64,000 nt of DNA, taken from contig NZ_ADKM02000080.1 in NCBI RefSeq assembly GCF_000178155.2, positions 1-64,000 of the forward strand, read 5' to 3'. A program made the position numbers and the translations under genes. A model generated the notes under the pieces. The model was not told where the DNA came from. It searched no databases and worked only from the letters and a program-made list of their open reading frames with translations. This DNA comes from Hominimerdicola alba 8. Lineage in GTDB: Bacteria; Bacillota; Clostridia; Oscillospirales; Ruminococcaceae. This document shows positions 1 through 64,000 of this stretch, piece by piece. Position 1 is the stretch's first letter. Every line of letters starts with the position of its first letter.

Positions 1-56
1 AAGTATGAAACTTTTGGACTTTTTTTATTATACAACCGTTGTTTTACCGAGCATAA

Positions 57-85
57 ACGGCAGACCTCTTGTCGAAATCTGCCGT
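57..85 (-). terminator. Hairpin after the helicase remnant
   Basis: An 8-bp perfect stem (ACGGCAGA at 57-64 with TCTGCCGT at 78-85) lies just past the stop of the leftward gene remnant. The U-run on the minus strand is short, so termination is only likely. Confidence 0.4.
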
Positions 86-119
86 ATGCGGACTTTGATT
101 CCGGTGGAGTCAAAGTTGT

Positions 120-700
120 TTATTCGATTCCTTGCTTTTTGCTCCTACCCTTTGTCTGGTTCTTTGGCGTTCTCGGCTTCTTGGCGAGCCTTGCGGCATC
201 TCGCTTCATCTTCGCCCTCTCAAAGTAGCAAGTTTTTTCACGCTTCGGAGCATTCTTCTTAGCTTCGATAGCCGCCTGATTCAGCTCATCAGTTACGACT
301 TTTAGCCTTTGCTCCTTAGTATCAAGCTCATCCTGCTGGGGGAACGGCTCTGCAACGATCTTCTGTGCTTCTGCGTGATCAAGCCTGAGCTTTGCAAGGT
401 TGTCCTGCGTTCTCTCAATTCTGCCGTCAATGTTGTAGAGGGCAGCTTCAAGACGGTTCAGGTTATGTGCAAAACTCTCGATCAGCTTGGTTGTATGCGA
501 AGCGGCACCTTGCAGACAAGCCGACATACCGCCGCCCATCATGTTGCTGTTTACCGTCACACTCAGCTCAAAGCCCTGGAACGAGCCGATTTTAATGGGA
601 GTATGATAGCCAGTACCGCTTCTTCAAAAGCCTTAGCCGCTTCTTTCTTGTCCGTGTACTCCACATCACCGACCTTCATTTTGAATACCATGTCATTGTA
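120..700 (-). pseudogene. C-terminal remnant of an ICE methylase/helicase protein
   Basis: The readable 146 codons (120-560) are a charged helical tail with FPQQDELDTKEQRL, a signature I associate with the C-terminus of the very large SNF2-type DNA methylase/helicase proteins of Firmicutes conjugative elements. Just upstream the reading continues in another frame as MKVGDVEYTDKKEAAKAFEE, the sequence expected ahead of it, so at least one frameshift near 600 breaks the gene. The family is usually near 2000 residues and everything N-terminal is missing. It abuts a topB remnant, which normally lies close by in such elements, so a deletion probably fused the two. Not expected to work. Confidence 0.6.
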
Positions 701-715
701 GTCTGTATCCACATT

Positions 716-1057
716 TTATTGTCTTTGAAAGTGTCTGATAGCCGATTCTTCCAGAGAAGAAACCCACAAACGCTTGACGGGCTTTCTGTACCGAGCCATT
801 TGATAGACATAGCGGAAAATACATTCTCCCTCACGGTCAGCGTCCGTGGCACAGATGATCTCGGTCACGTCATCACGCCCCATAAGCTCCTTGACAATGC
901 CGAACTGTTCCTTTGTGCTTTCCGTGACCTTGAACTGCCATGCTTCGGGTATCATGGGAAGCTGAGAAAAGCTCCATTTCTGTTCCCAGCCACAGCTGTA
1001 TTCGTTGGGATTTTTAAGTTCGACCGAGGGTTTCTCGGCAAGAATAAGGATCTTTAT
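716..1057 (-). pseudogene. topB: DNA topoisomerase III (TopB) remnant, internally deleted
   Basis: About 80 codons match the Toprim part of TopB: an IPEAWQFKVTEST stretch, then CATDADREGECIFRYVY (the DxDxE metal-binding motif) and KRLWVSSLEESAI. In the same frame, further upstream, the conserved N-terminus KILILAEKPSV is still readable but joins directly to sequence that normally lies some 60 residues later. The expected start codon reads ATA and is preceded by TGA and TAA, so initiation is lost too. The C-terminal three quarters of the enzyme (active-site tyrosine and DNA gate) are absent. TopB is a usual passenger of conjugative elements and the flanking helicase remnant agrees with that. 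Confidence 0.72.
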
Positions 1058-1123
1058 TTATCACGACCTTTCTGCAAGATGTTCAAATATGCCGTAAATA
1101 ACCGAATTTACCGCATTTGGCTA

Positions 1124-1152
1124 TTGATTTTTTGGTTTTGATGTGGTATAAT
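1124..1152 (+). promoter_or_regulatory. Sigma-A type promoter of the Rpn gene
   Basis: TTGATT at 1124-1129 and TATAAT at 1147-1152 are separated by 17 bp, about 40 bp ahead of the start of the nuclease gene. Confidence 0.65.
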
Positions 1153-1192
1153 ATAAGTGAAAAGAAACATAGTATATAAGAGGTGCATACCA

Positions 1193-2014
1193 TTGGCTAA
1201 ACTGAAACCGGATATTACACCCGAAGAAGAACGTAAACAAAACCTTGAACAGCTTGCAAATTACCGTCCTCTCGATGATGATTTCATGCGTGAGCTTTTC
1301 AGGAATGATCTGGAACTTGCTCAGTTCGTACTTCGTATCATAATTGACAAGCCAGATCTCACACTGATAAAAGAAGAATCACAGTATGATTTACAGCACC
1401 TTTTCGGTGAGCGCTCTATCTGTCTTGATGTGTTCGGTGTTGACAGCGAGGGTCAGCAGTATGACTTCGAGGTACAGCGACAGGATAAGGGTGCTACTCC
1501 TAAAAGGGCGAGATACCATTCAAGTGCTATGGACGTTGACAATCTCAAAGAGAAGCAGAAATTTGACGCTCTGCCCAACACTTATGTTATCTTCATTACT
1601 GAAAATGATTTCTTCGGAAAAGGAAAAGCAGTTTATCCGATAGAACGTATGAATCTTGCAACAGGTGAGCCGTTTGGTGACGGAGAGCATATTCTCTACA
1701 TAAACGGCGCATACGAAAACAAGGACGATAACTCCGATCTCGCCAAGCTGATACACGATTTCAGATGCAGCAAGGCAGACGAAATGTTATTGCAGCCGTT
1801 AGCAGACCGTACCAGATATTTTAAGGAAACACCGGAAGGAGTGGAGTATATGTGCAAAGCTATGGAAGATAGGATAACTGATGAGAAAATCAGGATTGCT
1901 TATAATTTATTGCTTTTAGGTACTATTTCAAAGGAAGACATTGCTAAAGCCACTAAACTTCCTCTTGAAACTATAATTGAACTTGAAGCAGAGATTAAAT
2001 CCGTATCAGTTTAA
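1193..2014 (+). CDS. Rpn/PDDEXK_2 family nuclease (putative transposase)
   Basis: A 273-residue protein of the recombination-promoting-nuclease family (PD-(D/E)XK superfamily, often annotated as putative transposase or invertase). Visible features are LDDDFMRELFRND near the N-terminus, the core ICLDVFGVD...YDFEVQRQDKGATPKRARYHSSAMD with the catalytic D, E and Q residues, and the family's YVIFITENDFFGKGKAVYPIER stretch. The TTG at 1193 is chosen because AGAGGTG lies 8 bases upstream; an ATG at 1157 has no ribosome site. A promoter precedes it. The C-terminal 50 residues (CKAMEDRITDEKIRIA to the end) recur in the next two small genes. Rpn proteins cut DNA and are thought to promote RecA-independent recombination; the role here is unknown. 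Confidence 0.8.
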   Translation: MAKLKPDITPEEERKQNLEQLANYRPLDDDFMRELFRNDLELAQFVLRIIIDKPDLTLIKEESQYDLQHLFGERSICLDVFGVDSEGQQYDFEVQRQDKGATPKRARYHSSAMDVDNLKEKQKFDALPNTYVIFITENDFFGKGKAVYPIERMNLATGEPFGDGEHILYINGAYENKDDNSDLAKLIHDFRCSKADEMLLQPLADRTRYFKETPEGVEYMCKAMEDRITDEKIRIAYNLLLLGTISKEDIAKATKLPLETIIELEAEIKSVSV

Positions 2015-2026
2015 GTGGTGTAGCTT

Positions 2027-2191
2027 ATGAGTAAAGCTATGGAAGATAGGATCAACGAAAGAGTTAAGATCATCGTGCTGAAAATGCTCGCAGACGGAAA
2101 TCTTTCCAAAGAGCAGATCGCAGCATTTACTGATCTTACCGCCCAACAGGTTGAAAGCATTGAAACAGAATTCAAGTCTGTTTCTGCATAA
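2027..2191 (+). CDS. Small protein duplicating the Rpn C-terminal tail
   Basis: A 54-residue ORF starting MSKAMEDRINERVKIIVLKM and ending EFKSVSA. It repeats the layout of the last 50 residues of the preceding nuclease (KAMEDRI, then LSKEQIAAFTDLT as helix-turn-helix-like segment, then IETEFKSVS). It begins 12 bases after the nuclease stop, with GTGGTG upstream as a possible ribosome site. Similar trailing helices occur in many Rpn proteins. It may be a stand-alone partner or a product of local duplication; no function is known. Confidence 0.6.
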   Translation: MSKAMEDRINERVKIIVLKMLADGNLSKEQIAAFTDLTAQQVESIETEFKSVSA

Positions 2192-2206
2192 GTCGAAGAA
2201 TAAAAT

Positions 2207-2404
2207 ATGATGAATGATAATGTTCCACATTGTAAAATGATCGATGATATGCTTGAAGAAGTAAGGCAAGAGGTAAAGATACGATGTGCCTTACGAATGA
2301 TCCGCAACAGCAAGCTGTCTGATGAAGAAATATCTAAAGTAACGGAACTGACACTTGAAGAAGTCAAGGAACTTAAAGCTCAGGCATCAGCCGTTACCGC
2401 ATAA
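2207..2404 (+). CDS. Second small Rpn-tail-like protein
   Basis: A 65-residue ORF with the same plan as the two preceding C-terminal segments: a helical stretch VRQEVKIRCALRMIRNSK, then LSDEEISKVTELTLEEVKELKAQAS. The Leu-Ser-(D/K)-E-(E/Q)-I motif of the putative helix-turn-helix is kept. It lies 15 bases after the previous stop and just before a terminator, so the three ORFs form one transcription unit. The ribosome site is weak (AAGAA). Divergence from the other two copies shows the duplication is not recent. Confidence 0.55.
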   Translation: MMNDNVPHCKMIDDMLEEVRQEVKIRCALRMIRNSKLSDEEISKVTELTLEEVKELKAQASAVTA

Positions 2405-2419
2405 ACCACATCAACCTAA

Positions 2420-2456
2420 GCACATTCCCCACATCGGGGAGTGTGCTTTTCTTTTT
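2420..2456 (+). terminator. Rho-independent terminator of the Rpn operon
   Basis: An 11-bp perfect stem, GCACATTCCCC (2420-2430) with GGGGAGTGTGC (2436-2446), is followed by a U-rich run. It directly follows the third ORF. Confidence 0.85.
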
Positions 2457-2649
2457 AGAACAGGTCTACAAGTGTCATATTCTTGATATAGACCTTTCTG
2501 CTGTATCTGTCACCTCTTGCAGAAACATAGCCTACTCCTTCAAAGATATTCAGCAGATTTTCTGCTTCTGAAAAAGAAATGCCAAGCTCCTCTCTCAGCT
2601 TCTTATTGGAAACAAGGTCATTCCCGATAATAGCAAAAACAGCCTTCAT
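2455..2649 (-). pseudogene. FtsK-gamma-like winged-helix fragment
   Basis: A 64-residue reading frame (extendable upstream without a start to about 2688) that resembles the C-terminal gamma domain of FtsK/SpoIIIE translocases: VMKAVFAIIGNDLVSNKKL, then an SEAENLLNIFEGVGYVSA recognition-helix stretch. No motor domain is present and the frame runs into a stop just upstream, so this reads as a stranded 3' fragment of a larger translocase or regulator gene. A small free-standing winged-helix protein remains possible. Confidence 0.4.
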
Positions 2650-2689
2650 TACATCTTTAGTCGAGAAACTGCATGAGTCGATATTGCGA

Positions 2690-2978
2690 AGTCAGGTGAA
2701 AAAGTGATCACTGTTGTCACGGTTTTAATCATCTTCCTCAGTATCGAACTTATCAGCTTACCACAACATATAATCTTCATGAGGCGCAAGTAACAGCCAT
2801 GTCCGAGGAATTATCGCCGCTGTTCACTCTGCCGTTGACTTTCTCAGCTGCCTGAGCCGCTTCTTCGAGAGTGTACTTCGGATTTCCGTCCTTATCCTCT
2901 TCGCCAGCATAGAGAAGTGAATAGAGATCATAATCGTCAACTTTTGCAAGCGGTCAAAGTCCGGCATATAGCGTAGTC
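2690..2978 (-). pseudogene. Degraded coding sequence, product unknown
   Basis: On the minus strand coding-like peptides such as DYDLYSLLYAGEEDKDG and YTLEEAAQAAEKVNG can be read, but only with frame changes and stops. It looks like a decayed gene of the integrative element. I do not recognise the family. Confidence 0.35.
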
Positions 2979-3101
2979 TTATGCCAACATAGTGTCTATG
3001 ATACGCTTATCCGTCTTTTCTGCGATCATATCCATGACAATAGCTTCAAACTCGCTGTGGAAAGAATAAAACAGCTCGTCTACTGCCTTGTATTCGGGCA
3101 T
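2979..3101 (-). CDS. Small hypothetical protein, possibly truncated
   Basis: A 40-residue ORF (MPEYKAVDELFYSFHSEFEA to DTMLA) with a good GAGGTG ribosome site 6 bases upstream. It is 39 bases downstream of the replication-type gene on the same strand. The stop falls where the following sequence becomes degraded, so it may be the intact N-terminus of a broken longer gene. Function unknown. Confidence 0.4.
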   Translation of the reverse strand: MPEYKAVDELFYSFHSEFEAIVMDMIAEKTDKRIIDTMLA

Positions 3102-3140
3102 AGTGTCACCTCACAATCATACGCACCACCTCCTTTGCGG

Positions 3141-4571
3141 TCAGTCATCGAAGTCTTCATGGAGAACATTCTTCCGAACATCGTAGTCAATGCTCATATC
3201 CTCATAGCTCTGAGTGAAGTCAATATTGTTCGCCAGATTGATAAGACAGCTCATCAAATAACTCATAGGGTTATGGATACCCATAGTTTTCTTCATCACG
3301 TCATAGCCCCTGTCCAGGCAAGCCCTGTTCACTCTCAGCAGAGAGTCCTGAACTTCCTGAGCAGAATAAACTATGTCATCAATGACTCGCCCTCGCCGTG
3401 ATACAGCCGTCCTCACCATATTGCTGACGATCTGATCCAGCCCACTGACGGTCATAGTGTCACTTCCGAAAAGCTCTATCCACTCGACATACTCGTCGTA
3501 TTCGATATTCTCCTTGATGATATTTTTTATCTTTTCTTTGTCTGTGATATATCCATCCATCAATCTTGGGGCAGAGTTTTCAACAAAACGCTCTGCTTTT
3601 GTGCCTGAAACAGCCGATTGATTGATAGATCCTTCATCACACAGTATTTTATTTTCTTTATTTTGTTCTTTAGTATTATATTGGGGGCGATTTTCTGTCG
3701 GTAGAACTTCAAGCGGTAGATCATCAAGATATAGGTTTTCTACCCCTTGTTTTTCACCCTCTTGCGGAGCTGAAAAATCAGCGGTTTTCAACATCTCTGT
3801 TGAAAGTTCCGCACCCGATACCTTTGCTTTTGCTTCTGCCTTGACCTTTTCTCTGTGCTTGTCTGCTTCGTCCTCGCTTATGGGGTTTTCAAAGAAGTCA
3901 TAGACATACTCAATGCCCTTGCTTGCCGTCAAATTGGCATACAGCTTGGTGACTACCAGATAGCCTATGTTTTTCAGTTCTTTCAGTGCTGAGTCGATAG
4001 CTGTCTTGCCCTCTTTGCAGATGAACACAAGCCCTGCAACGGAGTAATCCCAATCATCGGGAAAGGAAAGAACTCTCAGGAGCAGACCGAGGGATTTTAG
4101 GCTGATCTCCTTAGAACGGAGAAGCAGACTGCTTACTATGGTAAAGTTGTCGGTCTTATTGACACGGCAGCGCTTGGACTTGTTGGAAGGCATATTGCCC
4201 TCAGCCATAACAGTGCAGGAAAGAGTCTTGTCCTTCTCCGAACTTTCATAGAAGTCATAGACATAATGTATCCTGCCGTCCTCAGTTTCGTTCGGGTAGA
4301 GCTTTGATATTTTAAGATAGCCCCACTCCTGCAAGTCTTTCAGGACGGTCTCAATAGCCGTTTCTCCTTCTTTGCAGATAGAAGAAAGACCCTTGATCGA
4401 GTAGTCCCATTCTTCGGGAAGTCCCATAACACGGCCCAGCAGACCGACAGAAGCCAGACTGAGGTTTGATGACCGCAGGAAGGAATTACTCAGCAGAGTA
4501 AAGTTTTTCGATTTATGTACACGGCAGACTGATGATGAAACGGTCTTGCTCTTTTTTATTTTCTTGCCCAT
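3141..4571 (-). CDS. Replication-initiator-like winged-helix protein, DUF6017-type C-terminus
   Basis: A 476-residue protein. Residues about 20-105 and 140-225 are two copies of one winged-helix-like unit: each has NFT(L/I)(L/V)S, SLLLRS or SFLRSS, a LGLL.RV segment, (E/D)(E/D)WDYS and a CKEG(E/K)TAI recognition helix followed by YVYDF(Y/F)E. A low-complexity linker leads to a C-terminal domain with IIKENIEYDEYVEWIELFG and QIVSNMVRTAVSRRG, typical of the DUF6017 proteins that accompany replication or transfer genes of Firmicutes ICEs. ATG 4571 is chosen because AGGGTG lies 6 bases upstream. It follows the small gene at 4849 with a 17-base gap, probably as one operon. DNA binding is inferred; replication initiation by the element is the usual proposal. 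Confidence 0.65.
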   Translation of the reverse strand: MGKKIKKSKTVSSSVCRVHKSKNFTLLSNSFLRSSNLSLASVGLLGRVMGLPEEWDYSIKGLSSICKEGETAIETVLKDLQEWGYLKISKLYPNETEDGRIHYVYDFYESSEKDKTLSCTVMAEGNMPSNKSKRCRVNKTDNFTIVSSLLLRSKEISLKSLGLLLRVLSFPDDWDYSVAGLVFICKEGKTAIDSALKELKNIGYLVVTKLYANLTASKGIEYVYDFFENPISEDEADKHREKVKAEAKAKVSGAELSTEMLKTADFSAPQEGEKQGVENLYLDDLPLEVLPTENRPQYNTKEQNKENKILCDEGSINQSAVSGTKAERFVENSAPRLMDGYITDKEKIKNIIKENIEYDEYVEWIELFGSDTMTVSGLDQIVSNMVRTAVSRRGRVIDDIVYSAQEVQDSLLRVNRACLDRGYDVMKKTMGIHNPMSYLMSCLINLANNIDFTQSYEDMSIDYDVRKNVLHEDFDD

Positions 4572-4588
4572 TTGTATCACCCTGTCAG

Positions 4589-4849
4589 TTATCTCAGCTT
4601 CATATTCGGTATACGCAGCTTATTCACTGCATAGGTGTTGCCGTGAATGATGATAACGTACTTTTCGTCTTTAAGCTCTGTCAGAGCATTTCTGACCGTT
4701 GAAGGCTCGTCTTTCGGAAAGAAAGAACACAACTCCTCAAACGTGCGGTAGTCCCTCTCGGGAACATTGAGCATATTGTCGAGGATCGCATAAGCCGGCA
4801 GGGTGAGTACACCGTGGTCGTTCGGAACAATTCGCATAGGAATTGGCAT
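4589..4849 (-). CDS. Small winged-helix protein of the integrative element
   Basis: An 86-residue protein starting MPIPMRIVPNDHGVLTLPAY. FEELCSFFPKDEPSTVRNAL reads as helix-turn-helix and LKDEKYVIIIHGNTYAVNKL as the wing. The ATG at 4849 has GAGGGGG upstream; an upstream GTG lacks a site. It leads the operon containing the replication-type protein and may regulate it. No family name recognised. Confidence 0.5.
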   Translation of the reverse strand: MPIPMRIVPNDHGVLTLPAYAILDNMLNVPERDYRTFEELCSFFPKDEPSTVRNALTELKDEKYVIIIHGNTYAVNKLRIPNMKLR

Positions 4850-4902
4850 GGATAGTTTCCCCCTCACAAGATAAAAAGTTTACAAAAAGTTCAAAATTCA
4901 TC

Positions 4903-4931
4903 TTGACGAATCTGATATACTGTGATATAAT
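4903..4931 (+). promoter_or_regulatory. Strong promoter with no gene downstream
   Basis: TTGACG at 4903-4908 and TATAAT at 4926-4931, 17 bp apart, point rightward into 4938-5380 where no convincing ORF exists. It diverges from the leftward replication operon. It may make a small RNA. Confidence 0.6.
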
Positions 4932-5080
4932 AACTGAGTCAAGATATTTGACAAATAATTAAATATATTAAGGGCGAAGAATGTGCTGTTGGCAGGCCCT
5001 TTGAACATATTTTGAGTATGAAACAAAAAAGCTCCCCATTTCTGAGGAGCGATACAGTATTCGGTTTTTAGGCATAAAAA

Positions 5081-5126
5081 TAGCGTATAGCGCTCCAGAT
5101 TATTCATCATAGAGCGATATACGCTA
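5081..5126 (-). terminator. Long hairpin near the element end
   Basis: TAGCGTATAGCGCTC (5081-5095) pairs with GAGCGATATACGCTA (5112-5126) with one bulge. On the minus strand it is followed by a run of five U, so it could stop leftward transcripts entering the element. The rest of 4932-5170 shows no gene; a smaller GCTCC/GGAGC hairpin lies at about 5030-5050. Confidence 0.5.
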
Positions 5127-5170
5127 ATCCAATGTTTCCCATTTTTCAACCGTGGTAAACCTCTTTTGGC

Positions 5171-5242
5171 TTCTACCACGTTTCTACCAACTTTTTCTTT
5201 CTACCAGCCTTATTCTCATTACTTTCTACCACACGTCTACCA
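5171..5242. repeat. Five TTCTACCA-type direct repeats (probable recombinase arm sites)
   Basis: TTCTACCA begins at 5171, 5182, 5199 and 5224, and GTCTACCA at 5235; start-to-start spacings are 11, 17, 25 and 11 bp. The cluster is 140 bp inside the tRNA junction. Tyrosine-recombinase elements carry short arm-type binding repeats at this place, so that role is inferred. Iterons of a replication origin are the alternative. Confidence 0.6.
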
Positions 5243-5382
5243 AATCACCTAATTTTTCGTTTTTTCGGTTTTCCCGATTTTCCGTATGTTTGCATTCTTG
5301 AGGCTTGAAAAGCCCTGAAAATAGGGGATAATCTGCCGTATACTGCTACGCTTTGCAACGATTTGCAAAGTTGCCTACAATT

Positions 5383-5434
5383 CTCAAAATCTGCCGGTAG
5401 CAATACCGTACCGGTTCAAGTCCGGTCAGCGGCA
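5383..5434 (+). tRNA. Displaced 3' half of tRNA-Leu(CAA): attachment site
   Basis: From the anticodon loop CTCAAAA (anticodon CAA) the sequence continues with the 3' anticodon strand TCTGC, a long variable arm GGTA-GCAA-TACC, the T arm ACCGG-TTCAAGT-CCGGT, the 3' acceptor strand CAGCGGC and discriminator A. The bases before 5383 cannot pair to form the 5' half, and no CCA is encoded. This is what remains on one side when an element integrates into a tRNA gene at the anticodon loop. A complete tRNA-Leu is expected at the other end of the element, outside the window. The chromosome resumes to the right. Confidence 0.82.
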
Positions 5435-5439
5435 TAAGG

Positions 5440-5470
5440 CGCAGTTTCTTTTAAAGAAGCTGCGTTTTTT
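5440..5470 (+). terminator. Original tRNA-Leu terminator
   Basis: CGCAGTTTCTT (5440-5450) pairs with AAGAAGCTGCG (5454-5464) with one G-U pair and is followed by six U. It lies 5 bases after the tRNA fragment, as expected for the native terminator. Confidence 0.85.
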
Positions 5471-5486
5471 CTTTTGCCGTATTTTC

Positions 5487-5511
5487 TGACACAAATATGA
5501 CAGAATTGTCA
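5487..5511. promoter_or_regulatory. TGACA repeats ahead of the ABC operon (possible response-regulator site)
   Basis: TGACA occurs at 5487 and 5498, an 11-bp direct repeat, and TGTCA at 5507 makes the inverted repeat TGACAGAATTGTCA. OmpR-type regulators bind repeats of this spacing, and such a regulator is encoded at 9467. A TATAAT-like box follows at about 5546. The assignment is an inference. Confidence 0.5.
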
Positions 5512-5582
5512 CTTTCAAATTCACTGTAAAGTCATTCTGGGAGTATATAATAAACTAAACAAAAGAAACGGAGGACAACAAA

Positions 5583-6272
5583 ATGGAAATACTCAGAGTT
5601 GAAAATTTAGTCAAGGAATATGGTGACGGCGACACAAAGATAATGGCGCTGGACGGTGTTTCCTTTTCGGTGGAGAAAGGCGAGTTCGTATCGGTAATAG
5701 GACCTTCCGGCAGCGGCAAGTCAACACTGCTTCACATACTGGGAGGTGTTGACAAGCCAACTTCGGGCAAAGTCATCATTGACGGCACAGATATCTGTGA
5801 GTTGGGCGAAGACAAGCTGGCAGTGTTCAGAAGGCGTCAGATAGGGCTTGTTTACCAGTTTTACAACCTTATGCCTGTGTTGAATGTCGATGAGAACATA
5901 GCGCTTCCACACCTGCTTGACGGCAGGAAGCTGGACAAGGAGAGGCTTGACAACATAGTAAGTCATCTGGGACTTGAGGACAGGCGAGAAAATCTTCCCA
6001 GTCAGCTTTCGGGCGGACAGCAGCAGCGAGTTTCGATAGGGCGTGCGCTGTACAGCAGACCTGCTATACTGCTGGCAGACGAACCCACAGGCAACCTTGA
6101 CAGAAAAACAGGCGAAGAGATAACAGCTTTGCTGAAAGAGTCTAACAGAATGCAGAAACAGACTCTTATACTCATAACCCACGATGAACGTCTTGCAATG
6201 CAGGCAGACAGGGTCTTCTACCTTGAAGACGGCAAACTGATAAAGAACGAAACAGTGAGAACAAGAAGATAA
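5583..6272 (+). CDS. ABC transporter ATP-binding protein (MacB/LolD type)
   Basis: A 229-residue ATPase with Walker A GPSGSGKST (residues 39-47), Q-loop YQFYN, signature LSGGQQQRVSIGRAL, Walker B ILLADEPTGNLD and the H-loop ITHDE. It belongs to the family that powers FtsX-like permeases which move lipoproteins, antimicrobial peptides or sense them. GGAGGA precedes the ATG. The 925-residue permease starts 14 bases later, and a response regulator and sensor kinase follow at 9467-11121, an arrangement like the BceAB-RS peptide-resistance modules. Substrate not predictable from sequence. Confidence 0.93.
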   Translation: MEILRVENLVKEYGDGDTKIMALDGVSFSVEKGEFVSVIGPSGSGKSTLLHILGGVDKPTSGKVIIDGTDICELGEDKLAVFRRRQIGLVYQFYNLMPVLNVDENIALPHLLDGRKLDKERLDNIVSHLGLEDRRENLPSQLSGGQQQRVSIGRALYSRPAILLADEPTGNLDRKTGEEITALLKESNRMQKQTLILITHDERLAMQADRVFYLEDGKLIKNETVRTRR

Positions 6273-6286
6273 TACATGGAGAAAAA

Positions 6287-9064
6287 ATGATGAACAATAT
6301 AGTATTCAGGGTGACAAGGAAGTATATGAGTCTGAATCGCCGCCGCACAGCCATCGCGTTTATGGGCATAGTGCTGATGGTGGTGATGATGACCTGCGTT
6401 TTTGTGGGCAAGCAGACTGTCATGGCTTATCTTGACAAGGTGGCTTCCCTTGACAAGGGCAGCTGGCATCTTATAGCTTATGACCTGACACCCGAAGAAG
6501 CCAAAAGTATAATGCAGATGGAAGATGTGAAAAAGACAGGCATATCCGAACAACTCTACAATATGGAGTTTCAGGCGACCGGCGACCCTGATGAAAGACC
6601 TTTTATAGATGTCAAGGCATACTCTGCCGAATGCTTTGAGATGAACAACATAACTCTTGCTGAGGGCAGATTTCCTGAAAACAGCCGCGAGTTGATAATA
6701 AGCAAAACAGCCATCGAAGACGGCAGCAGCATAAAGATAGGTGACAGGATAACAGGTGATTTTTTCAAACGCTCAATAACAAACATAAACGATAAAGGCA
6801 CGCTGGAGTTTCCGTTCATGGGTATCGAGGTTGAACACGGCAAGACCGCAGAAGTGCCTGTGAACTTCATGTCTTACATCGAAAACGATGATTATGTTGA
6901 AAACCACACCCCTACAGGCGTTAAGGGTGATTTCACCGTAGTGGGCATAATGGAAAGACCAACGTTTGAAAAGATCAGCGGTGCAAGCATTTCTGCGCTT
7001 TGCGGGCTTGAAGAAGCAACAGGCGATAATGTCAACCTTATGATATATCTTGACACCGAAAAGGCTGTCGGCGCATACGACCTTGAGAGCAGGATAAACT
7101 CGATGACGGGCAGAGATAACCGCTTTGAAACCAATGAAATGCTGTTGGCTTTCTCGGCAATGTCGGGCGACAGCAACATAAACACCATAGTCATTTTTGT
7201 AGAGATATTCTTCACGGTGTTTATCATGGCGGCATCAGTCATACTGATCTATAATGTGTTCAACATGTCATTTGCGGAAAGAACAAAGTATTTGGGTATG
7301 CTTTCTTCAGTCGGTGCAACACGCAGGCAGAAAAGGCAGAGCATCTATTTCGAGAGTTTTGCGCTTCTTTTACCCGCACTTCCGTCAGGCATACTGCTGG
7401 GTATGGGGCTTGTGTACGGAGCATCACAGGTGTTAAAGCCGCGTTTTGATACTATGCTCTCCATCATAAAGAGCTCACTGCCTAAGGATATACCGCTGAC
7501 GCTTTCATTCGGTGTTTCAGAGATACTGGTGATAATCGTCATGTGTGTCGTTACGGTGCTTGTATCGGCGCTGATACCTGCCATAAAGATAGGCAGGATA
7601 GCACCTGTCGAAAGTGCAAAGGGTGCGGCTGAAACTGTCAGCAAAAAGCACTACCGCACAAGCGTGAAAGCGCTTGAAAAAGGCAGACCCGAACTGCTGC
7701 TTGCTGTCAATTCCACTTCGCGTTCGGGTCACCTGACAAAGAGCATAATCCGCAGCATCGCAGTATTCACCACACTTATAATGGTCACTCTTTACGGCGC
7801 ACAGTCGCTTATAAAGATAGTTGAAACAAAGACCGAAGAAGACGGCTGGATGCCCGATTTTGATGATTACGAATATGTGATAGTTGATGAACATGCAAAA
7901 AACTCCTACAGCAACGTTAAAGAGATACTGGAAAAAGATGAAAATGTAGGTGAGATAAAAGAGATAGTCACAACATCGTTTGATGTCACAGTGCCGATAA
8001 ATAAACTGACAGATGAAGTATTTGACGCTCGTAAGGCTGTATACATGCAGTTTGACGGCAACACCGAAGAAGACTGGGAGAAAAATAGAGAAATTTTCAT
8101 GGACAGCATGTTTGTCAACACCATAGAGGTAGATGATGAGGAGTTTGCTCTGCTGGCATCAAAGGGCAATGCTGACATGGATATCGCAGAAGATACTTCA
8201 AAGCCCGCAGTACTGCTTTACAATGAGAGTGCGTTCTCGACTGACTTCTACATTTCAGGTGATAATTGCAGCGGCTACAAGTATATTCTGGTAGACAATG
8301 TATTCAATGTGAAAAAGGGTGATGAATTCATCTTAAACGGCATGAACAGCGTAAAAGGCGAAGTTGAGATGAAGCTGGCAACAGCAGGCTTCGTCGATGC
8401 AGATTCTGTCAAGGGCAGGTTCAGGATAGTGCCAAACGGCTTTTACATCTTTATAAACCGCGCCGCAGGTGAACTGATATACGACAGCGTTGACAGCATA
8501 CCCTACAGCTGTATGTTCTTCAATGATGACAACGAAGAGTCCGTAAAAAGACTGAGTCAGGAGTTCTCCCGCGATAATGAGAGTGCAATGAACTCGGCAG
8601 TCATGGCAAGGGTATCGGAACTTAATGCAGCGAAAAGCATCAAGCAGGTGATATCTGAGATTGTTAAGATACTTGCTTACTGCTTCACAGCGATGATATC
8701 ACTGGTTTGCCTGCTGAACCTTTATAACTCGATACGCGGCAGGGCGGCTGAACGCACAAAGGAAACAGCATCACTGCGCTCGATAGGCATGACCGACAAG
8801 CAGTTCACCAAGATGCACAATATCGAGAACATTATACTGCTAAGCAAGGGTCTGCTGATATCAGCTGTATTATGCACTGTGCTTTGTCTGATACTGAGAT
8901 ATGTTATGGTCAGATTTTTCGGCAATGTGCGCATGACTTCGCCTCTGCTGCCGGCACTGGGCATATCCGCAGCCGCAGCAGTTATATCTTCAGTAATGAC
9001 CGGATATTGCAGCCGAAGAAGCAAGGTAGATATAATCAGCGAGATACGCCGCGAAACTGTCTGA
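6287..9064 (+). CDS. FtsX-like ABC transporter permease, large duplicated type
   Basis: A 925-residue permease. An N-terminal membrane anchor (about 20-45) leads to an extracellular domain of some 240 residues, then three helices (about 300-440) containing LGMLSSVGATRRQKRQSIYFES, the FtsX coupling segment. A fourth helix near 490 opens a second extracellular domain, and three final helices (about 775-910) repeat the pattern with ETASLRSIGMTDKQFTKMHN. So two FtsX halves are fused in one chain and pair with the ATPase just upstream. The acidic extracellular part (DDYEYVIVDE, EEDWEKN) could bind cationic ligands, but that is speculation. Probable function: export or removal of peptides, or transfer of signal to the downstream two-component system. 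Confidence 0.88.
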   Translation: MMNNIVFRVTRKYMSLNRRRTAIAFMGIVLMVVMMTCVFVGKQTVMAYLDKVASLDKGSWHLIAYDLTPEEAKSIMQMEDVKKTGISEQLYNMEFQATGDPDERPFIDVKAYSAECFEMNNITLAEGRFPENSRELIISKTAIEDGSSIKIGDRITGDFFKRSITNINDKGTLEFPFMGIEVEHGKTAEVPVNFMSYIENDDYVENHTPTGVKGDFTVVGIMERPTFEKISGASISALCGLEEATGDNVNLMIYLDTEKAVGAYDLESRINSMTGRDNRFETNEMLLAFSAMSGDSNINTIVIFVEIFFTVFIMAASVILIYNVFNMSFAERTKYLGMLSSVGATRRQKRQSIYFESFALLLPALPSGILLGMGLVYGASQVLKPRFDTMLSIIKSSLPKDIPLTLSFGVSEILVIIVMCVVTVLVSALIPAIKIGRIAPVESAKGAAETVSKKHYRTSVKALEKGRPELLLAVNSTSRSGHLTKSIIRSIAVFTTLIMVTLYGAQSLIKIVETKTEEDGWMPDFDDYEYVIVDEHAKNSYSNVKEILEKDENVGEIKEIVTTSFDVTVPINKLTDEVFDARKAVYMQFDGNTEEDWEKNREIFMDSMFVNTIEVDDEEFALLASKGNADMDIAEDTSKPAVLLYNESAFSTDFYISGDNCSGYKYILVDNVFNVKKGDEFILNGMNSVKGEVEMKLATAGFVDADSVKGRFRIVPNGFYIFINRAAGELIYDSVDSIPYSCMFFNDDNEESVKRLSQEFSRDNESAMNSAVMARVSELNAAKSIKQVISEIVKILAYCFTAMISLVCLLNLYNSIRGRAAERTKETASLRSIGMTDKQFTKMHNIENIILLSKGLLISAVLCTVLCLILRYVMVRFFGNVRMTSPLLPALGISAAAAVISSVMTGYCSRRSKVDIISEIRRETV

Positions 9065-9190
9065 ACTTGACAAGCTGATGAAAATATAGTAGAATATGTA
9101 TATCTATTTTGTGCATCAAATGATATGGTTATTTTTTAGACTCCACTAAAATAAAGGTATGATATTGTTAATGTCCGCTGAAAGGCTGTT

Positions 9191-9293
9191 TATAGCAATC
9201 CGCCTTAAAATTCAGACAAAATCCGGTCACAAAACCCATAAATCCCAGCTTTTGCGACTGAATCTTGTGAATTTAAAAAGTTGGATTGCTATA
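9191..9293. mobile_element. MITE family 1, copy A (103 bp)
   Basis: The copy begins TATAGCAATCC and ends GGATTGCTATA. The interior is itself largely palindromic (a CAAAATCCGGTC arm pairs with GACTGAATCTTG). It matches 14698-14800 and 53178-53280 almost base for base and has the same length. It lies between the permease and the response regulator gene. Confidence 0.82.
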
Positions 9294-9336
9294 GTACAGT
9301 GGGGCAGCGTGATGACCGAATCATATAATTCACCAA

Positions 9337-9366
9337 GACCCCGCAGTGCTGATGTGCTGCGGGGTC
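9337..9366 (+). terminator. Strong hairpin upstream of the response regulator
   Basis: GACCCCGCAG (9337-9346) pairs perfectly with CTGCGGGGTC (9357-9366). No immediate U-run follows, so it may be a weak terminator or an mRNA stabiliser. A further palindrome with ends TATAGCG (9385) and CGCTATA (9444-9450) lies between it and the gene. Confidence 0.45.
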
Positions 9367-9466
9367 GGGGGTGTTTATGGCTTTTATAGCGATACAACTA
9401 TTATAATTCGCAAAAGCCGTGAGCTATGGGTCTTGTGGCGGAGCGCTATAGTTAACAGGAAGGAAG

Positions 9467-10141
9467 ATGGTGACAGCAATGAAGATACTACTGGTAGAGG
9501 ACGACCCCATCATACAAGAGGGGCTGAAACTTGCACTGACTTCTGAGGGCTGCGGCTTTGCGGCGGCATCTTCGGTGGCTGAGGCTAAGGCTTTGCTTGG
9601 CGGTGAATACGATATCTGCATACTTGATGTCATGCTGCCCGATGGTACCGGGTATGATGTATGTGCCGAGATACGCCGAAAAGGCGATACGCCCGTTATC
9701 TTCCTGACTGCATGCGATGACGAACTCCACACGGTACTGGCACTGGAAAACGGCGCTGATGACTATATCGCAAAGCCTTTCCGCATGCGTGAACTTATGG
9801 CGAGGATAAAAGCTGTTCTGCGCAGGATGGGCAGAAAGACTGACAGCGAAGAACCGGTAAAGGTCGGCAGCAACGATGTGAACGTTCGCACAGGCAAGGT
9901 ATTCCGTGACGGCAGCGAAGTGATACTCACTGCGATGGAATACAAGCTGCTGCTGATATTCATAAATAATCGCGGCGCTGTGCTTTCGCGTCAACAACTG
10001 CTGCACAATATCTGGGATGTTGCGGGCGACTATGTCACCGACAACACGCTTACTGTATATGTCAAGCGCCTGCGCGAAAAGCTGGAGAACGGCGATGAAG
10101 TCATACAGACAGTTCGCGGTCTGGGGTACAGGCTGATATGA
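9467..10141 (+). CDS. OmpR-family response regulator
   Basis: A 224-residue regulator: receiver domain with acidic pair EDD, phosphoacceptor D in CILDVMLPDGTG (residue 54), conserved T in FLTAC and K in YIAKPF, then an OmpR/PhoB winged helix ending QTVRGLGYRLI. ATG 9467 has AGGA 6 bases upstream; ATG 9479 (four codons later) has GGTGA and starts exactly at the usual MKILLVEDD, so either may be used. The kinase gene overlaps its stop codon (ATGA). With the ABC genes upstream it probably senses the same stress that the exporter handles and binds the repeats before 5583. Confidence 0.93.
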   Translation: MVTAMKILLVEDDPIIQEGLKLALTSEGCGFAAASSVAEAKALLGGEYDICILDVMLPDGTGYDVCAEIRRKGDTPVIFLTACDDELHTVLALENGADDYIAKPFRMRELMARIKAVLRRMGRKTDSEEPVKVGSNDVNVRTGKVFRDGSEVILTAMEYKLLLIFINNRGAVLSRQQLLHNIWDVAGDYVTDNTLTVYVKRLREKLENGDEVIQTVRGLGYRLI

Positions 10142-11121
10142 ACACAAGGACTTATATCAGACTTTTTGCTGCTGCGGCGGCAGTAATCACGTGTCTGATG
10201 CTGCGTACTGCTGCGGGCTGCTGCGCGGCACTGGGCGTGCTGGCGGCATTCCTGCTGGTTGAGGGCATCGTGACCGATATGCGCCGCAAGCGCAGGCTTA
10301 CCGAACTGACAGACTACATCACCCGCGTACAGGACGACCTTTCGCTGGCAGCGCCCGAATGTTCGGACGAGGGGCTTACGGGGATACTGCAAAGCGAGAT
10401 ATACAAGGTAGTGGCACTTCTGCGCGAACAGTATTCGGCAGAAAAAGACCGTAAAGAGTATATGTCTGATATGCTGTCGGATATCTCTCACCAGATAAAG
10501 ACACCGCTGACTGCCATACAGCTTATGACCGAACTGCTTGAACAGTCCGACCTTGACGCTGAGAAGAGAATGCAGTATGCTGAGAAGATAGACTCGCAAG
10601 TGGGGCGGATAACGTGGCTTATACGAAATCTGCTGACCCTTTCACAGCTGGAGGCTGGTGTGCTGAAAATGAAGCCTACAGCTGTCGGGCTGAGTGAACT
10701 TATGGGCGATATACGCACATCGCTGGAGATAATGGCTGAGGTCAGGGGCGTGACGCTTGAGTTTGAGATGCCCGATGCCGAGATAGATGCAGACCGTCAC
10801 TGGCTGAGAGAAGCGCTGATGAACATCATCAAAAACTGCATCGAGCACACTGACGAGGGCGGATATGTCAGGGTGAACGGCACACAGAACAACATCTGCA
10901 CCGAGTTGACCATCGAAGACAACGGAAGCGGCATCAGTGAAAAAGACCTGCCGCACATATTTGAAAGGTTTTACAAGGCGGATAATTCATCGCCGCAGAG
11001 TGTCGGGATAGGTCTTGCGCTGGCAAAGAATATTATCAATGCGCACAGCGGCATTATAGCAGTCAGCAGTACAAAGGGTAAAGGCACAGTCTTCACAGTG
11101 AAATTATACACGGTGTTCTGA
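10138..11121 (+). CDS. Sensor histidine kinase with short intramembrane sensor
   Basis: A 327-residue kinase. Two adjacent membrane helices (about 8-45) leave almost no extracellular loop, as in intramembrane-sensing BceS-like kinases that read the activity of a partner ABC transporter. HisKA motif SDISHQIKTPLTAI carries the phosphorylated H118; the ATPase domain shows N box NIIKNCIEH, G1 DNGSGI, F box FERFYKA and G2 GIGLALAKNI. The start overlaps the regulator stop (ATGA), so the pair is translationally coupled. Confidence 0.92.
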   Translation: MNTRTYIRLFAAAAAVITCLMLRTAAGCCAALGVLAAFLLVEGIVTDMRRKRRLTELTDYITRVQDDLSLAAPECSDEGLTGILQSEIYKVVALLREQYSAEKDRKEYMSDMLSDISHQIKTPLTAIQLMTELLEQSDLDAEKRMQYAEKIDSQVGRITWLIRNLLTLSQLEAGVLKMKPTAVGLSELMGDIRTSLEIMAEVRGVTLEFEMPDAEIDADRHWLREALMNIIKNCIEHTDEGGYVRVNGTQNNICTELTIEDNGSGISEKDLPHIFERFYKADNSSPQSVGIGLALAKNIINAHSGIIAVSSTKGKGTVFTVKLYTVF

Positions 11122-11138
11122 GATGAAAATACAAAAAT

Positions 11139-11169
11139 GCGCCGCAGGAGAAGTTTGTTCCTGCGGCGC
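11139..11169 (-). terminator. Bidirectional terminator between kinase and vWA gene
   Basis: GCGCCGCAGGA (11139-11149) pairs with TCCTGCGGCGC (11159-11169). The minus strand continues with AUUUUUGUAUUUU, so it serves the leftward lipoprotein gene best. Confidence 0.8.
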
Positions 11170-11187
11170 TTGATATATGGCAGTATA

Positions 11188-12630
11188 TTATCCCATTATC
11201 TCGTTTATGTTCCTCACGATTATGTCGTGCAGAAGTTCAACATCATAGTCGCCTATTATCGGCTCAAGGTGAGAACCGCCAACACCCGAATCATCGGTAA
11301 GGAAAACATAATTGCTGTTGGTGCATATCGCGACAGCCCTGCCGAAAAGTTCGGTCGCGCGGTCACTGTTAGATGCTACTACAGGCACAAGATGGATACC
11401 CTTTTCAGCGGCGCTCTTTACAGCGCCGAGTATCATTTCTTCTTTATCTTCGTGGGGAGGCGCATCGAATATAAGGAATGCTATCTTGTTGCTGTCCTCG
11501 CTCCAGCTGTTGCCTGTCATCGTTTCGTCAAGTATCTCAGCGACTGCTTCGGGCGTATCTCCGCCGCCGTCAGCATACTCGGCATTCAGCAGACCGCGCA
11601 GTTCCTTGATGTCAGAAGTGAAAGGATTGCATCTGGTAACATAGTCATCACCTTCATCGCGGTAGAAATTCACTGAGAAAGTCACATTTTCATTGCCGAA
11701 CTCTTCTGCGATGGAAGAAAAATCCTTTTGCAGATAGGATATCTCGTCACCCATCGAACCTGTGGTATCAAGTATGAACATTACCTCAGTCTTGTCGTAT
11801 TTTACAGCTTTGCTCTCAGCCTTGAATTCCACCGACTTCGTAGCTTCATCGTCAGAATGACCCTGACCCTCAGCGGCATTTTCGCCGCCGTCTGATACGG
11901 TCACCTGTGAAGTCTGCTCGCCGTATCTGACATTTTCGGGCTTGTCATCACCGCTGTAGAAAAGATATGCCTTGCCGTTCTTATCAGTCTTTGCAGACCA
12001 GATAATATCGCCCTTGCCTGAAAGCAGTTCGACCTTTTCGTTGGGCAGAACGCCGTCATCGCCTGTTATGGTGACCTCTATCCTGTTTCTTGGGTCAACG
12101 CCGTATGCTGGGAATTCCACAGTGCCGTTCTTTACAAGGTTGGTGAAGAAGCCCCAGTTCTCGTTGTCGTTCCACTCGCCCGCAGTCAGCACAAAAGGCA
12201 TTGAGTCATCTTCGGGCAATTCGGGTTCTGCGATGTCGGATACATCTGCTTCACCATCACCTGTATCAGCAGTACCGCCGATCTCAGTTATGCCCATAGC
12301 CGCTTCCGCTGCGGCGTAATCAGCCACATCTCCTTTTGCCGTTTCGCCGTCAGCAGACCTTTCTGCCATATCAAAAGTGATATCATCGGAAAACATATTC
12401 ACTTCTGCTTCGCCTGCTGTTTCGGCAGATGCGCCTGCTTTGGCTTCGGCATCGGCGGCAGGTGTTTCGGGTGATACTGCATCGGCTTTGTTGACCTCAG
12501 CATGGTCAGCCGCGTTGTCATCGGGGATCGCGTTGCTCAACCCGTTGTTTCCGCAGGATGCAAATGAACCTGCGACTATCGCCATTGTAAGCATGAGTAT
12601 GATGTTCTTTCTGAAATTTGTCTTTTTCAT
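11188..12630 (-). CDS. Secreted lipoprotein with von Willebrand factor A domain
   Basis: A 480-residue lipoprotein: signal peptide with lipobox FASC (Cys 26), an acidic Ala/Glu/Asp-rich linker (about 30-145), a beta-rich region (150-245) with TDKNGKAYLFY resembling carboxypeptidase-regulatory or Ig-like folds, and a C-terminal vWA domain (about 285-480). The MIDAS motif is complete: DTTGSMG, then the conserved D in ADGGGDTPEA and FDAPPH. Such proteins bind metal and a protein partner at the cell surface. It is convergent with the kinase gene and a terminator separates them. Partner unknown. Confidence 0.85.
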   Translation of the reverse strand: MKKTNFRKNIILMLTMAIVAGSFASCGNNGLSNAIPDDNAADHAEVNKADAVSPETPAADAEAKAGASAETAGEAEVNMFSDDITFDMAERSADGETAKGDVADYAAAEAAMGITEIGGTADTGDGEADVSDIAEPELPEDDSMPFVLTAGEWNDNENWGFFTNLVKNGTVEFPAYGVDPRNRIEVTITGDDGVLPNEKVELLSGKGDIIWSAKTDKNGKAYLFYSGDDKPENVRYGEQTSQVTVSDGGENAAEGQGHSDDEATKSVEFKAESKAVKYDKTEVMFILDTTGSMGDEISYLQKDFSSIAEEFGNENVTFSVNFYRDEGDDYVTRCNPFTSDIKELRGLLNAEYADGGGDTPEAVAEILDETMTGNSWSEDSNKIAFLIFDAPPHEDKEEMILGAVKSAAEKGIHLVPVVASNSDRATELFGRAVAICTNSNYVFLTDDSGVGGSHLEPIIGDYDVELLHDIIVRNINEIMG

Positions 12631-12689
12631 AATGGTTTCCTCCCTGTTATTTCACTGCCGTGACAGTGTGTGATTTTTGTCTGCTGAAC

Positions 12690-12714
12690 TATAGCGATCC
12701 GCCTTAAAATTTGG
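12690..12714. mobile_element. MITE family 1, left-end fragment
   Basis: TATAGCGATCCGCCTTAAAA and five more bases match the left end of the 103-bp element with one change; the rest is missing. It lies in the region upstream of the vWA gene. 12715-12880 holds nothing else I can name. Confidence 0.5.
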
Positions 12715-12883
12715 ATCTGATATATATACGTTTTGGGAGTGGGATTTTTATGGCTTTTTTTGCATGTAATAGTAAACATATTTTTGATGCTGTTTTTGTG
12801 CTTTTTAACAAAAACAGCGTGCTTTTCGGAGGTATCACAGAAAACTGTGACTGACGCAGTGTGAAAAAGAAAGAATAAACGCA

Positions 12884-12921
12884 AAAACGGCAGGACAGCG
12901 CTTATACCGTCCTGCCGTTTT
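12884..12921 (-). terminator. Terminator of the orphan response regulator
   Basis: AAAACGGCAGGAC (12884-12896) pairs perfectly with GTCCTGCCGTTTT (12909-12921). It abuts the stop codon of the leftward regulator and ends in U-rich sequence on the minus strand. Confidence 0.85.
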
Positions 12922-13596
12922 CTATTTTCTCAGCCTGTAGCCTATACCCCATACAGTTTCGATATAATCTTCATCCGGAGAACATTCTTTCAGCTTTTTT
13001 CGTAATTTGCTTATGTGAACGTTCAGCGTGTTGTCATCGGCGGAATTTTCATAATCCCACACGGTATCGTATATGCGGCTCTTGGTGCAGGTGCGTTTCG
13101 GACTTTCCATAAAAAGTTCCAGCAAGGCAAATTCGTGCTTTGACAGTTCGACCGCTGTGCCGTGACAGCTGACGGTGTGTTCGCTTTTATTCAGTATGAT
13201 GTCTTTATAGGTCAGCACATCACCTTTTGTCTGTTCGGGCAGAACATTTCTCAGTCTGGCACTGATGCGTGCCAGCAGTTCCTCATTGTGGAACGGTTTG
13301 GTCACATAGTCATCTGCGCCGAGTGCGAACAAGTCCACTTTTTTACTTACATCATGTATGGCGCTGGTGACTATCACAGGCACGTTTTTCTTCTCTTTAA
13401 GCCCTTTTATGACAGCCTCACCGCTGAGTCCCGGAAGCATAAGGTCGAGAAGTATCAGCGATACCTCTTCCCCGTGAGCAAGCAGACCCTCAGTACCCGA
13501 ATAGGCGCTTATGGTATCGTAGCCGTTTTGTCTGAGAAGTACGCGAAGCATATCATTGATGCCCGCATCGTCCTCGATTATAAGAATAGTCTGCAC
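12922..13596 (-). CDS. Orphan OmpR-family response regulator
   Basis: A 224-residue regulator beginning GTG with GAGGTG 6 bases upstream; an ATG 60 bases further upstream has no site. The receiver domain has EDD at 8-10, phosphoacceptor D51 in LILLDLMLPGLSG and K100 in DYVTKPFHNEEL. The DNA-binding winged helix ends ETVWGIGYRLRK. No kinase gene is next to it: the neighbours are a threonine-rich lipoprotein and the vWA lipoprotein, both on the same strand. It may be controlled by a distant kinase. Regulation of the adjacent surface-protein genes is only a guess. Confidence 0.9.
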   Translation of the reverse strand: MQTILIIEDDAGINDMLRVLLRQNGYDTISAYSGTEGLLAHGEEVSLILLDLMLPGLSGEAVIKGLKEKKNVPVIVTSAIHDVSKKVDLFALGADDYVTKPFHNEELLARISARLRNVLPEQTKGDVLTYKDIILNKSEHTVSCHGTAVELSKHEFALLELFMESPKRTCTKSRIYDTVWDYENSADDNTLNVHISKLRKKLKECSPDEDYIETVWGIGYRLRK

Positions 13597-13695
13597 TGTT
13601 ATCACCTCAAATCCAACCTGAATGGGAAAAATACCCCGACATTTATAATAGCACATTCGCGTAAAAATTGCAAGATGTTCCTATAAAACCGAAAA

Positions 13696-13719
13696 GCCGC
13701 CGCAAAAAACTGCGGCGGC
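13696..13719 (-). terminator. Terminator of the threonine-rich lipoprotein gene
   Basis: GCCGCCGCA (13696-13704) pairs with TGCGGCGGC (13711-13719), 10 bases past the leftward stop, and UUUU follows on the minus strand. Confidence 0.8.
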
Positions 13720-13728
13720 AAGATATCG

Positions 13729-14586
13729 CTATTTCATCGGGACAAAGTCGCCCCAGTCAAGTTCGTTATAGGGTGCTTCTTTTTCGCCTGTGAGAACAGG
13801 CTCGTCCTTTTTATTATCACGTTTGGTCTCGCTCTTGGTTTCAGTCTTTGACTGAGTTTCGGGTGAACTTTCAGGCACATTGGTAACAGTCGGCTTCTTT
13901 GTCACCGACTCGGTGGGCTTTTGTGTGACAGCCCCGCCGTTACCTTCATTACCGCCGTTCCCTTGCTCCGAAGGCTTTTCGGTAACAGCAGCTTTGCCCG
14001 AAGTTGTCGGTTTCTGTGAGCCATCAGACTTCTTCGTCACCTTGCCTGTGGATCTGCCTGTAGACTTGCCTGTACCTGTAAACAGGTCGGTGAACTGGTT
14101 GGGCTTTGTTGTTGCTTTTGGCGCAGCACTGTTTGTTTTAGTTTCGGTCTTTGAAGTCGTCGCTGCCGTTGTTGTTGTGACAGCTGCGGCAGTGACCGTT
14201 GTCGTTGACTCAGTTACGGAAGTCACAGGTGCAGTGGTGGTAGTAGTGGTTTTTTTGGTGCTTTCAGGCGGAAGTGTAAATGCTATCACATCATTTTCGT
14301 CAGCCGTAACACTGCTGTTTACTGATTTTTTTGTAGTCGAAGAAGTTTCGGCAGAAGTTTCCGTCTTTGTGGTCACCGCAGTGGCTTCGGTCGTCTGCTC
14401 TGTCACATCACCGATAACGCCCTCAGTGGGCTCTTCGGTAACGGAAGTCAGTTTAGATGACTCGCGTTCAGCCCTGCGGGAAACTATGTCATTCGCCATA
14501 CTTTCATCTCTTGAAATGACACTTCCGCAGCTTGTCATTACCAGAGCCGCCATAAGTACCACAGCAGCCGCAATTGATCTATTCAA
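13729..14586 (-). CDS. Threonine-rich secreted lipoprotein
   Basis: A 285-residue protein with a signal peptide and lipobox VMTSC (Cys 20). The body has no recognisable fold: long runs of Thr with Ser, Glu, Lys and Val (for example TTTTTTAPVTSVTE and TTTVTAAAVTTTTAA) and KPT-type segments, ending in EAPYNELDWGDFVPMK. This resembles the extended Thr/Ser/Pro linkers of ruminococcal cell-surface proteins, probably O-glycosylated, but without the enzymatic or dockerin domain expected at one end. It is probably a cell-envelope spacer. The conserved acidic-aromatic tail may be the only binding part. Function unknown. Confidence 0.7.
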   Translation of the reverse strand: MNRSIAAAVVLMAALVMTSCGSVISRDESMANDIVSRRAERESSKLTSVTEEPTEGVIGDVTEQTTEATAVTTKTETSAETSSTTKKSVNSSVTADENDVIAFTLPPESTKKTTTTTTAPVTSVTESTTTVTAAAVTTTTAATTSKTETKTNSAAPKATTKPNQFTDLFTGTGKSTGRSTGKVTKKSDGSQKPTTSGKAAVTEKPSEQGNGGNEGNGGAVTQKPTESVTKKPTVTNVPESSPETQSKTETKSETKRDNKKDEPVLTGEKEAPYNELDWGDFVPMK

Positions 14587-14607
14587 GTCTATCCTCCTAT
14601 CATAAAT

Positions 14608-14848
14608 ATGACTATCCCTTTAGCACACAAACTAAAAATGCGGTAAACAAAATGATAATTGAGCGCCTCATATCTTAAAGATATGTGCCAGGAACCCTAT
14701 AGCAATCCGCCTTAAAATTCAGACAAAATCCAGTCACAAAACCCATAAATCCCAGCTTTTGCGACTGGATTTTGTGAATTTAAAAAGTTGGATTGCTATA
14801 AGTTCTGTATAGCCGCTGTTTTTGTGGTGTGTCAGCGGGATAACCACG
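14608..14848. mobile_element. MITE family 2, copy 1, interrupted by a family 1 copy
   Basis: It starts ATGACTATCCCTTTAGCACA-like (here TGACTATCC) and ends GCGGGATAACCAC at 14847. ATCATAAAT is repeated directly at 14599-14607 and 14849-14857, a 9-bp target duplication. The body matches the copies at 16692, 21473, 33394 and 41952. A 103-bp family 1 copy splits it at 14698-14800. The element sits just upstream of the Thr-rich lipoprotein gene. Confidence 0.78.
14698..14800. mobile_element. MITE family 1, copy B, nested in family 2
   Basis: 103 bp, TATAGCAATCC to GGATTGCTATA, with TA at both edges. The uninterrupted family 2 copy at 16692 reads CTTAAG where this copy is inserted, so a TA was the target and was duplicated. 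This is the pattern of IS630/mariner-type transposition. Confidence 0.82.
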
Positions 14849-14887
14849 ATCATAAATGGTCATATCGGCACAAACGGTTTTGACCGC

Positions 14888-16453
14888 TCAGACAAGTTCG
14901 ATGTCTGTAATGGTCAGATCTTCTGCTGCTTCTTCGGGTATTCCCGATATTACCGCTGCCACGAAGACATATCCGTCATCAGGGTCGATAATCTCGCCCT
15001 GCTGAGATACCGCGCGGTAGAATTTTCCCGAACTTACGCTTGCAGACTGACCGCTCAGGTCAAAAGTGAATTTTACCGATACGGCATCTTCCACATCTTC
15101 TTCCTTTACCATCATCACTGCACGCGCGTAGCATTTTCCGTTTTCATCAGGCTCGGTGAATTGCAGATACTTTGTGTAAGGTTCAAGCACCTTATCGGCT
15201 GCAAGCACCTCATAATAAACCCTGCCCCACGAACTTTCAGAAGTTATCTTTATCGAATCGCCTTTAAGTTCATCGGCGGTCAGCACACGTTTAAGACTGT
15301 CCTTACCTTTTTCACTGCCCAGTCTGAAACCGCAGCTTCCGGTGAACCTGACCGCAGTGACTTTTTCAGCATCAGCATCACCGAAAAGTTCTTCCATTGT
15401 CAGGTCATATGTGATCTTGCCGCCGCTTTTCAACTTAAGGTCAACATAGCCGCTGTTAACGACTTTTGTACCCTTTTCGGCATCAAAACTCTCCAGAACT
15501 GTACCTGTTACCGTACCGTTCTTGTATGTATCAATGAGTTTTACGGCTGCCTTGTCGTACTTGCCGCCGATGTTTTCAAACACTGCGGGAACGCCCAGCT
15601 GCTTTGCCAGAGTGCCGAAACTTTCAGCCCACTTGACATTTTCATCGGCTTTTGCAAAACTGCTCTCGGAAGCGCCACTGATAACAACGGGTATCCCCGC
15701 GTCCAGCCAGTCGAGTTCGTACCTGCCCAGCTGAGTTTTTATCATGTCGGTATCTTCTTCTGTAAAAGCAGTACCCGTGACATCGAGGCTTTCGCCGCTT
15801 ACCGACACCATCATGTCAGCATCGGCAGCCACATCATACCAGTCTGCCGAATTTAACAGCAGTACCCTGTGTTCATTGCCCTTGACTGAGCGAATGGTCT
15901 GTATGACACTCTTTTTCTCTGTCTTGTCAGATGTGTTATTTTTCCCCGAAGTATCATTCTCAGCCGTTACAGGCTCGGTAAGATCGCCCGCAAAGATCAG
16001 CTTTCTGTCATATTTTGCAAAATTTTCAGCCAGCTGTTCCCAGACAGCTGACCTGCCATCGTCAGATTTGCTCTCTGCTTCAAGGATAATGTACATATCC
16101 TGCGAAACAGCAGCGTCAACAGTTTTTTTCAGACCTGCCAGCCAGTCGGCATCAATGGTGTATTCGCCGTCAGCCGAAACATGCTCAGACCAGTCCGCCG
16201 AAACCTTGACAGTATTAAGACCGCGATCTTTAGCGGATCTTGCCTGCGCCGTATCAAAGCCCTCGTTCGCCGCCAGACCAAGTCCCATATCAGCGTTTAG
16301 CTGAGCGGCTGTATATTTTGAAACATCTTTAGCTGTAACTTTTGTAACCGCTGTGTCACCTGTTGATGCCGCATCAGCACAGACGACGGCTGTTGCGCCA
16401 AAACAAAGCAGACAAGCGGCAACTCGTTCAGTCAGACGCTCTTTGATTTTCAT
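14888..16453 (-). CDS. Secreted GH5-fold protein, probably catalytically inactive
   Basis: A 521-residue exported protein; ATG 16453 is chosen for AGGAGTG upstream and because a signal peptide begins there (MKIKERLTERVAACLLCFGA). Residues 48-300 follow the outline of clostridial GH5 endoglucanases: TAAQLNADMGLGLAANEGFD in place of the usual IGWNLGNTLDA, GLNTVKVSADWSEH, a strand MYIILEAES where NTHH is usual, FAGDLTEP where the acid/base NEP glutamate lies (E160 retained), and IPVVISGASE where IGEFGA carries the nucleophile (lost). Residues 310-521 look like a beta-sandwich carbohydrate-binding region. I infer a substrate-binding pseudoenzyme. A divergent active enzyme is possible. Confidence 0.68.
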   Translation of the reverse strand: MKIKERLTERVAACLLCFGATAVVCADAASTGDTAVTKVTAKDVSKYTAAQLNADMGLGLAANEGFDTAQARSAKDRGLNTVKVSADWSEHVSADGEYTIDADWLAGLKKTVDAAVSQDMYIILEAESKSDDGRSAVWEQLAENFAKYDRKLIFAGDLTEPVTAENDTSGKNNTSDKTEKKSVIQTIRSVKGNEHRVLLLNSADWYDVAADADMMVSVSGESLDVTGTAFTEEDTDMIKTQLGRYELDWLDAGIPVVISGASESSFAKADENVKWAESFGTLAKQLGVPAVFENIGGKYDKAAVKLIDTYKNGTVTGTVLESFDAEKGTKVVNSGYVDLKLKSGGKITYDLTMEELFGDADAEKVTAVRFTGSCGFRLGSEKGKDSLKRVLTADELKGDSIKITSESSWGRVYYEVLAADKVLEPYTKYLQFTEPDENGKCYARAVMMVKEEDVEDAVSVKFTFDLSGQSASVSSGKFYRAVSQQGEIIDPDDGYVFVAAVISGIPEEAAEDLTITDIELV

Positions 16454-16691
16454 TTTATCACTCCTAAGGGTCGAAAAAACATATAATATACCATTTTTAT
16501 TATAACCGATTGTAACCATTTTGTCAACTATCTGACTGTGCATTTCACAAAGTTGTCATATTATGGTATAATACTGCTTTACTGAATACTTTTGCAGTGA
16601 ATTATTGCAAACGATATTTGATCTCAGACATATCCCGCTCACAGAAACAATTATCGAAGTATCTGCGAAAGGGATATGTGAAATTTTTTAT

Positions 16692-16803
16692 GTGGTTATC
16701 CCGCTGACACACCACACAAAACAGCGGCTATACAGAACTTAAGGTTCTTGGCGTATATTTTTGTTTACCGCATTTTTAGTTGGTGTGCTAAATGGATAGT
16801 CAT
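16692..16803. mobile_element. MITE family 2, copy 2 (112 bp)
   Basis: Begins GTGGTTATCCCGCTGACACA and ends GGATAGTCAT. AATTTTTTAT flanks it on both sides (a one-base offset), a roughly 10-bp target duplication. It is the most compact copy, lacking the GC-rich inner hairpin of copies 4 and 5, and is inverted relative to copies 1, 3 and 5. Confidence 0.78.
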
Positions 16804-16951
16804 AATTTTTTATGTCGTTTACCATATCGATTTGGAAACAGGTAATTCGTTCTTGATAAAATAAGGCTGTATTTTTGTGTATTCTTCTCAGCAGCAGGCA
16901 GGGAAGAATATACTTGACGCAATGATCTGCGTAATTCGGGAAACTCACCCC

Positions 16952-16980
16952 TTTACTTTTGCAGAAAAATGTGTTATAAT
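16952..16980 (+). promoter_or_regulatory. Promoter ahead of ricT
   Basis: TTTACT (16952-16957) and TATAAT (16975-16980) are 17 bp apart, 230 bp ahead of ricT on the same strand. Confidence 0.5.
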
Positions 16981-16989
16981 AACAAAGTG

Positions 16990-17047
16990 TGGCTATCCCT
17001 TTAGTGCATTATCTGAAAATGCTGTGCTCAAAATGGTGTTTGAGCGT
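16990..17047. mobile_element. MITE family 2, degenerate fragment
   Basis: TGGCTATCCCTTTAG and CTGAAAATGCTGT match the left part of family 2, but the rest has diverged. It lies in the ricT leader. 17048-17209 shows no gene; a TGGTGACCACA palindrome near 17150 is the only other structure. Confidence 0.5.
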
Positions 17048-17209
17048 TATATATCTTTACGTCACTTGCAGTGGTCGGAATAGATGTGTTAACAGCTTTA
17101 TGCTCAGGCAGACCGCGTTTGTTGGGGTGCTTTTAGTGTGGTGACCACATAGTTTTATATGTATGTGGACCGAAAGGTCCGATCCCGATAAATAAAGAAA
17201 GGAACGCAT

Positions 17210-18070
17210 ATGAAGATAATCGGAGTGCGCTTTAAGAGCGTTGGAAAAATATACTATTTCGACCCGCAGGACACTCAGCTGACAGAGGGCGATAAGGTCA
17301 TCGTTGAAACAGCCAGAGGTGTTGAGTGCGGTGATGTCGTGATGACTGACCGCGAGATAGATGAGAAGAATTTCAAGAACCCCATCAAGCCAATTATCAG
17401 AAAGGCTGATGAGCGTGACCTGAAATCCATCGAGAAAAGCAAGCAGAAAGAAGCGGAAGCATTCGAGATATGCCGCAAAAAGATCGAAGAGCATAAGCTG
17501 AAAATGGATCTTATCGATGTTGAATGCACTTTTAACAACAATAAGATGCTCTTTTACTTCACTGCTGAGAACAGGGTGGATTTCCGCGAACTGGTAAAGG
17601 ATCTGGCGGGCATATTCAGGACAAGGATAGAACTCAGACAGATAGGTGTGCGCGATGAAGCAAAAATGCTGGGCGGTCTGGGCATCTGCGGTCAGCCGTT
17701 CTGCTGTTCGAGGTTTCTGGGCGACTTCCAGCCTGTTTCCATCAAAATGGCTAAGGAACAGGGTCTTAGCCTTAATCCCACAAAGATCAGCGGTTGCTGC
17801 GGCAGACTTATGTGCTGTCTGAAATACGAGCAGGACAGCTATGAAGATCTGCTGAAACACACCCCGAAAGTCGGCGCGATAGTAAAGACCGCTGACGGCA
17901 AGGGCGTGGTGCAGGAGGTAAATCTGCTTACGGGCAAGCTGAGGGTCAAGATGGATCGTTCGGACAATGTGGTGACCGTCAAAAAGGAAGATGTTGAAGT
18001 CATCAAGGACGGCAATATCAGAGTCGATAAGAATGAACTTCGTGCGCTTAAAGGACTGGAGGGGAAGTAA
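17210..18070 (+). CDS. ricT: RicT/YaaT, PSP1-domain protein
   Basis: A 286-residue PSP1-domain protein. The family's cysteine cluster is intact: CGQPFCCSRFL, then SGCCGRLMCCLKYEQ. In Bacillus subtilis RicT (YaaT) acts with RicA and RicF as an iron-sulfur complex that promotes RNase Y processing of mRNA and affects phosphorelay and biofilm. AAAGGA stands upstream of the ATG. In many Firmicutes the gene lies next to holB and darA; here both are about 2 kb away on the other strand, so the cluster has been rearranged. A phospholipase-like gene starts directly at its stop codon. Confidence 0.93.
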   Translation: MKIIGVRFKSVGKIYYFDPQDTQLTEGDKVIVETARGVECGDVVMTDREIDEKNFKNPIKPIIRKADERDLKSIEKSKQKEAEAFEICRKKIEEHKLKMDLIDVECTFNNNKMLFYFTAENRVDFRELVKDLAGIFRTRIELRQIGVRDEAKMLGGLGICGQPFCCSRFLGDFQPVSIKMAKEQGLSLNPTKISGCCGRLMCCLKYEQDSYEDLLKHTPKVGAIVKTADGKGVVQEVNLLTGKLRVKMDRSDNVVTVKKEDVEVIKDGNIRVDKNELRALKGLEGK

Positions 18071-18700
18071 ATGCCATCATCACCTGTACATCTTCTGCTT
18101 GCTTATGATATGGCTGAAAGTCTGGGCGTTGAGGATAAGGCTGACTTCCTGCTGGGCGCGATAGCCCCCGACTGTGTCAACTACGGCATGGAACAGGCAA
18201 GCGAGAAAGTCCGCTATACCGCTCATATCCGCGATAAGGACTATGACAAGTGGAAGGCTCAGCTTAAGGCTTTTGCAAAGGATAACGCTGAACAGTTCGC
18301 GGACAGCAGAGATTTCCTGCGCGGGTATCTGTTCCACTGCTGGTCGGATATTGCGTGGGACGAAGCAGTTCAGCCGAAGATATTTGAGTTTCTGGGGACG
18401 CTGGGCTTCGGTTATGATGATATGACCGCCCAGAAGTGGAAAGAACTATACAAGTTCAACAGCCTTGTGACAAAGCAGGCTGACTATGCTGAGTGCGTAA
18501 AGCTGGTAAAAGCGGGCAGACCACGAGATATAGCGGGCTGTTCTGCTGAACTGATAGGGAAGTTTGCGGCTTATGTTGCTGATGACTACAGTGACAAGAT
18601 AATCGATGAAGCCCCGCTTTTCCTGACCGAAAAGCATATCGCTGACACGATCTTGCAGATGGATAACTGCGGATACAGCGATGAACTGAGAAATATTTAG
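18071..18700 (+). CDS. Zinc-dependent phospholipase C-like protein
   Basis: A 209-residue cytosolic protein (no signal peptide) of the zinc-dependent phospholipase C/S1-P1-like family found in Firmicutes. His near the N-terminus (PVHLLLAYDMAE), GAIAPDCV, HIRDKD and the FHCWSDIAWDE segment supply the expected metal ligands. It starts immediately after the ricT stop. The absence of an export signal separates it from secreted toxins; its substrate is unknown and a housekeeping lipid or nucleotide role is possible. Confidence 0.7.
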   Translation: MPSSPVHLLLAYDMAESLGVEDKADFLLGAIAPDCVNYGMEQASEKVRYTAHIRDKDYDKWKAQLKAFAKDNAEQFADSRDFLRGYLFHCWSDIAWDEAVQPKIFEFLGTLGFGYDDMTAQKWKELYKFNSLVTKQADYAECVKLVKAGRPRDIAGCSAELIGKFAAYVADDYSDKIIDEAPLFLTEKHIADTILQMDNCGYSDELRNI

Positions 18701-18750
18701 ATAAAAATACGCCGAAAGGCGGACAAAGACATAAAACGGAGATGTTTAAA

Positions 18751-19110
18751 ATGTTCACAATACTGTCAAATGACGCTATAACTACGATGCAGAACGTGTA
18801 TACACCGTTCCCGATGGGTATGCACCTTGTTTTCTGCGTGATCGCAACTGTCGTGTACGGCTTGCAGTTTTTGAATAAGAAGTCGCTTCACTACTTGCTG
18901 CTGCTGTTTGCCTGCGATGCGACTTTCGTTACGCAGATAAACACATCAAAGCCTGTTATCACAGGGCTTTTCGTGGCTGAGGTGCTTCTGCTGGCGGGCG
19001 CGGCTGTATTCTCGTTCAAGTACAGCAAAAAGCTGAAAGCTGCTGAGGCTGAGAAGAAGAAAGCGCCGAAAGAGAACGGCGATGCTGTCGATAACGCATT
19101 TGAGGACTGA
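18751..19110 (+). CDS. Small membrane protein with three helices
   Basis: A 119-residue protein. ATG 18751 is preferred: GGAG lies 9 bases upstream, whereas the ATG at 18742 touches it. Helices are visible at about 23-40 (HLVFCVIATVVYGLQFL), 45-60 and 70-90, followed by a Lys/Glu/Ala-rich cytosolic tail (KKLKAAEAEKKKAP). It is co-directional with the flanking phospholipase-like and dehydrogenase genes and separated from the latter by 3 bases. I do not recognise the family. Confidence 0.7.
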   Translation: MFTILSNDAITTMQNVYTPFPMGMHLVFCVIATVVYGLQFLNKKSLHYLLLLFACDATFVTQINTSKPVITGLFVAEVLLLAGAAVFSFKYSKKLKAAEAEKKKAPKENGDAVDNAFED

Positions 19111-19113
19111 GCC

Positions 19114-20073
19114 ATGAAAATAGTTATCCTTGACAGCGAAACTGTTTCGCGCGGGGGCGATGTCAGTCTTGATGGCATAACTTCGCTGGGCGAAGCGCAG
19201 GTATACGGCTATACGCCCAATGAGGAAGTCGCGGATAAGATAGGCGATGCTGACGCGGTCATCTGCAACAAGTGCCTTGTGACCGAAGAGGTCTTTGAAA
19301 AGTGCAAAAACCTGAAATATGTTGGTCTGTTTGCGACAGGCTATAACAATGTTGATCTGAAAGCCGCTGACAGACACGGCGCTGTTGTCTGCAATGTACC
19401 TGCTTATTCTACCGATTCGGTGGCACAGCACACATTTGCGCTGATACTCAACCACTTCAACAAAATTCGCGCTTATGCAGATACGGTAGATAACGGCGAC
19501 TGGGTAAACTACAAGCTGTTCACCTACTTTTATATACCGACTTACGAACTCAAAGGCATGACCATCGGCATTGTCGGCTACGGCAGTATAGGCAGGAGAG
19601 TGGCTGAGATAGCGCGTGTCTTCGGCATGAAAGTGCTGACTTTCACACGTTCCCCCGAAAAGGTTGGGGACGGCGCTGAAGCTGTCAGCCTTGACAGGTT
19701 ACTGCGGGAGAGCGATGTGGTGACGATGCACTGTCCGCTGACCGATACTACCAGAGAGATGATAAACAAAGATGCACTGGCGAAGATGAAGCCTACAGCT
19801 TACTTCGTGAACACCGCACGCGGCGGCGTGGTGAACGAGCAGGAACTCGCAGATGCGCTGAATGAAGGCGTTATAGCAGGTGCAGGCATCGACACGCTGA
19901 CATTTGAGCCGATGCGTGAGGACTGCCCTCTGAGAAATGCAAAGAACATCACCATCACCCCGCACATCGCGTGGGCACCCAAGCAGACAAGAGAGCGGCT
20001 GCTTGAAACGGTTGCTGAGAACCTGCGCAAGTGGCGTGACGGTCAACCGCAGAACGTGGTAAATAACAGGTAA
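19114..20073 (+). CDS. D-isomer-specific 2-hydroxyacid dehydrogenase
   Basis: A 319-residue NAD-dependent enzyme reducing 2-keto acids (glycerate/hydroxypyruvate reductase-like). The Rossmann motif is GIVGYGSIGRRVAEIARVFG (about 147-166). The catalytic trio is present: Arg in NTARGGVVNEQEL, Glu in the IDTLTFEP segment and His in ITITPHIAW. A VanH-type role is unlikely because no ligase neighbours it. The terminator following it also serves the convergent holB gene. Substrate not assigned. Confidence 0.92.
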   Translation: MKIVILDSETVSRGGDVSLDGITSLGEAQVYGYTPNEEVADKIGDADAVICNKCLVTEEVFEKCKNLKYVGLFATGYNNVDLKAADRHGAVVCNVPAYSTDSVAQHTFALILNHFNKIRAYADTVDNGDWVNYKLFTYFYIPTYELKGMTIGIVGYGSIGRRVAEIARVFGMKVLTFTRSPEKVGDGAEAVSLDRLLRESDVVTMHCPLTDTTREMINKDALAKMKPTAYFVNTARGGVVNEQELADALNEGVIAGAGIDTLTFEPMREDCPLRNAKNITITPHIAWAPKQTRERLLETVAENLRKWRDGQPQNVVNNR

Positions 20074-20079
20074 TAATAA

Positions 20080-20111
20080 AAGGCGAAGAAACTGCTTCTT
20101 CGCCTTGTTTT
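20080..20111. terminator. Bidirectional terminator
   Basis: AAGGCGAAGAA (20080-20090) pairs perfectly with TTCTTCGCCTT (20096-20106), followed by GUUUUU. It lies between convergent genes. Confidence 0.88.
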
Positions 20112-20115
20112 TATG

Positions 20116-21090
20116 TTAAAAAAGGTCTGCGCACAGACTGTTGCAGACTAGCCCCAGACTACAGTTTGCATCTATCCGTCTGATGTATTTTGTTATCTTG
20201 TCATAGATCTCAGTGCCTGCCGAGAGGGTCAGCCTGCGGGAAAGTGCATCTGCCAGCGCGGTATCACAGCCTACAGCATCGCCGTTTGCAAGGCGCACAC
20301 AGGCATCACGCAAAAGTTCCGAAAAAAGGTAGAGCGCCTCGCGCAGAAGGGATTTCTTGCCGTCAGCACCCGCCAGCGCTTTAAGAAATCCGTATTCCGA
20401 ACCGCCTGCATAAGCCTGCGCTATCTGCCGCGCAAGACCTACCGCGTTGTAGAACTGCTCCTGCTCGATGTACGCTTTGCATCTGCCGATGTTGCCTTTT
20501 CCTGCTTCGAGGGCTTCGCGTATCTCTTCCATCGAGCGGTCGGGATAGTTTGCCTGCAAGAACTCGCCGCTTTCCTGCATGGTGACAGGTGTCACAGAAA
20601 GACTTACACATCGGGAGATTATGGTGGTCAGGAAAGCCTCCTTACTGCGTGCTGTCAGTATCAGCGCAGTGTGGTCGGGCGGCTCTTCTATCAGTTTCAG
20701 CAGAATGTTCTGCACCTGAATTGAAGTCTGTATCGATAGGTCAAAATCTGGTATGACATACACCTTTATGTCACCCTCATTTGGCGCAACAGGTGCATCA
20801 CCGACTATGCTGTCACGGATATCCTCAACAAGATAGTTGCCCTTGTCGTTGGACTGTGCAAAAATAAGGTCGGGGTGAGCGCCGCGCTCTATCAGCTGAC
20901 ACGCCCTGCATCTGCCGCATGGGACACCGCTGTGTTCTTCACACATCAGCTGTGCGGCGATGTACTTAGCCATCGTCTTTTTGCCCAGCCCCTTTTCGCC
21001 GTGTATTATTATCGAATGGGGTTCGCGCCCCGCCGACACCATTCTCGCAGTCTGTGCAAGCAGAGCCTTGTTGCCGTATATCTTCATCAT
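20116..21090 (-). CDS. holB: DNA polymerase III delta prime subunit (clamp loader)
   Basis: A 324-residue AAA+ protein of the clamp loader. The P-loop-like GEKGLGKKT, a zinc module (CEEHSGVPCGRCRACQ), LIEEPPDHTALIL and the sensor 1 SRC motif (TIISRCVSL) are visible; the C-terminus is the usual helical collar. Its start codon is one base from the darA stop, so they are cotranscribed. Length and order (darA then holB) fit Firmicutes. Confidence 0.9.
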   Translation of the reverse strand: MMKIYGNKALLAQTARMVSAGREPHSIIIHGEKGLGKKTMAKYIAAQLMCEEHSGVPCGRCRACQLIERGAHPDLIFAQSNDKGNYLVEDIRDSIVGDAPVAPNEGDIKVYVIPDFDLSIQTSIQVQNILLKLIEEPPDHTALILTARSKEAFLTTIISRCVSLSVTPVTMQESGEFLQANYPDRSMEEIREALEAGKGNIGRCKAYIEQEQFYNAVGLARQIAQAYAGGSEYGFLKALAGADGKKSLLREALYLFSELLRDACVRLANGDAVGCDTALADALSRRLTLSAGTEIYDKITKYIRRIDANCSLGLVCNSLCADLF

Positions 21091-21414
21091 TTACACCTGT
21101 TCAAAGCGCTCAATGTCGGTGACGAAGATAGTCGCGCCGCCGATAGCTACCTCAACAGGGTATGACTGCCCGCCGTCGGGACCTGTGACAGTTGAAGATG
21201 GCACGAACTGCTTGCGCTTGCGGGAATGTTCTTTCAGTACCGCAATGACTTCATCGACCTGTTCATTCTGACAGCATATCATGAAAGTGGTGTTGCCCGC
21301 CATCAGAAAACCGCCTGTTGACGAGAGTTTTGTGGCGCGTATGCCCGCCTTCTGCAAGCCCTTGTTGACTGCGTATGTGTCATCGTTGTTGACTATTGCA
21401 TATACAAGTTTCAT
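21091..21414 (-). CDS. darA: Cyclic-di-AMP receptor DarA (PII-like, YaaQ)
   Basis: A 107-residue PII-like protein: MKLVYAIVNNDDTYAVNKGL, SSTGGFLMAGNTTF and the C-terminal VAIGGATIFVTDIERFEQV are the family's characteristic segments. DarA/PstA trimers bind c-di-AMP. GGAGG lies 8 bases before the ATG. It is followed directly by holB and preceded by a mobile repeat that now separates it from the decarboxylase-like gene. Confidence 0.95.
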   Translation of the reverse strand: MKLVYAIVNNDDTYAVNKGLQKAGIRATKLSSTGGFLMAGNTTFMICCQNEQVDEVIAVLKEHSRKRKQFVPSSTVTGPDGGQSYPVEVAIGGATIFVTDIERFEQV

Positions 21415-21472
21415 ATAGGTTTCCTCCGAGATATCATATGTGCGGTCTGATGCCGCATCACATTATATATTA

Positions 21473-21595
21473 TGACTATCCATTTAGCACACCGGCTGAA
21501 AATGCTGTAAACAAAAGGATAATTGAGCACCATACGCCAGCCACCTTAAGTTCTGTAAAACCGCCGTTTTTGCGGTGTGTCAGCGGGATAACCAC
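21473..21595. mobile_element. MITE family 2, copy 3 (about 123 bp)
   Basis: Begins ATGACTATCCATTTAGCACA and ends GCGGGATAACCAC. ATTATATATTAT is found on both sides, so the target duplication is about 10-12 bp. It sits between darA and the decarboxylase-like gene and will be transcribed with them as a hairpin. Confidence 0.8.
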
Positions 21596-21603
21596 ATTAT
21601 ATA

Positions 21604-22944
21604 TTATAGCACACTTACACTGAAAACGCCATACCTTTTGAGAATTTTTATTATATCGGCGGTCATTTCTTCACCGCTGACTGCTATGGGCACTGACGGC
21701 TGACAGCTTGTGACGGTCATGCCGCAGATACAGCCCTCAGCTTCATCGACGGGGACAGTTCTCGCAGGTGACAGCGCCGCCTGTCTGATGGGCATGCGCA
21801 CCACCGCAGAGGGTATCTCGTCAAATTCAGCCGCTCTGCCGCCGCTGACGGGTATCTCGGAAAGGGCGTGTTCCAGTTTGGTGTAATCTTCTTCGCTGTT
21901 GAAAGGGGTGGTCATCAGCACAACGAAATCGGGGTCGGTGTACTCAGGTTCAATGCTGTAACTGCGGAGTTTGTCGCCCAGTTCGTCACCGCTTATGCCG
22001 CATTCCCCCGCCGCGACAGTCAGTTTGCACTTTTCTTCACCGACAGTCTTCCAGCCCATGTCATTCAGCCGCTTTTTGCAAAGAGCGGTGCGCTTTACGC
22101 ATACTGCAAGGTCAGAACTGTAGCCGTTCAGCAGATAGTCACTGCAAAGGTCAAGGCTTTCCATGATAAGGTAAGAAGGGCTTGTAGATGCGAAAAGCGA
22201 CATCATCAGTTTTGCGCATTCGGCATAGCCTGCGGGAGCGTCCTTTGAGATGTGCAGAAAAGCCCCGCCCGTATAGCAGGGAAGTGTCTTGTGCGCCGAA
22301 TCACAGCAGAGGTCAGCGCCCAGTGTCATGGGGTGAGTGTCATTTTCGAGAAATTTCAGATAAGCGCCGTGTGCATCATCGACTATCAGCGGAACGCCCG
22401 CGCCCTTGCAGACCTTTGATATCTCCCTGATATCAGCGATAAAACCGAGATAGTCGGGAGATGTTATATAAACGGCATCAGCCTTGCGGGTACATTTCTC
22501 CATAGCCCGCGCGATATCATCAGCCGTCACCCCCGATGAACACAGCGAACGGCTTCTGACCGCAGGATAGACCCAGCACACCTCTATATCCAGAAGTATG
22601 CAGGCATTAATAAACGCCTTGTGGACATTACGCGGGGCGATGACCAGCATTCTTTTGCTGTGGTCAGCGCGGCATCTGTCTGCAATGGCGAGCATAGTTT
22701 TTATACAAAGGCTTGAACCCTCAGTGGAATAAAGGGTCTTCTGCGCCCCGAACAGCTTTGCGGTCTGCGCCTCACTCTCTGCGATAACGCCCGATGCTTC
22801 AAAAAGATAATCCGCACCGCGTATCTCTGTAAGGTCAAGCGCTTCCATACCGTGAAAGTGCCTGCCCTTGTGACCCGGCATATGGAAACGCGATATGCCG
22901 CTTTGTGAATATGTTTTGGCAAATTCGTATATTGGTGCCGACAT
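21604..22944 (-). CDS. Orn/Lys/Arg decarboxylase family protein (YaaO-like)
   Basis: A 446-residue PLP-dependent fold-type I enzyme. The family start PGHKGR, the STEGSS motif in the cofactor pocket, IVDDAHGAYLKF and the Schiff-base lysine in CDSAHKTLPCYTGGAFLH are all present. In Bacillus the homologous yaaO also lies just ahead of the darA-holB-ricT genes. The probable product decarboxylates lysine, arginine or ornithine in polyamine metabolism; which one cannot be read from the sequence. The ATG has AGGAGTG upstream. The tail is shorter than that of the large inducible decarboxylases. Confidence 0.88.
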   Translation of the reverse strand: MSAPIYEFAKTYSQSGISRFHMPGHKGRHFHGMEALDLTEIRGADYLFEASGVIAESEAQTAKLFGAQKTLYSTEGSSLCIKTMLAIADRCRADHSKRMLVIAPRNVHKAFINACILLDIEVCWVYPAVRSRSLCSSGVTADDIARAMEKCTRKADAVYITSPDYLGFIADIREISKVCKGAGVPLIVDDAHGAYLKFLENDTHPMTLGADLCCDSAHKTLPCYTGGAFLHISKDAPAGYAECAKLMMSLFASTSPSYLIMESLDLCSDYLLNGYSSDLAVCVKRTALCKKRLNDMGWKTVGEEKCKLTVAAGECGISGDELGDKLRSYSIEPEYTDPDFVVLMTTPFNSEEDYTKLEHALSEIPVSGGRAAEFDEIPSAVVRMPIRQAALSPARTVPVDEAEGCICGMTVTSCQPSVPIAVSGEEMTADIIKILKRYGVFSVSVL

Positions 22945-22980
22945 GACTACACTCCTATCCGAAACGAGGGCGATGACCCA

Positions 22981-23316
22981 TCACTTATCGAATAGCCTGC
23001 GCATGGCATTACGGGTCAGACCGCTTGCGATGCGCTGACGTCCGCGATTTATGGTGCGCGAAACGGTGGACTTATCCACCCCGAATTTCTGCGCTATCTG
23101 CTTGACTGTCAGACCGTCCCTATAATATAATAGTATATAGCATTTCTGTTTTTGGGTAAGACTGTCCTGCAAAAGCATCTGCAATGCTCTGCCCTCACGG
23201 GTGAGGTCGGGCTTGTTTTCTTCTTCGGCGGGGTCATCGAACAGGTCTTTGTCAAAACTGTCATCTCTTACAAGATACTCCTCGCCCTTTTCAAAAGAGA
23301 GTCTTTTTTTGGTCAA
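22981..23316 (-). CDS. Sigma-70 region 4-like DNA-binding protein
   Basis: A 111-residue protein whose second half is a typical region 4 helix-turn-helix: LTQKQKCYILLYYRDGLTVK, then QIAQKFGVDKSTVSRTINRG. The N-terminal half is acidic and has no region 2, so it is not a full sigma factor. Start is TTG with GGAGG 11 bases upstream. It lies 36 bases ahead of the decarboxylase-like gene. It may regulate that operon or be a phage-derived regulator. Confidence 0.7.
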   Translation of the reverse strand: MTKKRLSFEKGEEYLVRDDSFDKDLFDDPAEEENKPDLTREGRALQMLLQDSLTQKQKCYILLYYRDGLTVKQIAQKFGVDKSTVSRTINRGRQRIASGLTRNAMRRLFDK

Positions 23317-23504
23317 GTTCTGCGAAACCTCCTGTATTTACTCTGAAATAGAAATGTAACCAAATTGTAAATTTTAGAAATGCGAATGTTCGTTTTGCGT
23401 TTTTAGTATACCATATATTGTGGTCAAAGTCAAGGCAAAACGCAATTTTCATTTTTTTTGGTCAAATTGAGTGAAAAATATCGGACTGTTTGTGCAATTT
23501 GTTC

Positions 23505-23533
23505 TTGATTTTTGTTGAAAGATGTGCTATAAT
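23505..23533 (+). promoter_or_regulatory. Promoter of the structured leader or RNA
   Basis: TTGATT (23505-23510) and TATAAT (23528-23533) are 17 bp apart. The region from 23340 to here is AT-rich and otherwise empty. Confidence 0.7.
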
Positions 23534-23539
23534 AGGTCT

Positions 23540-23730
23540 TGCGATAACGGTTCGGGGAGTTAAAACGGACATCTTACATATAACAGAAAGATAAAAACGC
23601 ATACATATGTTCGCAATAATTCGATGGACTGTGCATCTGAAAGTCAGGGTATTGTGTAAGCCTTGACGGGTGACGGGTATTGTGTAAGCCTGTCAGCACC
23701 TTAATAAGAGTGGGCGGCTCTTGCTTTGTC
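23540..23730 (+). ncRNA. Candidate structured RNA with twin hairpins
   Basis: Two adjacent stem-loops share an identical 11-nt loop TATTGTGTAAG: GTCAGGG/CCTTGAC closes the first (23643-23667) and GACGGG/CCTGTC the second (23672-23694). The stems differ while the loops do not, as expected for a selected RNA. A third hairpin, AAGAG/CTCTT, follows at 23706-23722. No ORF covers the region. It is either a 5' leader of the DUF896 gene or a separate small RNA; I cannot match it to a named family. Confidence 0.55.
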
Positions 23731-23810
23731 AGGTTACAGAGATATTACAAAAAGTTACAGAACCAAGTAATGAGTCTGCCGCATTTTAAAAGGAAGCAGT
23801 GTGAAAATTT

Positions 23811-24032
23811 ATGGAGAAAAAAAAGCTGGAAAGAATATCTGAGCTGACAGCCATTTCCCGACAGAGGGAGCTGACCGAAGCGGAGAAGTCCGAAAGGGAA
23901 GCGCTGAGGTCGGAATACAGGCGGAGTGTCATGGCGAATTTCACAGATACTCTTGAGCACACCTCGATACTTGAGCCTGACGGTTCAAAGATAAAGGTGA
24001 AGGATATGAAGCGCAGCGGGGAGGATAAATAA
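23811..24032 (+). CDS. DUF896 (YnzC-like) small protein
   Basis: A 73-residue, strongly charged helical protein with LERISELTAISRQRELTEAE and the conserved ERE.LR.EY...V ending in GSKIKVKDMK, typical of DUF896/YnzC. A Bacillus homologue is in the SOS-induced yneAB-ynzC operon, but molecular function is unknown. It lies downstream of the twin-hairpin RNA and its stop is one base from the next start. Confidence 0.88.
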   Translation: MEKKKLERISELTAISRQRELTEAEKSEREALRSEYRRSVMANFTDTLEHTSILEPDGSKIKVKDMKRSGEDK

Positions 24033-24033
24033 A

Positions 24034-25017
24034 GTGGCAGCTGAAACAAGACAGAAGTTAAAGCTTCTGACCATGAAGAAGTTTTTTGAAACGGAAACAG
24101 ATGAAAAGCACACCATTACAGGCGCGAAGCTGATCGAATGGCTCGGTTCAAGGGGCATAAAGGCTGAGCGCAAGACCATCTATGATGATATCAGGACGCT
24201 ATGTGAGAGCGGAATGGACATCGTGACTGTTAAAGATGGTCATTCAAACGCTTATTATCTGGGCGAGAGGACATTTCAGCAGGAGGAACTGCTGGTGCTG
24301 GCAAACATCGTTGCATCGAGCAGATTTCTGACCAAGAAGAAGTCCAGAGAACTTATCAAGAAACTACAGACACTTACCAACAGATTTGAGGCTGAGAAGC
24401 TCTACGGACAGATATATGTAGACAACCGTGTCAAGAGTTTCAATGAAGTCATCTACTATTCTGTAAACAAGATACAGGAAGGTATAAGCGTTGGCAAGGA
24501 GATAAGGTTCAAGTATACCGAGTTCAACCCTGACAAAAAACAGGTGCTAAAGCATGGCGGTGAGTTCTACACGGTAACTCCGTACACTCTGGTGTGGGAG
24601 AACGAGAACTACTACATGGTGTGCTACTGCAACAAGCATGAAAAGATCTGCCGTTACAGGGTAGACAGAATGCTGAGCGTTGAACTTACCGAAAACGATG
24701 CGAGAAAACTCACCGATGAGGAAAAGGCTGAGGTCGCTAACTTACAGTCGGTGTACGGCATGTACGGCGGCAGAACGGAGAGCGTGACCATGCAGTTCGA
24801 CAACTCGCTGGCAAATGTCGTTATAGACAGATTCGGGCTTGACTGCCACCCCAGCAGAAATTCTGAGAGCACTTTTGAACTGACCGTCGATGTTCAGATC
24901 GCGCCGACTTTCTGGGGCTGGTTCTTCCAGTTCGGCAAGAAGGCAAAGATAGTTGCACCGCAGAACGTGGTGGAAGAGGGCAAGGCATATATCGAAGATA
25001 TAATGCAGAATTTCTGA
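24034..25017 (+). CDS. WYL-domain transcriptional regulator
   Basis: A 327-residue regulator starting GTG with GGGGAGG upstream. Residues 1-65 form an HTH_11-type winged helix (ITGAKLIEWLGSRGIKAERK, TIYDDIRTLCESGMDI), and the middle is a WYL domain, with YTLVWENENYYMVCYCNKHE and RYRVDRML as its ligand-binding signatures. The C-terminus is a WCX-like extension. WYL proteins respond to nucleotides or single-stranded nucleic acids in DNA damage and defence. Here it is coupled to DUF896; no defence genes are next to it. Confidence 0.9.
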   Translation: MAAETRQKLKLLTMKKFFETETDEKHTITGAKLIEWLGSRGIKAERKTIYDDIRTLCESGMDIVTVKDGHSNAYYLGERTFQQEELLVLANIVASSRFLTKKKSRELIKKLQTLTNRFEAEKLYGQIYVDNRVKSFNEVIYYSVNKIQEGISVGKEIRFKYTEFNPDKKQVLKHGGEFYTVTPYTLVWENENYYMVCYCNKHEKICRYRVDRMLSVELTENDARKLTDEEKAEVANLQSVYGMYGGRTESVTMQFDNSLANVVIDRFGLDCHPSRNSESTFELTVDVQIAPTFWGWFFQFGKKAKIVAPQNVVEEGKAYIEDIMQNF

Positions 25018-25195
25018 CAAGCGCAGAAAAGGCGGCGCATTGGAGAGGCGCATGCTTTTGGAGAGGAAAGGGAAGAGTATTCCCGGAGAAACGAGAAAAG
25101 ATCACATATGATAAGCAGATCGGCCTCCCGGCGAAAGGTCAAGCCTTACGGGAGGTCGAATTGTATGCAGACGGATCATCGAAAGGAGAATTTAT

Positions 25196-25627
25196 ATGTT
25201 GTTGGGTCTGGCGGGACTGGTTGTGGCGTTGGCTGTTGGAATAGCGCTGTTCTTTTCAGTCGGTCTGGCGGCTGCACTGATAGGCGGGCTTTTTTTGGGG
25301 ATATCCATGACTGTAATCAAAATATTCATCGTGCCGCGTTTTGAACAGCGTGACAAAATGCGCCTTGCGACCGATAATGTGCGCATTATCCCCGAAAAGC
25401 TGGAAGTGAGGTTCGACAATTACAAGAACGGCTATGTGATCGACTGCTATTACCATTCCCCCGAAACAGGCAGACAGTTCGTGTTCACCACACAGCCCAT
25501 GCCCAAAGACCCCACTCCATACCTGATGGACACTAAAATAACTGTGGTCACCAACCGCATCGACTACTCGAATTATTATGTAGATCTCGGTGGATTGGGC
25601 GGCTGCCTGCCCGATAACAGACAATAG
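25196..25627 (+). CDS. Small membrane protein, unknown
   Basis: A 143-residue protein with two hydrophobic N-terminal segments (about 2-20 and 22-50) and a soluble beta-rich remainder containing YVIDCYYHSPETGRQFVFTT. AAAGGAG precedes the ATG. It ends at a bidirectional terminator. I do not recognise the family. 25018-25195 ahead of it has no gene. Confidence 0.7.
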   Translation: MLLGLAGLVVALAVGIALFFSVGLAAALIGGLFLGISMTVIKIFIVPRFEQRDKMRLATDNVRIIPEKLEVRFDNYKNGYVIDCYYHSPETGRQFVFTTQPMPKDPTPYLMDTKITVVTNRIDYSNYYVDLGGLGGCLPDNRQ

Positions 25628-25632
25628 TATTA

Positions 25633-25664
25633 ATGCCGCACCGTCCTGCGTGACGATGCGGCAT
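25633..25664. terminator. Bidirectional terminator
   Basis: ATGCCGCA (25633-25640) pairs with TGCGGCAT (25657-25664) and is followed by UUUU. It lies between convergent genes. Confidence 0.8.
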
Positions 25665-25674
25665 TTTTCTTGTG

Positions 25675-26397
25675 TCAGTTGCCCGACCAGTGCTTGAATT
25701 GTCTGGTCTTGATGTAGTATTCATCGGGGTCGCTTTGTTTTGCTTTGCGGTAGCGGTAGTCGTAGTACTGTCGTTCGCTTTCCTTGCGCCTGCGCTCGTC
25801 CTCCTCAGCCATCTGCTTTTTTCTGGCATTTTCAGCATCAAGCTGCTGCTGGCGTATTTGAGCGGAATTGTCATAATGCGGTTCATAACTGCTCATGTTG
25901 ATGGAAGTGTCGGGCGGCGAGAAAGCATCATCAAGGAAAGTCGCAAAAGCGGCTCTGCCGAGCAATCCCAGTGTACTCGGCTGTTTGACAGCGCCTCGCT
26001 GAGGTGTTTCGGGTTCCTTAGCATCTGTGCCGCCTGAGAAAAGAAACAGCGCCAGAAGCACAGCCGCGATCGTTATGCCGACAGACCAGCCTGTCCCGAT
26101 ATTTGAAGCTATGCCCTCACCCCATAAAATGTAAAGCCCGTATACTATCAAGCCTACTATGACAAATCTGGTAAAACTAAAAAGAAGGTGTGCTATCCAG
26201 AGGACTTCATCGCCGTTTTCCAGTTTTATTTTTATAAATGAAATAATGAAAGCTGCCGCGCCGATCACGCAGGCAGTAAGACCGTCACTGCTGCCGCCAA
26301 TGAAATACTGATATATTCCCCAGAGAGCCGCACCTGCGCCGCCGACTTTCAGTACTATATTTAATATGAATGATGATCCTTTAAGTATATACTTCAT
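25675..26397 (-). CDS. Membrane protein with charged C-terminal tail
   Basis: A 240-residue protein; ATG 26397 is preferred because GGGGTG is 6 bases upstream, while the ATG 28 codons earlier has none. Four membrane helices lie in the first 135 residues (FILNIVLKVGGAGAALWGIY, CVIGAAAFIISFI, FVIVGLIVYGLYILW, VGITIAAVLLALFLF). The last 90 residues form a coiled-coil-like tail rich in Glu, Arg, Lys and Gln (RQQQLDAENARKKQMAEEDE). Function unknown. Confidence 0.7.
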   Translation of the reverse strand: MKYILKGSSFILNIVLKVGGAGAALWGIYQYFIGGSSDGLTACVIGAAAFIISFIKIKLENGDEVLWIAHLLFSFTRFVIVGLIVYGLYILWGEGIASNIGTGWSVGITIAAVLLALFLFSGGTDAKEPETPQRGAVKQPSTLGLLGRAAFATFLDDAFSPPDTSINMSSYEPHYDNSAQIRQQQLDAENARKKQMAEEDERRRKESERQYYDYRYRKAKQSDPDEYYIKTRQFKHWSGN

Positions 26398-26602
26398 GTT
26401 TGACACCCCTGTTTTATTATCTGACCGACTTCCCCCATGTTTATTTAAAATGATTATAAACCATTTGTTTTTAAATTTCAATACAAGTTAAGGTAAGTTT
26501 ACACATTGTTAATAAAGAAACGCATATTTTTATATTTTTGTGACTGAAACGATAAAAAATAACATTTTCTATCTGACAGATATTTGCTTGAAAACACCGA
26601 AG

Positions 26603-26672
26603 TTCTGCAATTCGCGACCAAAACTCTGCAATTCACGACAAAAACGTGCAAGTTGCGAAAATTGTGGTATAA
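26603..26672 (+). promoter_or_regulatory. Three 20-21-bp phased repeats ahead of a -10 box
   Basis: TCTGCAATTCGCGAC (26604), TCTGCAATTCACGAC (26625) and CGTGCAAGTTGCGA (26645) recur every 20-21 bp, two helical turns, and are followed by TATAAT at 26668. This looks like an activator or repressor array on one DNA face. Downstream there are only tiny ORFs, such as 17 codons starting MAVLWWSFHL at about 26779. Nothing else is recognisable in 26398-26900. Confidence 0.5.
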
Positions 26673-26909
26673 TGTGTACAATAAAAGAATGCGGAAAAGA
26701 CAAATAAAACTATGCCGCGAAAGAAATGGATACACCTTTAACCTATTTTTCCTAAATTATTACAATGTTAAGATCATCATGGCTGTGCTGTGGTGGTCTT
26801 TTCATTTGTGTCCGGTAGTTAGAAATATCTAATGTGTACAAAATCATCAGCTGTGAAAATAATTTTTTGGCTTTGCAAACGAATTATTGTAAACTAAAAA
26901 TGAAATCTC

Positions 26910-26940
26910 TTGACTTGATGGTTAGGTTGTGCTAATATTA
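26910..26940 (+). promoter_or_regulatory. Promoter with DtxR/IdeR-like box for the iron operon
   Basis: TTGACT (26910-26915) and TAATAT (26933-26938) are 17 bp apart. TTAGGTTGTGCTAATATTA (26922-26940), which resembles the consensus bound by DtxR/IdeR-type iron repressors, overlaps the spacer and -10. Binding would block the promoter when iron is plentiful. Confidence 0.6.
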
Positions 26941-26971
26941 ATGACGGTTAGTGAGAACAAATAAAATTCAG

Positions 26972-26998
26972 AAAAAGTTGGCTTTGTGCCGACTTTTT
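26972..26998 (+). terminator. Leader hairpin/terminator of the iron operon
   Basis: AAAAAGTTGGC (26972-26982) pairs with GCCGACTTTTT (26988-26998) with one G-U pair and ends in U. It lies between the promoter and the first gene, so it could end a short leader or attenuate the operon. Confidence 0.6.
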
Positions 26999-27014
26999 GT
27001 ATTTTATGGCAAAG

Positions 27015-27032
27015 TTAGCTTAGGTAAACTAA
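27015..27032. promoter_or_regulatory. Second DtxR/IdeR-like operator
   Basis: TTAGCTTAGGTAAACTAA is an interrupted palindrome (14 of 18 positions symmetric) close to the TTAGGTTAG-CTAACCTAA consensus of iron-dependent DtxR-family repressors. It is 63 bp ahead of the iron permease start. Confidence 0.62.
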
Positions 27033-27094
27033 GTTAAACATGCCAAACACTAACAGACAGAAGGCATTCAGCCTCAGTGGGAGGAAAAAGGATA

Positions 27095-28726
27095 ATGTAT
27101 CATAAAAAGACGGCATTTGGCAGGTTGCTGCCGTTACTGACGGCATTGATGCTGGCACTTTTCAGCACAGGTATCATCGCTTTTGCGTCAACTGATTACT
27201 ACCCCTCTTGGGAGGAATACAAGGCGGCGGGTCAGCCTGCCAATACATGGAACGATGTGGCGGATTCCATCGATAAGCTGATGGAAGCATCATATCAGCT
27301 GTATTCGCGGGGCAATACCGAAGAAGCATACACGCCTATACTCAACGCCTACAATTTCTATTATGAAACATCGGGCTTTGAAAGAAATGTCAACGGTTAT
27401 TCGGGTTCGGAAGTCAGCAAGGCTGAACTTGCTTTCAAGACGGCGCGAAAGGCTGTCAAAAAAGGCGAGGATATCGAAAAGATAAAATCGAACTTCAATG
27501 ACCTCAGCGCGATACTTCACGGTCAGGCTAATCACCTTGATGGTCTGGGTGACAGCGGTGGGTCAAAGCTGACATTCGGTGAGGGCGGTGCTGCTTCAGA
27601 AACGGCATCGACTACAGAGAATGCTGCACAGACTGCTTCGGCTGAAACACCTGCGGCAAACAGCGGCTCATCACCGCTCGGCAGCGGCGGCACGAATGTC
27701 TGGGTGACTTTTGCGAGCTGCTTCGCGATAATCCTGCGTGAGGGTCTTGAAGCGATACTTGTTGTCGGCGCGATAATCGCATATCTTGTGAAATCGGGCA
27801 ACAAGGATAAGCTGAAACACGTTTATATCGGCTGTGTTGCGGCTATCGGCGCAAGTTTCCTGTGTGCATGGCTGCTTAGTCTGCTTAAGCTGGCAAACAC
27901 CGCAAATCAGGAAATAATCGAGGGTGTTACCGCGCTGACTGCTGTGCTGGTGCTGTTCTATGTTAGCAACTGGATGGTTTCCAAAGCGGAAGCTGATACA
28001 TGGAACAAGTACATAGATGAACAGGTGAAAGTATCTGCTGAAACAGGCAGTGTGTTCACTCTGGCATTTACTGCGTTCCTTGCGGTGTTCCGTGAAGGTG
28101 CTGAGGTAATACTCTTCTACCAGCCTTTGCTCAACGATGCTAAGAGCATGAGTTATGTCTGGGGCGGCTTCGGCGTGGGTGTCGTGGTACTGGCTGTCGT
28201 GTTCCTGTGCATCAGATTCTTAAGTGTGAAACTGCCTATAAGACCATTCTTTCTCGGTACCAGCATACTGATGTTCATTATGTCCATATCTTTCTTGGGC
28301 GCGGGCATCAAGGAACTTATCGAGGGCGATGTCATCGACATGACTTCACCCGAATGGCTACAGGCTATCATACCGTTCAACGATGTGCTGAACGTACTTG
28401 GTATCTATCCTGTGCTTGAAACGCTGATACCTCAGCTGATACTGATATTTGTAACGCTGATGATATTCGTTATGCAGAAGTTTGGTACCAAAAACAAGAA
28501 CGAAGCCGGCATACTCGCAATTGTCTTCGGCGGTGTTGGCGGACATAAGTTCTATCTGGGCAAATACGGTCAGGGACTTGTCTGCGTGGCATTCTGCTGG
28601 AGTGGTATACCCGAACTGCTGGGCATCATACAGGGCATACATTACCTGACTGAAACGACCGAACAGTTTGAAGCGGAGATCGCACCCAAAAAGAAAACGC
28701 CTAAGAAAAAGGCGGCAAAGAAATAG
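27095..28726 (+). CDS. FTR1-family iron permease fused to a TM2 domain
   Basis: A 543-residue permease. ATG 27095 is used because GGGAGGA lies 11 bases upstream; an in-frame GTG at 27077 overlaps that site. A signal peptide precedes an extracellular helical domain (about 30-150) and an Ser/Ala/Glu linker. The permease part carries both iron-passage motifs, REGLE (about 215-219) and REGAE (333-337), among seven helices. Unusually, the chain continues with a TM2 domain (GGVGGHKFYLGKYGQGLVC) and a Lys-rich end. It leads an operon like the Campylobacter p19 iron locus, with iron-repressor boxes upstream. Confidence 0.9.
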   Translation: MYHKKTAFGRLLPLLTALMLALFSTGIIAFASTDYYPSWEEYKAAGQPANTWNDVADSIDKLMEASYQLYSRGNTEEAYTPILNAYNFYYETSGFERNVNGYSGSEVSKAELAFKTARKAVKKGEDIEKIKSNFNDLSAILHGQANHLDGLGDSGGSKLTFGEGGAASETASTTENAAQTASAETPAANSGSSPLGSGGTNVWVTFASCFAIILREGLEAILVVGAIIAYLVKSGNKDKLKHVYIGCVAAIGASFLCAWLLSLLKLANTANQEIIEGVTALTAVLVLFYVSNWMVSKAEADTWNKYIDEQVKVSAETGSVFTLAFTAFLAVFREGAEVILFYQPLLNDAKSMSYVWGGFGVGVVVLAVVFLCIRFLSVKLPIRPFFLGTSILMFIMSISFLGAGIKELIEGDVIDMTSPEWLQAIIPFNDVLNVLGIYPVLETLIPQLILIFVTLMIFVMQKFGTKNKNEAGILAIVFGGVGGHKFYLGKYGQGLVCVAFCWSGIPELLGIIQGIHYLTETTEQFEAEIAPKKKTPKKKAAKK

Positions 28727-28795
28727 TCTACTATATCCCGCATACAGGGTAAATATAATAGAGCAACCAAGTCATATCTTAAGGAGGAATTTTTC

Positions 28796-29473
28796 ATGAC
28801 TAAGAAGAAGTTAGTCGGCATCGCACTGGCATCTATGATGGCAATAAGCCTCGCAGCATGCGGCGACACCGATACAAGCAGCACTGCTGAGAGCAAGGCT
28901 GCTGCAAGCAATGCTGAAACAACTGCTGCTGAGAGCGAAAAGAGCGAGGGCACAGATGCAGTCGTTGAGGACACCCCTGCTGCTGATGACGGCGCTGCAG
29001 GCTTCACCGAGTATCCTATCTTTGAGGACGAGGAAGTTGGTTTCCTGAACGTTTCTGCTGTTTACTTCCAGCCTGTTCCGATGTCTAACGGCAACGAGAA
29101 GGTAGACGGTTTCAACATTCACCTTGAGGCTGACGTTTCCGCACTGGAGAACGATCTGGGCTTCGGTGTTGGTGACTGGGTACCTTACATGACCGTTGAC
29201 TACAAGATCACCGGTTCTGACGGAAATGTTGCTGCTGAGGGTACTTTCATGGTAATGTCCGCTTCTGACGGTCCTCACTACGGTGCTAACGTAGCTCTGC
29301 CTGATGCAGATACCTACAGCATCGAGTTCCAGTTCCACAATCCTGAAGAGAACGGTTACCTGCTGCACACCGATGCAGAAACAGGTCCCGGTGGTAATTT
29401 CGATGAGTACTTCAAGGACGGCAACCTGAAGGTTACATTTGATGGTTGGGATTACGTCCCTCAGGAGTGGTAA
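28796..29473 (+). CDS. P19/Tp34-type iron-binding lipoprotein
   Basis: A 225-residue lipoprotein with lipobox SLAAC (Cys 22), an acidic Ser/Ala/Glu linker and a C-terminal Fe2+-transport domain (about 70-225) of the P19/Tp34 family. His and Met expected in the copper/iron sites are seen in NIHLEADVSA, FMVMSASDGPHYG and EFQFHNPEE. P19 partners FTR1 in Campylobacter and pathogenic E. coli (FetMP). GGAGG is 8 bases before the ATG; codon use is more biased than in the neighbours, consistent with high expression. Confidence 0.88.
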   Translation: MTKKKLVGIALASMMAISLAACGDTDTSSTAESKAAASNAETTAAESEKSEGTDAVVEDTPAADDGAAGFTEYPIFEDEEVGFLNVSAVYFQPVPMSNGNEKVDGFNIHLEADVSALENDLGFGVGDWVPYMTVDYKITGSDGNVAAEGTFMVMSASDGPHYGANVALPDADTYSIEFQFHNPEENGYLLHTDAETGPGGNFDEYFKDGNLKVTFDGWDYVPQEW

Positions 29474-29510
29474 TTTTACATCGGTAAATTTCCTTCAAAC
29501 AAAAATACTC

Positions 29511-29541
29511 TATGCGCTGCAGAAAATGTCTACAGCGCATA
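29511..29541 (+). terminator. Intercistronic hairpin
   Basis: TATGCGCTG (29511-29519) pairs with CAGCGCATA (29533-29541). No U-run follows, so it may lower readthrough or protect the upstream mRNA and thereby favour the lipoprotein. Confidence 0.5.
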
Positions 29542-29610
29542 TTGTGCGTTTGTGAAGTTAACAATGGTTAATCCAGGTTAACGAAAATATCCTCTGAAAG
29601 GAGAAACTCT

Positions 29611-30885
29611 GTGTTAAAATATTTTGTGATGACCGTAGAAACGCTGGTGCTGGCGGCTGTGCTGACAGGCGCTCTGCGGGGCTTCATCAAACTGATAAAA
29701 GAGCGTTTCGGCGCTTATGCAGGCGGGATAGGCGCAGGTGTCGGTTTCGTGGCGGCGGCAGTCATGGCTTTCATGAAAAATGCCACCACCAAAATAGATA
29801 CCTCGCTGTGGAACCTGCGCATATTCACTGTGACGATAATACTTTCGCTGCTGCTGATAATAATTTCCATATTCCGCAAAAACAAGGTCATGGGGGCGAT
29901 AAGCTGTGTGTTTGGCGGAGTTGTCGCGGCACTGCTGATATTTTATGCACTGCCCGATGTGCTGGCGTACCCGTACATTATCCTGCTGACAGAAAAATCG
30001 GTGCTGTCAACTGGCTTTTTGTTCAAGTGCATCGGCATAATCTTCGGTCTGATACTTATGGTCGTGGCACAGATGGCTGTACATAACGGCATGCTGAGGC
30101 TTTCGGGCTGGCAGGCTTATGCCGTTACAGCGGCGTTACTCCTTATCAACGCCGCAAGACAGTTCTGCGCAAGTCTGGGCATAATGCTCAACAAGCGCAT
30201 GCTTGAAAACTTCGACCCTGACACCAAGCACAGTATTTTTGAACTGGTCAAATTTTCCTCCAATAACAGCAATATATTCGTTTATGCGGCAATTATCTCG
30301 GCTCTGGTGATGCCTGTACTGCTCTGGATAAAGAGTCTGCGTGCTGACGAACCTTACGACAATCCCGCGCAGAAGCGCAAACTGCGCAAAAAGTGGCGCG
30401 TTACCAGAACATGGGCTAACCTCGCGATATTCTGCCTTGTTTTTGGAATGGTGACATTCACCACCCTCGATGCGGTGGCTAACAGGGAAGTTCCTCTGTC
30501 GCCTGTAGAAGATGCCAAGATCGAGAACGGCTATGTGATAGTACCGTTTGAACAGGTCGATGACGGTCACCTGCACCGCTTTGCTTATGTGACCGAGAAC
30601 GATATACAGATACGCTTTATAGTCATAAAAAAGCCGAATTCTTCGGCTTACGGCATCGGTCTTGATGCCTGTGATGTCTGCGGTGAAACAGGCTATTTTG
30701 AGAAAGACGGTCAGGTGGTGTGCAAGCTGTGCGATGTTGTCATGAATATTCAGACCATCGGCTTCAAGGGCGGCTGCAACCCGATTGTCATACCTTATGA
30801 GATACGTGACGGACAGATATTCGTGCCGCTGGACGGTCTGACCGAGCACGAAAAGATGTTCAAGAACAACCGAATGAGAAGCTGA
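29611..30885 (+). CDS. DUF2318 membrane protein of the P19 iron system
   Basis: A 424-residue protein with eight or so membrane helices (first 330 residues) and a C-terminal DUF2318 domain with two cysteine pairs: CDVCGETGYF and CKLCDVVMN, then GFKGGCNPI. DUF2318 proteins follow P19 genes in Campylobacter and elsewhere, and the cysteines may hold a metal or an iron-sulfur centre used in reductive iron release. The start is a GTG with AAAGGAG upstream. The first permease gene follows after 11 bases. Confidence 0.88.
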   Translation: MLKYFVMTVETLVLAAVLTGALRGFIKLIKERFGAYAGGIGAGVGFVAAAVMAFMKNATTKIDTSLWNLRIFTVTIILSLLLIIISIFRKNKVMGAISCVFGGVVAALLIFYALPDVLAYPYIILLTEKSVLSTGFLFKCIGIIFGLILMVVAQMAVHNGMLRLSGWQAYAVTAALLLINAARQFCASLGIMLNKRMLENFDPDTKHSIFELVKFSSNNSNIFVYAAIISALVMPVLLWIKSLRADEPYDNPAQKRKLRKKWRVTRTWANLAIFCLVFGMVTFTTLDAVANREVPLSPVEDAKIENGYVIVPFEQVDDGHLHRFAYVTENDIQIRFIVIKKPNSSAYGIGLDACDVCGETGYFEKDGQVVCKLCDVVMNIQTIGFKGGCNPIVIPYEIRDGQIFVPLDGLTEHEKMFKNNRMRS

Positions 30886-30896
30886 GGAGGGGCAGT

Positions 30897-32189
30897 ATGT
30901 TCTTTAGAATGATACGCGGGACACTGTTCCGCCAGTGGAAAAAAATGCTGATGATAGCCTTTACCATAGCGCTGGGCGCATCGCTCGCATCGGCTATGCT
31001 GAGCGTTATGCTCGATGTGGGCGACAAGGTAAATCAGGAACTTAAAACTTACGGTGCTAACATAACCGTTGTACCGAAGGAAAATTCGGTGCTGACAAAC
31101 CTATATGAGGTCGAGGACGGCGGCGTGAGCGGCGCTTATTTGCAGGAAGATGAACTGGGCAAGATAAAGACCATCTTCTGGGCATTCAATATCGTGGATT
31201 TTGCGCCGTTCGTCAATGTTGATGCGACACTTGACGACGGCACTGAAGTGCAGTGTGTGGGAAGCTGGTTCGACCACCACATGGACTTGCCCACAGGTGA
31301 AACTCTTGATGCAGGCGTTGTCAGTCTGCGAAGCTGGTGGGAACTGACAGAAGGTTCGTGGTTAGATGAACAGCTTTCTGCCAACTGCGCCGATGAAGTG
31401 ATGGTCGGTAAAGACCTTGCCGAAAAGCTGGGCGTTAAGGCGGGCGACACGCTCCATCTGAACGGTCCCGCATCTGACAAAAATATGAAAGTTGCGGGCA
31501 TATACGATGCGGGCGGCACTGAGGATATGCAGATATACATGCAGCTCGACACAGCGCAGGCGCTTGCCGACCTTGAGGGCAGGGTAGACAAGATAGAAGT
31601 CAGCGCACTGACAACTCCCGAAAACGAACTTTCGGAGCGTGCGGCAAAAGACCCGTCATCGCTGACAGTGGCGCAGATGGAAACATGGACATGCACCGCT
31701 TATGCAAGTTCGATATGCTATCAGATACAGCAGGTCATCACCGATTCGGTAGCCGCCCCCGTAAGGCAGGTAGCTGACTCGGAGGGTGCTATACTCAGCA
31801 AGACACAGCTTTTGATGATACTGATAACCATACTCAGCCTGATAGGTGCGGCGCTGGGTATATGCAATCTGGTAACGGCAAGCGTTATGGAGAGAAGTCA
31901 GGAGATAGGTCTGATGAAAGCGATAGGTGCGCATAACCTGTCGGTGGCACTGCTGGTGCTGTGCGAGATATTCATAACAGCGATAATCGGCGGTGTTGCG
32001 GGCTTCTTTGCGGGATTTGGCTTTGCACAGCTGATAGGTCACACGGTATTCGGTTCAGCGATAGAGATGCGACCGATGGTAGTGCCGATAGTTGCGGTGC
32101 TGGTGGTGCTGGTGACGCTGATAGGCTCGATACCCGCCATAAGAATGCTGCTGGGTCTGCGCCCGACAGAAGTTCTTCACGGCAGATAA
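30897..32189 (+). CDS. FtsX-like permease of the P19 operon (first)
   Basis: A 430-residue MacB/FtsX-type permease: N-terminal helix (about 15-40) with ALGASLASAML, extracellular MacB-like core (about 50-290), then three helices (305-425) bearing EIGLMKAIGAHNLSVALLVL, the coupling segment. GAGGGG precedes the ATG. Campylobacter has two such permeases at the same place after the DUF2318 gene. Confidence 0.92.
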   Translation: MFFRMIRGTLFRQWKKMLMIAFTIALGASLASAMLSVMLDVGDKVNQELKTYGANITVVPKENSVLTNLYEVEDGGVSGAYLQEDELGKIKTIFWAFNIVDFAPFVNVDATLDDGTEVQCVGSWFDHHMDLPTGETLDAGVVSLRSWWELTEGSWLDEQLSANCADEVMVGKDLAEKLGVKAGDTLHLNGPASDKNMKVAGIYDAGGTEDMQIYMQLDTAQALADLEGRVDKIEVSALTTPENELSERAAKDPSSLTVAQMETWTCTAYASSICYQIQQVITDSVAAPVRQVADSEGAILSKTQLLMILITILSLIGAALGICNLVTASVMERSQEIGLMKAIGAHNLSVALLVLCEIFITAIIGGVAGFFAGFGFAQLIGHTVFGSAIEMRPMVVPIVAVLVVLVTLIGSIPAIRMLLGLRPTEVLHGR

Positions 32190-32207
32190 GAGCGGAGGCA
32201 AAGTAAA

Positions 32208-33377
32208 ATGAAAAAGAGAAAAATGTTCATACGCATGATAACAGCCTCGCTTATGCGGCGGCGTTCGCGAATGGTCGTGGCGCTTCTGTCCATAGCCATC
32301 GGCGCGACCATACTTTCGGGGCTGGTGTCGATATATTACGATGTACCAAGACAGATGGGCGCTGAGTTCAGAAACTACGGCGCTAACATGATATTCACTG
32401 CGGGCGATGATGCTTTCACCTTAGACGATGTGCGTGCGGGGCAGTCGAAGATTGACAGCACGCAGATAGTGGGCGTTGCGCCTTACCGCTACGAGAACGT
32501 GAGGATAAACGATATCCCTGTCGTTGCGGCAGGCACCGACCCTGAGGGCGCTAAAAAAGCAAGCCCTTACTGGAGGGTCGAGGGCGAGTGGTTCACTGGT
32601 GACAGTCAGCTTCTTATCGGTGCTTCGGTAGCAGAGTCGTTCAGGCTGAAAGCGGGCGACACCATAGAGGTTTCTTACAGCCCCGTGTCAGAGAACGATG
32701 AAACGACTTCTGACGGCGAGGACGAGTTCGTTCTTGACACCTACAAGCCTTTCACGGTAATGGGCGTTTTGCAGACAGGCGGCTCGGAAGAGAACTACAT
32801 CTACATGAGCCTTGATGCACTGACTGAACTTACGGGCGAAGAGGGTACTCTCGATGTGGCAGAACTGAGCGTTTCTGCCGATGCCGAACAGCTGGCGGGG
32901 TATATCAGCGAGATAAACGGCAGTGTTAAGAACGTGCATGCAAGTCTTGTAAAGCGCGTGACCGCATCGGAAGCTACAGTGCTTACCAAATTGCAGGCTT
33001 TGGTGCTTCTGGTCACTATAGTCGTGCTGGCGCTGACGATGATATGCGTTGCTACGACCATGACAGCAGTCGTGGCAGAGCGCCGCAAGGAGATAGGTCT
33101 GCGCAAGGCGATAGGCGCATCTGACAAGAGCATAATACAGGAATTTATGGGCGAGAGCATGCTTCTGGGTCTGCTGGGCGGACTTCTCGGCGCGGTGCTG
33201 GGCTTTGTGTTCGCACAACAGGTCAGCATCAATGTGTTCAGCAGTTCGATATCGTTCAGACCGCTTCTTCTGCCGATAACAGTGCTGGCTTCCATAGCGG
33301 TAACAGGCATATCGAGCCTTATGCCCATAAGAAGCGCAACAGATGTTGATCCCGCAATTGTCCTCAAAGGAGAGTAG
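32208..33377 (+). CDS. FtsX-like permease of the P19 operon (second)
   Basis: A 389-residue permease paralogous to the preceding one; both start with a basic N-terminus, GATILSGLVSIYYD as first helix end and ...YGAN (N/M). The C-terminal helices contain EIGLRKAIGASDKSIIQEFM. GAGCGGAGG-like sequence precedes the ATG, and the 18-base gap shows cotranscription. The two permeases probably form a heterodimer driven by the ATPase at 33772. Confidence 0.92.
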   Translation: MKKRKMFIRMITASLMRRRSRMVVALLSIAIGATILSGLVSIYYDVPRQMGAEFRNYGANMIFTAGDDAFTLDDVRAGQSKIDSTQIVGVAPYRYENVRINDIPVVAAGTDPEGAKKASPYWRVEGEWFTGDSQLLIGASVAESFRLKAGDTIEVSYSPVSENDETTSDGEDEFVLDTYKPFTVMGVLQTGGSEENYIYMSLDALTELTGEEGTLDVAELSVSADAEQLAGYISEINGSVKNVHASLVKRVTASEATVLTKLQALVLLVTIVVLALTMICVATTMTAVVAERRKEIGLRKAIGASDKSIIQEFMGESMLLGLLGGLLGAVLGFVFAQQVSINVFSSSISFRPLLLPITVLASIAVTGISSLMPIRSATDVDPAIVLKGE

Positions 33378-33393
33378 TGGTTAATTCATAATC

Positions 33394-33552
33394 GTGGTTA
33401 TCCCGCTGACACACCGCCAAAACGGCGGTTTTACAGAACTTAAGGCGGTTGGCGTATATCTTTCCCCCGCCGCAGGCGGGGGAAAGATATGGGGCGCTCA
33501 ATTATCCTTTTGTTTACAGCATTTTCAGCCGGTGTGCTAAAGGGATAGTCAT
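33394..33552. mobile_element. MITE family 2, copy 4 (about 159 bp)
   Basis: GTGGTTATCCCGCTGACACA to GGATAGTCAT, with ATTCATAAT on both sides (9 bp). It holds an extra GC-rich hairpin, CTTTCCCCCGCC/GGCGGGGGAAAG at about 33460-33487. It separates the second permease gene from its ATPase gene within the operon. Confidence 0.8.
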
Positions 33553-33771
33553 ATTCATAATTTAAAATTCATAATTGTTGACATGGGCGAAAGTTCTGCG
33601 TTTTGTCGGCAGGGTGGGGGCACTCACCTATTGATACTTGCGAACGTGCGGACAAAGTGTCAAGCCTAACGTGCAAAATGTCCAGCATTACATCAGCAAA
33701 GCTGAAGTTTGGGGTGTGGGGGAGCATTGACTGTGTTGAATGCGTGTCCCCATTTAAGATAGGAGTTTAAA
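33553..33771. other. Intergenic region inside the iron operon
   Basis: 219 bases without an ORF. ATTCATAATTGTTG and CATGGGCGA are shared with 36010-36040. AGGAGTTTAAA just before 33772 is the ribosome site of the ATPase gene. Confidence 0.5.
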
Positions 33772-34461
33772 ATGAGTTTATTGGAACTTAAGAATGTTTA
33801 TAAGATCTATGGTGATCTTCATGCGCTCGATGATGTGAGCCTGAAGGTCGAAAAGGGCGAGTGGGTGTCTATAATGGGACCATCAGGCTCTGGCAAAAGT
33901 ACGATGATGAATATTATCGGGTGCATGGATAAGCCCAGCAAGGGCGAAGTTCTGCTGGACGGTGTGGATATATCAAAGGAGTCGAAGAAGAACCTGACCA
34001 ATATCCGCAGGGACAAGATAGGGCTTATCTTCCAGCAGTTCCATCTGGTAAATTACCTGACAGCGGTTGAGAATGTCATGCTGGCACAGTATTATCACAG
34101 CATACCTGATGAAAAGGAAGCACTCGAAGCGCTGGACAGAGTTGGTCTGGCAGACAGGGCAAAGCATCTGCCCAGTCAGCTTTCGGGCGGTGAACAGCAG
34201 CGTGTGTGCGTGGCAAGGGCGCTGATAAATTATCCTGAGATAGTCCTGGCTGACGAGCCGACAGGCAACCTCGATGAAGCTAACGAAGAGGTCGTTGTTG
34301 ACCTGTTCCACAAACTGCATGACGATGGTACGACGCTGATAGTAGTCACCCATGACCCTGAGGTCGCTGAGGTCGCACAGCGCACGCTGGTGCTGAGAAG
34401 CGGCAAACTCAGCAAAGAGGTGGTCAACGAGAACTTCACAGGAAAGATAAGATTCGACTAG
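33772..34461 (+). CDS. ABC transporter ATP-binding protein of the P19 operon
   Basis: A 229-residue ATPase with Walker A GPSGSGKST, FQQFHL as Q-loop, LSGGEQQRVCVARAL, Walker B VLADEPTGNLD and VVTHDPE. It pairs with the two FtsX permeases upstream. In the Campylobacter p19 locus the ATPase also follows the permeases. Transported molecule unknown; movement of a reduced or chelated iron-related factor is the usual guess. Confidence 0.93.
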   Translation: MSLLELKNVYKIYGDLHALDDVSLKVEKGEWVSIMGPSGSGKSTMMNIIGCMDKPSKGEVLLDGVDISKESKKNLTNIRRDKIGLIFQQFHLVNYLTAVENVMLAQYYHSIPDEKEALEALDRVGLADRAKHLPSQLSGGEQQRVCVARALINYPEIVLADEPTGNLDEANEEVVVDLFHKLHDDGTTLIVVTHDPEVAEVAQRTLVLRSGKLSKEVVNENFTGKIRFD

Positions 34462-34477
34462 AGCGGAGGGATTTCTT

Positions 34478-34915
34478 ATGAAAAAGCTGATGATAGCAGT
34501 TTCGGTGCTGGTGCTGACAGCGGGTCTGACCGCATGCGGTAGCAAGTCTTACAAGGACGGCACATACAAGGCTAAAAGTGCCGAATATCACAGCGATGAC
34601 GGTACAGAAGAGGGCAACGGCTACGGAGAGGTCGAGCTGACCATATCGGGCGGAAAAATAACAGAATGCACTTTCAAGACCTACGAACTTGACGGAACTT
34701 ACAAAGACGAGAACTACGGCAAGGAAGACGGCGAGATAAAGAACAAGGACTATTACAGCAAGGCACAGCGTGCGAGGGCGGCTTGCGAGAATTATTCTTC
34801 TCAGCTGGTGTCAAAAGGCGATATAGACGAGGTCGATGGCGTGAGCGGTGCTACTGTCAACTACAATGAGTTCAAGGAGGCTGTTACTGCGGCTTTGAAG
34901 CAGGCAGAGGAATAA
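34478..34915 (+). CDS. FMN-binding-domain lipoprotein (flavinylatable)
   Basis: A 145-residue lipoprotein with lipobox LTAC (Cys 20). The FMN_bind fold starts at KDGTYKA and ends with DGVSGATVN (residues 120-128), the motif whose Thr receives covalent FMN from an ApbE transferase. No apbE is in the window. Flavinylated proteins of this kind pass electrons across or outside the membrane. It starts 16 bases after the ATPase stop and overlaps the next gene by one base, so it belongs to the iron operon. Confidence 0.9.
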   Translation: MKKLMIAVSVLVLTAGLTACGSKSYKDGTYKAKSAEYHSDDGTEEGNGYGEVELTISGGKITECTFKTYELDGTYKDENYGKEDGEIKNKDYYSKAQRARAACENYSSQLVSKGDIDEVDGVSGATVNYNEFKEAVTAALKQAEE

Positions 34916-35433
34916 TGCGGGTACTGCGTCATGTCATCGTTACAGCGGCGGCGCTGTTTCTGATGCTCGGTCTGCCGTTTCTTAACAGTGACTATTACAA
35001 GCGTCTGCGCGGCGGCACTGACGCTGTGTCAAGTGCGTCCACTGCGCTTGACAAGCCGTCTGGTGAGTATGTGGTGTTCATAAACCGAAGCCTGCATACC
35101 AACAGCGCAAATCTCGCGGCGTGGGAGGGTTTCTTTGCTGAGGGCAGGGACGAAGAACTTTACACCGTCTTTGAGGACTTAAGCTGTACCGTAGCCGATA
35201 ATGACGCGGCGGGGCTTGAAATGGCAAAGAGTTTCCAGTCGATACTTCCCGAAAATCAGATGAAAGTCAGCACCGAAAATGTGATGCTGATGCTTTCAAA
35301 AGCAGAAAACGGGCGGTTCGATGTGATAGTGATGTCAAAGGAGATAGCTGACATGTTCGGTGCAGAACGCATAGCGGCGATGACTGACGCAGATATGCTG
35401 ACCGTAAAACAGGCTGAGGAGGAAGAAGCGTGA
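34915..35433 (+). CDS. Membrane-anchored protein of the iron/redox operon, unknown
   Basis: A 172-residue protein with one N-terminal membrane helix (about 5-22) and an extracytoplasmic domain containing SGEYVVFINRSLHTNS, EELYTVFEDLSCTVADND and VMLMLSKAENGRFDVIVMSK. It has no haem or cysteine motif. TAATG overlap with the FMN-binding gene and GTGA overlap with the cytochrome-like gene indicate tight coupling. I do not recognise a family; it may hold the redox partners together. Confidence 0.75.
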   Translation: MRVLRHVIVTAAALFLMLGLPFLNSDYYKRLRGGTDAVSSASTALDKPSGEYVVFINRSLHTNSANLAAWEGFFAEGRDEELYTVFEDLSCTVADNDAAGLEMAKSFQSILPENQMKVSTENVMLMLSKAENGRFDVIVMSKEIADMFGAERIAAMTDADMLTVKQAEEEEA

Positions 35434-35978
35434 GAAGAGCAAACGCAGTAATAAGCATGCTGATACTGGCGCTTTTCCTTTTTCATGGAGTAGTGGGCGG
35501 ATTTCAGCTGGCGGGCGTTATGGAGGGCGGCAATGTTGTGATGCAGGTACTCGCATACGTAATGACGGCGCTGATAGTTATTCACCTTATCATCGGCACA
35601 AAGCTGACTGTTGACACGGTAACAGCCATGAAAAAGTCGGGGACGCACTATTATAAGGAGAACAGGCTGTTCTGGCTGAGAAGAGTCAGCGGATTTGCGG
35701 TAATGATATTCATAGCGTTCCACATACTGCTTTTTCTGGGGAAAAATGACGGTGTTTATCGCCTGAGTTTTTTCGGCGGCTTACAGCTGGCGACACAGAT
35801 ACTTATGGTCATCTCTATCGCGGTGCATGTGATAAGCAACGCAAAGCCGATGCTGCTCAGCTTCGGCACGAAGTCGTATAAAGAACTGGGTATCGACCTT
35901 GCAATGATATTATCGGGCATACTGCTGTTCACAGGGGTGTGCTTTGTGATATATTATTTCAGGTGGAAGATGATATAA
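35430..35978 (+). CDS. Cytochrome b-like membrane subunit (SdhC/FrdC-like)
   Basis: A 182-residue protein of five membrane helices with His positions suited to haem: FHGVVGG, VIHLIIG, IAFHILLF and AVHVISN. FWLRRVSGFAVMIFIAFHI resembles the (W)xxRxSG...H helix of succinate dehydrogenase/fumarate reductase cytochromes. Start GTG overlaps the previous stop. The flavoprotein and iron-sulfur subunits follow, so it probably anchors that complex and exchanges electrons with quinone or with the flavin lipoprotein. Confidence 0.7.
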   Translation: MRRANAVISMLILALFLFHGVVGGFQLAGVMEGGNVVMQVLAYVMTALIVIHLIIGTKLTVDTVTAMKKSGTHYYKENRLFWLRRVSGFAVMIFIAFHILLFLGKNDGVYRLSFFGGLQLATQILMVISIAVHVISNAKPMLLSFGTKSYKELGIDLAMILSGILLFTGVCFVIYYFRWKMI

Positions 35979-36032
35979 TGGCGCTTTTTTAATTCATAAT
36001 TCATAATTCACAATTCATAATTGTTGGCATGG

Positions 36033-36081
36033 GCGATAGTTTGCCGTTCTGCCGCAAGCGGGTAAGAACGGCAATTATCGC
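36033..36081 (+). other. Long hairpin ahead of the flavoprotein gene
   Basis: GCGATA-(gt)-TTGCCGTTCT (36033-36050) pairs with AGAACGGCAA-T-TATCGC (36065-36081). No U-run follows. It lies 100 bp ahead of the flavoprotein start, and the surrounding 35979-36181 is otherwise non-coding. Confidence 0.6.
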
Positions 36082-36181
36082 GGTGGGCGGTCATCGCTTA
36101 ACCGCGTAAACAGGCGTTTGTGACGAATTTTGACGGGTTGACGAAATGTACTGTCAGTTATTGGAGAAGGTTGAACGGCTT

Positions 36182-37729
36182 ATGGAAAAGACTATCATTA
36201 TCGGTGCGGGGCTTTCGGGGCTGACGGCGGCCATCACCCTTGCGAGGGGCGGGCGGCACTGTTTGCTGGTGTCACTGCAAGCCTCAGAAAGGGCGCAGTC
36301 GGTGCTTGCTGAGGGCGGCATCAATGCGGCGCTGGACGTTATGGGCGAGGGCGACAGTCCGCAGTACCATTTTGAAGATACCATGAAAGGCGGGGTTTAC
36401 CTCGCTGATGAAAACGCTGTCAGGCGGCTGACTAAGGGTGCGCCCGAAGTCGTGAGGTGGCTGGCGGGGCTTGGTGTGCCTTTCAACATGGCTGAGGGTC
36501 ATCTCGTTCAGCGAAATTTCGGCGGGCAGAAGAAGAAGCGAACCGCTTACGCCAAAAGCAGTACAGGCAAGATGATAATGTCGGCGCTGATAGATGAAGC
36601 GCGAAAGTACGAAGCATCGGGGCTTATCGAGCGTTTCCCGCACCACGAGTTCATTGAAGCCGTTATTGAGGACGGCGTATGTAAAGGGGCGGTGGTGCGC
36701 GACTGCTACACCGACAAGTCTGCGGTGATGCGGGGGAAAGTGATAATGTGCTGCGGCGGAATGGCGGGGCTTTTCCCTAATATGACCACAGGCACGACAC
36801 AAAACAGCGGATATGCGGCGGCAAAGCTGTTTGAACAGGGGGTCATCTTCGGCAACACGGAGATGCTCCAGTACCACCCGACTACCATCGGCATACCCGA
36901 CAAGCGCTGTCTTGTCACCGAAGCGGCACGCGGCGAGGGCGGCAGGCTGTACATCGAGAGAAATGGCGAGAAGTGGTATTTCATGGAAGAAAAATATCCC
37001 GAACTGAAAAACCTGATGCCCCGCGATGTTGTGTCGCGTGAGATGTATTTTGTAAGGCGGCGGGAGGACTGCGGCGACACGGTATATCTGGATATGACAG
37101 GGCTTTCTGCCGAGATATGGCAAAAGCGTCTGCCCGACCTGCGCGCCGAGATAATACACTATCTCGCCATCGACCCCGCTGAAAAGCCTGTGCCTGTCCA
37201 TGAGGGGATACACTATTTCATGGGCGGCATCTACACCGATATTAATCACCGCACCAATATCAGCGGGCTGTATGCGGCGGGCGAGTGTACCTGCCAGTAT
37301 CACGGTGCTAACCGTCTGGGCGGAAATTCGATGCTTGGCGCGGTCTTCGGCGGAAAGACTGCCGCTGAGGATATACTTGCGAGGGGCGAGAACGGTAATT
37401 CGGGCGAAACAGAGTTTTCAGGGGAATGCCATGCCGATGAACCGAGCGAAGCAGTCAGAAAAGAACTGGGCGAAATATTGTACTCAGGGCTGGGCATAGT
37501 CAGGAGCGAAGCGGGTATCGACTCAGCCATAGCAAGGCTTGATGCACTTGAAAAGCGCGAGGGCATCTACCCGCGAACAAGGCTGGGACGGTCGATGCTT
37601 ATGTCTGCAAAAGCCCGAAAAGAGAGTCGAGGTGCCCATTACCGCGAGGATCACCCCGACAAGGACGAAAGCCTGCGTGCGCCTACTTTATCGTGGTGCG
37701 AGGACGGCGAAGTCAGGGTGAGGATATAG
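36182..37729 (+). CDS. Fumarate reductase/succinate dehydrogenase-like flavoprotein
   Basis: A 515-residue FAD protein. ATG 36182 is chosen: the dinucleotide motif IIIGAGLSGLTAA begins at once and GGAGAAGG lies 11 bases upstream. Catalytic segments are conserved: QYHPTTI, LVTEAARGEGGRL, RDVVSREM (active Arg), HYFMGGIYTD and GECTCQYHGANRLGGNSML. The His that usually carries covalent FAD (R-S-H-T/S in SdhA) is Gln here (RAQSVLAEGG, Gln 39), so FAD should be non-covalent. L-aspartate oxidase is the nearest alternative, but no nadA or nadC is nearby and the iron-sulfur gene follows. Confidence 0.85.
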   Translation: MEKTIIIGAGLSGLTAAITLARGGRHCLLVSLQASERAQSVLAEGGINAALDVMGEGDSPQYHFEDTMKGGVYLADENAVRRLTKGAPEVVRWLAGLGVPFNMAEGHLVQRNFGGQKKKRTAYAKSSTGKMIMSALIDEARKYEASGLIERFPHHEFIEAVIEDGVCKGAVVRDCYTDKSAVMRGKVIMCCGGMAGLFPNMTTGTTQNSGYAAAKLFEQGVIFGNTEMLQYHPTTIGIPDKRCLVTEAARGEGGRLYIERNGEKWYFMEEKYPELKNLMPRDVVSREMYFVRRREDCGDTVYLDMTGLSAEIWQKRLPDLRAEIIHYLAIDPAEKPVPVHEGIHYFMGGIYTDINHRTNISGLYAAGECTCQYHGANRLGGNSMLGAVFGGKTAAEDILARGENGNSGETEFSGECHADEPSEAVRKELGEILYSGLGIVRSEAGIDSAIARLDALEKREGIYPRTRLGRSMLMSAKARKESRGAHYREDHPDKDESLRAPTLSWCEDGEVRVRI

Positions 37730-37801
37730 TTTTTCTTTATGACCTGAATGAACTGTCAAAAAATTACTTTAGACTTTGAAAAATGTCGGCAGTGATGTAC
37801 A

Positions 37802-37830
37802 TTGACTTTATTGCCTTGCTGTGATATAAT
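37802..37830 (+). promoter_or_regulatory. Promoter of the iron-sulfur subunit gene
   Basis: TTGACT (37802-37807) and TATAAT (37825-37830), 17 bp apart, lie between the flavoprotein and iron-sulfur genes, so the latter can be expressed separately. Confidence 0.72.
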
Positions 37831-37914
37831 TCCTATAAAGCAGAGTAGAATTATATGATATTTTCAGCGAGGACGGTAAAAATGCCTGAAACAGGAAGAA
37901 AGGGAGTGAATGCG

Positions 37915-38631
37915 ATGACCACCGAACTGAAAATTCTCAGGCGTGAAAGCGCACAGTCGGAAGCGTACCGGCAGAGTTTCATATTTGAAACTGAGGACGA
38001 AAACGCCGCTGTTTCCACTGCGCTGACTGCCTTAAATGCACGCGATGACCTTAAAGATAAGGACGGCAAGCCTGCAAAGCCCATAAGATGGGAGTGCAGC
38101 TGCCTGCAAAAGAAGTGCGGAGCATGCGCGATGGTCATTAACGGCAGTCCGCGACTTGCCTGTGACAGCAAGCTGAAAGAACTCGGCAGTGTTGTGACGG
38201 TCGAGCCGCTGAGGAAATTCCCTGTGGTGGCTGACCTTATCGTTGACCGCAAGGTGATGTTCGACAGCCTGCGAGAGATGTCGGTATGGCTGAAAAGTGA
38301 ACTTACACCCGATGAAAATACGCAGGATATCGCTTACGAAGCATCGGGCTGTTTGCAGTGCGGGTGCTGTCTGGATGTCTGCCCGAACTTCTATGCGGGC
38401 GGCAAATTTGTCGGCATGGCGGGCGGTGTGCCCGTTTCGCGGCTGATAGAACAGCTTCCGAAAGATGAGAAGAGCGAGATCCTCAAAGAATACCGCAAAA
38501 GGGTCTATGAGGGGTGCGGCAAATCGCTGGCGTGCAGAAAGATCTGTCCTGCGGGGCTTGATATCGAGAAACTGCTGGTAAATTCAAACGCCGCTTCTGT
38601 ATGGAAGTCGCTGTTTTGGCGGAAAAAGTGA
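37915..38631 (+). CDS. SdhB/FrdB-like iron-sulfur subunit
   Basis: A 238-residue protein with an N-terminal plant-type [2Fe-2S] domain (CSCLQKKCGAC with a further Cys in LACDSK) and a C-terminal ferredoxin domain with CLQCGCCLDVCP and CGKSLACRKICP. ATG 37915 has AGGGAG upstream; an upstream in-frame ATG does not. It would carry electrons between the flavoprotein and the cytochrome-like subunit. The order cytochrome, flavoprotein, iron-sulfur matches sdhCAB/frdCAB operons. Confidence 0.9.
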   Translation: MTTELKILRRESAQSEAYRQSFIFETEDENAAVSTALTALNARDDLKDKDGKPAKPIRWECSCLQKKCGACAMVINGSPRLACDSKLKELGSVVTVEPLRKFPVVADLIVDRKVMFDSLREMSVWLKSELTPDENTQDIAYEASGCLQCGCCLDVCPNFYAGGKFVGMAGGVPVSRLIEQLPKDEKSEILKEYRKRVYEGCGKSLACRKICPAGLDIEKLLVNSNAASVWKSLFWRKK

Positions 38632-39527
38632 ACAGGCTGGGGCTTTGGCTGTTCGCGGCGGTCTATGTTGGGGTGACTGCCTGCGGGCTGACGCTGGCGG
38701 TGAGGGCAACTCAGCCGCGTTATCACTACGAGGTCAGGCAAGACCTTAGCGTACATTTTGACAACGCCGATAAGGTCATTGAGAAAGTGCGCTCACGCCT
38801 GAAAGAGCGGCAGAAAGTCATTCGCATAACCTACAGTGCCAAAAACAGCAGTCTTGATGATACTGACAAGCTGGTGCGTGAACTGATGCAGTTCGCCTGC
38901 GCCGAAACTGACTGTCCTGATGAGGGCGATTATATAGGCTGTCAGTTAGGTGGTTATAATTCTGCTTTCACCGAAGAAAGATCCGATGATGGGCATAAGA
39001 ATGTCATCGAGATAACGCCGATATATTTTACCGATGCCGCGCAGGAGTTTGAAACCGATGATGCTGTCAGAGAGGTCATAGAAAGTCTGGGGCTTTCTGA
39101 TGATGCGGCTGATGAAGAGAAAGTCAGCGCAGTATATGAATGGGTCTGCGATAACGTGCAGTATGACCATATCCACCGCCGAAATGACAGCTACCGACTG
39201 CGGTCGGCGGCTTACGGGGCACTGGTCTACAGGCGAGCGACCTGCATGGGCTATGCGGTGACGGTATACCGTCTTTTGCGGGAACTGGGTGTAGGCTGTC
39301 GGGTCATAACAGGTGATGCAGCGGGTGAGTACCACGCATGGAACATCGTCTGTATTGACGGTGAGTGGTACAACGCTGATGCCACATGGGATTCTATGGG
39401 CGGCGGAAGAGCGAACTATCTGAAAAGTGACAGTGACTTCGGTGACCACGTAAGGGAAGAGAAGTTTGAAACAGCCGAGTTTCGGGCGCAGTACCCGATG
39501 GCTGTCACAAGTCTGAAAGGAAAGTAA
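38628..39527 (+). CDS. Membrane-anchored transglutaminase-like protein
   Basis: About 299 residues if started at the GTG that overlaps the previous stop (GTGA); an ATG at 38601 would add nine residues. One N-terminal helix (RLGLWLFAAVYVGVTACGLT) anchors an extracellular domain. The transglutaminase-like triad is intact: Cys in RRATCMGYAVTVYRLL, His in EYHAWNIV and Asp in NADATWD. Such proteins are usually proteases or cross-linkers at the envelope. It is followed by DUF4418 and a MacB-like exporter, which may form a separate envelope unit. Confidence 0.85.
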   Translation: MNRLGLWLFAAVYVGVTACGLTLAVRATQPRYHYEVRQDLSVHFDNADKVIEKVRSRLKERQKVIRITYSAKNSSLDDTDKLVRELMQFACAETDCPDEGDYIGCQLGGYNSAFTEERSDDGHKNVIEITPIYFTDAAQEFETDDAVREVIESLGLSDDAADEEKVSAVYEWVCDNVQYDHIHRRNDSYRLRSAAYGALVYRRATCMGYAVTVYRLLRELGVGCRVITGDAAGEYHAWNIVCIDGEWYNADATWDSMGGGRANYLKSDSDFGDHVREEKFETAEFRAQYPMAVTSLKGK

Positions 39528-39533
39528 TGTAAA

Positions 39534-39938
39534 ATGAAGAGAAAAGCTATTGAATGGATATTGGGAGTTCTGCTTCTGGGGTGCAGTCTTTGCCTCAGCG
39601 TTGGTGTAAAGCTGGTGTTCCACGCCTGCGGACCGATGGAGGACGGCAAGTGGATGACCTGCCACTGGGCTGAACAGGCTGTACTGGTCATCGGCGGTGT
39701 TATGACTGTCATATCTTTGCTGGTACTGTTTGTGACCAGCGGCGGCATGCGCAGGGGTCTGGCGCTTGCACTGGCACCTCTTGGGATAGGCGCGGCACTT
39801 ATACCCAACATTATGATAAAACTCTGCATGATGTCTGACATGAGATGTCATTCAGTGATGAAGCCCGCAGTTATCATATTCGGCTTAGCGGCGGCAGTAC
39901 TGGGTGCTGTTTACGCACTGGTCGGCAAAAAAGACTGA
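39534..39938 (+). CDS. DUF4418 membrane protein
   Basis: A 134-residue, four-helix membrane protein with conserved cysteine segments VFHACGPMEDGKWMTCHWAE and MMSDMRCHSVM, typical of DUF4418. Known members sit immediately ahead of FtsX-type permease/ATPase pairs, as here. The paired cysteines on the outer face suggest metal binding or disulfide redox chemistry; function unproven. Confidence 0.85.
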   Translation: MKRKAIEWILGVLLLGCSLCLSVGVKLVFHACGPMEDGKWMTCHWAEQAVLVIGGVMTVISLLVLFVTSGGMRRGLALALAPLGIGAALIPNIMIKLCMMSDMRCHSVMKPAVIIFGLAAAVLGAVYALVGKKD

Positions 39939-40036
39939 CTTCGGCTGACGGCAAGGCATTCCCCGAAAAATGGAAAGCCCCACCCGCCCGCCCCTCAACG
40001 CAGTCTGCTTACAAATGACAACATGGAGAATGAAAA

Positions 40037-41233
40037 ATGAAAAGTCTGGCAATAAAAAATCTTAAGGGCAGACCTGTGCGCACCGCTGTGCTGATGGTGC
40101 TTGCGGCACTGCTGAGTTTCACGGCGCTGGGCGGCACACTGGTGGTCGCAAGTCTTGGCAAGGGTCTTGATTCACTGAAAGCGCGGCTTGGTGCAGATGT
40201 GATGGTCGTGCCGAGAGAAGCCACCATGAAAAAGAAGTTCGAGGATATCGTATTGCAGGGAAGCACAGGCTATTTTTATATGAGTTCTGCACTTGCCGAT
40301 GAAGTGATACAGCGTGAGGGCGTTGGGCAGGTGTCGCCGCAGTTTTTTCTGGCTTCAACAGGTTCAAGCTGTTGTTCGATACCTGTACAGATAATCGGAT
40401 TTGACCCCGATACCGACTTCACTGTAAGTCCCTGGATAAAGCGTACTTACGGCGGTGAACTGGGCAAATACGACATCGTGGCAGGCAGTGACCTAAATGC
40501 TTTTGTGGGCGATAAGCTGAGTTTCTACGGCGTTGAATGCACCGTTGCCGCAAAGCTGGAAAAGACAGGCACTACCTACGATACAACGGTCTTCACCAAT
40601 AAGGATACCATAACTGCGCTGATACAGTCGTCACTGGACAAGGGCATGAACGATTTCAACGACACTGACCCTGAACATTCTGTTTCCTGCCTGATGATAA
40701 ATGCGGCTGATGGCACTTCACCCGAAGAACTGGTAAACGACATAAATATCCACTGCAAAAAGGTCAGGGCTTTTAGGTCGGGCGACATGATAAGCGGTAT
40801 CGCCGGAAGCCTTAGCGGTGTTTCGCAGATGATACGACTGCTTATCGCGGCGGTATGGGTGCTGGGCATAGTGATACTTCTGCTGGCATTCACCATGAGC
40901 GTAAACGAGCGCAAAAAGGAGTTCGCGGTACTTCGGGTAATGGGTGCATCGCGGGCAAAGCTGGCGGGGCTGGTGCTTAAAGAAGCACTCTGCACCTGTC
41001 TGGGCGGCAGTCTTATAGGCGCTGTTGTCGGACTGCTGGTGCTTCTGCCTTTCAACGGCGTTATCGAAAAGACACTTGCTCTGCCGTTTCTTCTGCCGAA
41101 TGCGGGAAGCATAACGGGCTTTGCCATAGCAGCTGTTGCCCTTTCGGTAATATCGGGTGCAGCGGCGGCGGCAGTCAGTGCATGGCGGGTCAGCCGCATC
41201 GACACGGGGCTTATTCTTAGGGGGGACAACTGA
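40037..41233 (+). CDS. FtsX-like permease of the DUF4418 cluster
   Basis: A 398-residue permease with N-terminal helix (VLMVLAALLSFTALGGTLVV), an extracellular MacB core that includes SADEVIQREGVGQVSPQFFL-like sequence, and three C-terminal helices around KEFAVLRVMGASRAKLAGL. It shares GADVMVVPREAT with the YGANITVVPKE type of the P19-operon permeases, so these belong to one subfamily. The ATPase gene starts at its last base. Confidence 0.9.
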   Translation: MKSLAIKNLKGRPVRTAVLMVLAALLSFTALGGTLVVASLGKGLDSLKARLGADVMVVPREATMKKKFEDIVLQGSTGYFYMSSALADEVIQREGVGQVSPQFFLASTGSSCCSIPVQIIGFDPDTDFTVSPWIKRTYGGELGKYDIVAGSDLNAFVGDKLSFYGVECTVAAKLEKTGTTYDTTVFTNKDTITALIQSSLDKGMNDFNDTDPEHSVSCLMINAADGTSPEELVNDINIHCKKVRAFRSGDMISGIAGSLSGVSQMIRLLIAAVWVLGIVILLLAFTMSVNERKKEFAVLRVMGASRAKLAGLVLKEALCTCLGGSLIGAVVGLLVLLPFNGVIEKTLALPFLLPNAGSITGFAIAAVALSVISGAAAAAVSAWRVSRIDTGLILRGDN

Positions 41234-41904
41234 TGGAACTGATAGCTGAAAAAGTCACGCGGGAATTTGTTCGCCCAAGCGGTAAGACCAACCGCTTTTT
41301 CGCGGTAAAGGAAACTGACTTCGCGCTTCAGTCGGGCAGGCTGACGGTGCTGATGGGGCGTTCGGGAAGCGGCAAGACCACTCTGCTGAACATGCTTTCG
41401 GGTCTGCTGATGCCGTCATCGGGCAGGATAACTGCTGACGGCAAAGACCTCTACGCCATGCCCGATAAAGAACTTTCGCGGTTCAGGTGTGAGCATTTCG
41501 GCGTTATACCGCAGGGGCAGACTGCTATTCACAGCCTGACTGTCACTGAGAATATCCTTTTGCCGTTTGCACTTTACGGTGATGCCCCAGATGAAGCCCG
41601 CGCCCGTCAGCTAATGGAACGGCTGGATATTGCTGACCTTGCAAACGCCCGTCCCGCCGAACTTTCGGGCGGGGAACTCAGGCGAGTGGCGATAGCAAGG
41701 GCGCTGGTGCGCAAGCCCTCGCTGATATTTGCCGATGAACCAACAGGCGACCTCGATGACGAGAACACCGCAGAAGTGTTCCGCTTTCTGAAAGAGTGCG
41801 CATCTGAGGGCGCGACGGTGCTGGTAGTCACCCACGAGAACGATGCTAAGGGCTACGCCGACATAATGCTCAAAATGTCGGCAGGCGTGCTTACACAGGA
41901 ATAA
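41233..41904 (+). CDS. ABC transporter ATP-binding protein of the DUF4418 cluster
   Basis: A 223-residue ATPase: Walker A GRSGSGKTT, Q-loop region VIPQGQTAIHSL, signature LSGGELRRVAIARAL, Walker B IFADEPTGDLD and VVTHEND. It overlaps the permease stop (TGATGG) and ends just before a strong terminator. Confidence 0.92.
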   Translation: MELIAEKVTREFVRPSGKTNRFFAVKETDFALQSGRLTVLMGRSGSGKTTLLNMLSGLLMPSSGRITADGKDLYAMPDKELSRFRCEHFGVIPQGQTAIHSLTVTENILLPFALYGDAPDEARARQLMERLDIADLANARPAELSGGELRRVAIARALVRKPSLIFADEPTGDLDDENTAEVFRFLKECASEGATVLVVTHENDAKGYADIMLKMSAGVLTQE

Positions 41905-41908
41905 AAAT

Positions 41909-41947
41909 ACGGCGCTGAAACTGTCAGAGTTCAGCGCCGTTATTTTT
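41909..41947 (+). terminator. Terminator of the redox/exporter genes
   Basis: ACGGCGCTGAA (41909-41919) pairs perfectly with TTCAGCGCCGT (41930-41940), followed by UAUUUUUU. Confidence 0.9.
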
Positions 41948-41951
41948 TATT

Positions 41952-42107
41952 ATGGCTATCCCTTTAGCACACCAGCTGAAAATGCTGTAAACAAAAGGAT
42001 AATTGAGCACCCCATATCTTTCCCCCGCCTGCGGCGGGGGAAAGAATACCGTCAGCTATTGTTGCCCCATCACAAGGCTGTTTAGTGCAGTGTGTCAGCG
42101 GGATGAT
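41952..42107. mobile_element. MITE family 2, copy 5 (about 156 bp)
   Basis: ATGGCTATCCCTTTAGCACA to GCGGGATGATC, flanked on both sides by TTATTTTTTATT (12 bp). It carries the same CTTTCCCCCGCC/GGCGGGGGAAAG hairpin as copy 4, but the following segment differs. It lies between converging genes, directly after a terminator. Confidence 0.78.
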
Positions 42108-42115
42108 CTTATTTT

Positions 42116-43129
42116 TTATTTGAATGCTTTTTTCATGCCCTCGACTGCTTCTATGACCCTGTCGCACCATGCGTCAAATTCGGGGTCATCATGCTGATAT
42201 TCGGGGTGTGCCAGCACGTATTCGACAGTGCGGCGTATACCCTCGCGGGCGGTGACGGTACATTTGAAGTCAGGCACGAGCGCCTTGACTTTTGAGTTGT
42301 CGAACACGACCGAGTTCGACTTGTCACCGATAAGACTGCCCACAAAATCGTAGCCGCTCATATCGGCAAGCGTCTGCGATGCAACGTGGTACGCTTTCAG
42401 CTGAACGCCCAGCGCCTCAGCGATATAGCCGTATATCTCGTTCCAGCTGACGCTTTCATCACTTGTTATGTGGAAGACCTCACCTATCGCTTTTGGGTTG
42501 CCGACCAGACCCGCATAAGCCTTAGCAAAGTCGCTGTTGTGGGTTATCGTCCACAGGGAAGTGCCGTCACCGTGTATTATGACGGGCTTGCCCTCTTTTA
42601 TGCGCTTGACCACCTGCCAGCTCCCGCCGTCACCGTGTACCCCCAGCGGAACGCTTCGCTCGTCATAAGTGTGGCTGGGTCTGACTATCGTTACAGGGAA
42701 GCCCTTGTCCCTGTACAGACCCATCAGGTATTCTTCGCAGGCTTTCTTGTTGCGCGAGTACTCCCAGTAAGGGTTCTCCAGCGGCGTTTCCTCAGTTATC
42801 ACATAGCCTTTCGGGGGCTTTTGGTAGGCTGATGCCGAACTGATGTAGATGAACTGCTTTGTCCTGCCGCCGAAAAGCCGATAGTCGCGTTCAAGCTGTT
42901 GTGGCACAAATCCGATGAACTCACCCACGCAGTCAAATTCAAGCCCGTCCAGCAGTTTTGCGGTCTTTTCCTCGTCGTTTATGTCGGTGGTGATGTACTT
43001 TATGTTCCCCGAAAGACCCTCGTTGCGCGAACCCCTGTTGAGCAGATAAAGTTCGTGACCCTCTTCGGCAAGGCGCTTTGTTATCGCCATGCTGATAGTG
43101 CCTGTGCCGCCGATAAACAGTATTTTCAT
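42116..43129 (-). CDS. NAD-dependent epimerase/dehydratase family protein
   Basis: A 337-residue extended short-chain dehydrogenase: glycine-rich motif FIGGTGTISMAITKRLAEEG, ISSASAYQKPP and the catalytic YSRNK (Tyr-x3-Lys). It is closest in outline to the NAD-dependent epimerases that act on free or nucleotide-linked sugars; the substrate is unknown. It starts 12 bases after the iron alcohol dehydrogenase and is cotranscribed with it. Confidence 0.88.
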   Translation of the reverse strand: MKILFIGGTGTISMAITKRLAEEGHELYLLNRGSRNEGLSGNIKYITTDINDEEKTAKLLDGLEFDCVGEFIGFVPQQLERDYRLFGGRTKQFIYISSASAYQKPPKGYVITEETPLENPYWEYSRNKKACEEYLMGLYRDKGFPVTIVRPSHTYDERSVPLGVHGDGGSWQVVKRIKEGKPVIIHGDGTSLWTITHNSDFAKAYAGLVGNPKAIGEVFHITSDESVSWNEIYGYIAEALGVQLKAYHVASQTLADMSGYDFVGSLIGDKSNSVVFDNSKVKALVPDFKCTVTAREGIRRTVEYVLAHPEYQHDDPEFDAWCDRVIEAVEGMKKAFK

Positions 43130-43141
43130 GGCGTTTCCTCC

Positions 43142-44320
43142 TTAAAGTTCAGCCTTGACAGCTATGCGGTATATCTCGGCAGCATCTTCAGATGACAGGT
43201 GAACGAAACCGCCTGTCCTGCCGTCGTCAACGCCCAGCTTTTCCACCAGTACGGGGATATCCTCTTCCTTAGCGCCCAGTTCAGCGAAGTTTATCGGCAT
43301 GCCGATGCTGTGCAGGAAAGTCCTGAAACGGCGGATACCCTCGCGGGCAGTCTTTTCGGGGTCAGTGAAATCCATATCCACCCCGAACACCCTTGTCGCC
43401 ATCTGACAGAAGCGCATTACATCGTGCTTGCAGACAAACTCCATCCACGCGGGCATTATCACAGCCAGTCCTGCACCGTGAGCGCAGTCATAAAGACCCG
43501 AAAGTTCGTGTTCCAGCCCGTGACTGTTCCAGTCCTGTTCTCTGCCAACGCCGACTATATTGTTGTGTGCCACCATGCCTGCCCACATTATATTTGCGCG
43601 TGCATCATAGTTTTTGGGGTCAGCGATGACGCGGGGAGTTTCCCTCAGCATGGTCATCAGCACCGCTTCGCAAAGGCGGTCGGTTATCTCGACTTCCTTT
43701 GTGTTGGTGAAGTATCTCTCAAAAACGTGCGCCATTATGTCGGTAGCACCGCAGGCTGTCTGGTATGCGGGCAGTGTCATCGTAAGTTCGGGGTCAAGCA
43801 CCGAAAATCTCGGTCTGAGTGCATCTGAGCCTGTCGCCCTTTTCAGCATACCCTCTTCTTTAGTGATGACCGAGTCGCCCGAACCCTCACTGCCTGCCGC
43901 AGATATGGTAACTACTACGCCGACAGGGAGCGCTTTCACGACTTTCTTGCCGCAGTAAAAGTCCCAGAAATCACCCTCATAAACAACGCCTGCCGCAATG
44001 CCTTTAGCCGAGTCGATGACCGAGCCGCCGCCCACAGCAAGGATAAAGTCGATGCCCTCGCGCCTGCAAAGTTCGATGCCCTCATACACCAGCGTGTCAC
44101 GGGGATTTGGCTTTACGCCGCCAAGTTCAAAGTAAGCCACGCCCTCTTCTTCCAGTGACTTTTTCACCTTGTCCAGCAGACCGCTTTTAACTGCTGAGCC
44201 GCCGCCGAAATGTATCAGCACCCTGCTTCCGCCGTATTTCTTGACATACCTGCCTGTTTCGCATTCACGACCCCTGCCGAAAACGAACTCGGTAGGGCTG
44301 TAAAAGTTAAAATCATTCAT
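43142..44320 (-). CDS. Iron-containing alcohol dehydrogenase (butanol dehydrogenase type)
   Basis: A 392-residue group III alcohol dehydrogenase. GGGSVIDSAKGIAAG binds the cofactor; metal ligands are in TDIMAHVFERYF and HGLEHELSGLYDCAHGAGLA. It starts FNFYSPTEFVFG, the usual N-terminus of NADPH-dependent butanol dehydrogenases, suggesting an aldehyde-reducing role. AAAGGAG precedes the ATG. 44321-44530 upstream and beyond shows no gene. Confidence 0.93.
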   Translation of the reverse strand: MNDFNFYSPTEFVFGRGRECETGRYVKKYGGSRVLIHFGGGSAVKSGLLDKVKKSLEEEGVAYFELGGVKPNPRDTLVYEGIELCRREGIDFILAVGGGSVIDSAKGIAAGVVYEGDFWDFYCGKKVVKALPVGVVVTISAAGSEGSGDSVITKEEGMLKRATGSDALRPRFSVLDPELTMTLPAYQTACGATDIMAHVFERYFTNTKEVEITDRLCEAVLMTMLRETPRVIADPKNYDARANIMWAGMVAHNNIVGVGREQDWNSHGLEHELSGLYDCAHGAGLAVIMPAWMEFVCKHDVMRFCQMATRVFGVDMDFTDPEKTAREGIRRFRTFLHSIGMPINFAELGAKEEDIPVLVEKLGVDDGRTGGFVHLSSEDAAEIYRIAVKAEL

Positions 44321-44530
44321 TTTTATAACTCCTTTCAGTATGGGAAATGTTAAACACCTTATAGAAAATATCAGCCTGTCGGTGAACTTGTTTATCGCTT
44401 ATAAAATGCCTGTTTCCGCATTTATCTCAAAGCCTGACGACCGCCGTATTTTAGATGATTATAACACACACTTTCGGAAAAGTCAAGTACAAAAGCAAAC
44501 ATATATTTAGCAGATAACAGCATTATGCAA

Positions 44531-44559
44531 AAAGACCCGCTCTGTCGGAACGGGTCTTT
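44531..44559 (-). terminator. Terminator of the C11/LRR protein gene
   Basis: AAAGACCCG (44531-44539) pairs with CGGGTCTTT (44551-44559), 11 bases past the leftward stop and with U-rich sequence after it. Confidence 0.82.
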
Positions 44560-44569
44560 GATATAGCTT

Positions 44570-47500
44570 TTATTTCTCAGCAAAAACAGTTATCTCGGTC
44601 GAACCGTCGATACTTGTCAGCTTTTTGCCGTCGGTCTTGAAGTAGCTGTTCTTAGAGTCAACGACCAGCTTCTTTACCTTGTATCCTGTGAACGCATAGC
44701 CGCGTACACGCTTGACGTTTGCACCTATCTTCAGCTCAGGCAGTTCAACGGTCGCCTTGTGGAGAAGTCCCGCGCCGAATGCGCTTGTGCCGATATATTC
44801 CAGAGCGTCAGGCAGTGTCAGTTCGCTGAAACCGATGCAGTCCCGGAATGCGAAATCGCCTATCTTCTTGACAGACTTTGCAAAGGTTATCTTAGTCAGA
44901 CCCTTGCCCTCATCATCTAATCCAAGACCAAGACCCGGATCAAAGCTGCCCACGAAAGCGTAAGCGCCTATTTCCTCAACGCCGTCGGGTATTGTGAACT
45001 CAGTTCTGCTCTGACCTGTGAATGCTATCAGCTTCTTCATGTCAGCGGTATACAGAACGTTGTCCTTAGCGGTGTATACCTTGTTATCCTTTGAAACTGT
45101 CAGCTTGTCGAGTTTTGCGCAGTTGGAGAATGCCGCAGGGTCGATGACAGTCACGCTTGCAGGTATCTCTATCTCCTTTATCGCTGTTGAACTGAATGCG
45201 AAACTGCCGATGCTCTCCAGCTTTTCAGGCAGAACTACGGTTTCCAGTGCTGAAGCGTAGCTGAACATGTTTTCGGGGATAAATCTGAGGTTCTTTGGAA
45301 GTGTGACCTTAGTCAGTCTGCGCTGTCCCTGATTTGAGAGCCTGCCCATAGTTTCAACGCTGTCGGGGAAGATCAGTTCAGTCGGGTCGGAATCGTCAAA
45401 TGCGTTGGTGCGTACTACAGTCACAGCCTTGCCGCCGACTTTTGCAGGTACTTCGATCTTGCCGTCTTTATCCTTATTCTTGCTCTCATACTTCACCAGT
45501 TCGGCATGGTCGCCTACTATCGCGAATTTCAGTACGCCGTTATCGGTCTTTTCTTCGGTCAGCTTGTCGAGTGTGCTGTCCTTGAACTCGAAAGAGCCGA
45601 TATTTGAGCAGTACTCCTTGCCGTCAAGGGTGAATATGCTCATCTGTACCGCATATTCTGCGGGCATCTCGGAGAAGTGGAAAGCCTTGACATCAAAACT
45701 CTCGCCAACCGCCATGAACTCGCCGCCGTAAACAGTAGCTTCAAGTTCGCTGTAGTGCTTGCGAGGTGTCTTTTCATTGGGTTCAAATCCGCTGAACGGG
45801 CTGGAGAAACTCATCCACTCGCTCAGGTCTATCTCGTCCTTAGAAGCCACAGGCAGACCGCCCGAAGTGGTGTTGTTGCTTGTAAGACCTGTGATGGAAG
45901 CAGTGCCCTTGCTGTCAACACTGCTCTCTATCACGACATTCATTCTTTCGTCAGAAAGTTCCTGATCTGCGCAGAGCACACCTGCTGAACGGTAATTGCC
46001 GTTACCCATGAACTTTGTCAGACAGCTTATGGGTTCAGCCTGCTTGTCGGAAACTACGCCGATGCTCACGGGGTCGAGATCCATCTTGACTATGCCGTTC
46101 TTGTCCACCTCAGCGGGAACATAGAGCAGTCTTGGCGCCCATGCCTTTTCCTTGCCCTCAAAGCCGACATTTGTCAGGATAGTGAAGTAAACGCCGCGCA
46201 TTTCCTTCATCTGTTCGTCGGTCAGCTGTGCGTAAGCATAGCCGTCGTCCTTGTACTTCTTGTTTGAGGATTTGCCGCCTTTTGGTACGACCTCGATATC
46301 CAGTTCATCATAAATGCTCTTTTCGGTCGGCTTGCTGCTGTCGGGCTTGCTTGAATCATCAGCCTTAGAACTGCTGTCTTCCTTTTTGCTTGAAGACTCA
46401 GCCTTAGAACTGCTCTCTTCCTTCTTGCTCGAAGACTCAGCCTTAGAACTGCTCTCTTCCTTTTTGCTCGAAGACTCAGCCTTAGAACTGCTCTCTTCCT
46501 TCTTGCTCGAAGACTCAGCCTTAGAACTGCTCTCTTCCTTCTTGCTTGAAGACTCAGCCTTAGAACTGTTCTCTTCTTTTTTGCTTGAAGATTCAGCCTT
46601 AGAACTGCTCTCCTCAGGCTTGCTTGAAGAACTGTCGGGCTTGCTACCGCCCTCAGCGGGATAGAGTGCTTCCATCAGCGCTTTATAATCGTTGTCGATA
46701 GGGTCGGTGGTTATAAGGTCATAGCCGCCTATACTGTATAGTATCTTGGAAGCATTATAATCAGCCGCGCTGTTAGTCAGCGGAAAGTATACAGAAAGAC
46801 CGCAGGTGCCCTTAATGGTAGTCGAACCCTCGACCAGCATATCTCCCAGCGCCGACTTCAGCTTCTTTGTTTCGCCCGAATATGCGCCCGAAAGTGAGTC
46901 TGCCATAGTTGCGAGGTCGGCAAGGTCGTAGCCGCTGTAGCTGTATGCGCCGTCAAGGAACTTCTTGTAGTTTGCAGCATCGCCATTATCTATCTCAGCT
47001 TTCATAGCCTTGCACACGCCGCCCATAGCCGATTTAACGCTGTCGGTCTTTGAAAGGTCGAACACGCCCAGTGTTGCAGACTTTATATAAGGGCTTATGC
47101 TTGGGTCGGAGAGGAAATCGAAGTAAGTCTTGACTATGCTGCTGCCGATATCCTTAGCCTTGCTGGTGCCCTTGACACCGCCGAGAAACTCATAGTTCCA
47201 GCCGCAGCCGGGTTCCGTGTCAGCCGAAGCCACAAGATAATCTGCGTATGGCTGACACATGTCAGCTATCTCCAGCGATGACATCAGGCAGGCATCAAAG
47301 CCGATGAATGCCAGCTTCTTGCTCTTGAACGGGCTTGCTTCAAGCGCCTTTTTCATTTCAGACATAGTCAGCGAGTCACCGCCGCCTGTCTTTGCATCGG
47401 TATTGAGTTCGTCACTGCCGTAGCCTATTACAGGTCCGCCGCCGTGATCCCAGCAGATCAGCGCGTAGTCATCAGCGGGGTACTTTTCGGGAACATCTTT

Positions 47501-48214
47501 GAGGAATGCGCTGAAAGTATCCGATTCGCCCATGTTCTTCCTGTCAGTTTCGTAGATGTTTATACCTTTCTTGCCGTCAGCAGTCAGGTCAGCGCCGTTA
47601 GTCTTATATTCGATATAAGCGTTCTTGCCTGTAGGGAAGCCGTTTAGCCACCATGTTTTTGCGCCGCCGCAGTACAGCACCAGGTTTACGTCCTTGTCAT
47701 CGAGTCCGCTTTTTATCATTTCGAGGATATCCTGTGTGCCCGCCATGCTGTTCTGTTTGCTTTCAAGGTCAGAACCGACCATGTATACCATCAGGGTCAG
47801 CTTCTTCTTGTCCTCAGCCTTTTTGTCAGACCATTTTCTCGCCTTGACTTCTGCCGAAGCGCTTACGCGGGAATTTTCGCTGTTTTTGCTGTTAGCCGAA
47901 GACCTTGAGATATCTTTGAGCGATACCAGCTTCATGTTGTCTACCATGCCGTCCTGACCGCCTGTCAGTTCAATGAACTGTGCAGTGGTGGTTTCATCAT
48001 CGGTGACATCATCATCAGAAGATGTGGTATCTTCATCGGCAGGTTTTTCCTCCGCGCTGTCGTCAGACTTTTCCTCTTTGGCAGTCGTGGTGTTTGCAGT
48101 ACTGCTGTCCGCTTCGGAAGTCTTGTCGTCAGCAGGCTTTTCACCGCATCCTGCCATCATCGATGCTGTCAGCATAAGTGCTGTCAGCGCACTGATAATT
48201 TTCTTTGTTTTCAT
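44570..48214 (-). CDS. Clostripain (C11) peptidase lipoprotein with Ser/Lys repeat linker and LRR domain
   Basis: A 1214-residue lipoprotein (lipobox MMAGC). After an acidic linker, residues about 140-500 form a C11 peptidase with TLMVYMVGSDLES, the catalytic His in ICWDHGGGP and Cys in FIGFDACLMSSLEIADM. A linker of seven ESSSK(A/K)E-type repeats follows (about 525-640). A beta-rich middle domain leads to BspA-type leucine-rich repeats (about 940-1200: LPKNLRFIPENMFSYASALE, VEEIGAYAFVG). Such proteins process or bind other surface proteins. The Ser repeats may be glycosylated and keep the LRR away from the cell wall. Confidence 0.9.
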   Translation of the reverse strand: MKTKKIISALTALMLTASMMAGCGEKPADDKTSEADSSTANTTTAKEEKSDDSAEEKPADEDTTSSDDDVTDDETTTAQFIELTGGQDGMVDNMKLVSLKDISRSSANSKNSENSRVSASAEVKARKWSDKKAEDKKKLTLMVYMVGSDLESKQNSMAGTQDILEMIKSGLDDKDVNLVLYCGGAKTWWLNGFPTGKNAYIEYKTNGADLTADGKKGINIYETDRKNMGESDTFSAFLKDVPEKYPADDYALICWDHGGGPVIGYGSDELNTDAKTGGGDSLTMSEMKKALEASPFKSKKLAFIGFDACLMSSLEIADMCQPYADYLVASADTEPGCGWNYEFLGGVKGTSKAKDIGSSIVKTYFDFLSDPSISPYIKSATLGVFDLSKTDSVKSAMGGVCKAMKAEIDNGDAANYKKFLDGAYSYSGYDLADLATMADSLSGAYSGETKKLKSALGDMLVEGSTTIKGTCGLSVYFPLTNSAADYNASKILYSIGGYDLITTDPIDNDYKALMEALYPAEGGSKPDSSSSKPEESSSKAESSSKKEENSSKAESSSKKEESSSKAESSSKKEESSSKAESSSKKEESSSKAESSSKKEESSSKAESSSKKEDSSSKADDSSKPDSSKPTEKSIYDELDIEVVPKGGKSSNKKYKDDGYAYAQLTDEQMKEMRGVYFTILTNVGFEGKEKAWAPRLLYVPAEVDKNGIVKMDLDPVSIGVVSDKQAEPISCLTKFMGNGNYRSAGVLCADQELSDERMNVVIESSVDSKGTASITGLTSNNTTSGGLPVASKDEIDLSEWMSFSSPFSGFEPNEKTPRKHYSELEATVYGGEFMAVGESFDVKAFHFSEMPAEYAVQMSIFTLDGKEYCSNIGSFEFKDSTLDKLTEEKTDNGVLKFAIVGDHAELVKYESKNKDKDGKIEVPAKVGGKAVTVVRTNAFDDSDPTELIFPDSVETMGRLSNQGQRRLTKVTLPKNLRFIPENMFSYASALETVVLPEKLESIGSFAFSSTAIKEIEIPASVTVIDPAAFSNCAKLDKLTVSKDNKVYTAKDNVLYTADMKKLIAFTGQSRTEFTIPDGVEEIGAYAFVGSFDPGLGLGLDDEGKGLTKITFAKSVKKIGDFAFRDCIGFSELTLPDALEYIGTSAFGAGLLHKATVELPELKIGANVKRVRGYAFTGYKVKKLVVDSKNSYFKTDGKKLTSIDGSTEITVFAEK

Positions 48215-48366
48215 TTTGCTCCTCCATGTTTGATTTGTGTAAAGATAAAATTAATTTACCGATTAATATTTTACCACATCATGAAGTATTTGTAAAGGTG
48301 TAAACTGACGCATTTTACCACCATTATACTGAGATTATTAAGCACTTTGATAAATTAAAAAACGAA

Positions 48367-48390
48367 AGCGCCCCCTGATATGGGAGCGCT
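48367..48390 (-). terminator. Terminator of the C39-like gene
   Basis: AGCGCCCCC (48367-48375) pairs with GGGAGCGCT (48382-48390) with one mismatch, and the minus strand continues into UUUCGUUUUUU. 48215-48366 contains no gene. Confidence 0.75.
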
Positions 48391-48425
48391 GTGAAAGCTG
48401 TGTGAAAGTTTGATATTGCGGCGTT

Positions 48426-49427
48426 TCAGTGCAGTATTATCATTCCTTTCCTGTCACTGTCCACCAGTCCCGCAGATGTGCAGAGAGTGTCTGCGCTCAC
48501 CGCTGTCAGGCTTCTGCCGTTCTGCCCGTAGAAGGGGTCACAGCAGTAGAATATATTACCATATTCATCATCGGTATCATATCCGCAGACCAGCACGTAC
48601 TGCGTATTTGTGGTGATGCCGTAGTAGTCGCTGTAGTCGTAATCAGCCACGCCCTCATAGTACCTCACAGCCAGCATGACCCTTTTGCCGCTGTCTATCT
48701 GAGCCCTCAGCATTTCTTCGCTGACATCTTCCACCCTTTCAGCCACAAGGTCGCCGCCCGAATAGTCGTTTATCAGCTTGACGGGGTCATTCACAGCATC
48801 AAGGACTTCTTCCGCGCTGATAAGGTCAGCCTTGTCCCACTGACGAAGTTTCTGGCTGTTGACCAGTGCCGCCGCCGTTATGGGAGCGCTCTCCTTGCTT
48901 GAACAGGGGTAGGTGCCGCTGTACTCATCTTTCATAAGACAGTCACCTGCTGACGGCAGAATGGTCGCAGTCAGCACCTCAGTCAGGTCGTCTGCGGGTA
49001 TATAGCCTGTCTGTGAAAGGTAGGATACTTCTATCTGCTTGTCCATGCCGAATTCCGAGATATCCAGCGCATCGTAAGATGTAAACAGTTCGCCTTCGGT
49101 AGCCGCCCCGATGTATCCGCCGTCCTTGTCAGTGACACCTGTGTCGGTGCTTACGCGGTAAAGATGCCCCTGCGGTATCTCTAAAGGCTCTTCTTCGACA
49201 GGAACTTCCGTCTGTGGGGGAGGGGACTGCGTTTGTTTCTGTGCGGCAGGCGCAGACTGTGTATTTTGTTTTGTATCATCTTTTTTGCGTGTCTTTGGTG
49301 CTATGCCGTAAAAGATAACGCCTATCAGTATCACCGCACCGAGAATTATGCCCAGCGCAAATCTGGAAGCCTTAGCGATGTCGTTGCGGTTGTCGTTCAT
49401 TATTTTTTTCAGTTCGTTCTTCATCAT
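48426..49427 (-). CDS. Membrane-anchored C39-like domain protein, probably inactive
   Basis: A 333-residue protein with a cytosolic N-terminus, one membrane helix (about 24-42), a Gln/Pro/Glu linker and an extracellular C39-like papain fold (about 155-333). At the usual GCESVSA motif the sequence reads SKESAPITAAAL, with Lys 178 in place of the Cys, and at HYVVVVGYD it reads TQYVLVCGYD, with Gln 276 in place of His. Loss of both catalytic residues suggests a binding module. Its start overlaps the stop of the upstream lipoprotein gene (ATGA). Confidence 0.7.
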   Translation of the reverse strand: MMKNELKKIMNDNRNDIAKASRFALGIILGAVILIGVIFYGIAPKTRKKDDTKQNTQSAPAAQKQTQSPPPQTEVPVEEEPLEIPQGHLYRVSTDTGVTDKDGGYIGAATEGELFTSYDALDISEFGMDKQIEVSYLSQTGYIPADDLTEVLTATILPSAGDCLMKDEYSGTYPCSSKESAPITAAALVNSQKLRQWDKADLISAEEVLDAVNDPVKLINDYSGGDLVAERVEDVSEEMLRAQIDSGKRVMLAVRYYEGVADYDYSDYYGITTNTQYVLVCGYDTDDEYGNIFYCCDPFYGQNGRSLTAVSADTLCTSAGLVDSDRKGMIILH

Positions 49428-50464
49428 TCTCCGACTTTCTGTTGTACCGCCTTGCCCAGCATCAGCGTACAGCCGTAATTATCACGCCAATACGGGTCGT
49501 GGAGTTCATATGCGTCCAGATACTTGTTGTAGCTTATATATGTAGACATGCTGTCGCCGCCGTCAGGCAGTTCAAGGTCGATGCCTGTGTCGGTCAGGGT
49601 ATATTTCAGCCGCAGACCGCTTTTCAGCAGACCCTCGCCCTCAGTTTCATTGCCGTCATAGTCGTACCACTGTATGCTGACATAACCGTTCTCAAAGTCG
49701 AACACGGGGTAGTCGAGGTCGGTACGCAGTCTTTCATAGCTTGCCATGCCTTTGAGCATCACACGAGGTATCAGCCTTTCGCCTTCAGGTGAAGCCGCTC
49801 TCAGCGAATACAGTTCACTGTAGTCGAGCAGTTTTTTCCAGTCACACTGGGAAAGCAGGGTCACATCATAGTTCATGCCCATGATACACAGCGCGAGGTC
49901 ATCACCGTCAAAATACATGCGCATGTGTGCATATTCTTCAAAAGGCGGTGACTGTGTGTTTATCGGATAAAAGGCTTCACAATAGCTGTCACAGTGCTGA
50001 ACGCTGTTTATTACTCCTTTTTGGTCTGTGACTATTGCATGGAGATAGTATTTGTCCGCAGACATGTCATACGGCTTTTCTTCAACGCCGTATTCTGCCA
50101 GCACAGCTTCCTTGTTGTCATTGCCGTACATGCGTGCCCAGAAAGAGGGATATCTGTACCATTCACCGTCATCGTTATAGCTGTTCCAGAAAAAATATCC
50201 GTAAAGATAAGATTTTTCGCCCAGCATTTTTTCAAAAAAGTCAAAATCGCTGCCCACGCAGAAATCTTTGTATACCAACGGTTTGCCGAGATCGGGTTCG
50301 GTGTCATCGTATTCGGTCTTTGGTTCTGAATAGACCACCTCAGCCACACTGTCATCATATTCTCTCGGTATCGGTTTCAGCTTCTCTTCGGCGGTAGGTT
50401 TGATGGTACACCCGCCAAGCATCAACGCCGCCATTACAGCTGACAAAACTCTGTATTTGCGCAA
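49424..50464 (-). CDS. Lipoprotein of unknown function
   Basis: A 346-residue lipoprotein (lipobox MLGGC, Cys 19), acidic and aromatic-rich (EYDDSVAEVVYSEPKTEYDD, FFWNSYNDDGEWYRYPSFWA), with predominantly beta-like sequence and no motif I recognise. It is translationally coupled to the C39-like protein downstream, so the two may act together at the outer membrane face. GGGGGA stands before the ATG. Confidence 0.7.
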   Translation of the reverse strand: MRKYRVLSAVMAALMLGGCTIKPTAEEKLKPIPREYDDSVAEVVYSEPKTEYDDTEPDLGKPLVYKDFCVGSDFDFFEKMLGEKSYLYGYFFWNSYNDDGEWYRYPSFWARMYGNDNKEAVLAEYGVEEKPYDMSADKYYLHAIVTDQKGVINSVQHCDSYCEAFYPINTQSPPFEEYAHMRMYFDGDDLALCIMGMNYDVTLLSQCDWKKLLDYSELYSLRAASPEGERLIPRVMLKGMASYERLRTDLDYPVFDFENGYVSIQWYDYDGNETEGEGLLKSGLRLKYTLTDTGIDLELPDGGDSMSTYISYNKYLDAYELHDPYWRDNYGCTLMLGKAVQQKVGE

Positions 50465-50695
50465 AAAGCACTCCCCCTTTCACAAAAAGTTCAGACTTAC
50501 AGTTATTATACCATATTTTCATAAAAAGGTCAATCCCCGAACAGCGGTCAGGCGGTGAACGTATCTTCATAAAATGCAGTTTAAGTTCTGAAATTGACAA
50601 TTGCTGGCATTTTTTTGCTTTTGCATCTACAGAAAAAATCGTTAAAGAGATGGTCATAAATACGTTTTTTATGCGTTTTGCGGCGTGACATGCAG

Positions 50696-50724
50696 TTGAC
50701 AGGGACTTTGTGTTATGTTATAAT
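50696..50724 (+). promoter_or_regulatory. Promoter of the DUF4491 gene
   Basis: TTGACA (50696-50701) and TATAAT (50719-50724) are 17 bp apart, 43 bp ahead of the start. Confidence 0.85.
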
Positions 50725-50766
50725 GGTTAGTGAACGCTAGTGGCAATAAATGGAGGAAGTAAAACA

Positions 50767-51054
50767 ATGAATTTTAAAGGCATAATTCTCGGTGTCATCA
50801 CTTTTCTGATAATCGGGCTGTTCCACCCGATAGTCATAAAGGCAGAATACTATTTCTCTAAAAAAAGCCGGTATGTTTTTGCGGCAGCAGGGGGGATATC
50901 CCTGCTGATATCACTGCTTGCAGACAGCGATTTCCTCAGCTGTATTTTTGCTGTGTTGTCAACGACCTGTTTCTGGAGCATACATGAACTCTACGAGCAG
51001 GAGGAGCGTGTACGCAAGGGGTGGTTCCCGAAAAATCCGAACAGAAGATACTGA
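50767..51054 (+). CDS. DUF4491 membrane protein
   Basis: A 95-residue, three-helix protein. ATG 50767 follows GGAGGAAG; an earlier in-frame GTG does not. GLFHPIVIKAEYYFSKK, FWSIHELYEQEERVRKGWFP and a basic C-terminus are typical of DUF4491. Function unknown. It has its own promoter and terminator, so it is monocistronic. Confidence 0.88.
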   Translation: MNFKGIILGVITFLIIGLFHPIVIKAEYYFSKKSRYVFAAAGGISLLISLLADSDFLSCIFAVLSTTCFWSIHELYEQEERVRKGWFPKNPNRRY

Positions 51055-51060
51055 CGAAAA

Positions 51061-51088
51061 AAAGCACTGCCCGCGCGGACAGTGCTTT
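51061..51088. terminator. Bidirectional terminator
   Basis: AAAGCACTG (51061-51069) pairs with CAGTGCTTT (51080-51088), with U-runs on both strands; it serves the DUF4491 gene and the convergent permease gene. Confidence 0.88.
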
Positions 51089-51130
51089 TTCTTATACTGT
51101 TATGGTATCTGATATACTATAAATATAGCT

Positions 51131-52102
51131 TTATTCCTTGACACCGCCTATTGTCAGACCTGCCACAAAGTATCTCTGTAAGAAAGGATAGAGTATGATT
51201 ATCGGCAGGGAAGTGATGACAGTTGCCGCCGCTCTTATCGAGGTAGGTGTTACAGTTGCGGTGGAATGCTGAGCGGATTCAGCGGTCGCTTTCTGGTTGG
51301 TCACCGAGCTTAACAGCTTCATCAGCTCATACTGGAGGGTGGTCAGGTCATCATCCATCTTGTTGTACAGCATCGCATCGAACCAGCTGTTCCACTGACC
51401 CACAGCGGTGAACAGTGCAACGGTCGCGATAACGGGCATGCAAAGCGGGAAGATTATCTTGATGAAGATAGTCATGTGACCTGCTCCGTCTATCATTGCA
51501 GACTCGGCAAGGCTGTCGGGCAGACCGTTCATGTAAGTTCTCAGCACCAGCATGCTGAATGCGGGTACCATGCCGGGCAGTATGTAAACGAGGAAGTTGT
51601 TGGTCAGACCGAGATTTTTGTAAACGATGAATATAGGGATAAGACCGCCCGAAACGTACATAGTTACAACATACAGCAGTGACAGCTGTTTCTTGAAAAG
51701 GAATTCCTTGCGGCTGAGAATGTAAGCCAGCAGTGCAGTCACCATAGTGGAGGTAACGGTGCCTATAACTGTTCTCAGCACACTTGTTCTTGCGGCGGCA
51801 AACATGCTCTGCTTGCCGAGAACTGTCTGATAGTTTTTAAGCGTGAACACGCGGGGCACAAGGGTTATGCCGCCTTTCAGCGCATCAAGACCGTCATTGA
51901 ACGACACAGCCACCATGTTAAGAAGAGGGTAGAGTATCACGATGGAGAATATTATCATAAAGATAGTATTCAGTGTATCGAATACCATATCGCCTTTTGA
52001 GCGGCGGCTCATTATGCCGTGTTTGGTGTTGGCGCCGATGTCCTCAGACTTGCGCTGTTTGCCCGTCTGGGGGGCGGGAAGTGTTTTTGTAAGTTCTGCC
52101 AT
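51131..52102 (-). CDS. Sugar ABC transporter permease (LplC/YtcP type)
   Basis: A 323-residue permease with six membrane helices; the ATPase-coupling EAA loop reads SLAESAMIDGAGHMTIFIKIIFP. It ends LTIGGVKE, the usual C-terminus of LplC-like permeases. It is the last gene of a leftward operon with LplB- and LplA-like genes, 15 bases from lplB. No ATPase is encoded; such importers normally use a shared MsmX-type ATPase. Confidence 0.93.
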   Translation of the reverse strand: MAELTKTLPAPQTGKQRKSEDIGANTKHGIMSRRSKGDMVFDTLNTIFMIIFSIVILYPLLNMVAVSFNDGLDALKGGITLVPRVFTLKNYQTVLGKQSMFAAARTSVLRTVIGTVTSTMVTALLAYILSRKEFLFKKQLSLLYVVTMYVSGGLIPIFIVYKNLGLTNNFLVYILPGMVPAFSMLVLRTYMNGLPDSLAESAMIDGAGHMTIFIKIIFPLCMPVIATVALFTAVGQWNSWFDAMLYNKMDDDLTTLQYELMKLLSSVTNQKATAESAQHSTATVTPTSIRAAATVITSLPIIILYPFLQRYFVAGLTIGGVKE

Positions 52103-52117
52103 TTTCTGCGCCCTCCT

Positions 52118-53038
52118 TTAGTACAGACTTTCTTCGCCCATCGCTTTAGCGCTGGTGTTTGCTATGACTATAAGTATGATGCTGACAAGGCTCTTGAAGA
52201 TACCTGCCGCAGTACCGATAGCGTAGTTGCCCTTGCCGATACCGTAGTTCAGCACGTATATGTCGATAGTTTCGGATACTGACTTTACAAGGTCGTTGCC
52301 CAGCAGATATTGCAGTTCAAAGCCTACATTCAGTACGTTGCCGACATTCATTATCAGCAGTATCAGTATGGTGGGCTTGAGTCCCGGCAGAGTTATGTGC
52401 CAGATGCGCCTCATTCTTCCTGCGCCGTCTATCGAAGCCGCCTCATACAGGTCGGGGTTGATGGAAGTTATCGCCGCCAGATAGATTATGCTGTCCCAGC
52501 CTGTTTCTTTCCAGCGTGTCGCGAACGCCACTATCCACCAGAAGTATTTCGGTTCTGCAAGCCACTGAACAGGCTTGTCTATCAGACCTGTAGCCATCAG
52601 AACCTTGTTTATAGTGCCGTTCTCCATCGAAAGGACATCGAACACGATGCCCGTCAGTATTATCATCGACAGAAAGTGCGGCAGATAGGAAATGGTCTGC
52701 ACGAACTTTTTGCCCATATTGAAGCGGAACTCGCTCAGCAGTATGGCGAAGATTATCGGGCAGACAGTGCCCAGAAACAGATTTATAATGCCCATAGCAA
52801 GGGTGTTTCTGACGCAGAGTATGAAGTCTTCGTTCCTAAACAGGAACCTGAAATTTTCAAGTCCGATGAATTCCGAGTGGAACAGACCATCGCGGGGTTT
52901 GTATCGCTGGAAAGCCATCAGCCAGCCTACCAGCGGCGCGTAGTTGAATATTATGACATACACCACGAAGGGTATGCTAAGCAGAAGAAGCGACTTCTGA
53001 TTTTTCAGCTTTTTGGCAAAATCAGGGTCTTTGAACAT
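52118..53038 (-). CDS. Sugar ABC transporter permease (LplB/YtcP-partner type)
   Basis: A 306-residue permease of six helices; the EAA loop is NPDLYEAASIDGAGRMRRIW. ATG 53038 is used because GGAGGTG lies 7 bases before it; the longer frame has no ribosome site. Together with the LplC-like protein it forms the channel for an oligosaccharide or a pectin- or xylan-derived sugar, as is typical for LplABC systems in gut Firmicutes. Confidence 0.92.
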   Translation of the reverse strand: MFKDPDFAKKLKNQKSLLLLSIPFVVYVIIFNYAPLVGWLMAFQRYKPRDGLFHSEFIGLENFRFLFRNEDFILCVRNTLAMGIINLFLGTVCPIIFAILLSEFRFNMGKKFVQTISYLPHFLSMIILTGIVFDVLSMENGTINKVLMATGLIDKPVQWLAEPKYFWWIVAFATRWKETGWDSIIYLAAITSINPDLYEAASIDGAGRMRRIWHITLPGLKPTILILLIMNVGNVLNVGFELQYLLGNDLVKSVSETIDIYVLNYGIGKGNYAIGTAAGIFKSLVSIILIVIANTSAKAMGEESLY

Positions 53039-53177
53039 TTGTTGCACCTCCGAGAAAATATATCCCAAATTTCCCAAGACAAAGATATTTGCCAAAGGCG
53101 GCAGGGGACAGATCGCCGTGTTTACAAAAGCTGTCATGATACAGCCCCCTTTTCGGGGGCTATATATGACAATATTT

Positions 53178-53280
53178 TATAGCAATCCGCCTTAAAATTT
53201 AGACAAAATCCAGTCACAAAACCCATAAATCCCAGCTTTTGCGACTGGATTTTGTGAATTTAAAAAGTTGGATTGCTATA
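53178..53280. mobile_element. MITE family 1, copy C (103 bp)
   Basis: TATAGCAATCC to GGATTGCTATA, differing from copy B at one base in most of its length. It lies in the intergenic region between the solute-binding and permease genes, so it is transcribed inside the operon and could act as an intercistronic hairpin. A small CCCCTTTTCGGGGG hairpin stands just upstream at about 53146-53160. Confidence 0.85.
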
Positions 53281-53300
53281 GGAAGAGTTGAAAGCGTTGA

Positions 53301-54992
53301 TTATTTGCCGTTGGCAACATCGATCCTTCTCTGGATCTCAGCATCGAATGCGGGGAGAAGTATGCCGTCAACATCGCACTTCTTGTGGTAAACGTCCAGA
53401 TACTCCTTCCAAGCGGAGTCGAAGTCTTCGGCTATGCAGACCTTAGGCAGGTACTCATGCTTAACGGAAGCCATATCAGCCCATACCTGACCTTCGGGAG
53501 TGTCGGTAGTAAGTGCGTTGGAGTAAGACCACATTGGGAACCAAGCCTCGTTCTCCTGTGCGGGGTCGCAAAGTTCAACATAAGTCTTTACGCCGTAAGC
53601 ATCGAAGCATTCCTTTACCTCGTCACTCAGCGAATCATAGAACTCTGTAGCCTGGTGCTGAGGGTCACAGCCGTTGATGCCGTCGTGATCCATGCCGCTG
53701 TAGTTGGGAAAGTATGCGTATGGGCAGAGATTAGCGTTCATGTAAGCCTGATCTTCGGAGTTTCTTCTCATCTCATCAGTACGTGTGAACACGCCGTCTT
53801 CGCCCTTGTTGTAGTTTACGCCCTCAAGACCCCAGTTCCTCATGGTCAGTATCTCAGGGTCGAGCAGGTCGTTCATGAACTGCATAGCGCCTTCGGGATC
53901 TTTGCAGGATACGGTTATGCCGACACCGTTGGAAACGTCCAGTGCTGAGTTGGAGTGCCAGTGCTCGTCCATGCCCTTGTCGATGGTGATGCCTACAGGA
54001 ACGTAAGTGCAGTCATCAAGACCTGCTGCCTTGATAGCGTTCTCAGCATCGTTGAAATCCCAGTGCTGGTCAACCATGCCGCAAACTCTGCCTGTTGACA
54101 GCTTGGAGATGTAAGCATCGTAGTTCATGGTGAATGTTTCGGGGTCGATGATGCCCTTCTTGTATTCCTCATTCAGCTTTCTGAAATATCTCTCAGCTGT
54201 GGGAGTGGTGTTGTAGTCGATAGCCTTGTGTGTTTCTCTGTCAACGATGCAGCAGCCGTCGTTCGGATAACCGTCGAGGAAGAAAGGTGCATTTTCAAGG
54301 CAGAAATATCTCCAGTCATCGCAGAGTATCTCGTAGCCGATATTAGGTGTGCCGTCTTCCATAGTGGGGTTGGCTTCAACGTACCTTTCTATCAGGTCAA
54401 AGTATTCATCGAGAGTTTCTATCTTGGGATAGCCTGCCCATTTCAGAACTCTTGTCTGTATCCAGAATGCTTCATCGTTGTGTACGCAGGTGGTGTCGTG
54501 ATCCCAGATGTTGCCGAACTGAGGGATTATGTAAATATGACCGTCATCAGCCCTGATGGAGTTCCACTGTGCTTCTGTGTAGAAGTTCTTTATGTTGGGA
54601 TAGTTGTCCCAGAGTTCATCTATTGCGATGAAAGCACCTGCTTCGACCATTCTTGCCATGCCTGACGAAGCGTCAACGAAATCGGGGTAGTCGCCGCCTG
54701 CTATCATAACACCGATAGCTTCCTCAGCGGTCTGACCTGTCAGCCATTTCATATCGCACTTTGCGCCTATCTTTTCAGCGATAGCGTCCTGAACTACGTT
54801 GTTGTCGTCGAGTTCGTTGCCGGGTACTGCAAAAAATGCGCTGAATACCTTTACCTCAACTTCTTCACCGTTTGAATTGGTGACTTTTTCAGTCTTCTGT
54901 TCGCCCTTGCTGCCTACATTGCCGCATGCTGCCATGCCGATTGCCATTGCGAGTGCCAGTGTGAAAGCGGCTGCTCTTTTGATCTGTTTCAT
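53301..54992 (-). CDS. Extracellular solute-binding lipoprotein (LplA type)
   Basis: A 563-residue lipoprotein. ATG 54992 follows GGAGG by 7 bases and opens a signal peptide with lipobox GMAAC. The mature part has the large two-lobe fold of family 1 sugar-binding proteins; WDNYPNIKNFYTEAQW and DYFDLIERYVEANPT are typical LplA segments. It is the first gene of the operon and its leader (54993-55361) is AT-rich. No glycosidase is adjacent, so the ligand cannot be narrowed down. Confidence 0.92.
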   Translation of the reverse strand: MKQIKRAAAFTLALAMAIGMAACGNVGSKGEQKTEKVTNSNGEEVEVKVFSAFFAVPGNELDDNNVVQDAIAEKIGAKCDMKWLTGQTAEEAIGVMIAGGDYPDFVDASSGMARMVEAGAFIAIDELWDNYPNIKNFYTEAQWNSIRADDGHIYIIPQFGNIWDHDTTCVHNDEAFWIQTRVLKWAGYPKIETLDEYFDLIERYVEANPTMEDGTPNIGYEILCDDWRYFCLENAPFFLDGYPNDGCCIVDRETHKAIDYNTTPTAERYFRKLNEEYKKGIIDPETFTMNYDAYISKLSTGRVCGMVDQHWDFNDAENAIKAAGLDDCTYVPVGITIDKGMDEHWHSNSALDVSNGVGITVSCKDPEGAMQFMNDLLDPEILTMRNWGLEGVNYNKGEDGVFTRTDEMRRNSEDQAYMNANLCPYAYFPNYSGMDHDGINGCDPQHQATEFYDSLSDEVKECFDAYGVKTYVELCDPAQENEAWFPMWSYSNALTTDTPEGQVWADMASVKHEYLPKVCIAEDFDSAWKEYLDVYHKKCDVDGILLPAFDAEIQRRIDVANGK

Positions 54993-55361
54993 AAATAAAA
55001 CCTCCATAAAAACGTTTAGTTTAGCTTTGAACATATTAGCTAAATTTTGTTTTCTTTTACTGAGATTATTATAGCAGATAAATCGTAATTTGTGAATAGT
55101 TATAACGAAATTAAGCAATAATTGCAAATATTTTTGACCAAATCAGCAAAATTTGCTTAATTGAAGTTAATGCTAGGAAAAAGTAAACAAAAATTGTTAA
55201 GTAATGCGCAATTTTTGACTAGAATAATTATTGCTGAATGTGCTATATTAATATATTTATGTGAACGGTATAATATATCGGACTGCTTTTGTGTGCATTG
55301 AACATATATACAGCATGCGCGTAAAGCGGCTTTGTGTGATTGAAACAAGAGAATTGTGATA

Positions 55362-55390
55362 TTGACATTGATTTGTTATTGTGTTATAAT
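55362..55390 (+). promoter_or_regulatory. Promoter of the phosphatase gene
   Basis: TTGACA (55362-55367) and TATAAT (55385-55390), 17 bp apart, lie 45 bp before the start. The rest of 55130-55360 has AT-rich sequence and no gene. Confidence 0.85.
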
Positions 55391-55434
55391 TATATGTGTA
55401 ATTTATGACCGTTTCTTATTAAGGAGAACCTCAC

Positions 55435-56136
55435 ATGGCTACTTATGTTATGAGCGATATTCACGGTGAATATGAAAAGTATCTGCTGATGCTGGAGAAG
55501 ATACAGTTTAAAAGCGATGATACTTTGTTTATACTGGGCGATGTGGTCGATCGCGGTGCAAGACCCGTCGATGTGCTGAAAGATATGATGAAGCGCCCGA
55601 ACGTCTACCCGCTGATGGGCAACCATGACCTGCTGGCGATAGACATTCTGCACAAGCTGAATGTAGAGATAACCGAAGAGAATTATTCCGATCACCTCAG
55701 CACCGAAACGATGACCGAACTTATCGACTGGCTGAAAGACGGCGGCAGTCCGACGCTGGCACAGTTCCGCGAACTGAGTGTGGCTGACAGGCGGGATGTG
55801 CTGGATTATATGGAAGAGTTCAGCTTGTGCGAAGCGGTAGATGTCAATGACAAGACTTATGTGATGGTGCATGCGGGTCTTGGCAATTTCCGCAAGGGCA
55901 AAAAGCTGAGGGAATACACCTTGCAGGAACTTCTGATGGACAGGCACGACCCCGAAAAAGACTACTTTGAGGACGACGATATCTACGTTATAACAGGACA
56001 CACCCCCACCGTTCTGATCTGCGGCAAGCCCGAAATATATCAGAGCCACCACAATATCTTTATCGACTGCGGCGCGTGCATGGGCGGCAGGCTGGCGTGT
56101 CTTTGCCTTGATACTATGGAAGAATTTTATATCTGA
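55435..56136 (+). CDS. PPP-family metallophosphatase (Ser/Thr phosphatase-like)
   Basis: A 233-residue calcineurin-like phosphatase. The metal-binding sequence is complete: SDIHGEY, GDVVDRGARP, GNHD and TGHTPT with a final HH. The small size and motif set fit bacterial PPP phosphatases (PrpE/PrpA-like) that act on phosphoproteins or Ap4A. AAGGAG stands before the ATG. Confidence 0.92.
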   Translation: MATYVMSDIHGEYEKYLLMLEKIQFKSDDTLFILGDVVDRGARPVDVLKDMMKRPNVYPLMGNHDLLAIDILHKLNVEITEENYSDHLSTETMTELIDWLKDGGSPTLAQFRELSVADRRDVLDYMEEFSLCEAVDVNDKTYVMVHAGLGNFRKGKKLREYTLQELLMDRHDPEKDYFEDDDIYVITGHTPTVLICGKPEIYQSHHNIFIDCGACMGGRLACLCLDTMEEFYI

Positions 56137-56143
56137 ACCGTGA

Positions 56144-56178
56144 CCCGCAGTGCGCTGTGCCTGCGGGCTTTATTTTTT
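56144..56178 (+). terminator. Terminator of the phosphatase gene
   Basis: CCCGCAG (56144-56150) pairs with CTGCGGG (56161-56167) and is followed by CUUUAUUUUUU. Confidence 0.8.
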
Positions 56179-56568
56179 GCAGATGAGCCTGTTGTGTTCA
56201 CGGAGTTTTGCGGCTTCCACAGGGTCGGTAACGGCGGTGATGAGCGCGTAGCCGCTGAGAGTCCGATACAGTTCAAACCCGCTTTTCAGTTCGTCTGTGC
56301 GCCCGCAGGTATCTTCGGCGGAAGGGAAGTGTTCGGGCGGAAGATATGCGTTCATCGTCAGGCGCACGCCGCCGCCCTGTCTGCTGACACGTATCCCGCC
56401 CTGCACTTCTCCCTCGCCGTCTGCCGAAAGATGTCCCCGCACTGCCGCCAGAAACAGCAGCGCACCCACTCTCTTCTCGCGAAAGTCCTCAAAACTCAGC
56501 CCCAGTTCCGAAAGTTCACCCGCGTCCACCAGCACCGAAACTCTTCTGCCGCGCCTGCGTATCTTCAT
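56170..56568 (-). CDS. Small protein, possibly MecA-like adaptor
   Basis: A 132-residue protein beginning MKIRRRGRRVSVLVDAGELS and ELGLSFEDF. The N-terminal beta-strand and LGLSFEDF...ALLFLAAVRG layout recalls the N-terminus of MecA adaptors, which target proteins to ClpC, and LYRTLSGYALITAVTD resembles the C-terminal half that MecA uses. The match is weak and it is half the usual length. It lies downstream of the repeated terminator block of the CPBP remnant. Without a search I would keep it as unknown. Confidence 0.5.
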   Translation of the reverse strand: MKIRRRGRRVSVLVDAGELSELGLSFEDFREKRVGALLFLAAVRGHLSADGEGEVQGGIRVSRQGGGVRLTMNAYLPPEHFPSAEDTCGRTDELKSGFELYRTLSGYALITAVTDPVEAAKLREHNRLICKK

Positions 56569-56597
56569 ATTACCACCCCCGAATATGCTATGCGGTC

Positions 56598-57085
56598 TTG
56601 CAGTAATGTGTTACAGTACACAAAAAAGGACACCTGTGTGAGATGCCCTTATCTGTTTTATTCGGCAGAATGCAGTTCGGCAGAGTGGGGATAAGCCCCA
56701 TGAATGCGCTGTCTGCTGAAAGTGTTTCAGTCCGCAAAAAAGGACACTTGCGTGAGGTATCCTTATCTGTTTTATTCGGCAGAATGCAGGTCGTCAGAGT
56801 GGGGACAAGCCCCCATGAATGCGCTGCCTGCTGAATGTGTTGCAGTACGCAAAAAAGGACACCTGCGTGAGGTGTCCTTATCTGTTTTATTCGGCTGTTT
56901 TTCTCGCGGTGAGCCTTGCCGTCAGAAGTATGCAGGTCAACAGAGTGGGGATAAGCCTCGTGAATGCGCTGTCTGCTGAATGTGTTGCAGTGCGCAAAAA
57001 AGGACACCTGCGTGAGGTGTCCTTATCTGTTTTATTCGGCTGTTTTTCTCGCGGTGAGCCTTGCCGTCAGAAGTATGCAGGTCAG
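56598..57085 (-). repeat. Four tandem repeats of a gene 3' end with terminator
   Basis: The hairpin AAGGACACC-TGCGTGA-GGTGTCCTT with A/U runs occurs four times, at about 56627, 56741, 56856 and 57001. Periods are 114, 115 and 145 bp; the two right-hand units contain 30 bases (CTGTTTTTCTCGCGG and on) that the left two lack. The rightmost unit is the real C-terminus and terminator of the CPBP gene remnant. The others are duplicates lying downstream of it and cannot code for the same peptide in frame beyond the stop. Confidence 0.85.
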
Positions 57086-57274
57086 CAGAGTGGGGACAAG
57101 CCCCATTAATATAATGCCGACCCAAAGAGAATTGTCGGTGAGGGCATCACGGCTGACCGCCGCTGTCACGGGGATATTCATAACGCTGTCTATCGCTGTG
57201 TGGCAGATGGCGGCGGGGAAGACCGACTTTGTCTTTTCGGTCATATATGTCAGCAGATAAAGGCGAGTACACAT
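57032..57274 (-). pseudogene. CPBP/CAAX-type intramembrane protease, 3' fragment
   Basis: About 75 codons in the leftward direction: LYLLTYMTEKTKSVFPAAIC then HTAID resembles the final conserved motif of CPBP (CAAX-like) membrane proteases, (T)(G/K)S...PA...H, and the end is a basic helix LLTCILLTARLTARKTAE. The family's EExxR and FxxxH motifs are missing. The sequence changes character at about 57264-57300, where the Tn4451-like element begins, so the element has cut the gene. The 5' part should lie at the element's other end, beyond the window. Confidence 0.6.
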
Positions 57275-57299
57275 AAAGAACTATCTCAGGTTTTAATTG

Positions 57300-59007
<1,708 letters not shown>

Positions 59008-59036
59008 TCAGGAGTATCAAGCCTGCCGTTATCTGT

Positions 59037-59210
59037 TCACGCAGACTTTTCTATCTCACGGGCGATAAGCCGGTTGATAATATCTTCCAGACTTTCATCT
59101 GTATCAGAATTGAAACTGATCTTGACACGATAGGTTGTCAGACCGATACGATACTCCGAGTAGGAGCAGTCTACCTTCTCTTTCTCTGCGGTAGTTGTTG
59201 TCTCTTTCAA
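59037..59210 (-). CDS. TnpW-like small protein
   Basis: A 57-residue protein starting TTG with GGAGAC just upstream. YRIGLTTYRVKISFNSDTDE and a conserved end ESLEDIINRLIAREI match the TnpW proteins found beside tnpX in Tn4451-like elements. Function unknown; possibly a recombination accessory factor. It is 80 bases ahead of the recombinase on the same strand, and a dedicated promoter stands at 59290. Confidence 0.78.
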   Translation of the reverse strand: MKETTTTAEKEKVDCSYSEYRIGLTTYRVKISFNSDTDESLEDIINRLIAREIEKSA

Positions 59211-59289
59211 TTGTCTCCTTTCCGCCTGCGATCATCTATCTCTACACGCATAGGCTTTTTGTTGCAGGGCGTTACTCCTGCACAGTAAT

Positions 59290-59336
59290 ATTATAGCGCG
59301 CACCGTCGAGACTTGTCCATAGATATTGCGCCCAAA
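59290..59336 (-). promoter_or_regulatory. Promoter of tnpW/tnpX with conserved upstream motif
   Basis: On the minus strand TGGACA (59319-59314) and TATAAT (59295-59290) are 18 bp apart, and the spacer ends GCGCGC. TTTGGGCGCAATA (59336-59324) lies upstream. The same arrangement occurs at 59858-59904. Confidence 0.7.
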
Positions 59337-59415
59337 GTTTCTGTATCTGATTTGTGCGCGTCGGACATTGTTTCGGACGGTACGGCTATAATCGTTTTGT
59401 TGTCGGTTTTATATC

Positions 59416-59802
59416 TTAAACCGCATAGGGGTTAGGCTTCTCACCGAAGAACGAAGTCTGTCCGTCAGCAACATCGTCCGACTTGTTGTCGGCATCGGCA
59501 GAGTAATCGACCAGCCCCTCAATGTCAGCATAGGACATTCCACTGTCGGTCAGCTTGCCGATCAGTGTATGCTCCGCAGTGACAGCATCGAGAAGTGCCT
59601 GCCCCTCAGCACCGCCGTAAAGCTGTGAGAGCTTATCGTAGGTGTAGAGCTTGCTATCAATGATGACCTTGCGCCTGCGCTCTTGCACAGCCTTGATAGC
59701 CTTTTCGTAGCTGTCGAGCTTTGCCTGATTCTCGGCAAGCACAGCATCCGTAATGATAACGGCGGACTCGTCAGCAATCTCAGCTTTTGCTTTCTTACTC
59801 AT
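59416..59802 (-). CDS. Hypothetical coiled-coil protein of the mobile element
   Basis: A 128-residue, Ala/Glu/Asp/Lys-rich protein: LAENQAKLDSYEKAIKAVQE coiled coil and an acidic end DNKSDDVADGQTSFFGEKPN. GAGGTG precedes the ATG. It lies between two copies of one promoter module in the recombinase cluster. I do not recognise a family. Confidence 0.6.
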   Translation of the reverse strand: MSKKAKAEIADESAVIITDAVLAENQAKLDSYEKAIKAVQERRRKVIIDSKLYTYDKLSQLYGGAEGQALLDAVTAEHTLIGKLTDSGMSYADIEGLVDYSADADNKSDDVADGQTSFFGEKPNPYAV

Positions 59803-59857
59803 TCACATCACCTCACTTCATCTGATATTGCAGGATACTCACATACCCCACGATAAT

Positions 59858-59904
59858 ATTATAGCGCGCAATAAAGCCGTTTGTCTACTGGTATTGCGCT
59901 CAAA
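59858..59904 (-). promoter_or_regulatory. Second copy of the conserved promoter module
   Basis: On the minus strand TAGACA (59887-59882) and TATAAT (59863-59858) are 18 bp apart with GCGCGC before the -10, and TTTGAGCGCAATA lies upstream (59904-59892). It drives the gene at 59802. Confidence 0.7.
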
Positions 59905-59929
59905 CTTTCTGCTTCATTAGAGTTTTGCG

Positions 59930-60400
59930 TTCGACAGAATGTTATGGGGAATTTCAAAAAGCTCCAGTGTGTTCGGCTTCACTTTTACCACTAATGATAC
60001 AGAGAAACTATGACCTTCTACATATCAATACCAAATTATTCTGCCATTCGCTAAGTACCGCCGAGATATTCTCCGTTATGCACAAACAGACTATAAAAAT
60101 TTCAGTAAAAGATTTTGCAGACTATGCTTAACGAAGCCGTGATTATTATGGTAATAACTATTGAGAAGGATTTTCACCAGATTGCCGCACTCCCAGCACG
60201 ATAACTGCGCCGTACCAGATTACAATTTCAAGAGTGATGATGAATGAGAGCATCACGCTGGAGCGTGAGCGAGATACCGCCGACCGAAGCGGCGGTGAGA
60301 GATGTCGCATTCGCTCCACGAATTCGCTGACGGAGCATCGAAAGCCTGAGCAGAGCGATAAGCTCAGGCGAAAAAAATATGCGCCATAGCGCAACAAAAA
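59930..60400. other. Non-coding stretch, transfer-origin region
   Basis: No convincing ORF. It contains short inverted repeats, TACCGCC/GGCGGTG at 60276-60297, CTGAGC/GCTCAGG at 60345-60370 and GCGCCATAGCGC at 60381-60392, leading to the long hairpin at 60402. Confidence 0.45.
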
Positions 60401-60401
60401 T

Positions 60402-60454
60402 AACAAGCATTGTATTTTGCGCCGCACAGCGAGCGAAAATACCAAATGCTTGTT
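60402..60454. other. Probable oriT hairpin
   Basis: AACAAGCATT-GTATTTTGC (60402-60420) pairs with GCGAAAATAC-CA-AATGCTTGTT (60433-60454), leaving a short GC-rich loop. A GGGGACACCCC hairpin follows immediately. Position just before the relaxosome genes is where oriT normally is; the exact nick site cannot be set. Confidence 0.6.
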
Positions 60455-60538
60455 GGGGACACCCCAAGCCCCGAAATGACCGCACAGCGGTCAGAAAAAA
60501 TCGGCTTACGCCGAAATAAATACAAAGGAGACACCACT

Positions 60539-61210
60539 ATGGAAACCGAGAAAAAGAAGCGTGGCAGACCGCCCAAGCGCAAGGCTATGGAGTTCGAGGG
60601 TATGACCTACGAGGGAGCTATCAATAATGCTCTGGACAAAGAGGTTGCTGCCGAGCTTGACGATACCCTTGCAAACAAGTCCGAGGACGAGCTTTCCGAT
60701 GATGAACGCAAGTACCTGAAACGCAAGAGGGAGAAGAAGTCTTACACACTGAATGTCAGGTTCACCGAATCGGAAATGCAGGACATCATAGCGAAGTGTG
60801 AGCAGTACGGTTACAAGAACAAGACCGAGTATATCCGTGATTGTGTTCGTGCGAGGGTTGACTTCACTCCCGACCGCAACGCTTATGCCGAGGTCAACAA
60901 AGTTATGAAACGCATCGGGAGCAATGTGAATCAGATACTACTTCTTATGCGCAGGACAGGACATATTTACGACCAAGATATTCAGCAGATCAAAGAGGGG
61001 GTAAACGAAATTTGGCATACACTTCTATCCATACGATCAGGGCAACAGTCAGCGCAGCGATCGCTTACATCACAAACGGAGATAAGACCGTCAACGGTAT
61101 ATATGTCAACTCTTATGCTTGCCGAAGCGACAGTGCAGGAGCAAGCGAGGACTTCCGAGCCGTCCGAGGAACAGGCACAGGGCGAACACAGATCCTTGCC
61201 TATCACATGA
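60539..61210 (+). CDS. MobC-like relaxosome accessory protein
   Basis: A 223-residue protein from ATG 60539 (AAAGGAG upstream). A basic RGRPPKRKA start and an acidic segment precede a ribbon-helix-helix-like domain (KSYTLNVRFTESEMQDIIAK, NKTEYIRDCVRARVDF) and the MobC segment VMKRIGSNVNQILLLMRRTG. It should bind oriT and help the relaxase. Its last 66 codons overlap the relaxase gene in another frame, which is long for such pairs; that tail is low-complexity (QEQARTSEPSEEQAQGEH) and may be an out-of-frame product. Confidence 0.8.
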   Translation: METEKKKRGRPPKRKAMEFEGMTYEGAINNALDKEVAAELDDTLANKSEDELSDDERKYLKRKREKKSYTLNVRFTESEMQDIIAKCEQYGYKNKTEYIRDCVRARVDFTPDRNAYAEVNKVMKRIGSNVNQILLLMRRTGHIYDQDIQQIKEGVNEIWHTLLSIRSGQQSAQRSLTSQTEIRPSTVYMSTLMLAEATVQEQARTSEPSEEQAQGEHRSLPIT

Positions 61211-62700
61211 TTCAGAGTTTTGCCCCCAGTGAAGTTACGCCCGAACAAGCTATGCAGATCGGTGAGGAGCTTTGTGACCGCTATCTGAAAGGCGATTATC
61301 AGTATGTTATCGCAGTTCATAACGATAAAGACCACCTGCATTGCCACATCATTTTCAACAACACAAATCTGTATAACGGTCTGAGCTTTACCACCGAGCA
61401 TAATCAAGGCAGGAAGTCTGAAAGAGCGTGGGCAGAGTTGCGTGAGATTTCGGACGAGATTTGCAAGGAACACGGGCTATCGCTGATTGACCCGAAGGGC
61501 AAGGGCGTTTCGTATCTTGAACTGTTGAAGCAAGAAGAGGGCAAGTCGTGGAAAGAAAAGCTCCACGTTCGTATTGCAGAGGTCATGCTTTACAGCCGTG
61601 ATTTTGCGGACTTCCTCAAAAACTGCACCTCCGCTGGAATAGAGTATGTTTACACTCCGAAGAACAAGTACAAGTTGAAATTCAAGCTGTCTGGTGACGG
61701 TCAGCAACGCTTTACAAGAGCCGAAACGCTGGGCGAGGGATTCACCGTCGAAAGCATCACCGAGCAGATAGCCGAGATACAGGAAAAGCTGTTGGCGGCG
61801 AATGTCACTCCCGATATGCTTATCGAACCGCCGAAGCCTGTTGTTCCCAAGACCGAGCCTAAGCCAACACAGGCAGTCACCGCACCGACAACACCGAAAC
61901 AATCAGCCGAGCCTGAAAATACCACCGAAACGAGTGAAACCGCAAAGAGAAAAGCTGCGGCGGAACAGGTTGAGAAGTTCTTTGCAGCCCGACGAGCAAG
62001 ACGGCAGGCACAGCTTGATATGCTTAACGCATCTGCTTCCAAGCCCGCCGAGCCGAAGCCTGAACCGTCTGCCCCGACACCACAGCCCACACCTACGGAG
62101 AGTAAAGCACCTGAAAAGAAAGAAGATGTATGGGCAGAGATTAGGGGTATGCGTGATTGCGACAAGATGATCGCTGACCTTGAAGCTGGCGGAATCACAT
62201 CGCTTGACGATCTCAAGGGCTTCTTCTGGAATTTCAAGCACCCTGATGACCACACGGACGAGCTTGCCAAGCTGAGAGCAAAGATAGAGCCGATAGACAA
62301 GCTCATTGCGATGATGGAACAGCATTCTCAGAACTATGATATATACAAGGAGTATCAGGAGCGTTCTGCTTTTACACAAAAGAGTTTCCGCAAGAAGAAT
62401 GCTGCCGCTATCGACGCATTTGAAGAAGCCGACAAGTATATTGCCGAGCATATCAAGCCTTACTACATCAAAGGGAAAATGCCTAAGCAGAACGATTTGC
62501 AGGCGAAGTCCACCAAGCTGAAAGAGAAATACAATGCTCTGTTGCCTGAGCATAATGCATTTGTCACTAAGCGTGACACGGCACACAAGTACACCCGACA
62601 GGTGCGTAACTATCTCCAAAACAAGGAACAGCAGGAGCGTAACAGACAGTACCAGGAGAGAAAACGCTCTCAGCAGAAAAAGAAAGACACACTTGAATAA
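61012..62700 (+). CDS. Relaxase/mobilization nuclease (MobA/VirD2 family)
   Basis: A 562-residue relaxase starting TTG with AGAGGGGG upstream. The N-terminus IHTIRATVSAAIAYITNGDK fits the TnpZ/Rlx type; the metal-binding motif is YVIAVHNDKDHLHCHIIFNN (three His), and a Tyr for nicking is probably near Tyr 19 or 32. A Pro/Glu/Thr linker (about 285-365) leads to a helical Lys/Glu-rich C-terminus. With MobC and oriT it makes the element mobilizable by a helper, since no secretion genes are present. Confidence 0.9.
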   Translation: MAYTSIHTIRATVSAAIAYITNGDKTVNGIYVNSYACRSDSAGASEDFRAVRGTGTGRTQILAYHMIQSFAPSEVTPEQAMQIGEELCDRYLKGDYQYVIAVHNDKDHLHCHIIFNNTNLYNGLSFTTEHNQGRKSERAWAELREISDEICKEHGLSLIDPKGKGVSYLELLKQEEGKSWKEKLHVRIAEVMLYSRDFADFLKNCTSAGIEYVYTPKNKYKLKFKLSGDGQQRFTRAETLGEGFTVESITEQIAEIQEKLLAANVTPDMLIEPPKPVVPKTEPKPTQAVTAPTTPKQSAEPENTTETSETAKRKAAAEQVEKFFAARRARRQAQLDMLNASASKPAEPKPEPSAPTPQPTPTESKAPEKKEDVWAEIRGMRDCDKMIADLEAGGITSLDDLKGFFWNFKHPDDHTDELAKLRAKIEPIDKLIAMMEQHSQNYDIYKEYQERSAFTQKSFRKKNAAAIDAFEEADKYIAEHIKPYYIKGKMPKQNDLQAKSTKLKEKYNALLPEHNAFVTKRDTAHKYTRQVRNYLQNKEQQERNRQYQERKRSQQKKKDTLE

Positions 62701-62955
62701 CGGCAGGCTCTCTGCCGAACGGAATAGCCCCTCTGAGCCGTCTGTAACGGTTATGGGGAAAGTTGTACTCCTGAAACTACAAACGCTCCCTGAGCGTTTA
62801 GAGAGCGTTTTGCAACATAAGGCATATTGCACCGAGGAAAAATGTGATATTGCTGCGCCCTGCACAATTTTTATTACAATTTCTCTCCAATGCTGGACTC
62901 CTGTCTTTTCATGGGATATAATTTATCTACACTAAATCACAGGAGGGATACCACT
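62701..62955. other. Gap after the relaxase gene
   Basis: No ORF is convincing. A CGGCAGG/CTGCCG hairpin follows the relaxase stop (62701-62718), AACGCTC/GAGCGTT pairs occur at 62789-62816, and a TATAAT-like box lies at 62919 with AGGAGGG at 62941 before the next gene. Confidence 0.45.
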
Positions 62956-63168
62956 ATGTTAAAGATACCCGAATTGGCAATGCCGAGGTCACGTAAGGTC
63001 ACGACCGTCTGCAACGGCAGGCGTGAGTTCTGGACGGACTATGAAGAAGCTAAGGCGTATTTCCTTGAACTCATGATGACTACCGAGGGCGAGGAACATG
63101 ACCGTGTAGAGTGCATATATATTCAGCTTATTCACGGGCTTGACGAGTGCAGCGACGAGGACGAATAA
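62956..63168 (+). CDS. Small hypothetical protein of the mobile element
   Basis: A 70-residue protein with CNGRREFWTDYEEAKAYFLE and an acidic end HGLDECSDEDE. AGGAGGG is 8 bases before the ATG and a promoter-like TATAAT is 37 bases upstream. Similar small acidic proteins follow relaxase genes in Tn4451-like and related elements, but the function is unknown. Confidence 0.65.
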   Translation: MLKIPELAMPRSRKVTTVCNGRREFWTDYEEAKAYFLELMMTTEGEEHDRVECIYIQLIHGLDECSDEDE

Positions 63169-63173
63169 TCAGC

Positions 63174-63201
63174 AGGGCGAGTTGTTTCGGCAGCTCGCCC
63201 T
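63174..63201 (+). terminator. Hairpin after the small gene
   Basis: AGGGCGAG (63175-63182) pairs with CTCGCCCT (63194-63201), six bases after the stop; the U-run is short. Confidence 0.6.
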
Positions 63202-63283
63202 TGCTATGTCCTGTGACGAACTGAAATCCTCATTAGCACACTTGATGTGTACTCAGAATATAAATGCCCTTATACAAAATAAG

Positions 63284-63312
63284 CGCCGTAGGATAGTTTC
63301 TACGGCGTTTAT
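63284..63312 (+). terminator. Second hairpin, U-rich tail
   Basis: CGCCGTAG (63284-63291) pairs with CTACGGCG (63300-63307) and is followed by UUUAUUGCUUUU. The rest of 63202-63470 has no gene. Confidence 0.65.
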
Positions 63313-63470
63313 TGCTTTTAGTCAGTTTGCTGTATACTTATGAAAGCATTAGTTCATTAATTATGAGTAATTATAAAGCGGTGTAAAACACCTTGACATT
63401 AGATTCTTTGCCATGTTAAAATTATATAGTGTATCCATACACGCAATATCTAAAGAAAGGAGGGAAAAGT

Positions 63471-63785
63471 ATGAGTAGGCTCACTGATTTTCTGGATACC
63501 CAAAGTGACTTCTTCATAGAGGTTGAGGGAACTCTGGATAAAATCCGCAGAAAACTGGGGGATGATTTGGATAGAGATGATGACGGTGTTTGCGCACTTG
63601 CCGATGGCTCTAACAAATGGGGTCTTGAATATCGTCTCTATACCCATGAGCGTCCTGATCCGCCTTTGGGTAACCAGTTCCACAGCAATACCGAAATCCG
63701 TCACTCTGATTATGAGTACCGTCTGAGTGATAATGATTTGGTATCGGATCTGCTTGATAGCGGCTACTATCTTGGCAGAAACTAA
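63471..63785 (+). CDS. Hypothetical protein, monocistronic
   Basis: A 104-residue, acidic protein with LTDFLDTQSDFFIEVEGTLD and YEYRLSDNDLVSDLLDSGYY. AAAGGAGGG stands 7 bases before the ATG, and a perfect terminator follows. I do not recognise a family. Probably element cargo, but the right end of the element is not seen. Confidence 0.65.
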   Translation: MSRLTDFLDTQSDFFIEVEGTLDKIRRKLGDDLDRDDDGVCALADGSNKWGLEYRLYTHERPDPPLGNQFHSNTEIRHSDYEYRLSDNDLVSDLLDSGYYLGRN

Positions 63786-63807
63786 CCGTTCGCTTTTCTA
63801 AGTACCT

Positions 63808-63849
63808 GGCACCTTGATTATCGTTTGTGATAATCAAGGTGCCTTTTTA
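63808..63849. terminator. Bidirectional terminator
   Basis: GGCACCTTGATTATC (63808-63822) pairs perfectly over 15 bp with GATAATCAAGGTGCC (63829-63843), followed by UUUUUAUAUUUU. It lies between convergent genes. Confidence 0.92.
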
Positions 63850-63999
63850 TATTTTGGGTACGAGTGTCTTTGAATCAATGGAATTAGTATTGAGATCCCA
63901 TTTCCCAACTTGCATTTTTTTAATCTTCTTTCCGTCTCCAAAATCAAGTAAATCGGTTCTTGACAAGTTATTCAGAATCTTATTTAAACTCCCAAGACC
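63847..63999 (-). CDS. C-terminal end of a protein running off the window
   Basis: Fifty codons in the leftward direction, entering at the window edge, end LDFGDGKKIKKMQVGKWDLN, SIDSKTLVPKI and TAA. The stop overlaps the terminator, which supports a real gene end. Family not recognised. Confidence 0.5.
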   Translation of the reverse strand, partial: GLGSLNKILNNLSRTDLLDFGDGKKIKKMQVGKWDLNTNSIDSKTLVPKI

Positions 64000-64000
64000 A

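Follow-up and report, generated by a model that had tools for sequence, protein, structure and literature searches.

A P19-type iron importer cluster with an inserted complex II-like block: a possible electron route from ferrous iron to fumarate

Published work, in the text available, calls the electron handling of P19-type iron importers undefined. In Hominimerdicola alba 8, genes resembling such an importer share a cluster with genes resembling a fumarate reductase, within a window of 64,000 nucleotides (i.e., the whole stretch of DNA analyzed), which raises the question of whether electrons pass between the two halves and in which direction. The earlier note on this DNA proposed that the redox chain reduces ferric iron outside the cell or that it couples iron uptake to an extracytoplasmic electron pathway.

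Gene content and conservation of the joint cluster

ORF calls place eleven intact, same-strand genes at positions 27077 to 38631 of the window, in the order FTR1, P19, FtrD-like protein, FtsX, FtsX, ABC ATPase, FMN_bind lipoprotein, X, CYB, FrdA, and FrdB (Table 1). These ORFs and their Pfam matches bear out the gene content and P19-type order that had been claimed. The likely start of FTR1, read from the sequence, is the ATG at 27095, which is preceded by GGAGG. The conserved cluster runs beyond FrdB (i.e., transglutaminase-like protein, DUF4418 protein, MacB/FtsX-like permease, and ABC ATPase), which the earlier note did not include. Of the one-base overlaps that it placed across 34915-35433, that of the FMN and X genes is exact, whereas X and CYB overlap by 4 bases. 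A 56-nt repeat is common to the two long gaps of the locus (33378-33771 and 35979-36145). In relatives, the FtsX2-ABC gap is at most 60 nt in 49 of 58 cases and the CYB-FrdA gap in 72 of 79; median spacings, which depend on automatic start codons, are 16 nt (ABC-FMN), 10 nt (FMN-X), -2.5 nt (X-CYB), 11 nt (CYB-FrdA), and -11 nt (FrdA-FrdB).

Table 1. Positions of the cluster features in the window
Feature	Position	Strand	Evidence and remarks
FTR1 upstream region, TTAG-N6-CTAA palindromes at 26819 and 26922, longer-spaced one near 27015	26815..27076	+	
FTR1/EfeU-type iron permease, C-terminal TM2 domain	27077..28726	+	PF03239 (E 1.5e-22), PF05154
P19/FtrA lipoprotein, iron/copper-binding protein	28796..29473	+	PF10634 (E 2.3e-42)
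FtrD-like membrane protein (DUF2318), FetA equivalent	29611..30885	+	PF10080 (E 4.3e-29)
FtsX/MacB-like permease 1 (FetB equivalent)	30897..32189	+	PF02687, PF12704; FtsX E 7e-16
FtsX/MacB-like permease 2 (FetC equivalent)	32208..33377	+	PF02687 (E 6e-21), PF12704
ABC ATPase, MacB/LolD type (FetD equivalent)	33772..34461	+	ABC_tran (E 1.5e-35)
FMN_bind lipoprotein, flavinylation motif DGVSGAT (DGVSGATVN)	34478..34915	+	PF04205 (E 9e-9)
X, single-pass anchored protein	34915..35433	+	Fold and motif; without Pfam/NCBIfam match
CYB, five-helix anchor of complex II type, probably diheme cytochrome b	35430..35978	+	Fold and invariant His
FrdA/SdhA-type flavoprotein, Gln51 instead of covalent-FAD His	36146..37729	+	FAD_binding_2 (E 1e-80)
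FrdB/SdhB-type iron-sulfur subunit, likely start 37915	37855..38631	+	Fer2_3 (E 7e-23); TIGR00384 above cut-off
Transglutaminase-like protein, overlaps frdB	38601..39527	+	PF01841 (E 1.8e-15)
DUF4418 membrane protein	39534..39938	+	PF14387 (E 9e-28); also with P19 clusters without Frd
MacB/FtsX-like permease, companion of P19 clusters	40037..41233	+	PF02687 (E 1e-17)
ABC ATPase (LolD-like), companion of P19 clusters	41233..41904	+	PF00005 (E 2.8e-34)

As in P19/FTR1 (FetMP, FtrAC) importers, FTR1 stands beside P19 (PF10634) and is followed by DUF2318, two FtsX permeases, and an ATPase. The REG-E (REGxE) motif of FTR1 is kept in 48 of 50 relatives, and P19 retains H109, E111, M152, M154, H161, and H191 in at least 95% of 50 rows; we take these residues and the FTR1 motif to be metal ligands. 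The P19 protein matches solved P19/FtrA structures, and C354, C357, C371, C374, and C389 are conserved in the FtrD-like protein. Judged by its genes, the six-gene first half is a P19-type iron importer, with iron uptake as its predicted activity. The seventh gene encodes, as in the Gram-positive P19-FMN clusters, an FMN_bind lipoprotein with a flavinylation motif, the strict form of which occurs in 57 of 61 relatives; the four misses are two DLVTGAT, one EAISGAT, and one mis-extracted sequence (L085). One copy of apbE, which the earlier note had suggested looking for, is present in the genome. RnfG was rejected as an FMN donor, since only RnfC and RnfD were seen together (contig C107) and the three FMN_bind matches of the genome lie on other contigs.

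The palindromes before FTR1 are probable operators of a metal regulator, as predicted from their pattern, TTAG-N(4-14)-CTAA, which was defined after inspection of the sequences. It occurs in 41 of the 50 sequences of 300 nt that precede FTR1, compared with 0 of 65 for X, 0 of 74 for CYB, and 1 of 76 for FrdA. Within the window alone, the number of such sites is not above chance, and no exact 19-mer Fur box was found in the 50 FTR1 upstream regions.

A search with two FrdA peptides gave 315 loci ranked by similarity, of which the best 80 were analyzed, so that close relatives are over-represented. Among these best 80 of 315, FrdA was linked to FTR1/P19/FtrD/FtsX genes in 60 loci and apart from them in 8, while 12 were too short; 45 of the 80 showed the full 11-gene order, and contig ends cut many of the others. 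An FMN gene before and DUF4418/MacB/LolD genes after X-CYB-FrdA-FrdB were found in 42 of the 60 linked loci, and a plus-strand transglutaminase-like match in 56 of the 80 (upstream of FTR1 in a few). Of 29 genomes of the genus, 9 carried P19, and CYB was present in exactly those 9 (hypergeometric probability 1e-7, kinship ignored); in 396 genomes of the order, P19 was found in 6, CYB in 5, and both in 4 (p 7e-8). The recurrence of the joint order exceeds chance, and with operator-like sites before FTR1 only, both halves form one conserved unit among close relatives, which supports the link drawn in the earlier note. In the class sample, 6 of 7 P19 genomes lacked CYB and 5 of 6 CYB genomes lacked P19, so neither half requires the other. 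Separation in most relatives, named in the earlier note as a refutation, is thus found across the wider class sample but not among close relatives. The joint cluster is carried by rumen and oral anaerobic bacteria, including Catonella morbi ATCC 51271 (L101).

The class sample includes six other P19 genomes; in the three of them that were compared, the Frd-less clusters have the same companions: DUF4418 directly follows the FMN gene in two (L131 and L133), and the DUF4418/MacB/LolD companions are split around the cluster in the third (L132). Frd genes without iron genes nearby were seen in L012, L072, L084, L092, L096, L098 to L100, L102, L126, and L127; L098 keeps DUF4418/MacB/LolD, and no X was seen in L084, L092, L099, and L100. 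L126 and L127 are nearly identical.

The complex II-like block and protein X

CYB had no Pfam or NCBIfam match at E 0.01, and its only sequence-profile match (6lum_D, E 0.17) was weak. Its predicted structure (AF2 pLDDT 89.9) has five helices, Sdh/Frd membrane subunits make up all ten top Foldseek matches (lowest E 1.4e-3), and H19, H52, H98, and H133 are invariant in 46 sequences. The modeled fold indicates that CYB is probably a divergent complex II anchor with two predicted hemes; another kind of membrane electron carrier was rejected, given the lack of a Pfam match and a fold like that of complex II anchors. In FrdB, C83, C88, C91, and C103; C166, C169, C172, and C231; and C176, C221, and C227, together with C171, are kept in at least 95% of 73 rows, and we presume from the E. 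coli pattern that the three sets bind 2Fe-2S, 4Fe-4S, and 3Fe-4S clusters, respectively.

FrdA was aligned in 81 rows, of which 2 are gapped at the checked positions (the FrdA tree omits L037 and L103, which have a wrong automatic start). In all 79 readable rows, H244, T247, E259, R262, R293, H356, and R390 are invariant, and we take them to have dicarboxylate-site or catalytic roles. The block thus agrees with complex II in these residues, the three-cluster FrdB, and the five-helix anchor with four His, but not in covalent binding of FAD via His, since Q51 occupies that position in 79 of 79 readable rows. Among NCBIfam models, SdhA scores highest (414 bits, versus 324 for L-aspartate oxidase PRK07512), and FrdA lies below the curated cut-off of all 25 NCBIfam models among the matches listed, of 47. 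L-aspartate oxidase (NadB) was rejected because the SdhA model scores higher and the genome has a separate NadB-like gene, its only other FrdA-like match, which stands near what we read as a nadC-like gene. A plasmid search for FrdA relatives returned 14 records, all below 60% identity; the five among them that were listed are 31-37% identical.

Just outside the membrane, X carries the flavinylation-like sequence DAVSSAS, followed by half of a solute-binding-protein fold (AF2 pLDDT 84.5). It had no Pfam or NCBIfam match at E 0.01, and an FMN_bind domain was rejected given this lack of a Pfam match and the different fold. A loose form of the motif, defined after inspection of the sequences, is present in 67 of 69 X proteins (L058, with an incomplete X, being excluded) versus 5 of 763 other cluster proteins, and a strict form with G or S in 49 of 69. 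The Gly of the usual ApbE motif, D-x-x-[ST]-G-A-[ST], occurs in 14 of 69 and is absent in 55; the window X has Ser, the Catonella X carries DAVSSPS, and the free-standing relatives L012, L126, and L127 carry DVLSGAT and DAVTGAT. These motifs make X a candidate for flavinylation beside the membrane. The X of L126 belongs to DUF6921 (PF21914; E 1e-64) and that of L101 scores just below the cut-off (23.6 of 26 bits), while the window X has no DUF6921 match at E 0.01.

A UbiA-type quinone prenyltransferase (PF01040) had no match in the host genome, with a positive control in 14 of 14. UbiA-like matches were found in 9 of 44 other genomes (3 over the cut-off, all among those with both halves) and not in 35, with one genome counted twice (G775 = G797, L026) and further duplicates possible. 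This gene complement suggests that X-CYB-FrdA-FrdB is probably quinone independent, although quinone may come from neighbors instead.

Direction of electron flow

On these observations, coupling of iron uptake to a respiratory-type enzyme is likely. We infer a single transcript for the locus, a flavinylated X in contact with CYB, electron exchange between the two halves, and inward flow, from extracytoplasmic Fe2+ to cytosolic fumarate. The reading that we prefer, with a probability of about 0.4, is a P19 importer with an inserted four-gene, probably quinone-independent complex II-like fumarate reductase that would carry electrons from Fe2+ to fumarate. Fe2+ bound by extracytoplasmic P19 would be oxidized so that the FTR1 permease can move Fe3+; the electrons would reach the flavinylated FMN_bind lipoprotein, then X, the hemes of CYB, FrdB, and finally FrdA and cytosolic fumarate, which would replace O2 as the electron sink of a ferroxidase-permease. 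The whole scheme, in which P19 itself oxidizes Fe2+ outside, two covalent flavins and a diheme cytochrome link it to a complex II free of quinone, energy released by reducing fumarate helps high-affinity import, and a flavinylated extracytoplasmic subunit replaces quinone in a new class of complex II, is put forward more tentatively.

The opposite flow, in which electrons from the cytosol would run along FrdA, FrdB, CYB, X, and the FMN lipoprotein to reduce Fe3+ outside for uptake, draws on the same conserved operon and wiring. We consider it unlikely: Gln51 in 79 of 79 FrdA rows argues against succinate oxidation, no NAD(P)H-oxidizing protein was recognized among the cluster proteins scanned, and the fumarate/succinate couple (about +30 mV) is a weak reductant for Fe3+. 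In the available text of one study, relatives whose FAD is bound non-covalently are said to act on fumarate only, without oxidizing succinate (PMC9557727), which, with Gln51, favors inward flow and disfavors the proposed reduction of ferric iron outside the cell. Inward flow also fits passages stating that Ftr1p moves only Fe3+ made in place and that Cu-bound FtrA oxidizes Fe2+ (PMC11966278). Against it, non-covalent FAD has a lower potential (PMC9557727), which would better match a donor more reducing than Fe2+ if Fe3+ is not bound very firmly at the sites, and the available passages on P19 systems favor the supply, not the removal, of reducing power (PMC6083913, PMC10783030), with the FMN or thioredoxin proteins suggested as reductants for iron uptake (PMC6083913, PMC8238504). 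The 8 separated loci (among the best 80 of 315), the class-sample genomes with only one of P19 and CYB, the Gly missing from 55 of 69 X proteins, and the UbiA-like matches in 9 of 44 genomes also count against the inward model.

Alternatively, the block could serve redox balance or succinate formation as a fumarate reductase fed through the FMN lipoprotein and X by another extracytoplasmic or membrane donor and placed in an iron operon as useful under the same conditions, with no electrons to or from iron. The absence of any other FrdA-type gene besides the NadB-like one, and Frd versions without iron genes nearby, some lacking X, speak for this; we regard it as rather doubtful given the location inside the iron cluster, the gene overlaps, the identical distribution of P19 and CYB across the genomes of the genus, and the oddity of an iron-rich enzyme induced by iron starvation. 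Action of FrdA-FrdB-CYB-X on another unsaturated acid, or in assembly or repair of the importer, appears improbable: substrates of many family members are described as unknown (PMC8238504, in part) and FrdA falls under the cut-offs given above, but the checked dicarboxylate-site residues are invariant (79 of 79) and FrdB is complete with three clusters.

The FMN proteins of P19 clusters are described, in the available text, as presumably relying on partners encoded elsewhere in the genome (Meheust 2021; PMC8238504). In many species, among them Catonella morbi ATCC 51271, the cluster itself encodes a candidate redox partner, and the direction of electron flow can therefore be tested directly. 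If true, the inward model shows how an FTR1 permease can function in the absence of O2 and defines a kind of complex II with no need for quinones.

Comparison with known systems

No description of the joint cluster was found in the listed titles and abstract openings of the literature searched, which covered no preprints and few subscription journals. Within this literature, the earlier note's view that the combination is undescribed fits X-CYB-FrdA-FrdB within an importer but not the FMN protein replacing thioredoxin, the P19-FMN half being already known from the parts available of two studies (Liu 2018, PMC6083913; Meheust 2021, PMC8238504).

Complex II (Wolinella FrdCAB, Chloroflexus Sdh, and M. 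smegmatis Sdh2) resembles the block in the flavoprotein, the three-cluster subunit, and the five-helix, four-His anchor; the window block differs in having no covalent-FAD His, no quinone prenyltransferase found, an extra protein X, and a place in an iron-importer operon. R. gnavus RUMGNA_00914 (PDB 3noh; DUF6921), for which we know of no function, is like X in fold (E 5e-6) and weakly so in sequence (E 3e-4). In the Bifidobacterium breve bfeUO-sifABCDE cluster, we take BfeO to be P19 and SifA to be FtrD-like. This cluster, a likely example of the P19-FMN type, is described in the text available as having an FTR1-like permease, two FtsX proteins, an ATPase, and the FMN-binding SifE (PMC5449479). 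Gram-positive P19-FMN clusters share the first six genes and an FMN-binding seventh and, in the accessible published descriptions, have no Frd block (PMC6083913, PMC8238504); they are grouped there with clusters without a core membrane electron-transfer system (PMC8238504). The Campylobacter jejuni P19/FetMP-FetABCDEF system, in the available account, has the same order of FTR1, P19, DUF2318, two FtsX, and ATPase, followed by the thioredoxins FetE and FetF, in place of which the window has the FMN lipoprotein, X, CYB, FrdA, and FrdB (PMC10783030). In yeast Fet3-Ftr1 and Brucella FtrABCD, an FTR1-family permease is thought, according to the text available, to need Fe2+ oxidation (PMC11966278); the window cluster differs in that no multicopper oxidase or cupredoxin was recognized in it and in its proposed sink, fumarate rather than O2. 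By this analogy, fumarate would possibly do the job that O2 does in yeast iron uptake.

The Frd block within the iron cluster

All eleven genes proposed by the earlier note are intact and lie on a single strand in the order that it claimed (open reading frames and Pfam): FTR1, P19, an FtrD-like DUF2318 protein, two FtsX permeases, an ABC ATPase, an FMN_bind lipoprotein, and the Frd block, i.e., an anchored extracytoplasmic protein (X), a cytochrome b-like complex II-type anchor (CYB), FrdA, and FrdB. Downstream of FrdB, the cluster extends with a transglutaminase-like gene, DUF4418, a MacB/FtsX-like permease, and an ABC ATPase. The window genome assembly comprises 4.05 Mb (completeness, 98.8%). 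Searching the genome collection with an FrdA alignment turned up 315 relatives, and the analysis used the top 80; among these, the closest public relative found at the locus is a metagenome-assembled Ruminococcus (L024; FrdA identity, 96%). By tblastn, P19 is present in 49 of the 80 loci, a further 2 carry FTR1 or FtrD, and another 9 carry FtsX genes before the contig runs out, giving 60 linked loci, and the full 11-gene order occurs in 45. FTR1, P19, FtrD, and FtsX were not found in eight separated loci (L072, L084, L092, L096, L098, L099, L100, and L102; approximately 5 to 10 kb upstream plus the available downstream sequence), and 12 loci were too short for a linkage call. Separated L098 still contains DUF4418, MacB, and LolD upstream of X, and linked L064 has its Frd block upstream of FTR1.

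P19 clusters lacking Frd were fetched for three of the six class-sample genomes of this kind. All three contain DUF4418, a MacB-like permease, and a LolD-like ATPase, directly after the FMN gene in L131 and L133; in L132, DUF4418 and LolD lie upstream of FTR1 and MacB downstream of FMN. Among the 60 linked loci, 42 have FMN on one side of the Frd block and, on the other, one or more of these three genes, encoded on the same strand. These genes lie upstream of FrdA in 5 loci and downstream on the opposite strand in 2, and none was found in the available sequence of 11, 9 of which have <4 kb remaining. The Frd block is located within the iron cluster, not merely beside it. Spacing is tight on either side of the FMN/X junction (medians: ABC-FMN, 16 nt; FMN-X, 10; X-CYB, -2.5; CYB-FrdA, 11; FrdA-FrdB, -11), and the two larger gaps of the window, each containing one copy of a 56-nt repeat, are exceptional; large gaps at both places also occur in L024 and are absent from most other relatives.

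Of 50 sequences comprising the window and 49 loci, 41 have the palindrome TTAG-N(4 to 14)-CTAA, a pattern picked after inspecting the sequences, ≤300 nt upstream of FTR1; in 200 first-order random versions, the mean was 3.7 and the maximum 10, and the count in the window alone is not above chance. The palindrome was found upstream of X in 0/65, of CYB in 0/74, and of FrdA in 1/76 sequences. The exact form with 6-base spacing occurs 98 times in the 80 loci, 76 of them <500 nt before FTR1, and is absent from nine loci without linked FTR1 (the eight separated loci and L095) and from L012, L126, and L127, but also from linked L009 and P19-only L132 and L133. The palindrome presumably resembles DtxR-family boxes. 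This distribution suggests that one metal-controlled promoter serves the entire cluster, with transcription probably running on into the Frd genes.

Distribution of the joint cluster

At the order level (396 genomes), CYB is found in 5 genomes, P19 in 6, and both, within one cluster, in 4 (hypergeometric p, 7e-8, uncorrected for kinship). P19 occurs without CYB in G122 (a cluster as far as the FMN gene) and G379 (a solitary P19-like gene), and CYB without P19 in G299. Within the genus (29 genomes), an identical set of 9 genomes carries P19 and CYB; five of these were fetched besides the window and all are joint. The two genes are approximately 6 kb apart on one contig in G786 and on separate contigs in the fragmented assemblies G783 and G793. 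At the class level (392 genomes), P19 occurs in 7 genomes and CYB in 6 (three by weak matches), with both only in the window genome. The joint order holds among most of the best FrdA relatives, whereas P19 and CYB are mostly apart in the class sample; because the halves so rarely coincide there, the joint form is a feature of some lineages and not a general rule.

In an FrdA tree (quick method), L128, L129, L012, L126, and L127, all without iron genes, lie at the base, and a group of 80 rows mixes linked and separated loci, with seven changes of the separated label. This topology fits a free-standing Frd module that would have been recruited and then split off several times; one origin is not proven. 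The L126 and L127 loci are near identical, yet their hosts belong to different families; their neighbors represent a possible second metal link.

Positions of repeats and side loci
Locus	Positions	Feature
Window	33553-33608; 35999-36054	56-nt repeat, two copies (84%), one in each long operon gap
L126	7504-13610	X(DUF6921)-CYB-FrdA-FrdB, no P19; adjoins P-type ATPase with heavy-metal domains and ArsR-like regulator (labels by sequence reading)
L127	100-5978	As L126
L012 (G299)	7642-12410	X-CYB-FrdA-FrdB without P19; transglutaminase-like gene nearby
L123 (window genome, C107)	7609-9839	RnfD and RnfC-like gene (label by sequence reading); no other Rnf genes recognized alongside
L125 (window genome, C97)	7291-8850; 9183-10700	Multi-helix protein with C-terminal FMN_bind, adjoining surface-type protein with DAITSAT
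L013 (window genome, C75)	3286-6189; 9614-10657	Secreted-looking 967-aa protein (Shr-like heme-binding-protein domains, dockerin, DAVSSAT), approximately 3.4 kb from the only apbE

Redox components and cofactors

CYB has four invariant histidines (46 sequences) and five helices in its predicted structure (pLDDT, 89.9). Its ten best Foldseek matches are all succinate dehydrogenase/fumarate reductase membrane subunits (best E, 1.4e-3); the sequence profile by itself reached E 0.17. In FrdB, eleven cysteines are conserved, arranged as for three clusters. FrdA is alignable to complex II flavoproteins, and seven checked substrate-site or adjacent positions do not vary among the 79 readable rows, all of which have Gln51 where the covalent-FAD histidine is expected. 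According to a 2022 study, relatives with noncovalent FAD can reduce fumarate but not oxidize succinate, and the covalent bond increases the flavin potential (PMC9557727).

X crosses the membrane once. Next to the membrane on the outer side is a disordered stretch containing DAVSSAS; the protein also has an alpha/beta domain (pLDDT, 84.5) predicted to resemble half of a type-2 solute-binding protein (best match, 3noh of Ruminococcus gnavus; fold E, 5e-6; sequence E, 3e-4). Of 69 complete X proteins, 67 contain the loose motif D[AGSVTP][VILQNE][STA]x[AP][ST], which is found in 5 of 763 other cluster proteins; the corresponding counts for a stricter version (G or S fifth) are 49 and 1. Catonella morbi ATCC 51271 has DAVSSPS; two X proteins (L028 and L080) have DAVSGAT, a form shared with the FMN lipoproteins of the cluster; and relatives without iron genes have DVLSGAT (L012) or DAVTGAT (L126 and L127). 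Flavinylation of X is a good guess only, since the motif is widespread in X, yet the usual Gly of the ApbE motif occurs in just 14 of 69 (Ser in the window). The apbE gene that the earlier note suggested looking for elsewhere is present in the genome as a single copy with a lipoprotein-like signal. X-like motifs, such as DAITSAT in L125, may mark more flavinylated surface proteins.

Because no UbiA-family prenyltransferase was found in the window genome by a search positive in 14/14 control genomes, quinol made by this organism is an unlikely electron donor; quinone from neighbors is possible. Of 44 further genome handles, 35 had no match and 9 had one (3 over the cutoff); all 9 are among the 33 handles (one genome counted twice) that have the linked cluster or, for two whose assemblies are fragmented, have both halves. 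No FMN_bind (RnfG-type) match was found on contig C107, which carries the RnfD gene.

Proposed electron flow and comparison with known systems

FTR1-family permeases are thought to transport Fe3+ generated in place, and in vitro oxidation of Fe2+ has been reported for a Cu-bound FtrA, a P19-family protein (PMC11966278). We propose that Fe2+ would be oxidized outside the cell and the resulting Fe3+ moved by the FTR1-type permease. The electrons would need an acceptor, O2 being unavailable to an anaerobe, and could pass through a known flavin protein and a probable one to cytochrome b and the fumarate reductase of the same cluster, which would serve as the acceptor, its FrdA flavin being of the fumarate-reducing kind. 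We give this reading, in which iron-derived electrons end on fumarate reductase, a probability of about 0.42. Identical parts could instead send electrons outward to reduce Fe3+, the direction toward which the cited authors and the earlier note lean; FrdA would then have to run against the direction favored by its flavin, and we regard this as improbable. Somewhat less doubtful is a fumarate reductase that serves redox balance and is merely coregulated, an explanation that stays viable because Frd versions without iron genes occur and no FrdA-type gene other than a NadB-like one was found elsewhere in the genome.

The earlier note was not aware of any description of the whole combination. No description of the joint P19-Frd cluster was found in a literature search with preprints and most subscription journals outside its scope. 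A 2021 survey (Meheust et al.; PMC8238504) counted fumarate reductases ≤2 genes from an FMN domain. FrdA in the window is three genes from the FMN gene, beyond that range, and the joint cluster may be listed unremarked in the survey's supplementary tables.

Bifidobacterium breve bfeUO-sifABCDE is similar in make-up to the P19-FMN half of the window cluster, BfeO being, we assume, a P19 protein. The published account describes FtsX-type permeases, an ATPase, and an FMN-binding protein in a cluster that is induced by iron limitation and necessary under it (PMC5449479). Liu et al. (2018) place an FMN-binding protein seventh in Firmicutes, Actinobacteria, and others and a thioredoxin there in most Proteobacteria (PMC6083913). 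A flavin protein in place of thioredoxins, included in the earlier claim of novelty, is thus already known, having been published for gram-positive P19 clusters (PMC6083913, PMC8238504), of which the B. breve cluster is a likely example (PMC5449479). The first six genes of the window cluster are in the identical order to those of Campylobacter fetMP-fetABCD, namely FTR1, P19, DUF2318, two permeases, and an ATPase (PMC10783030).
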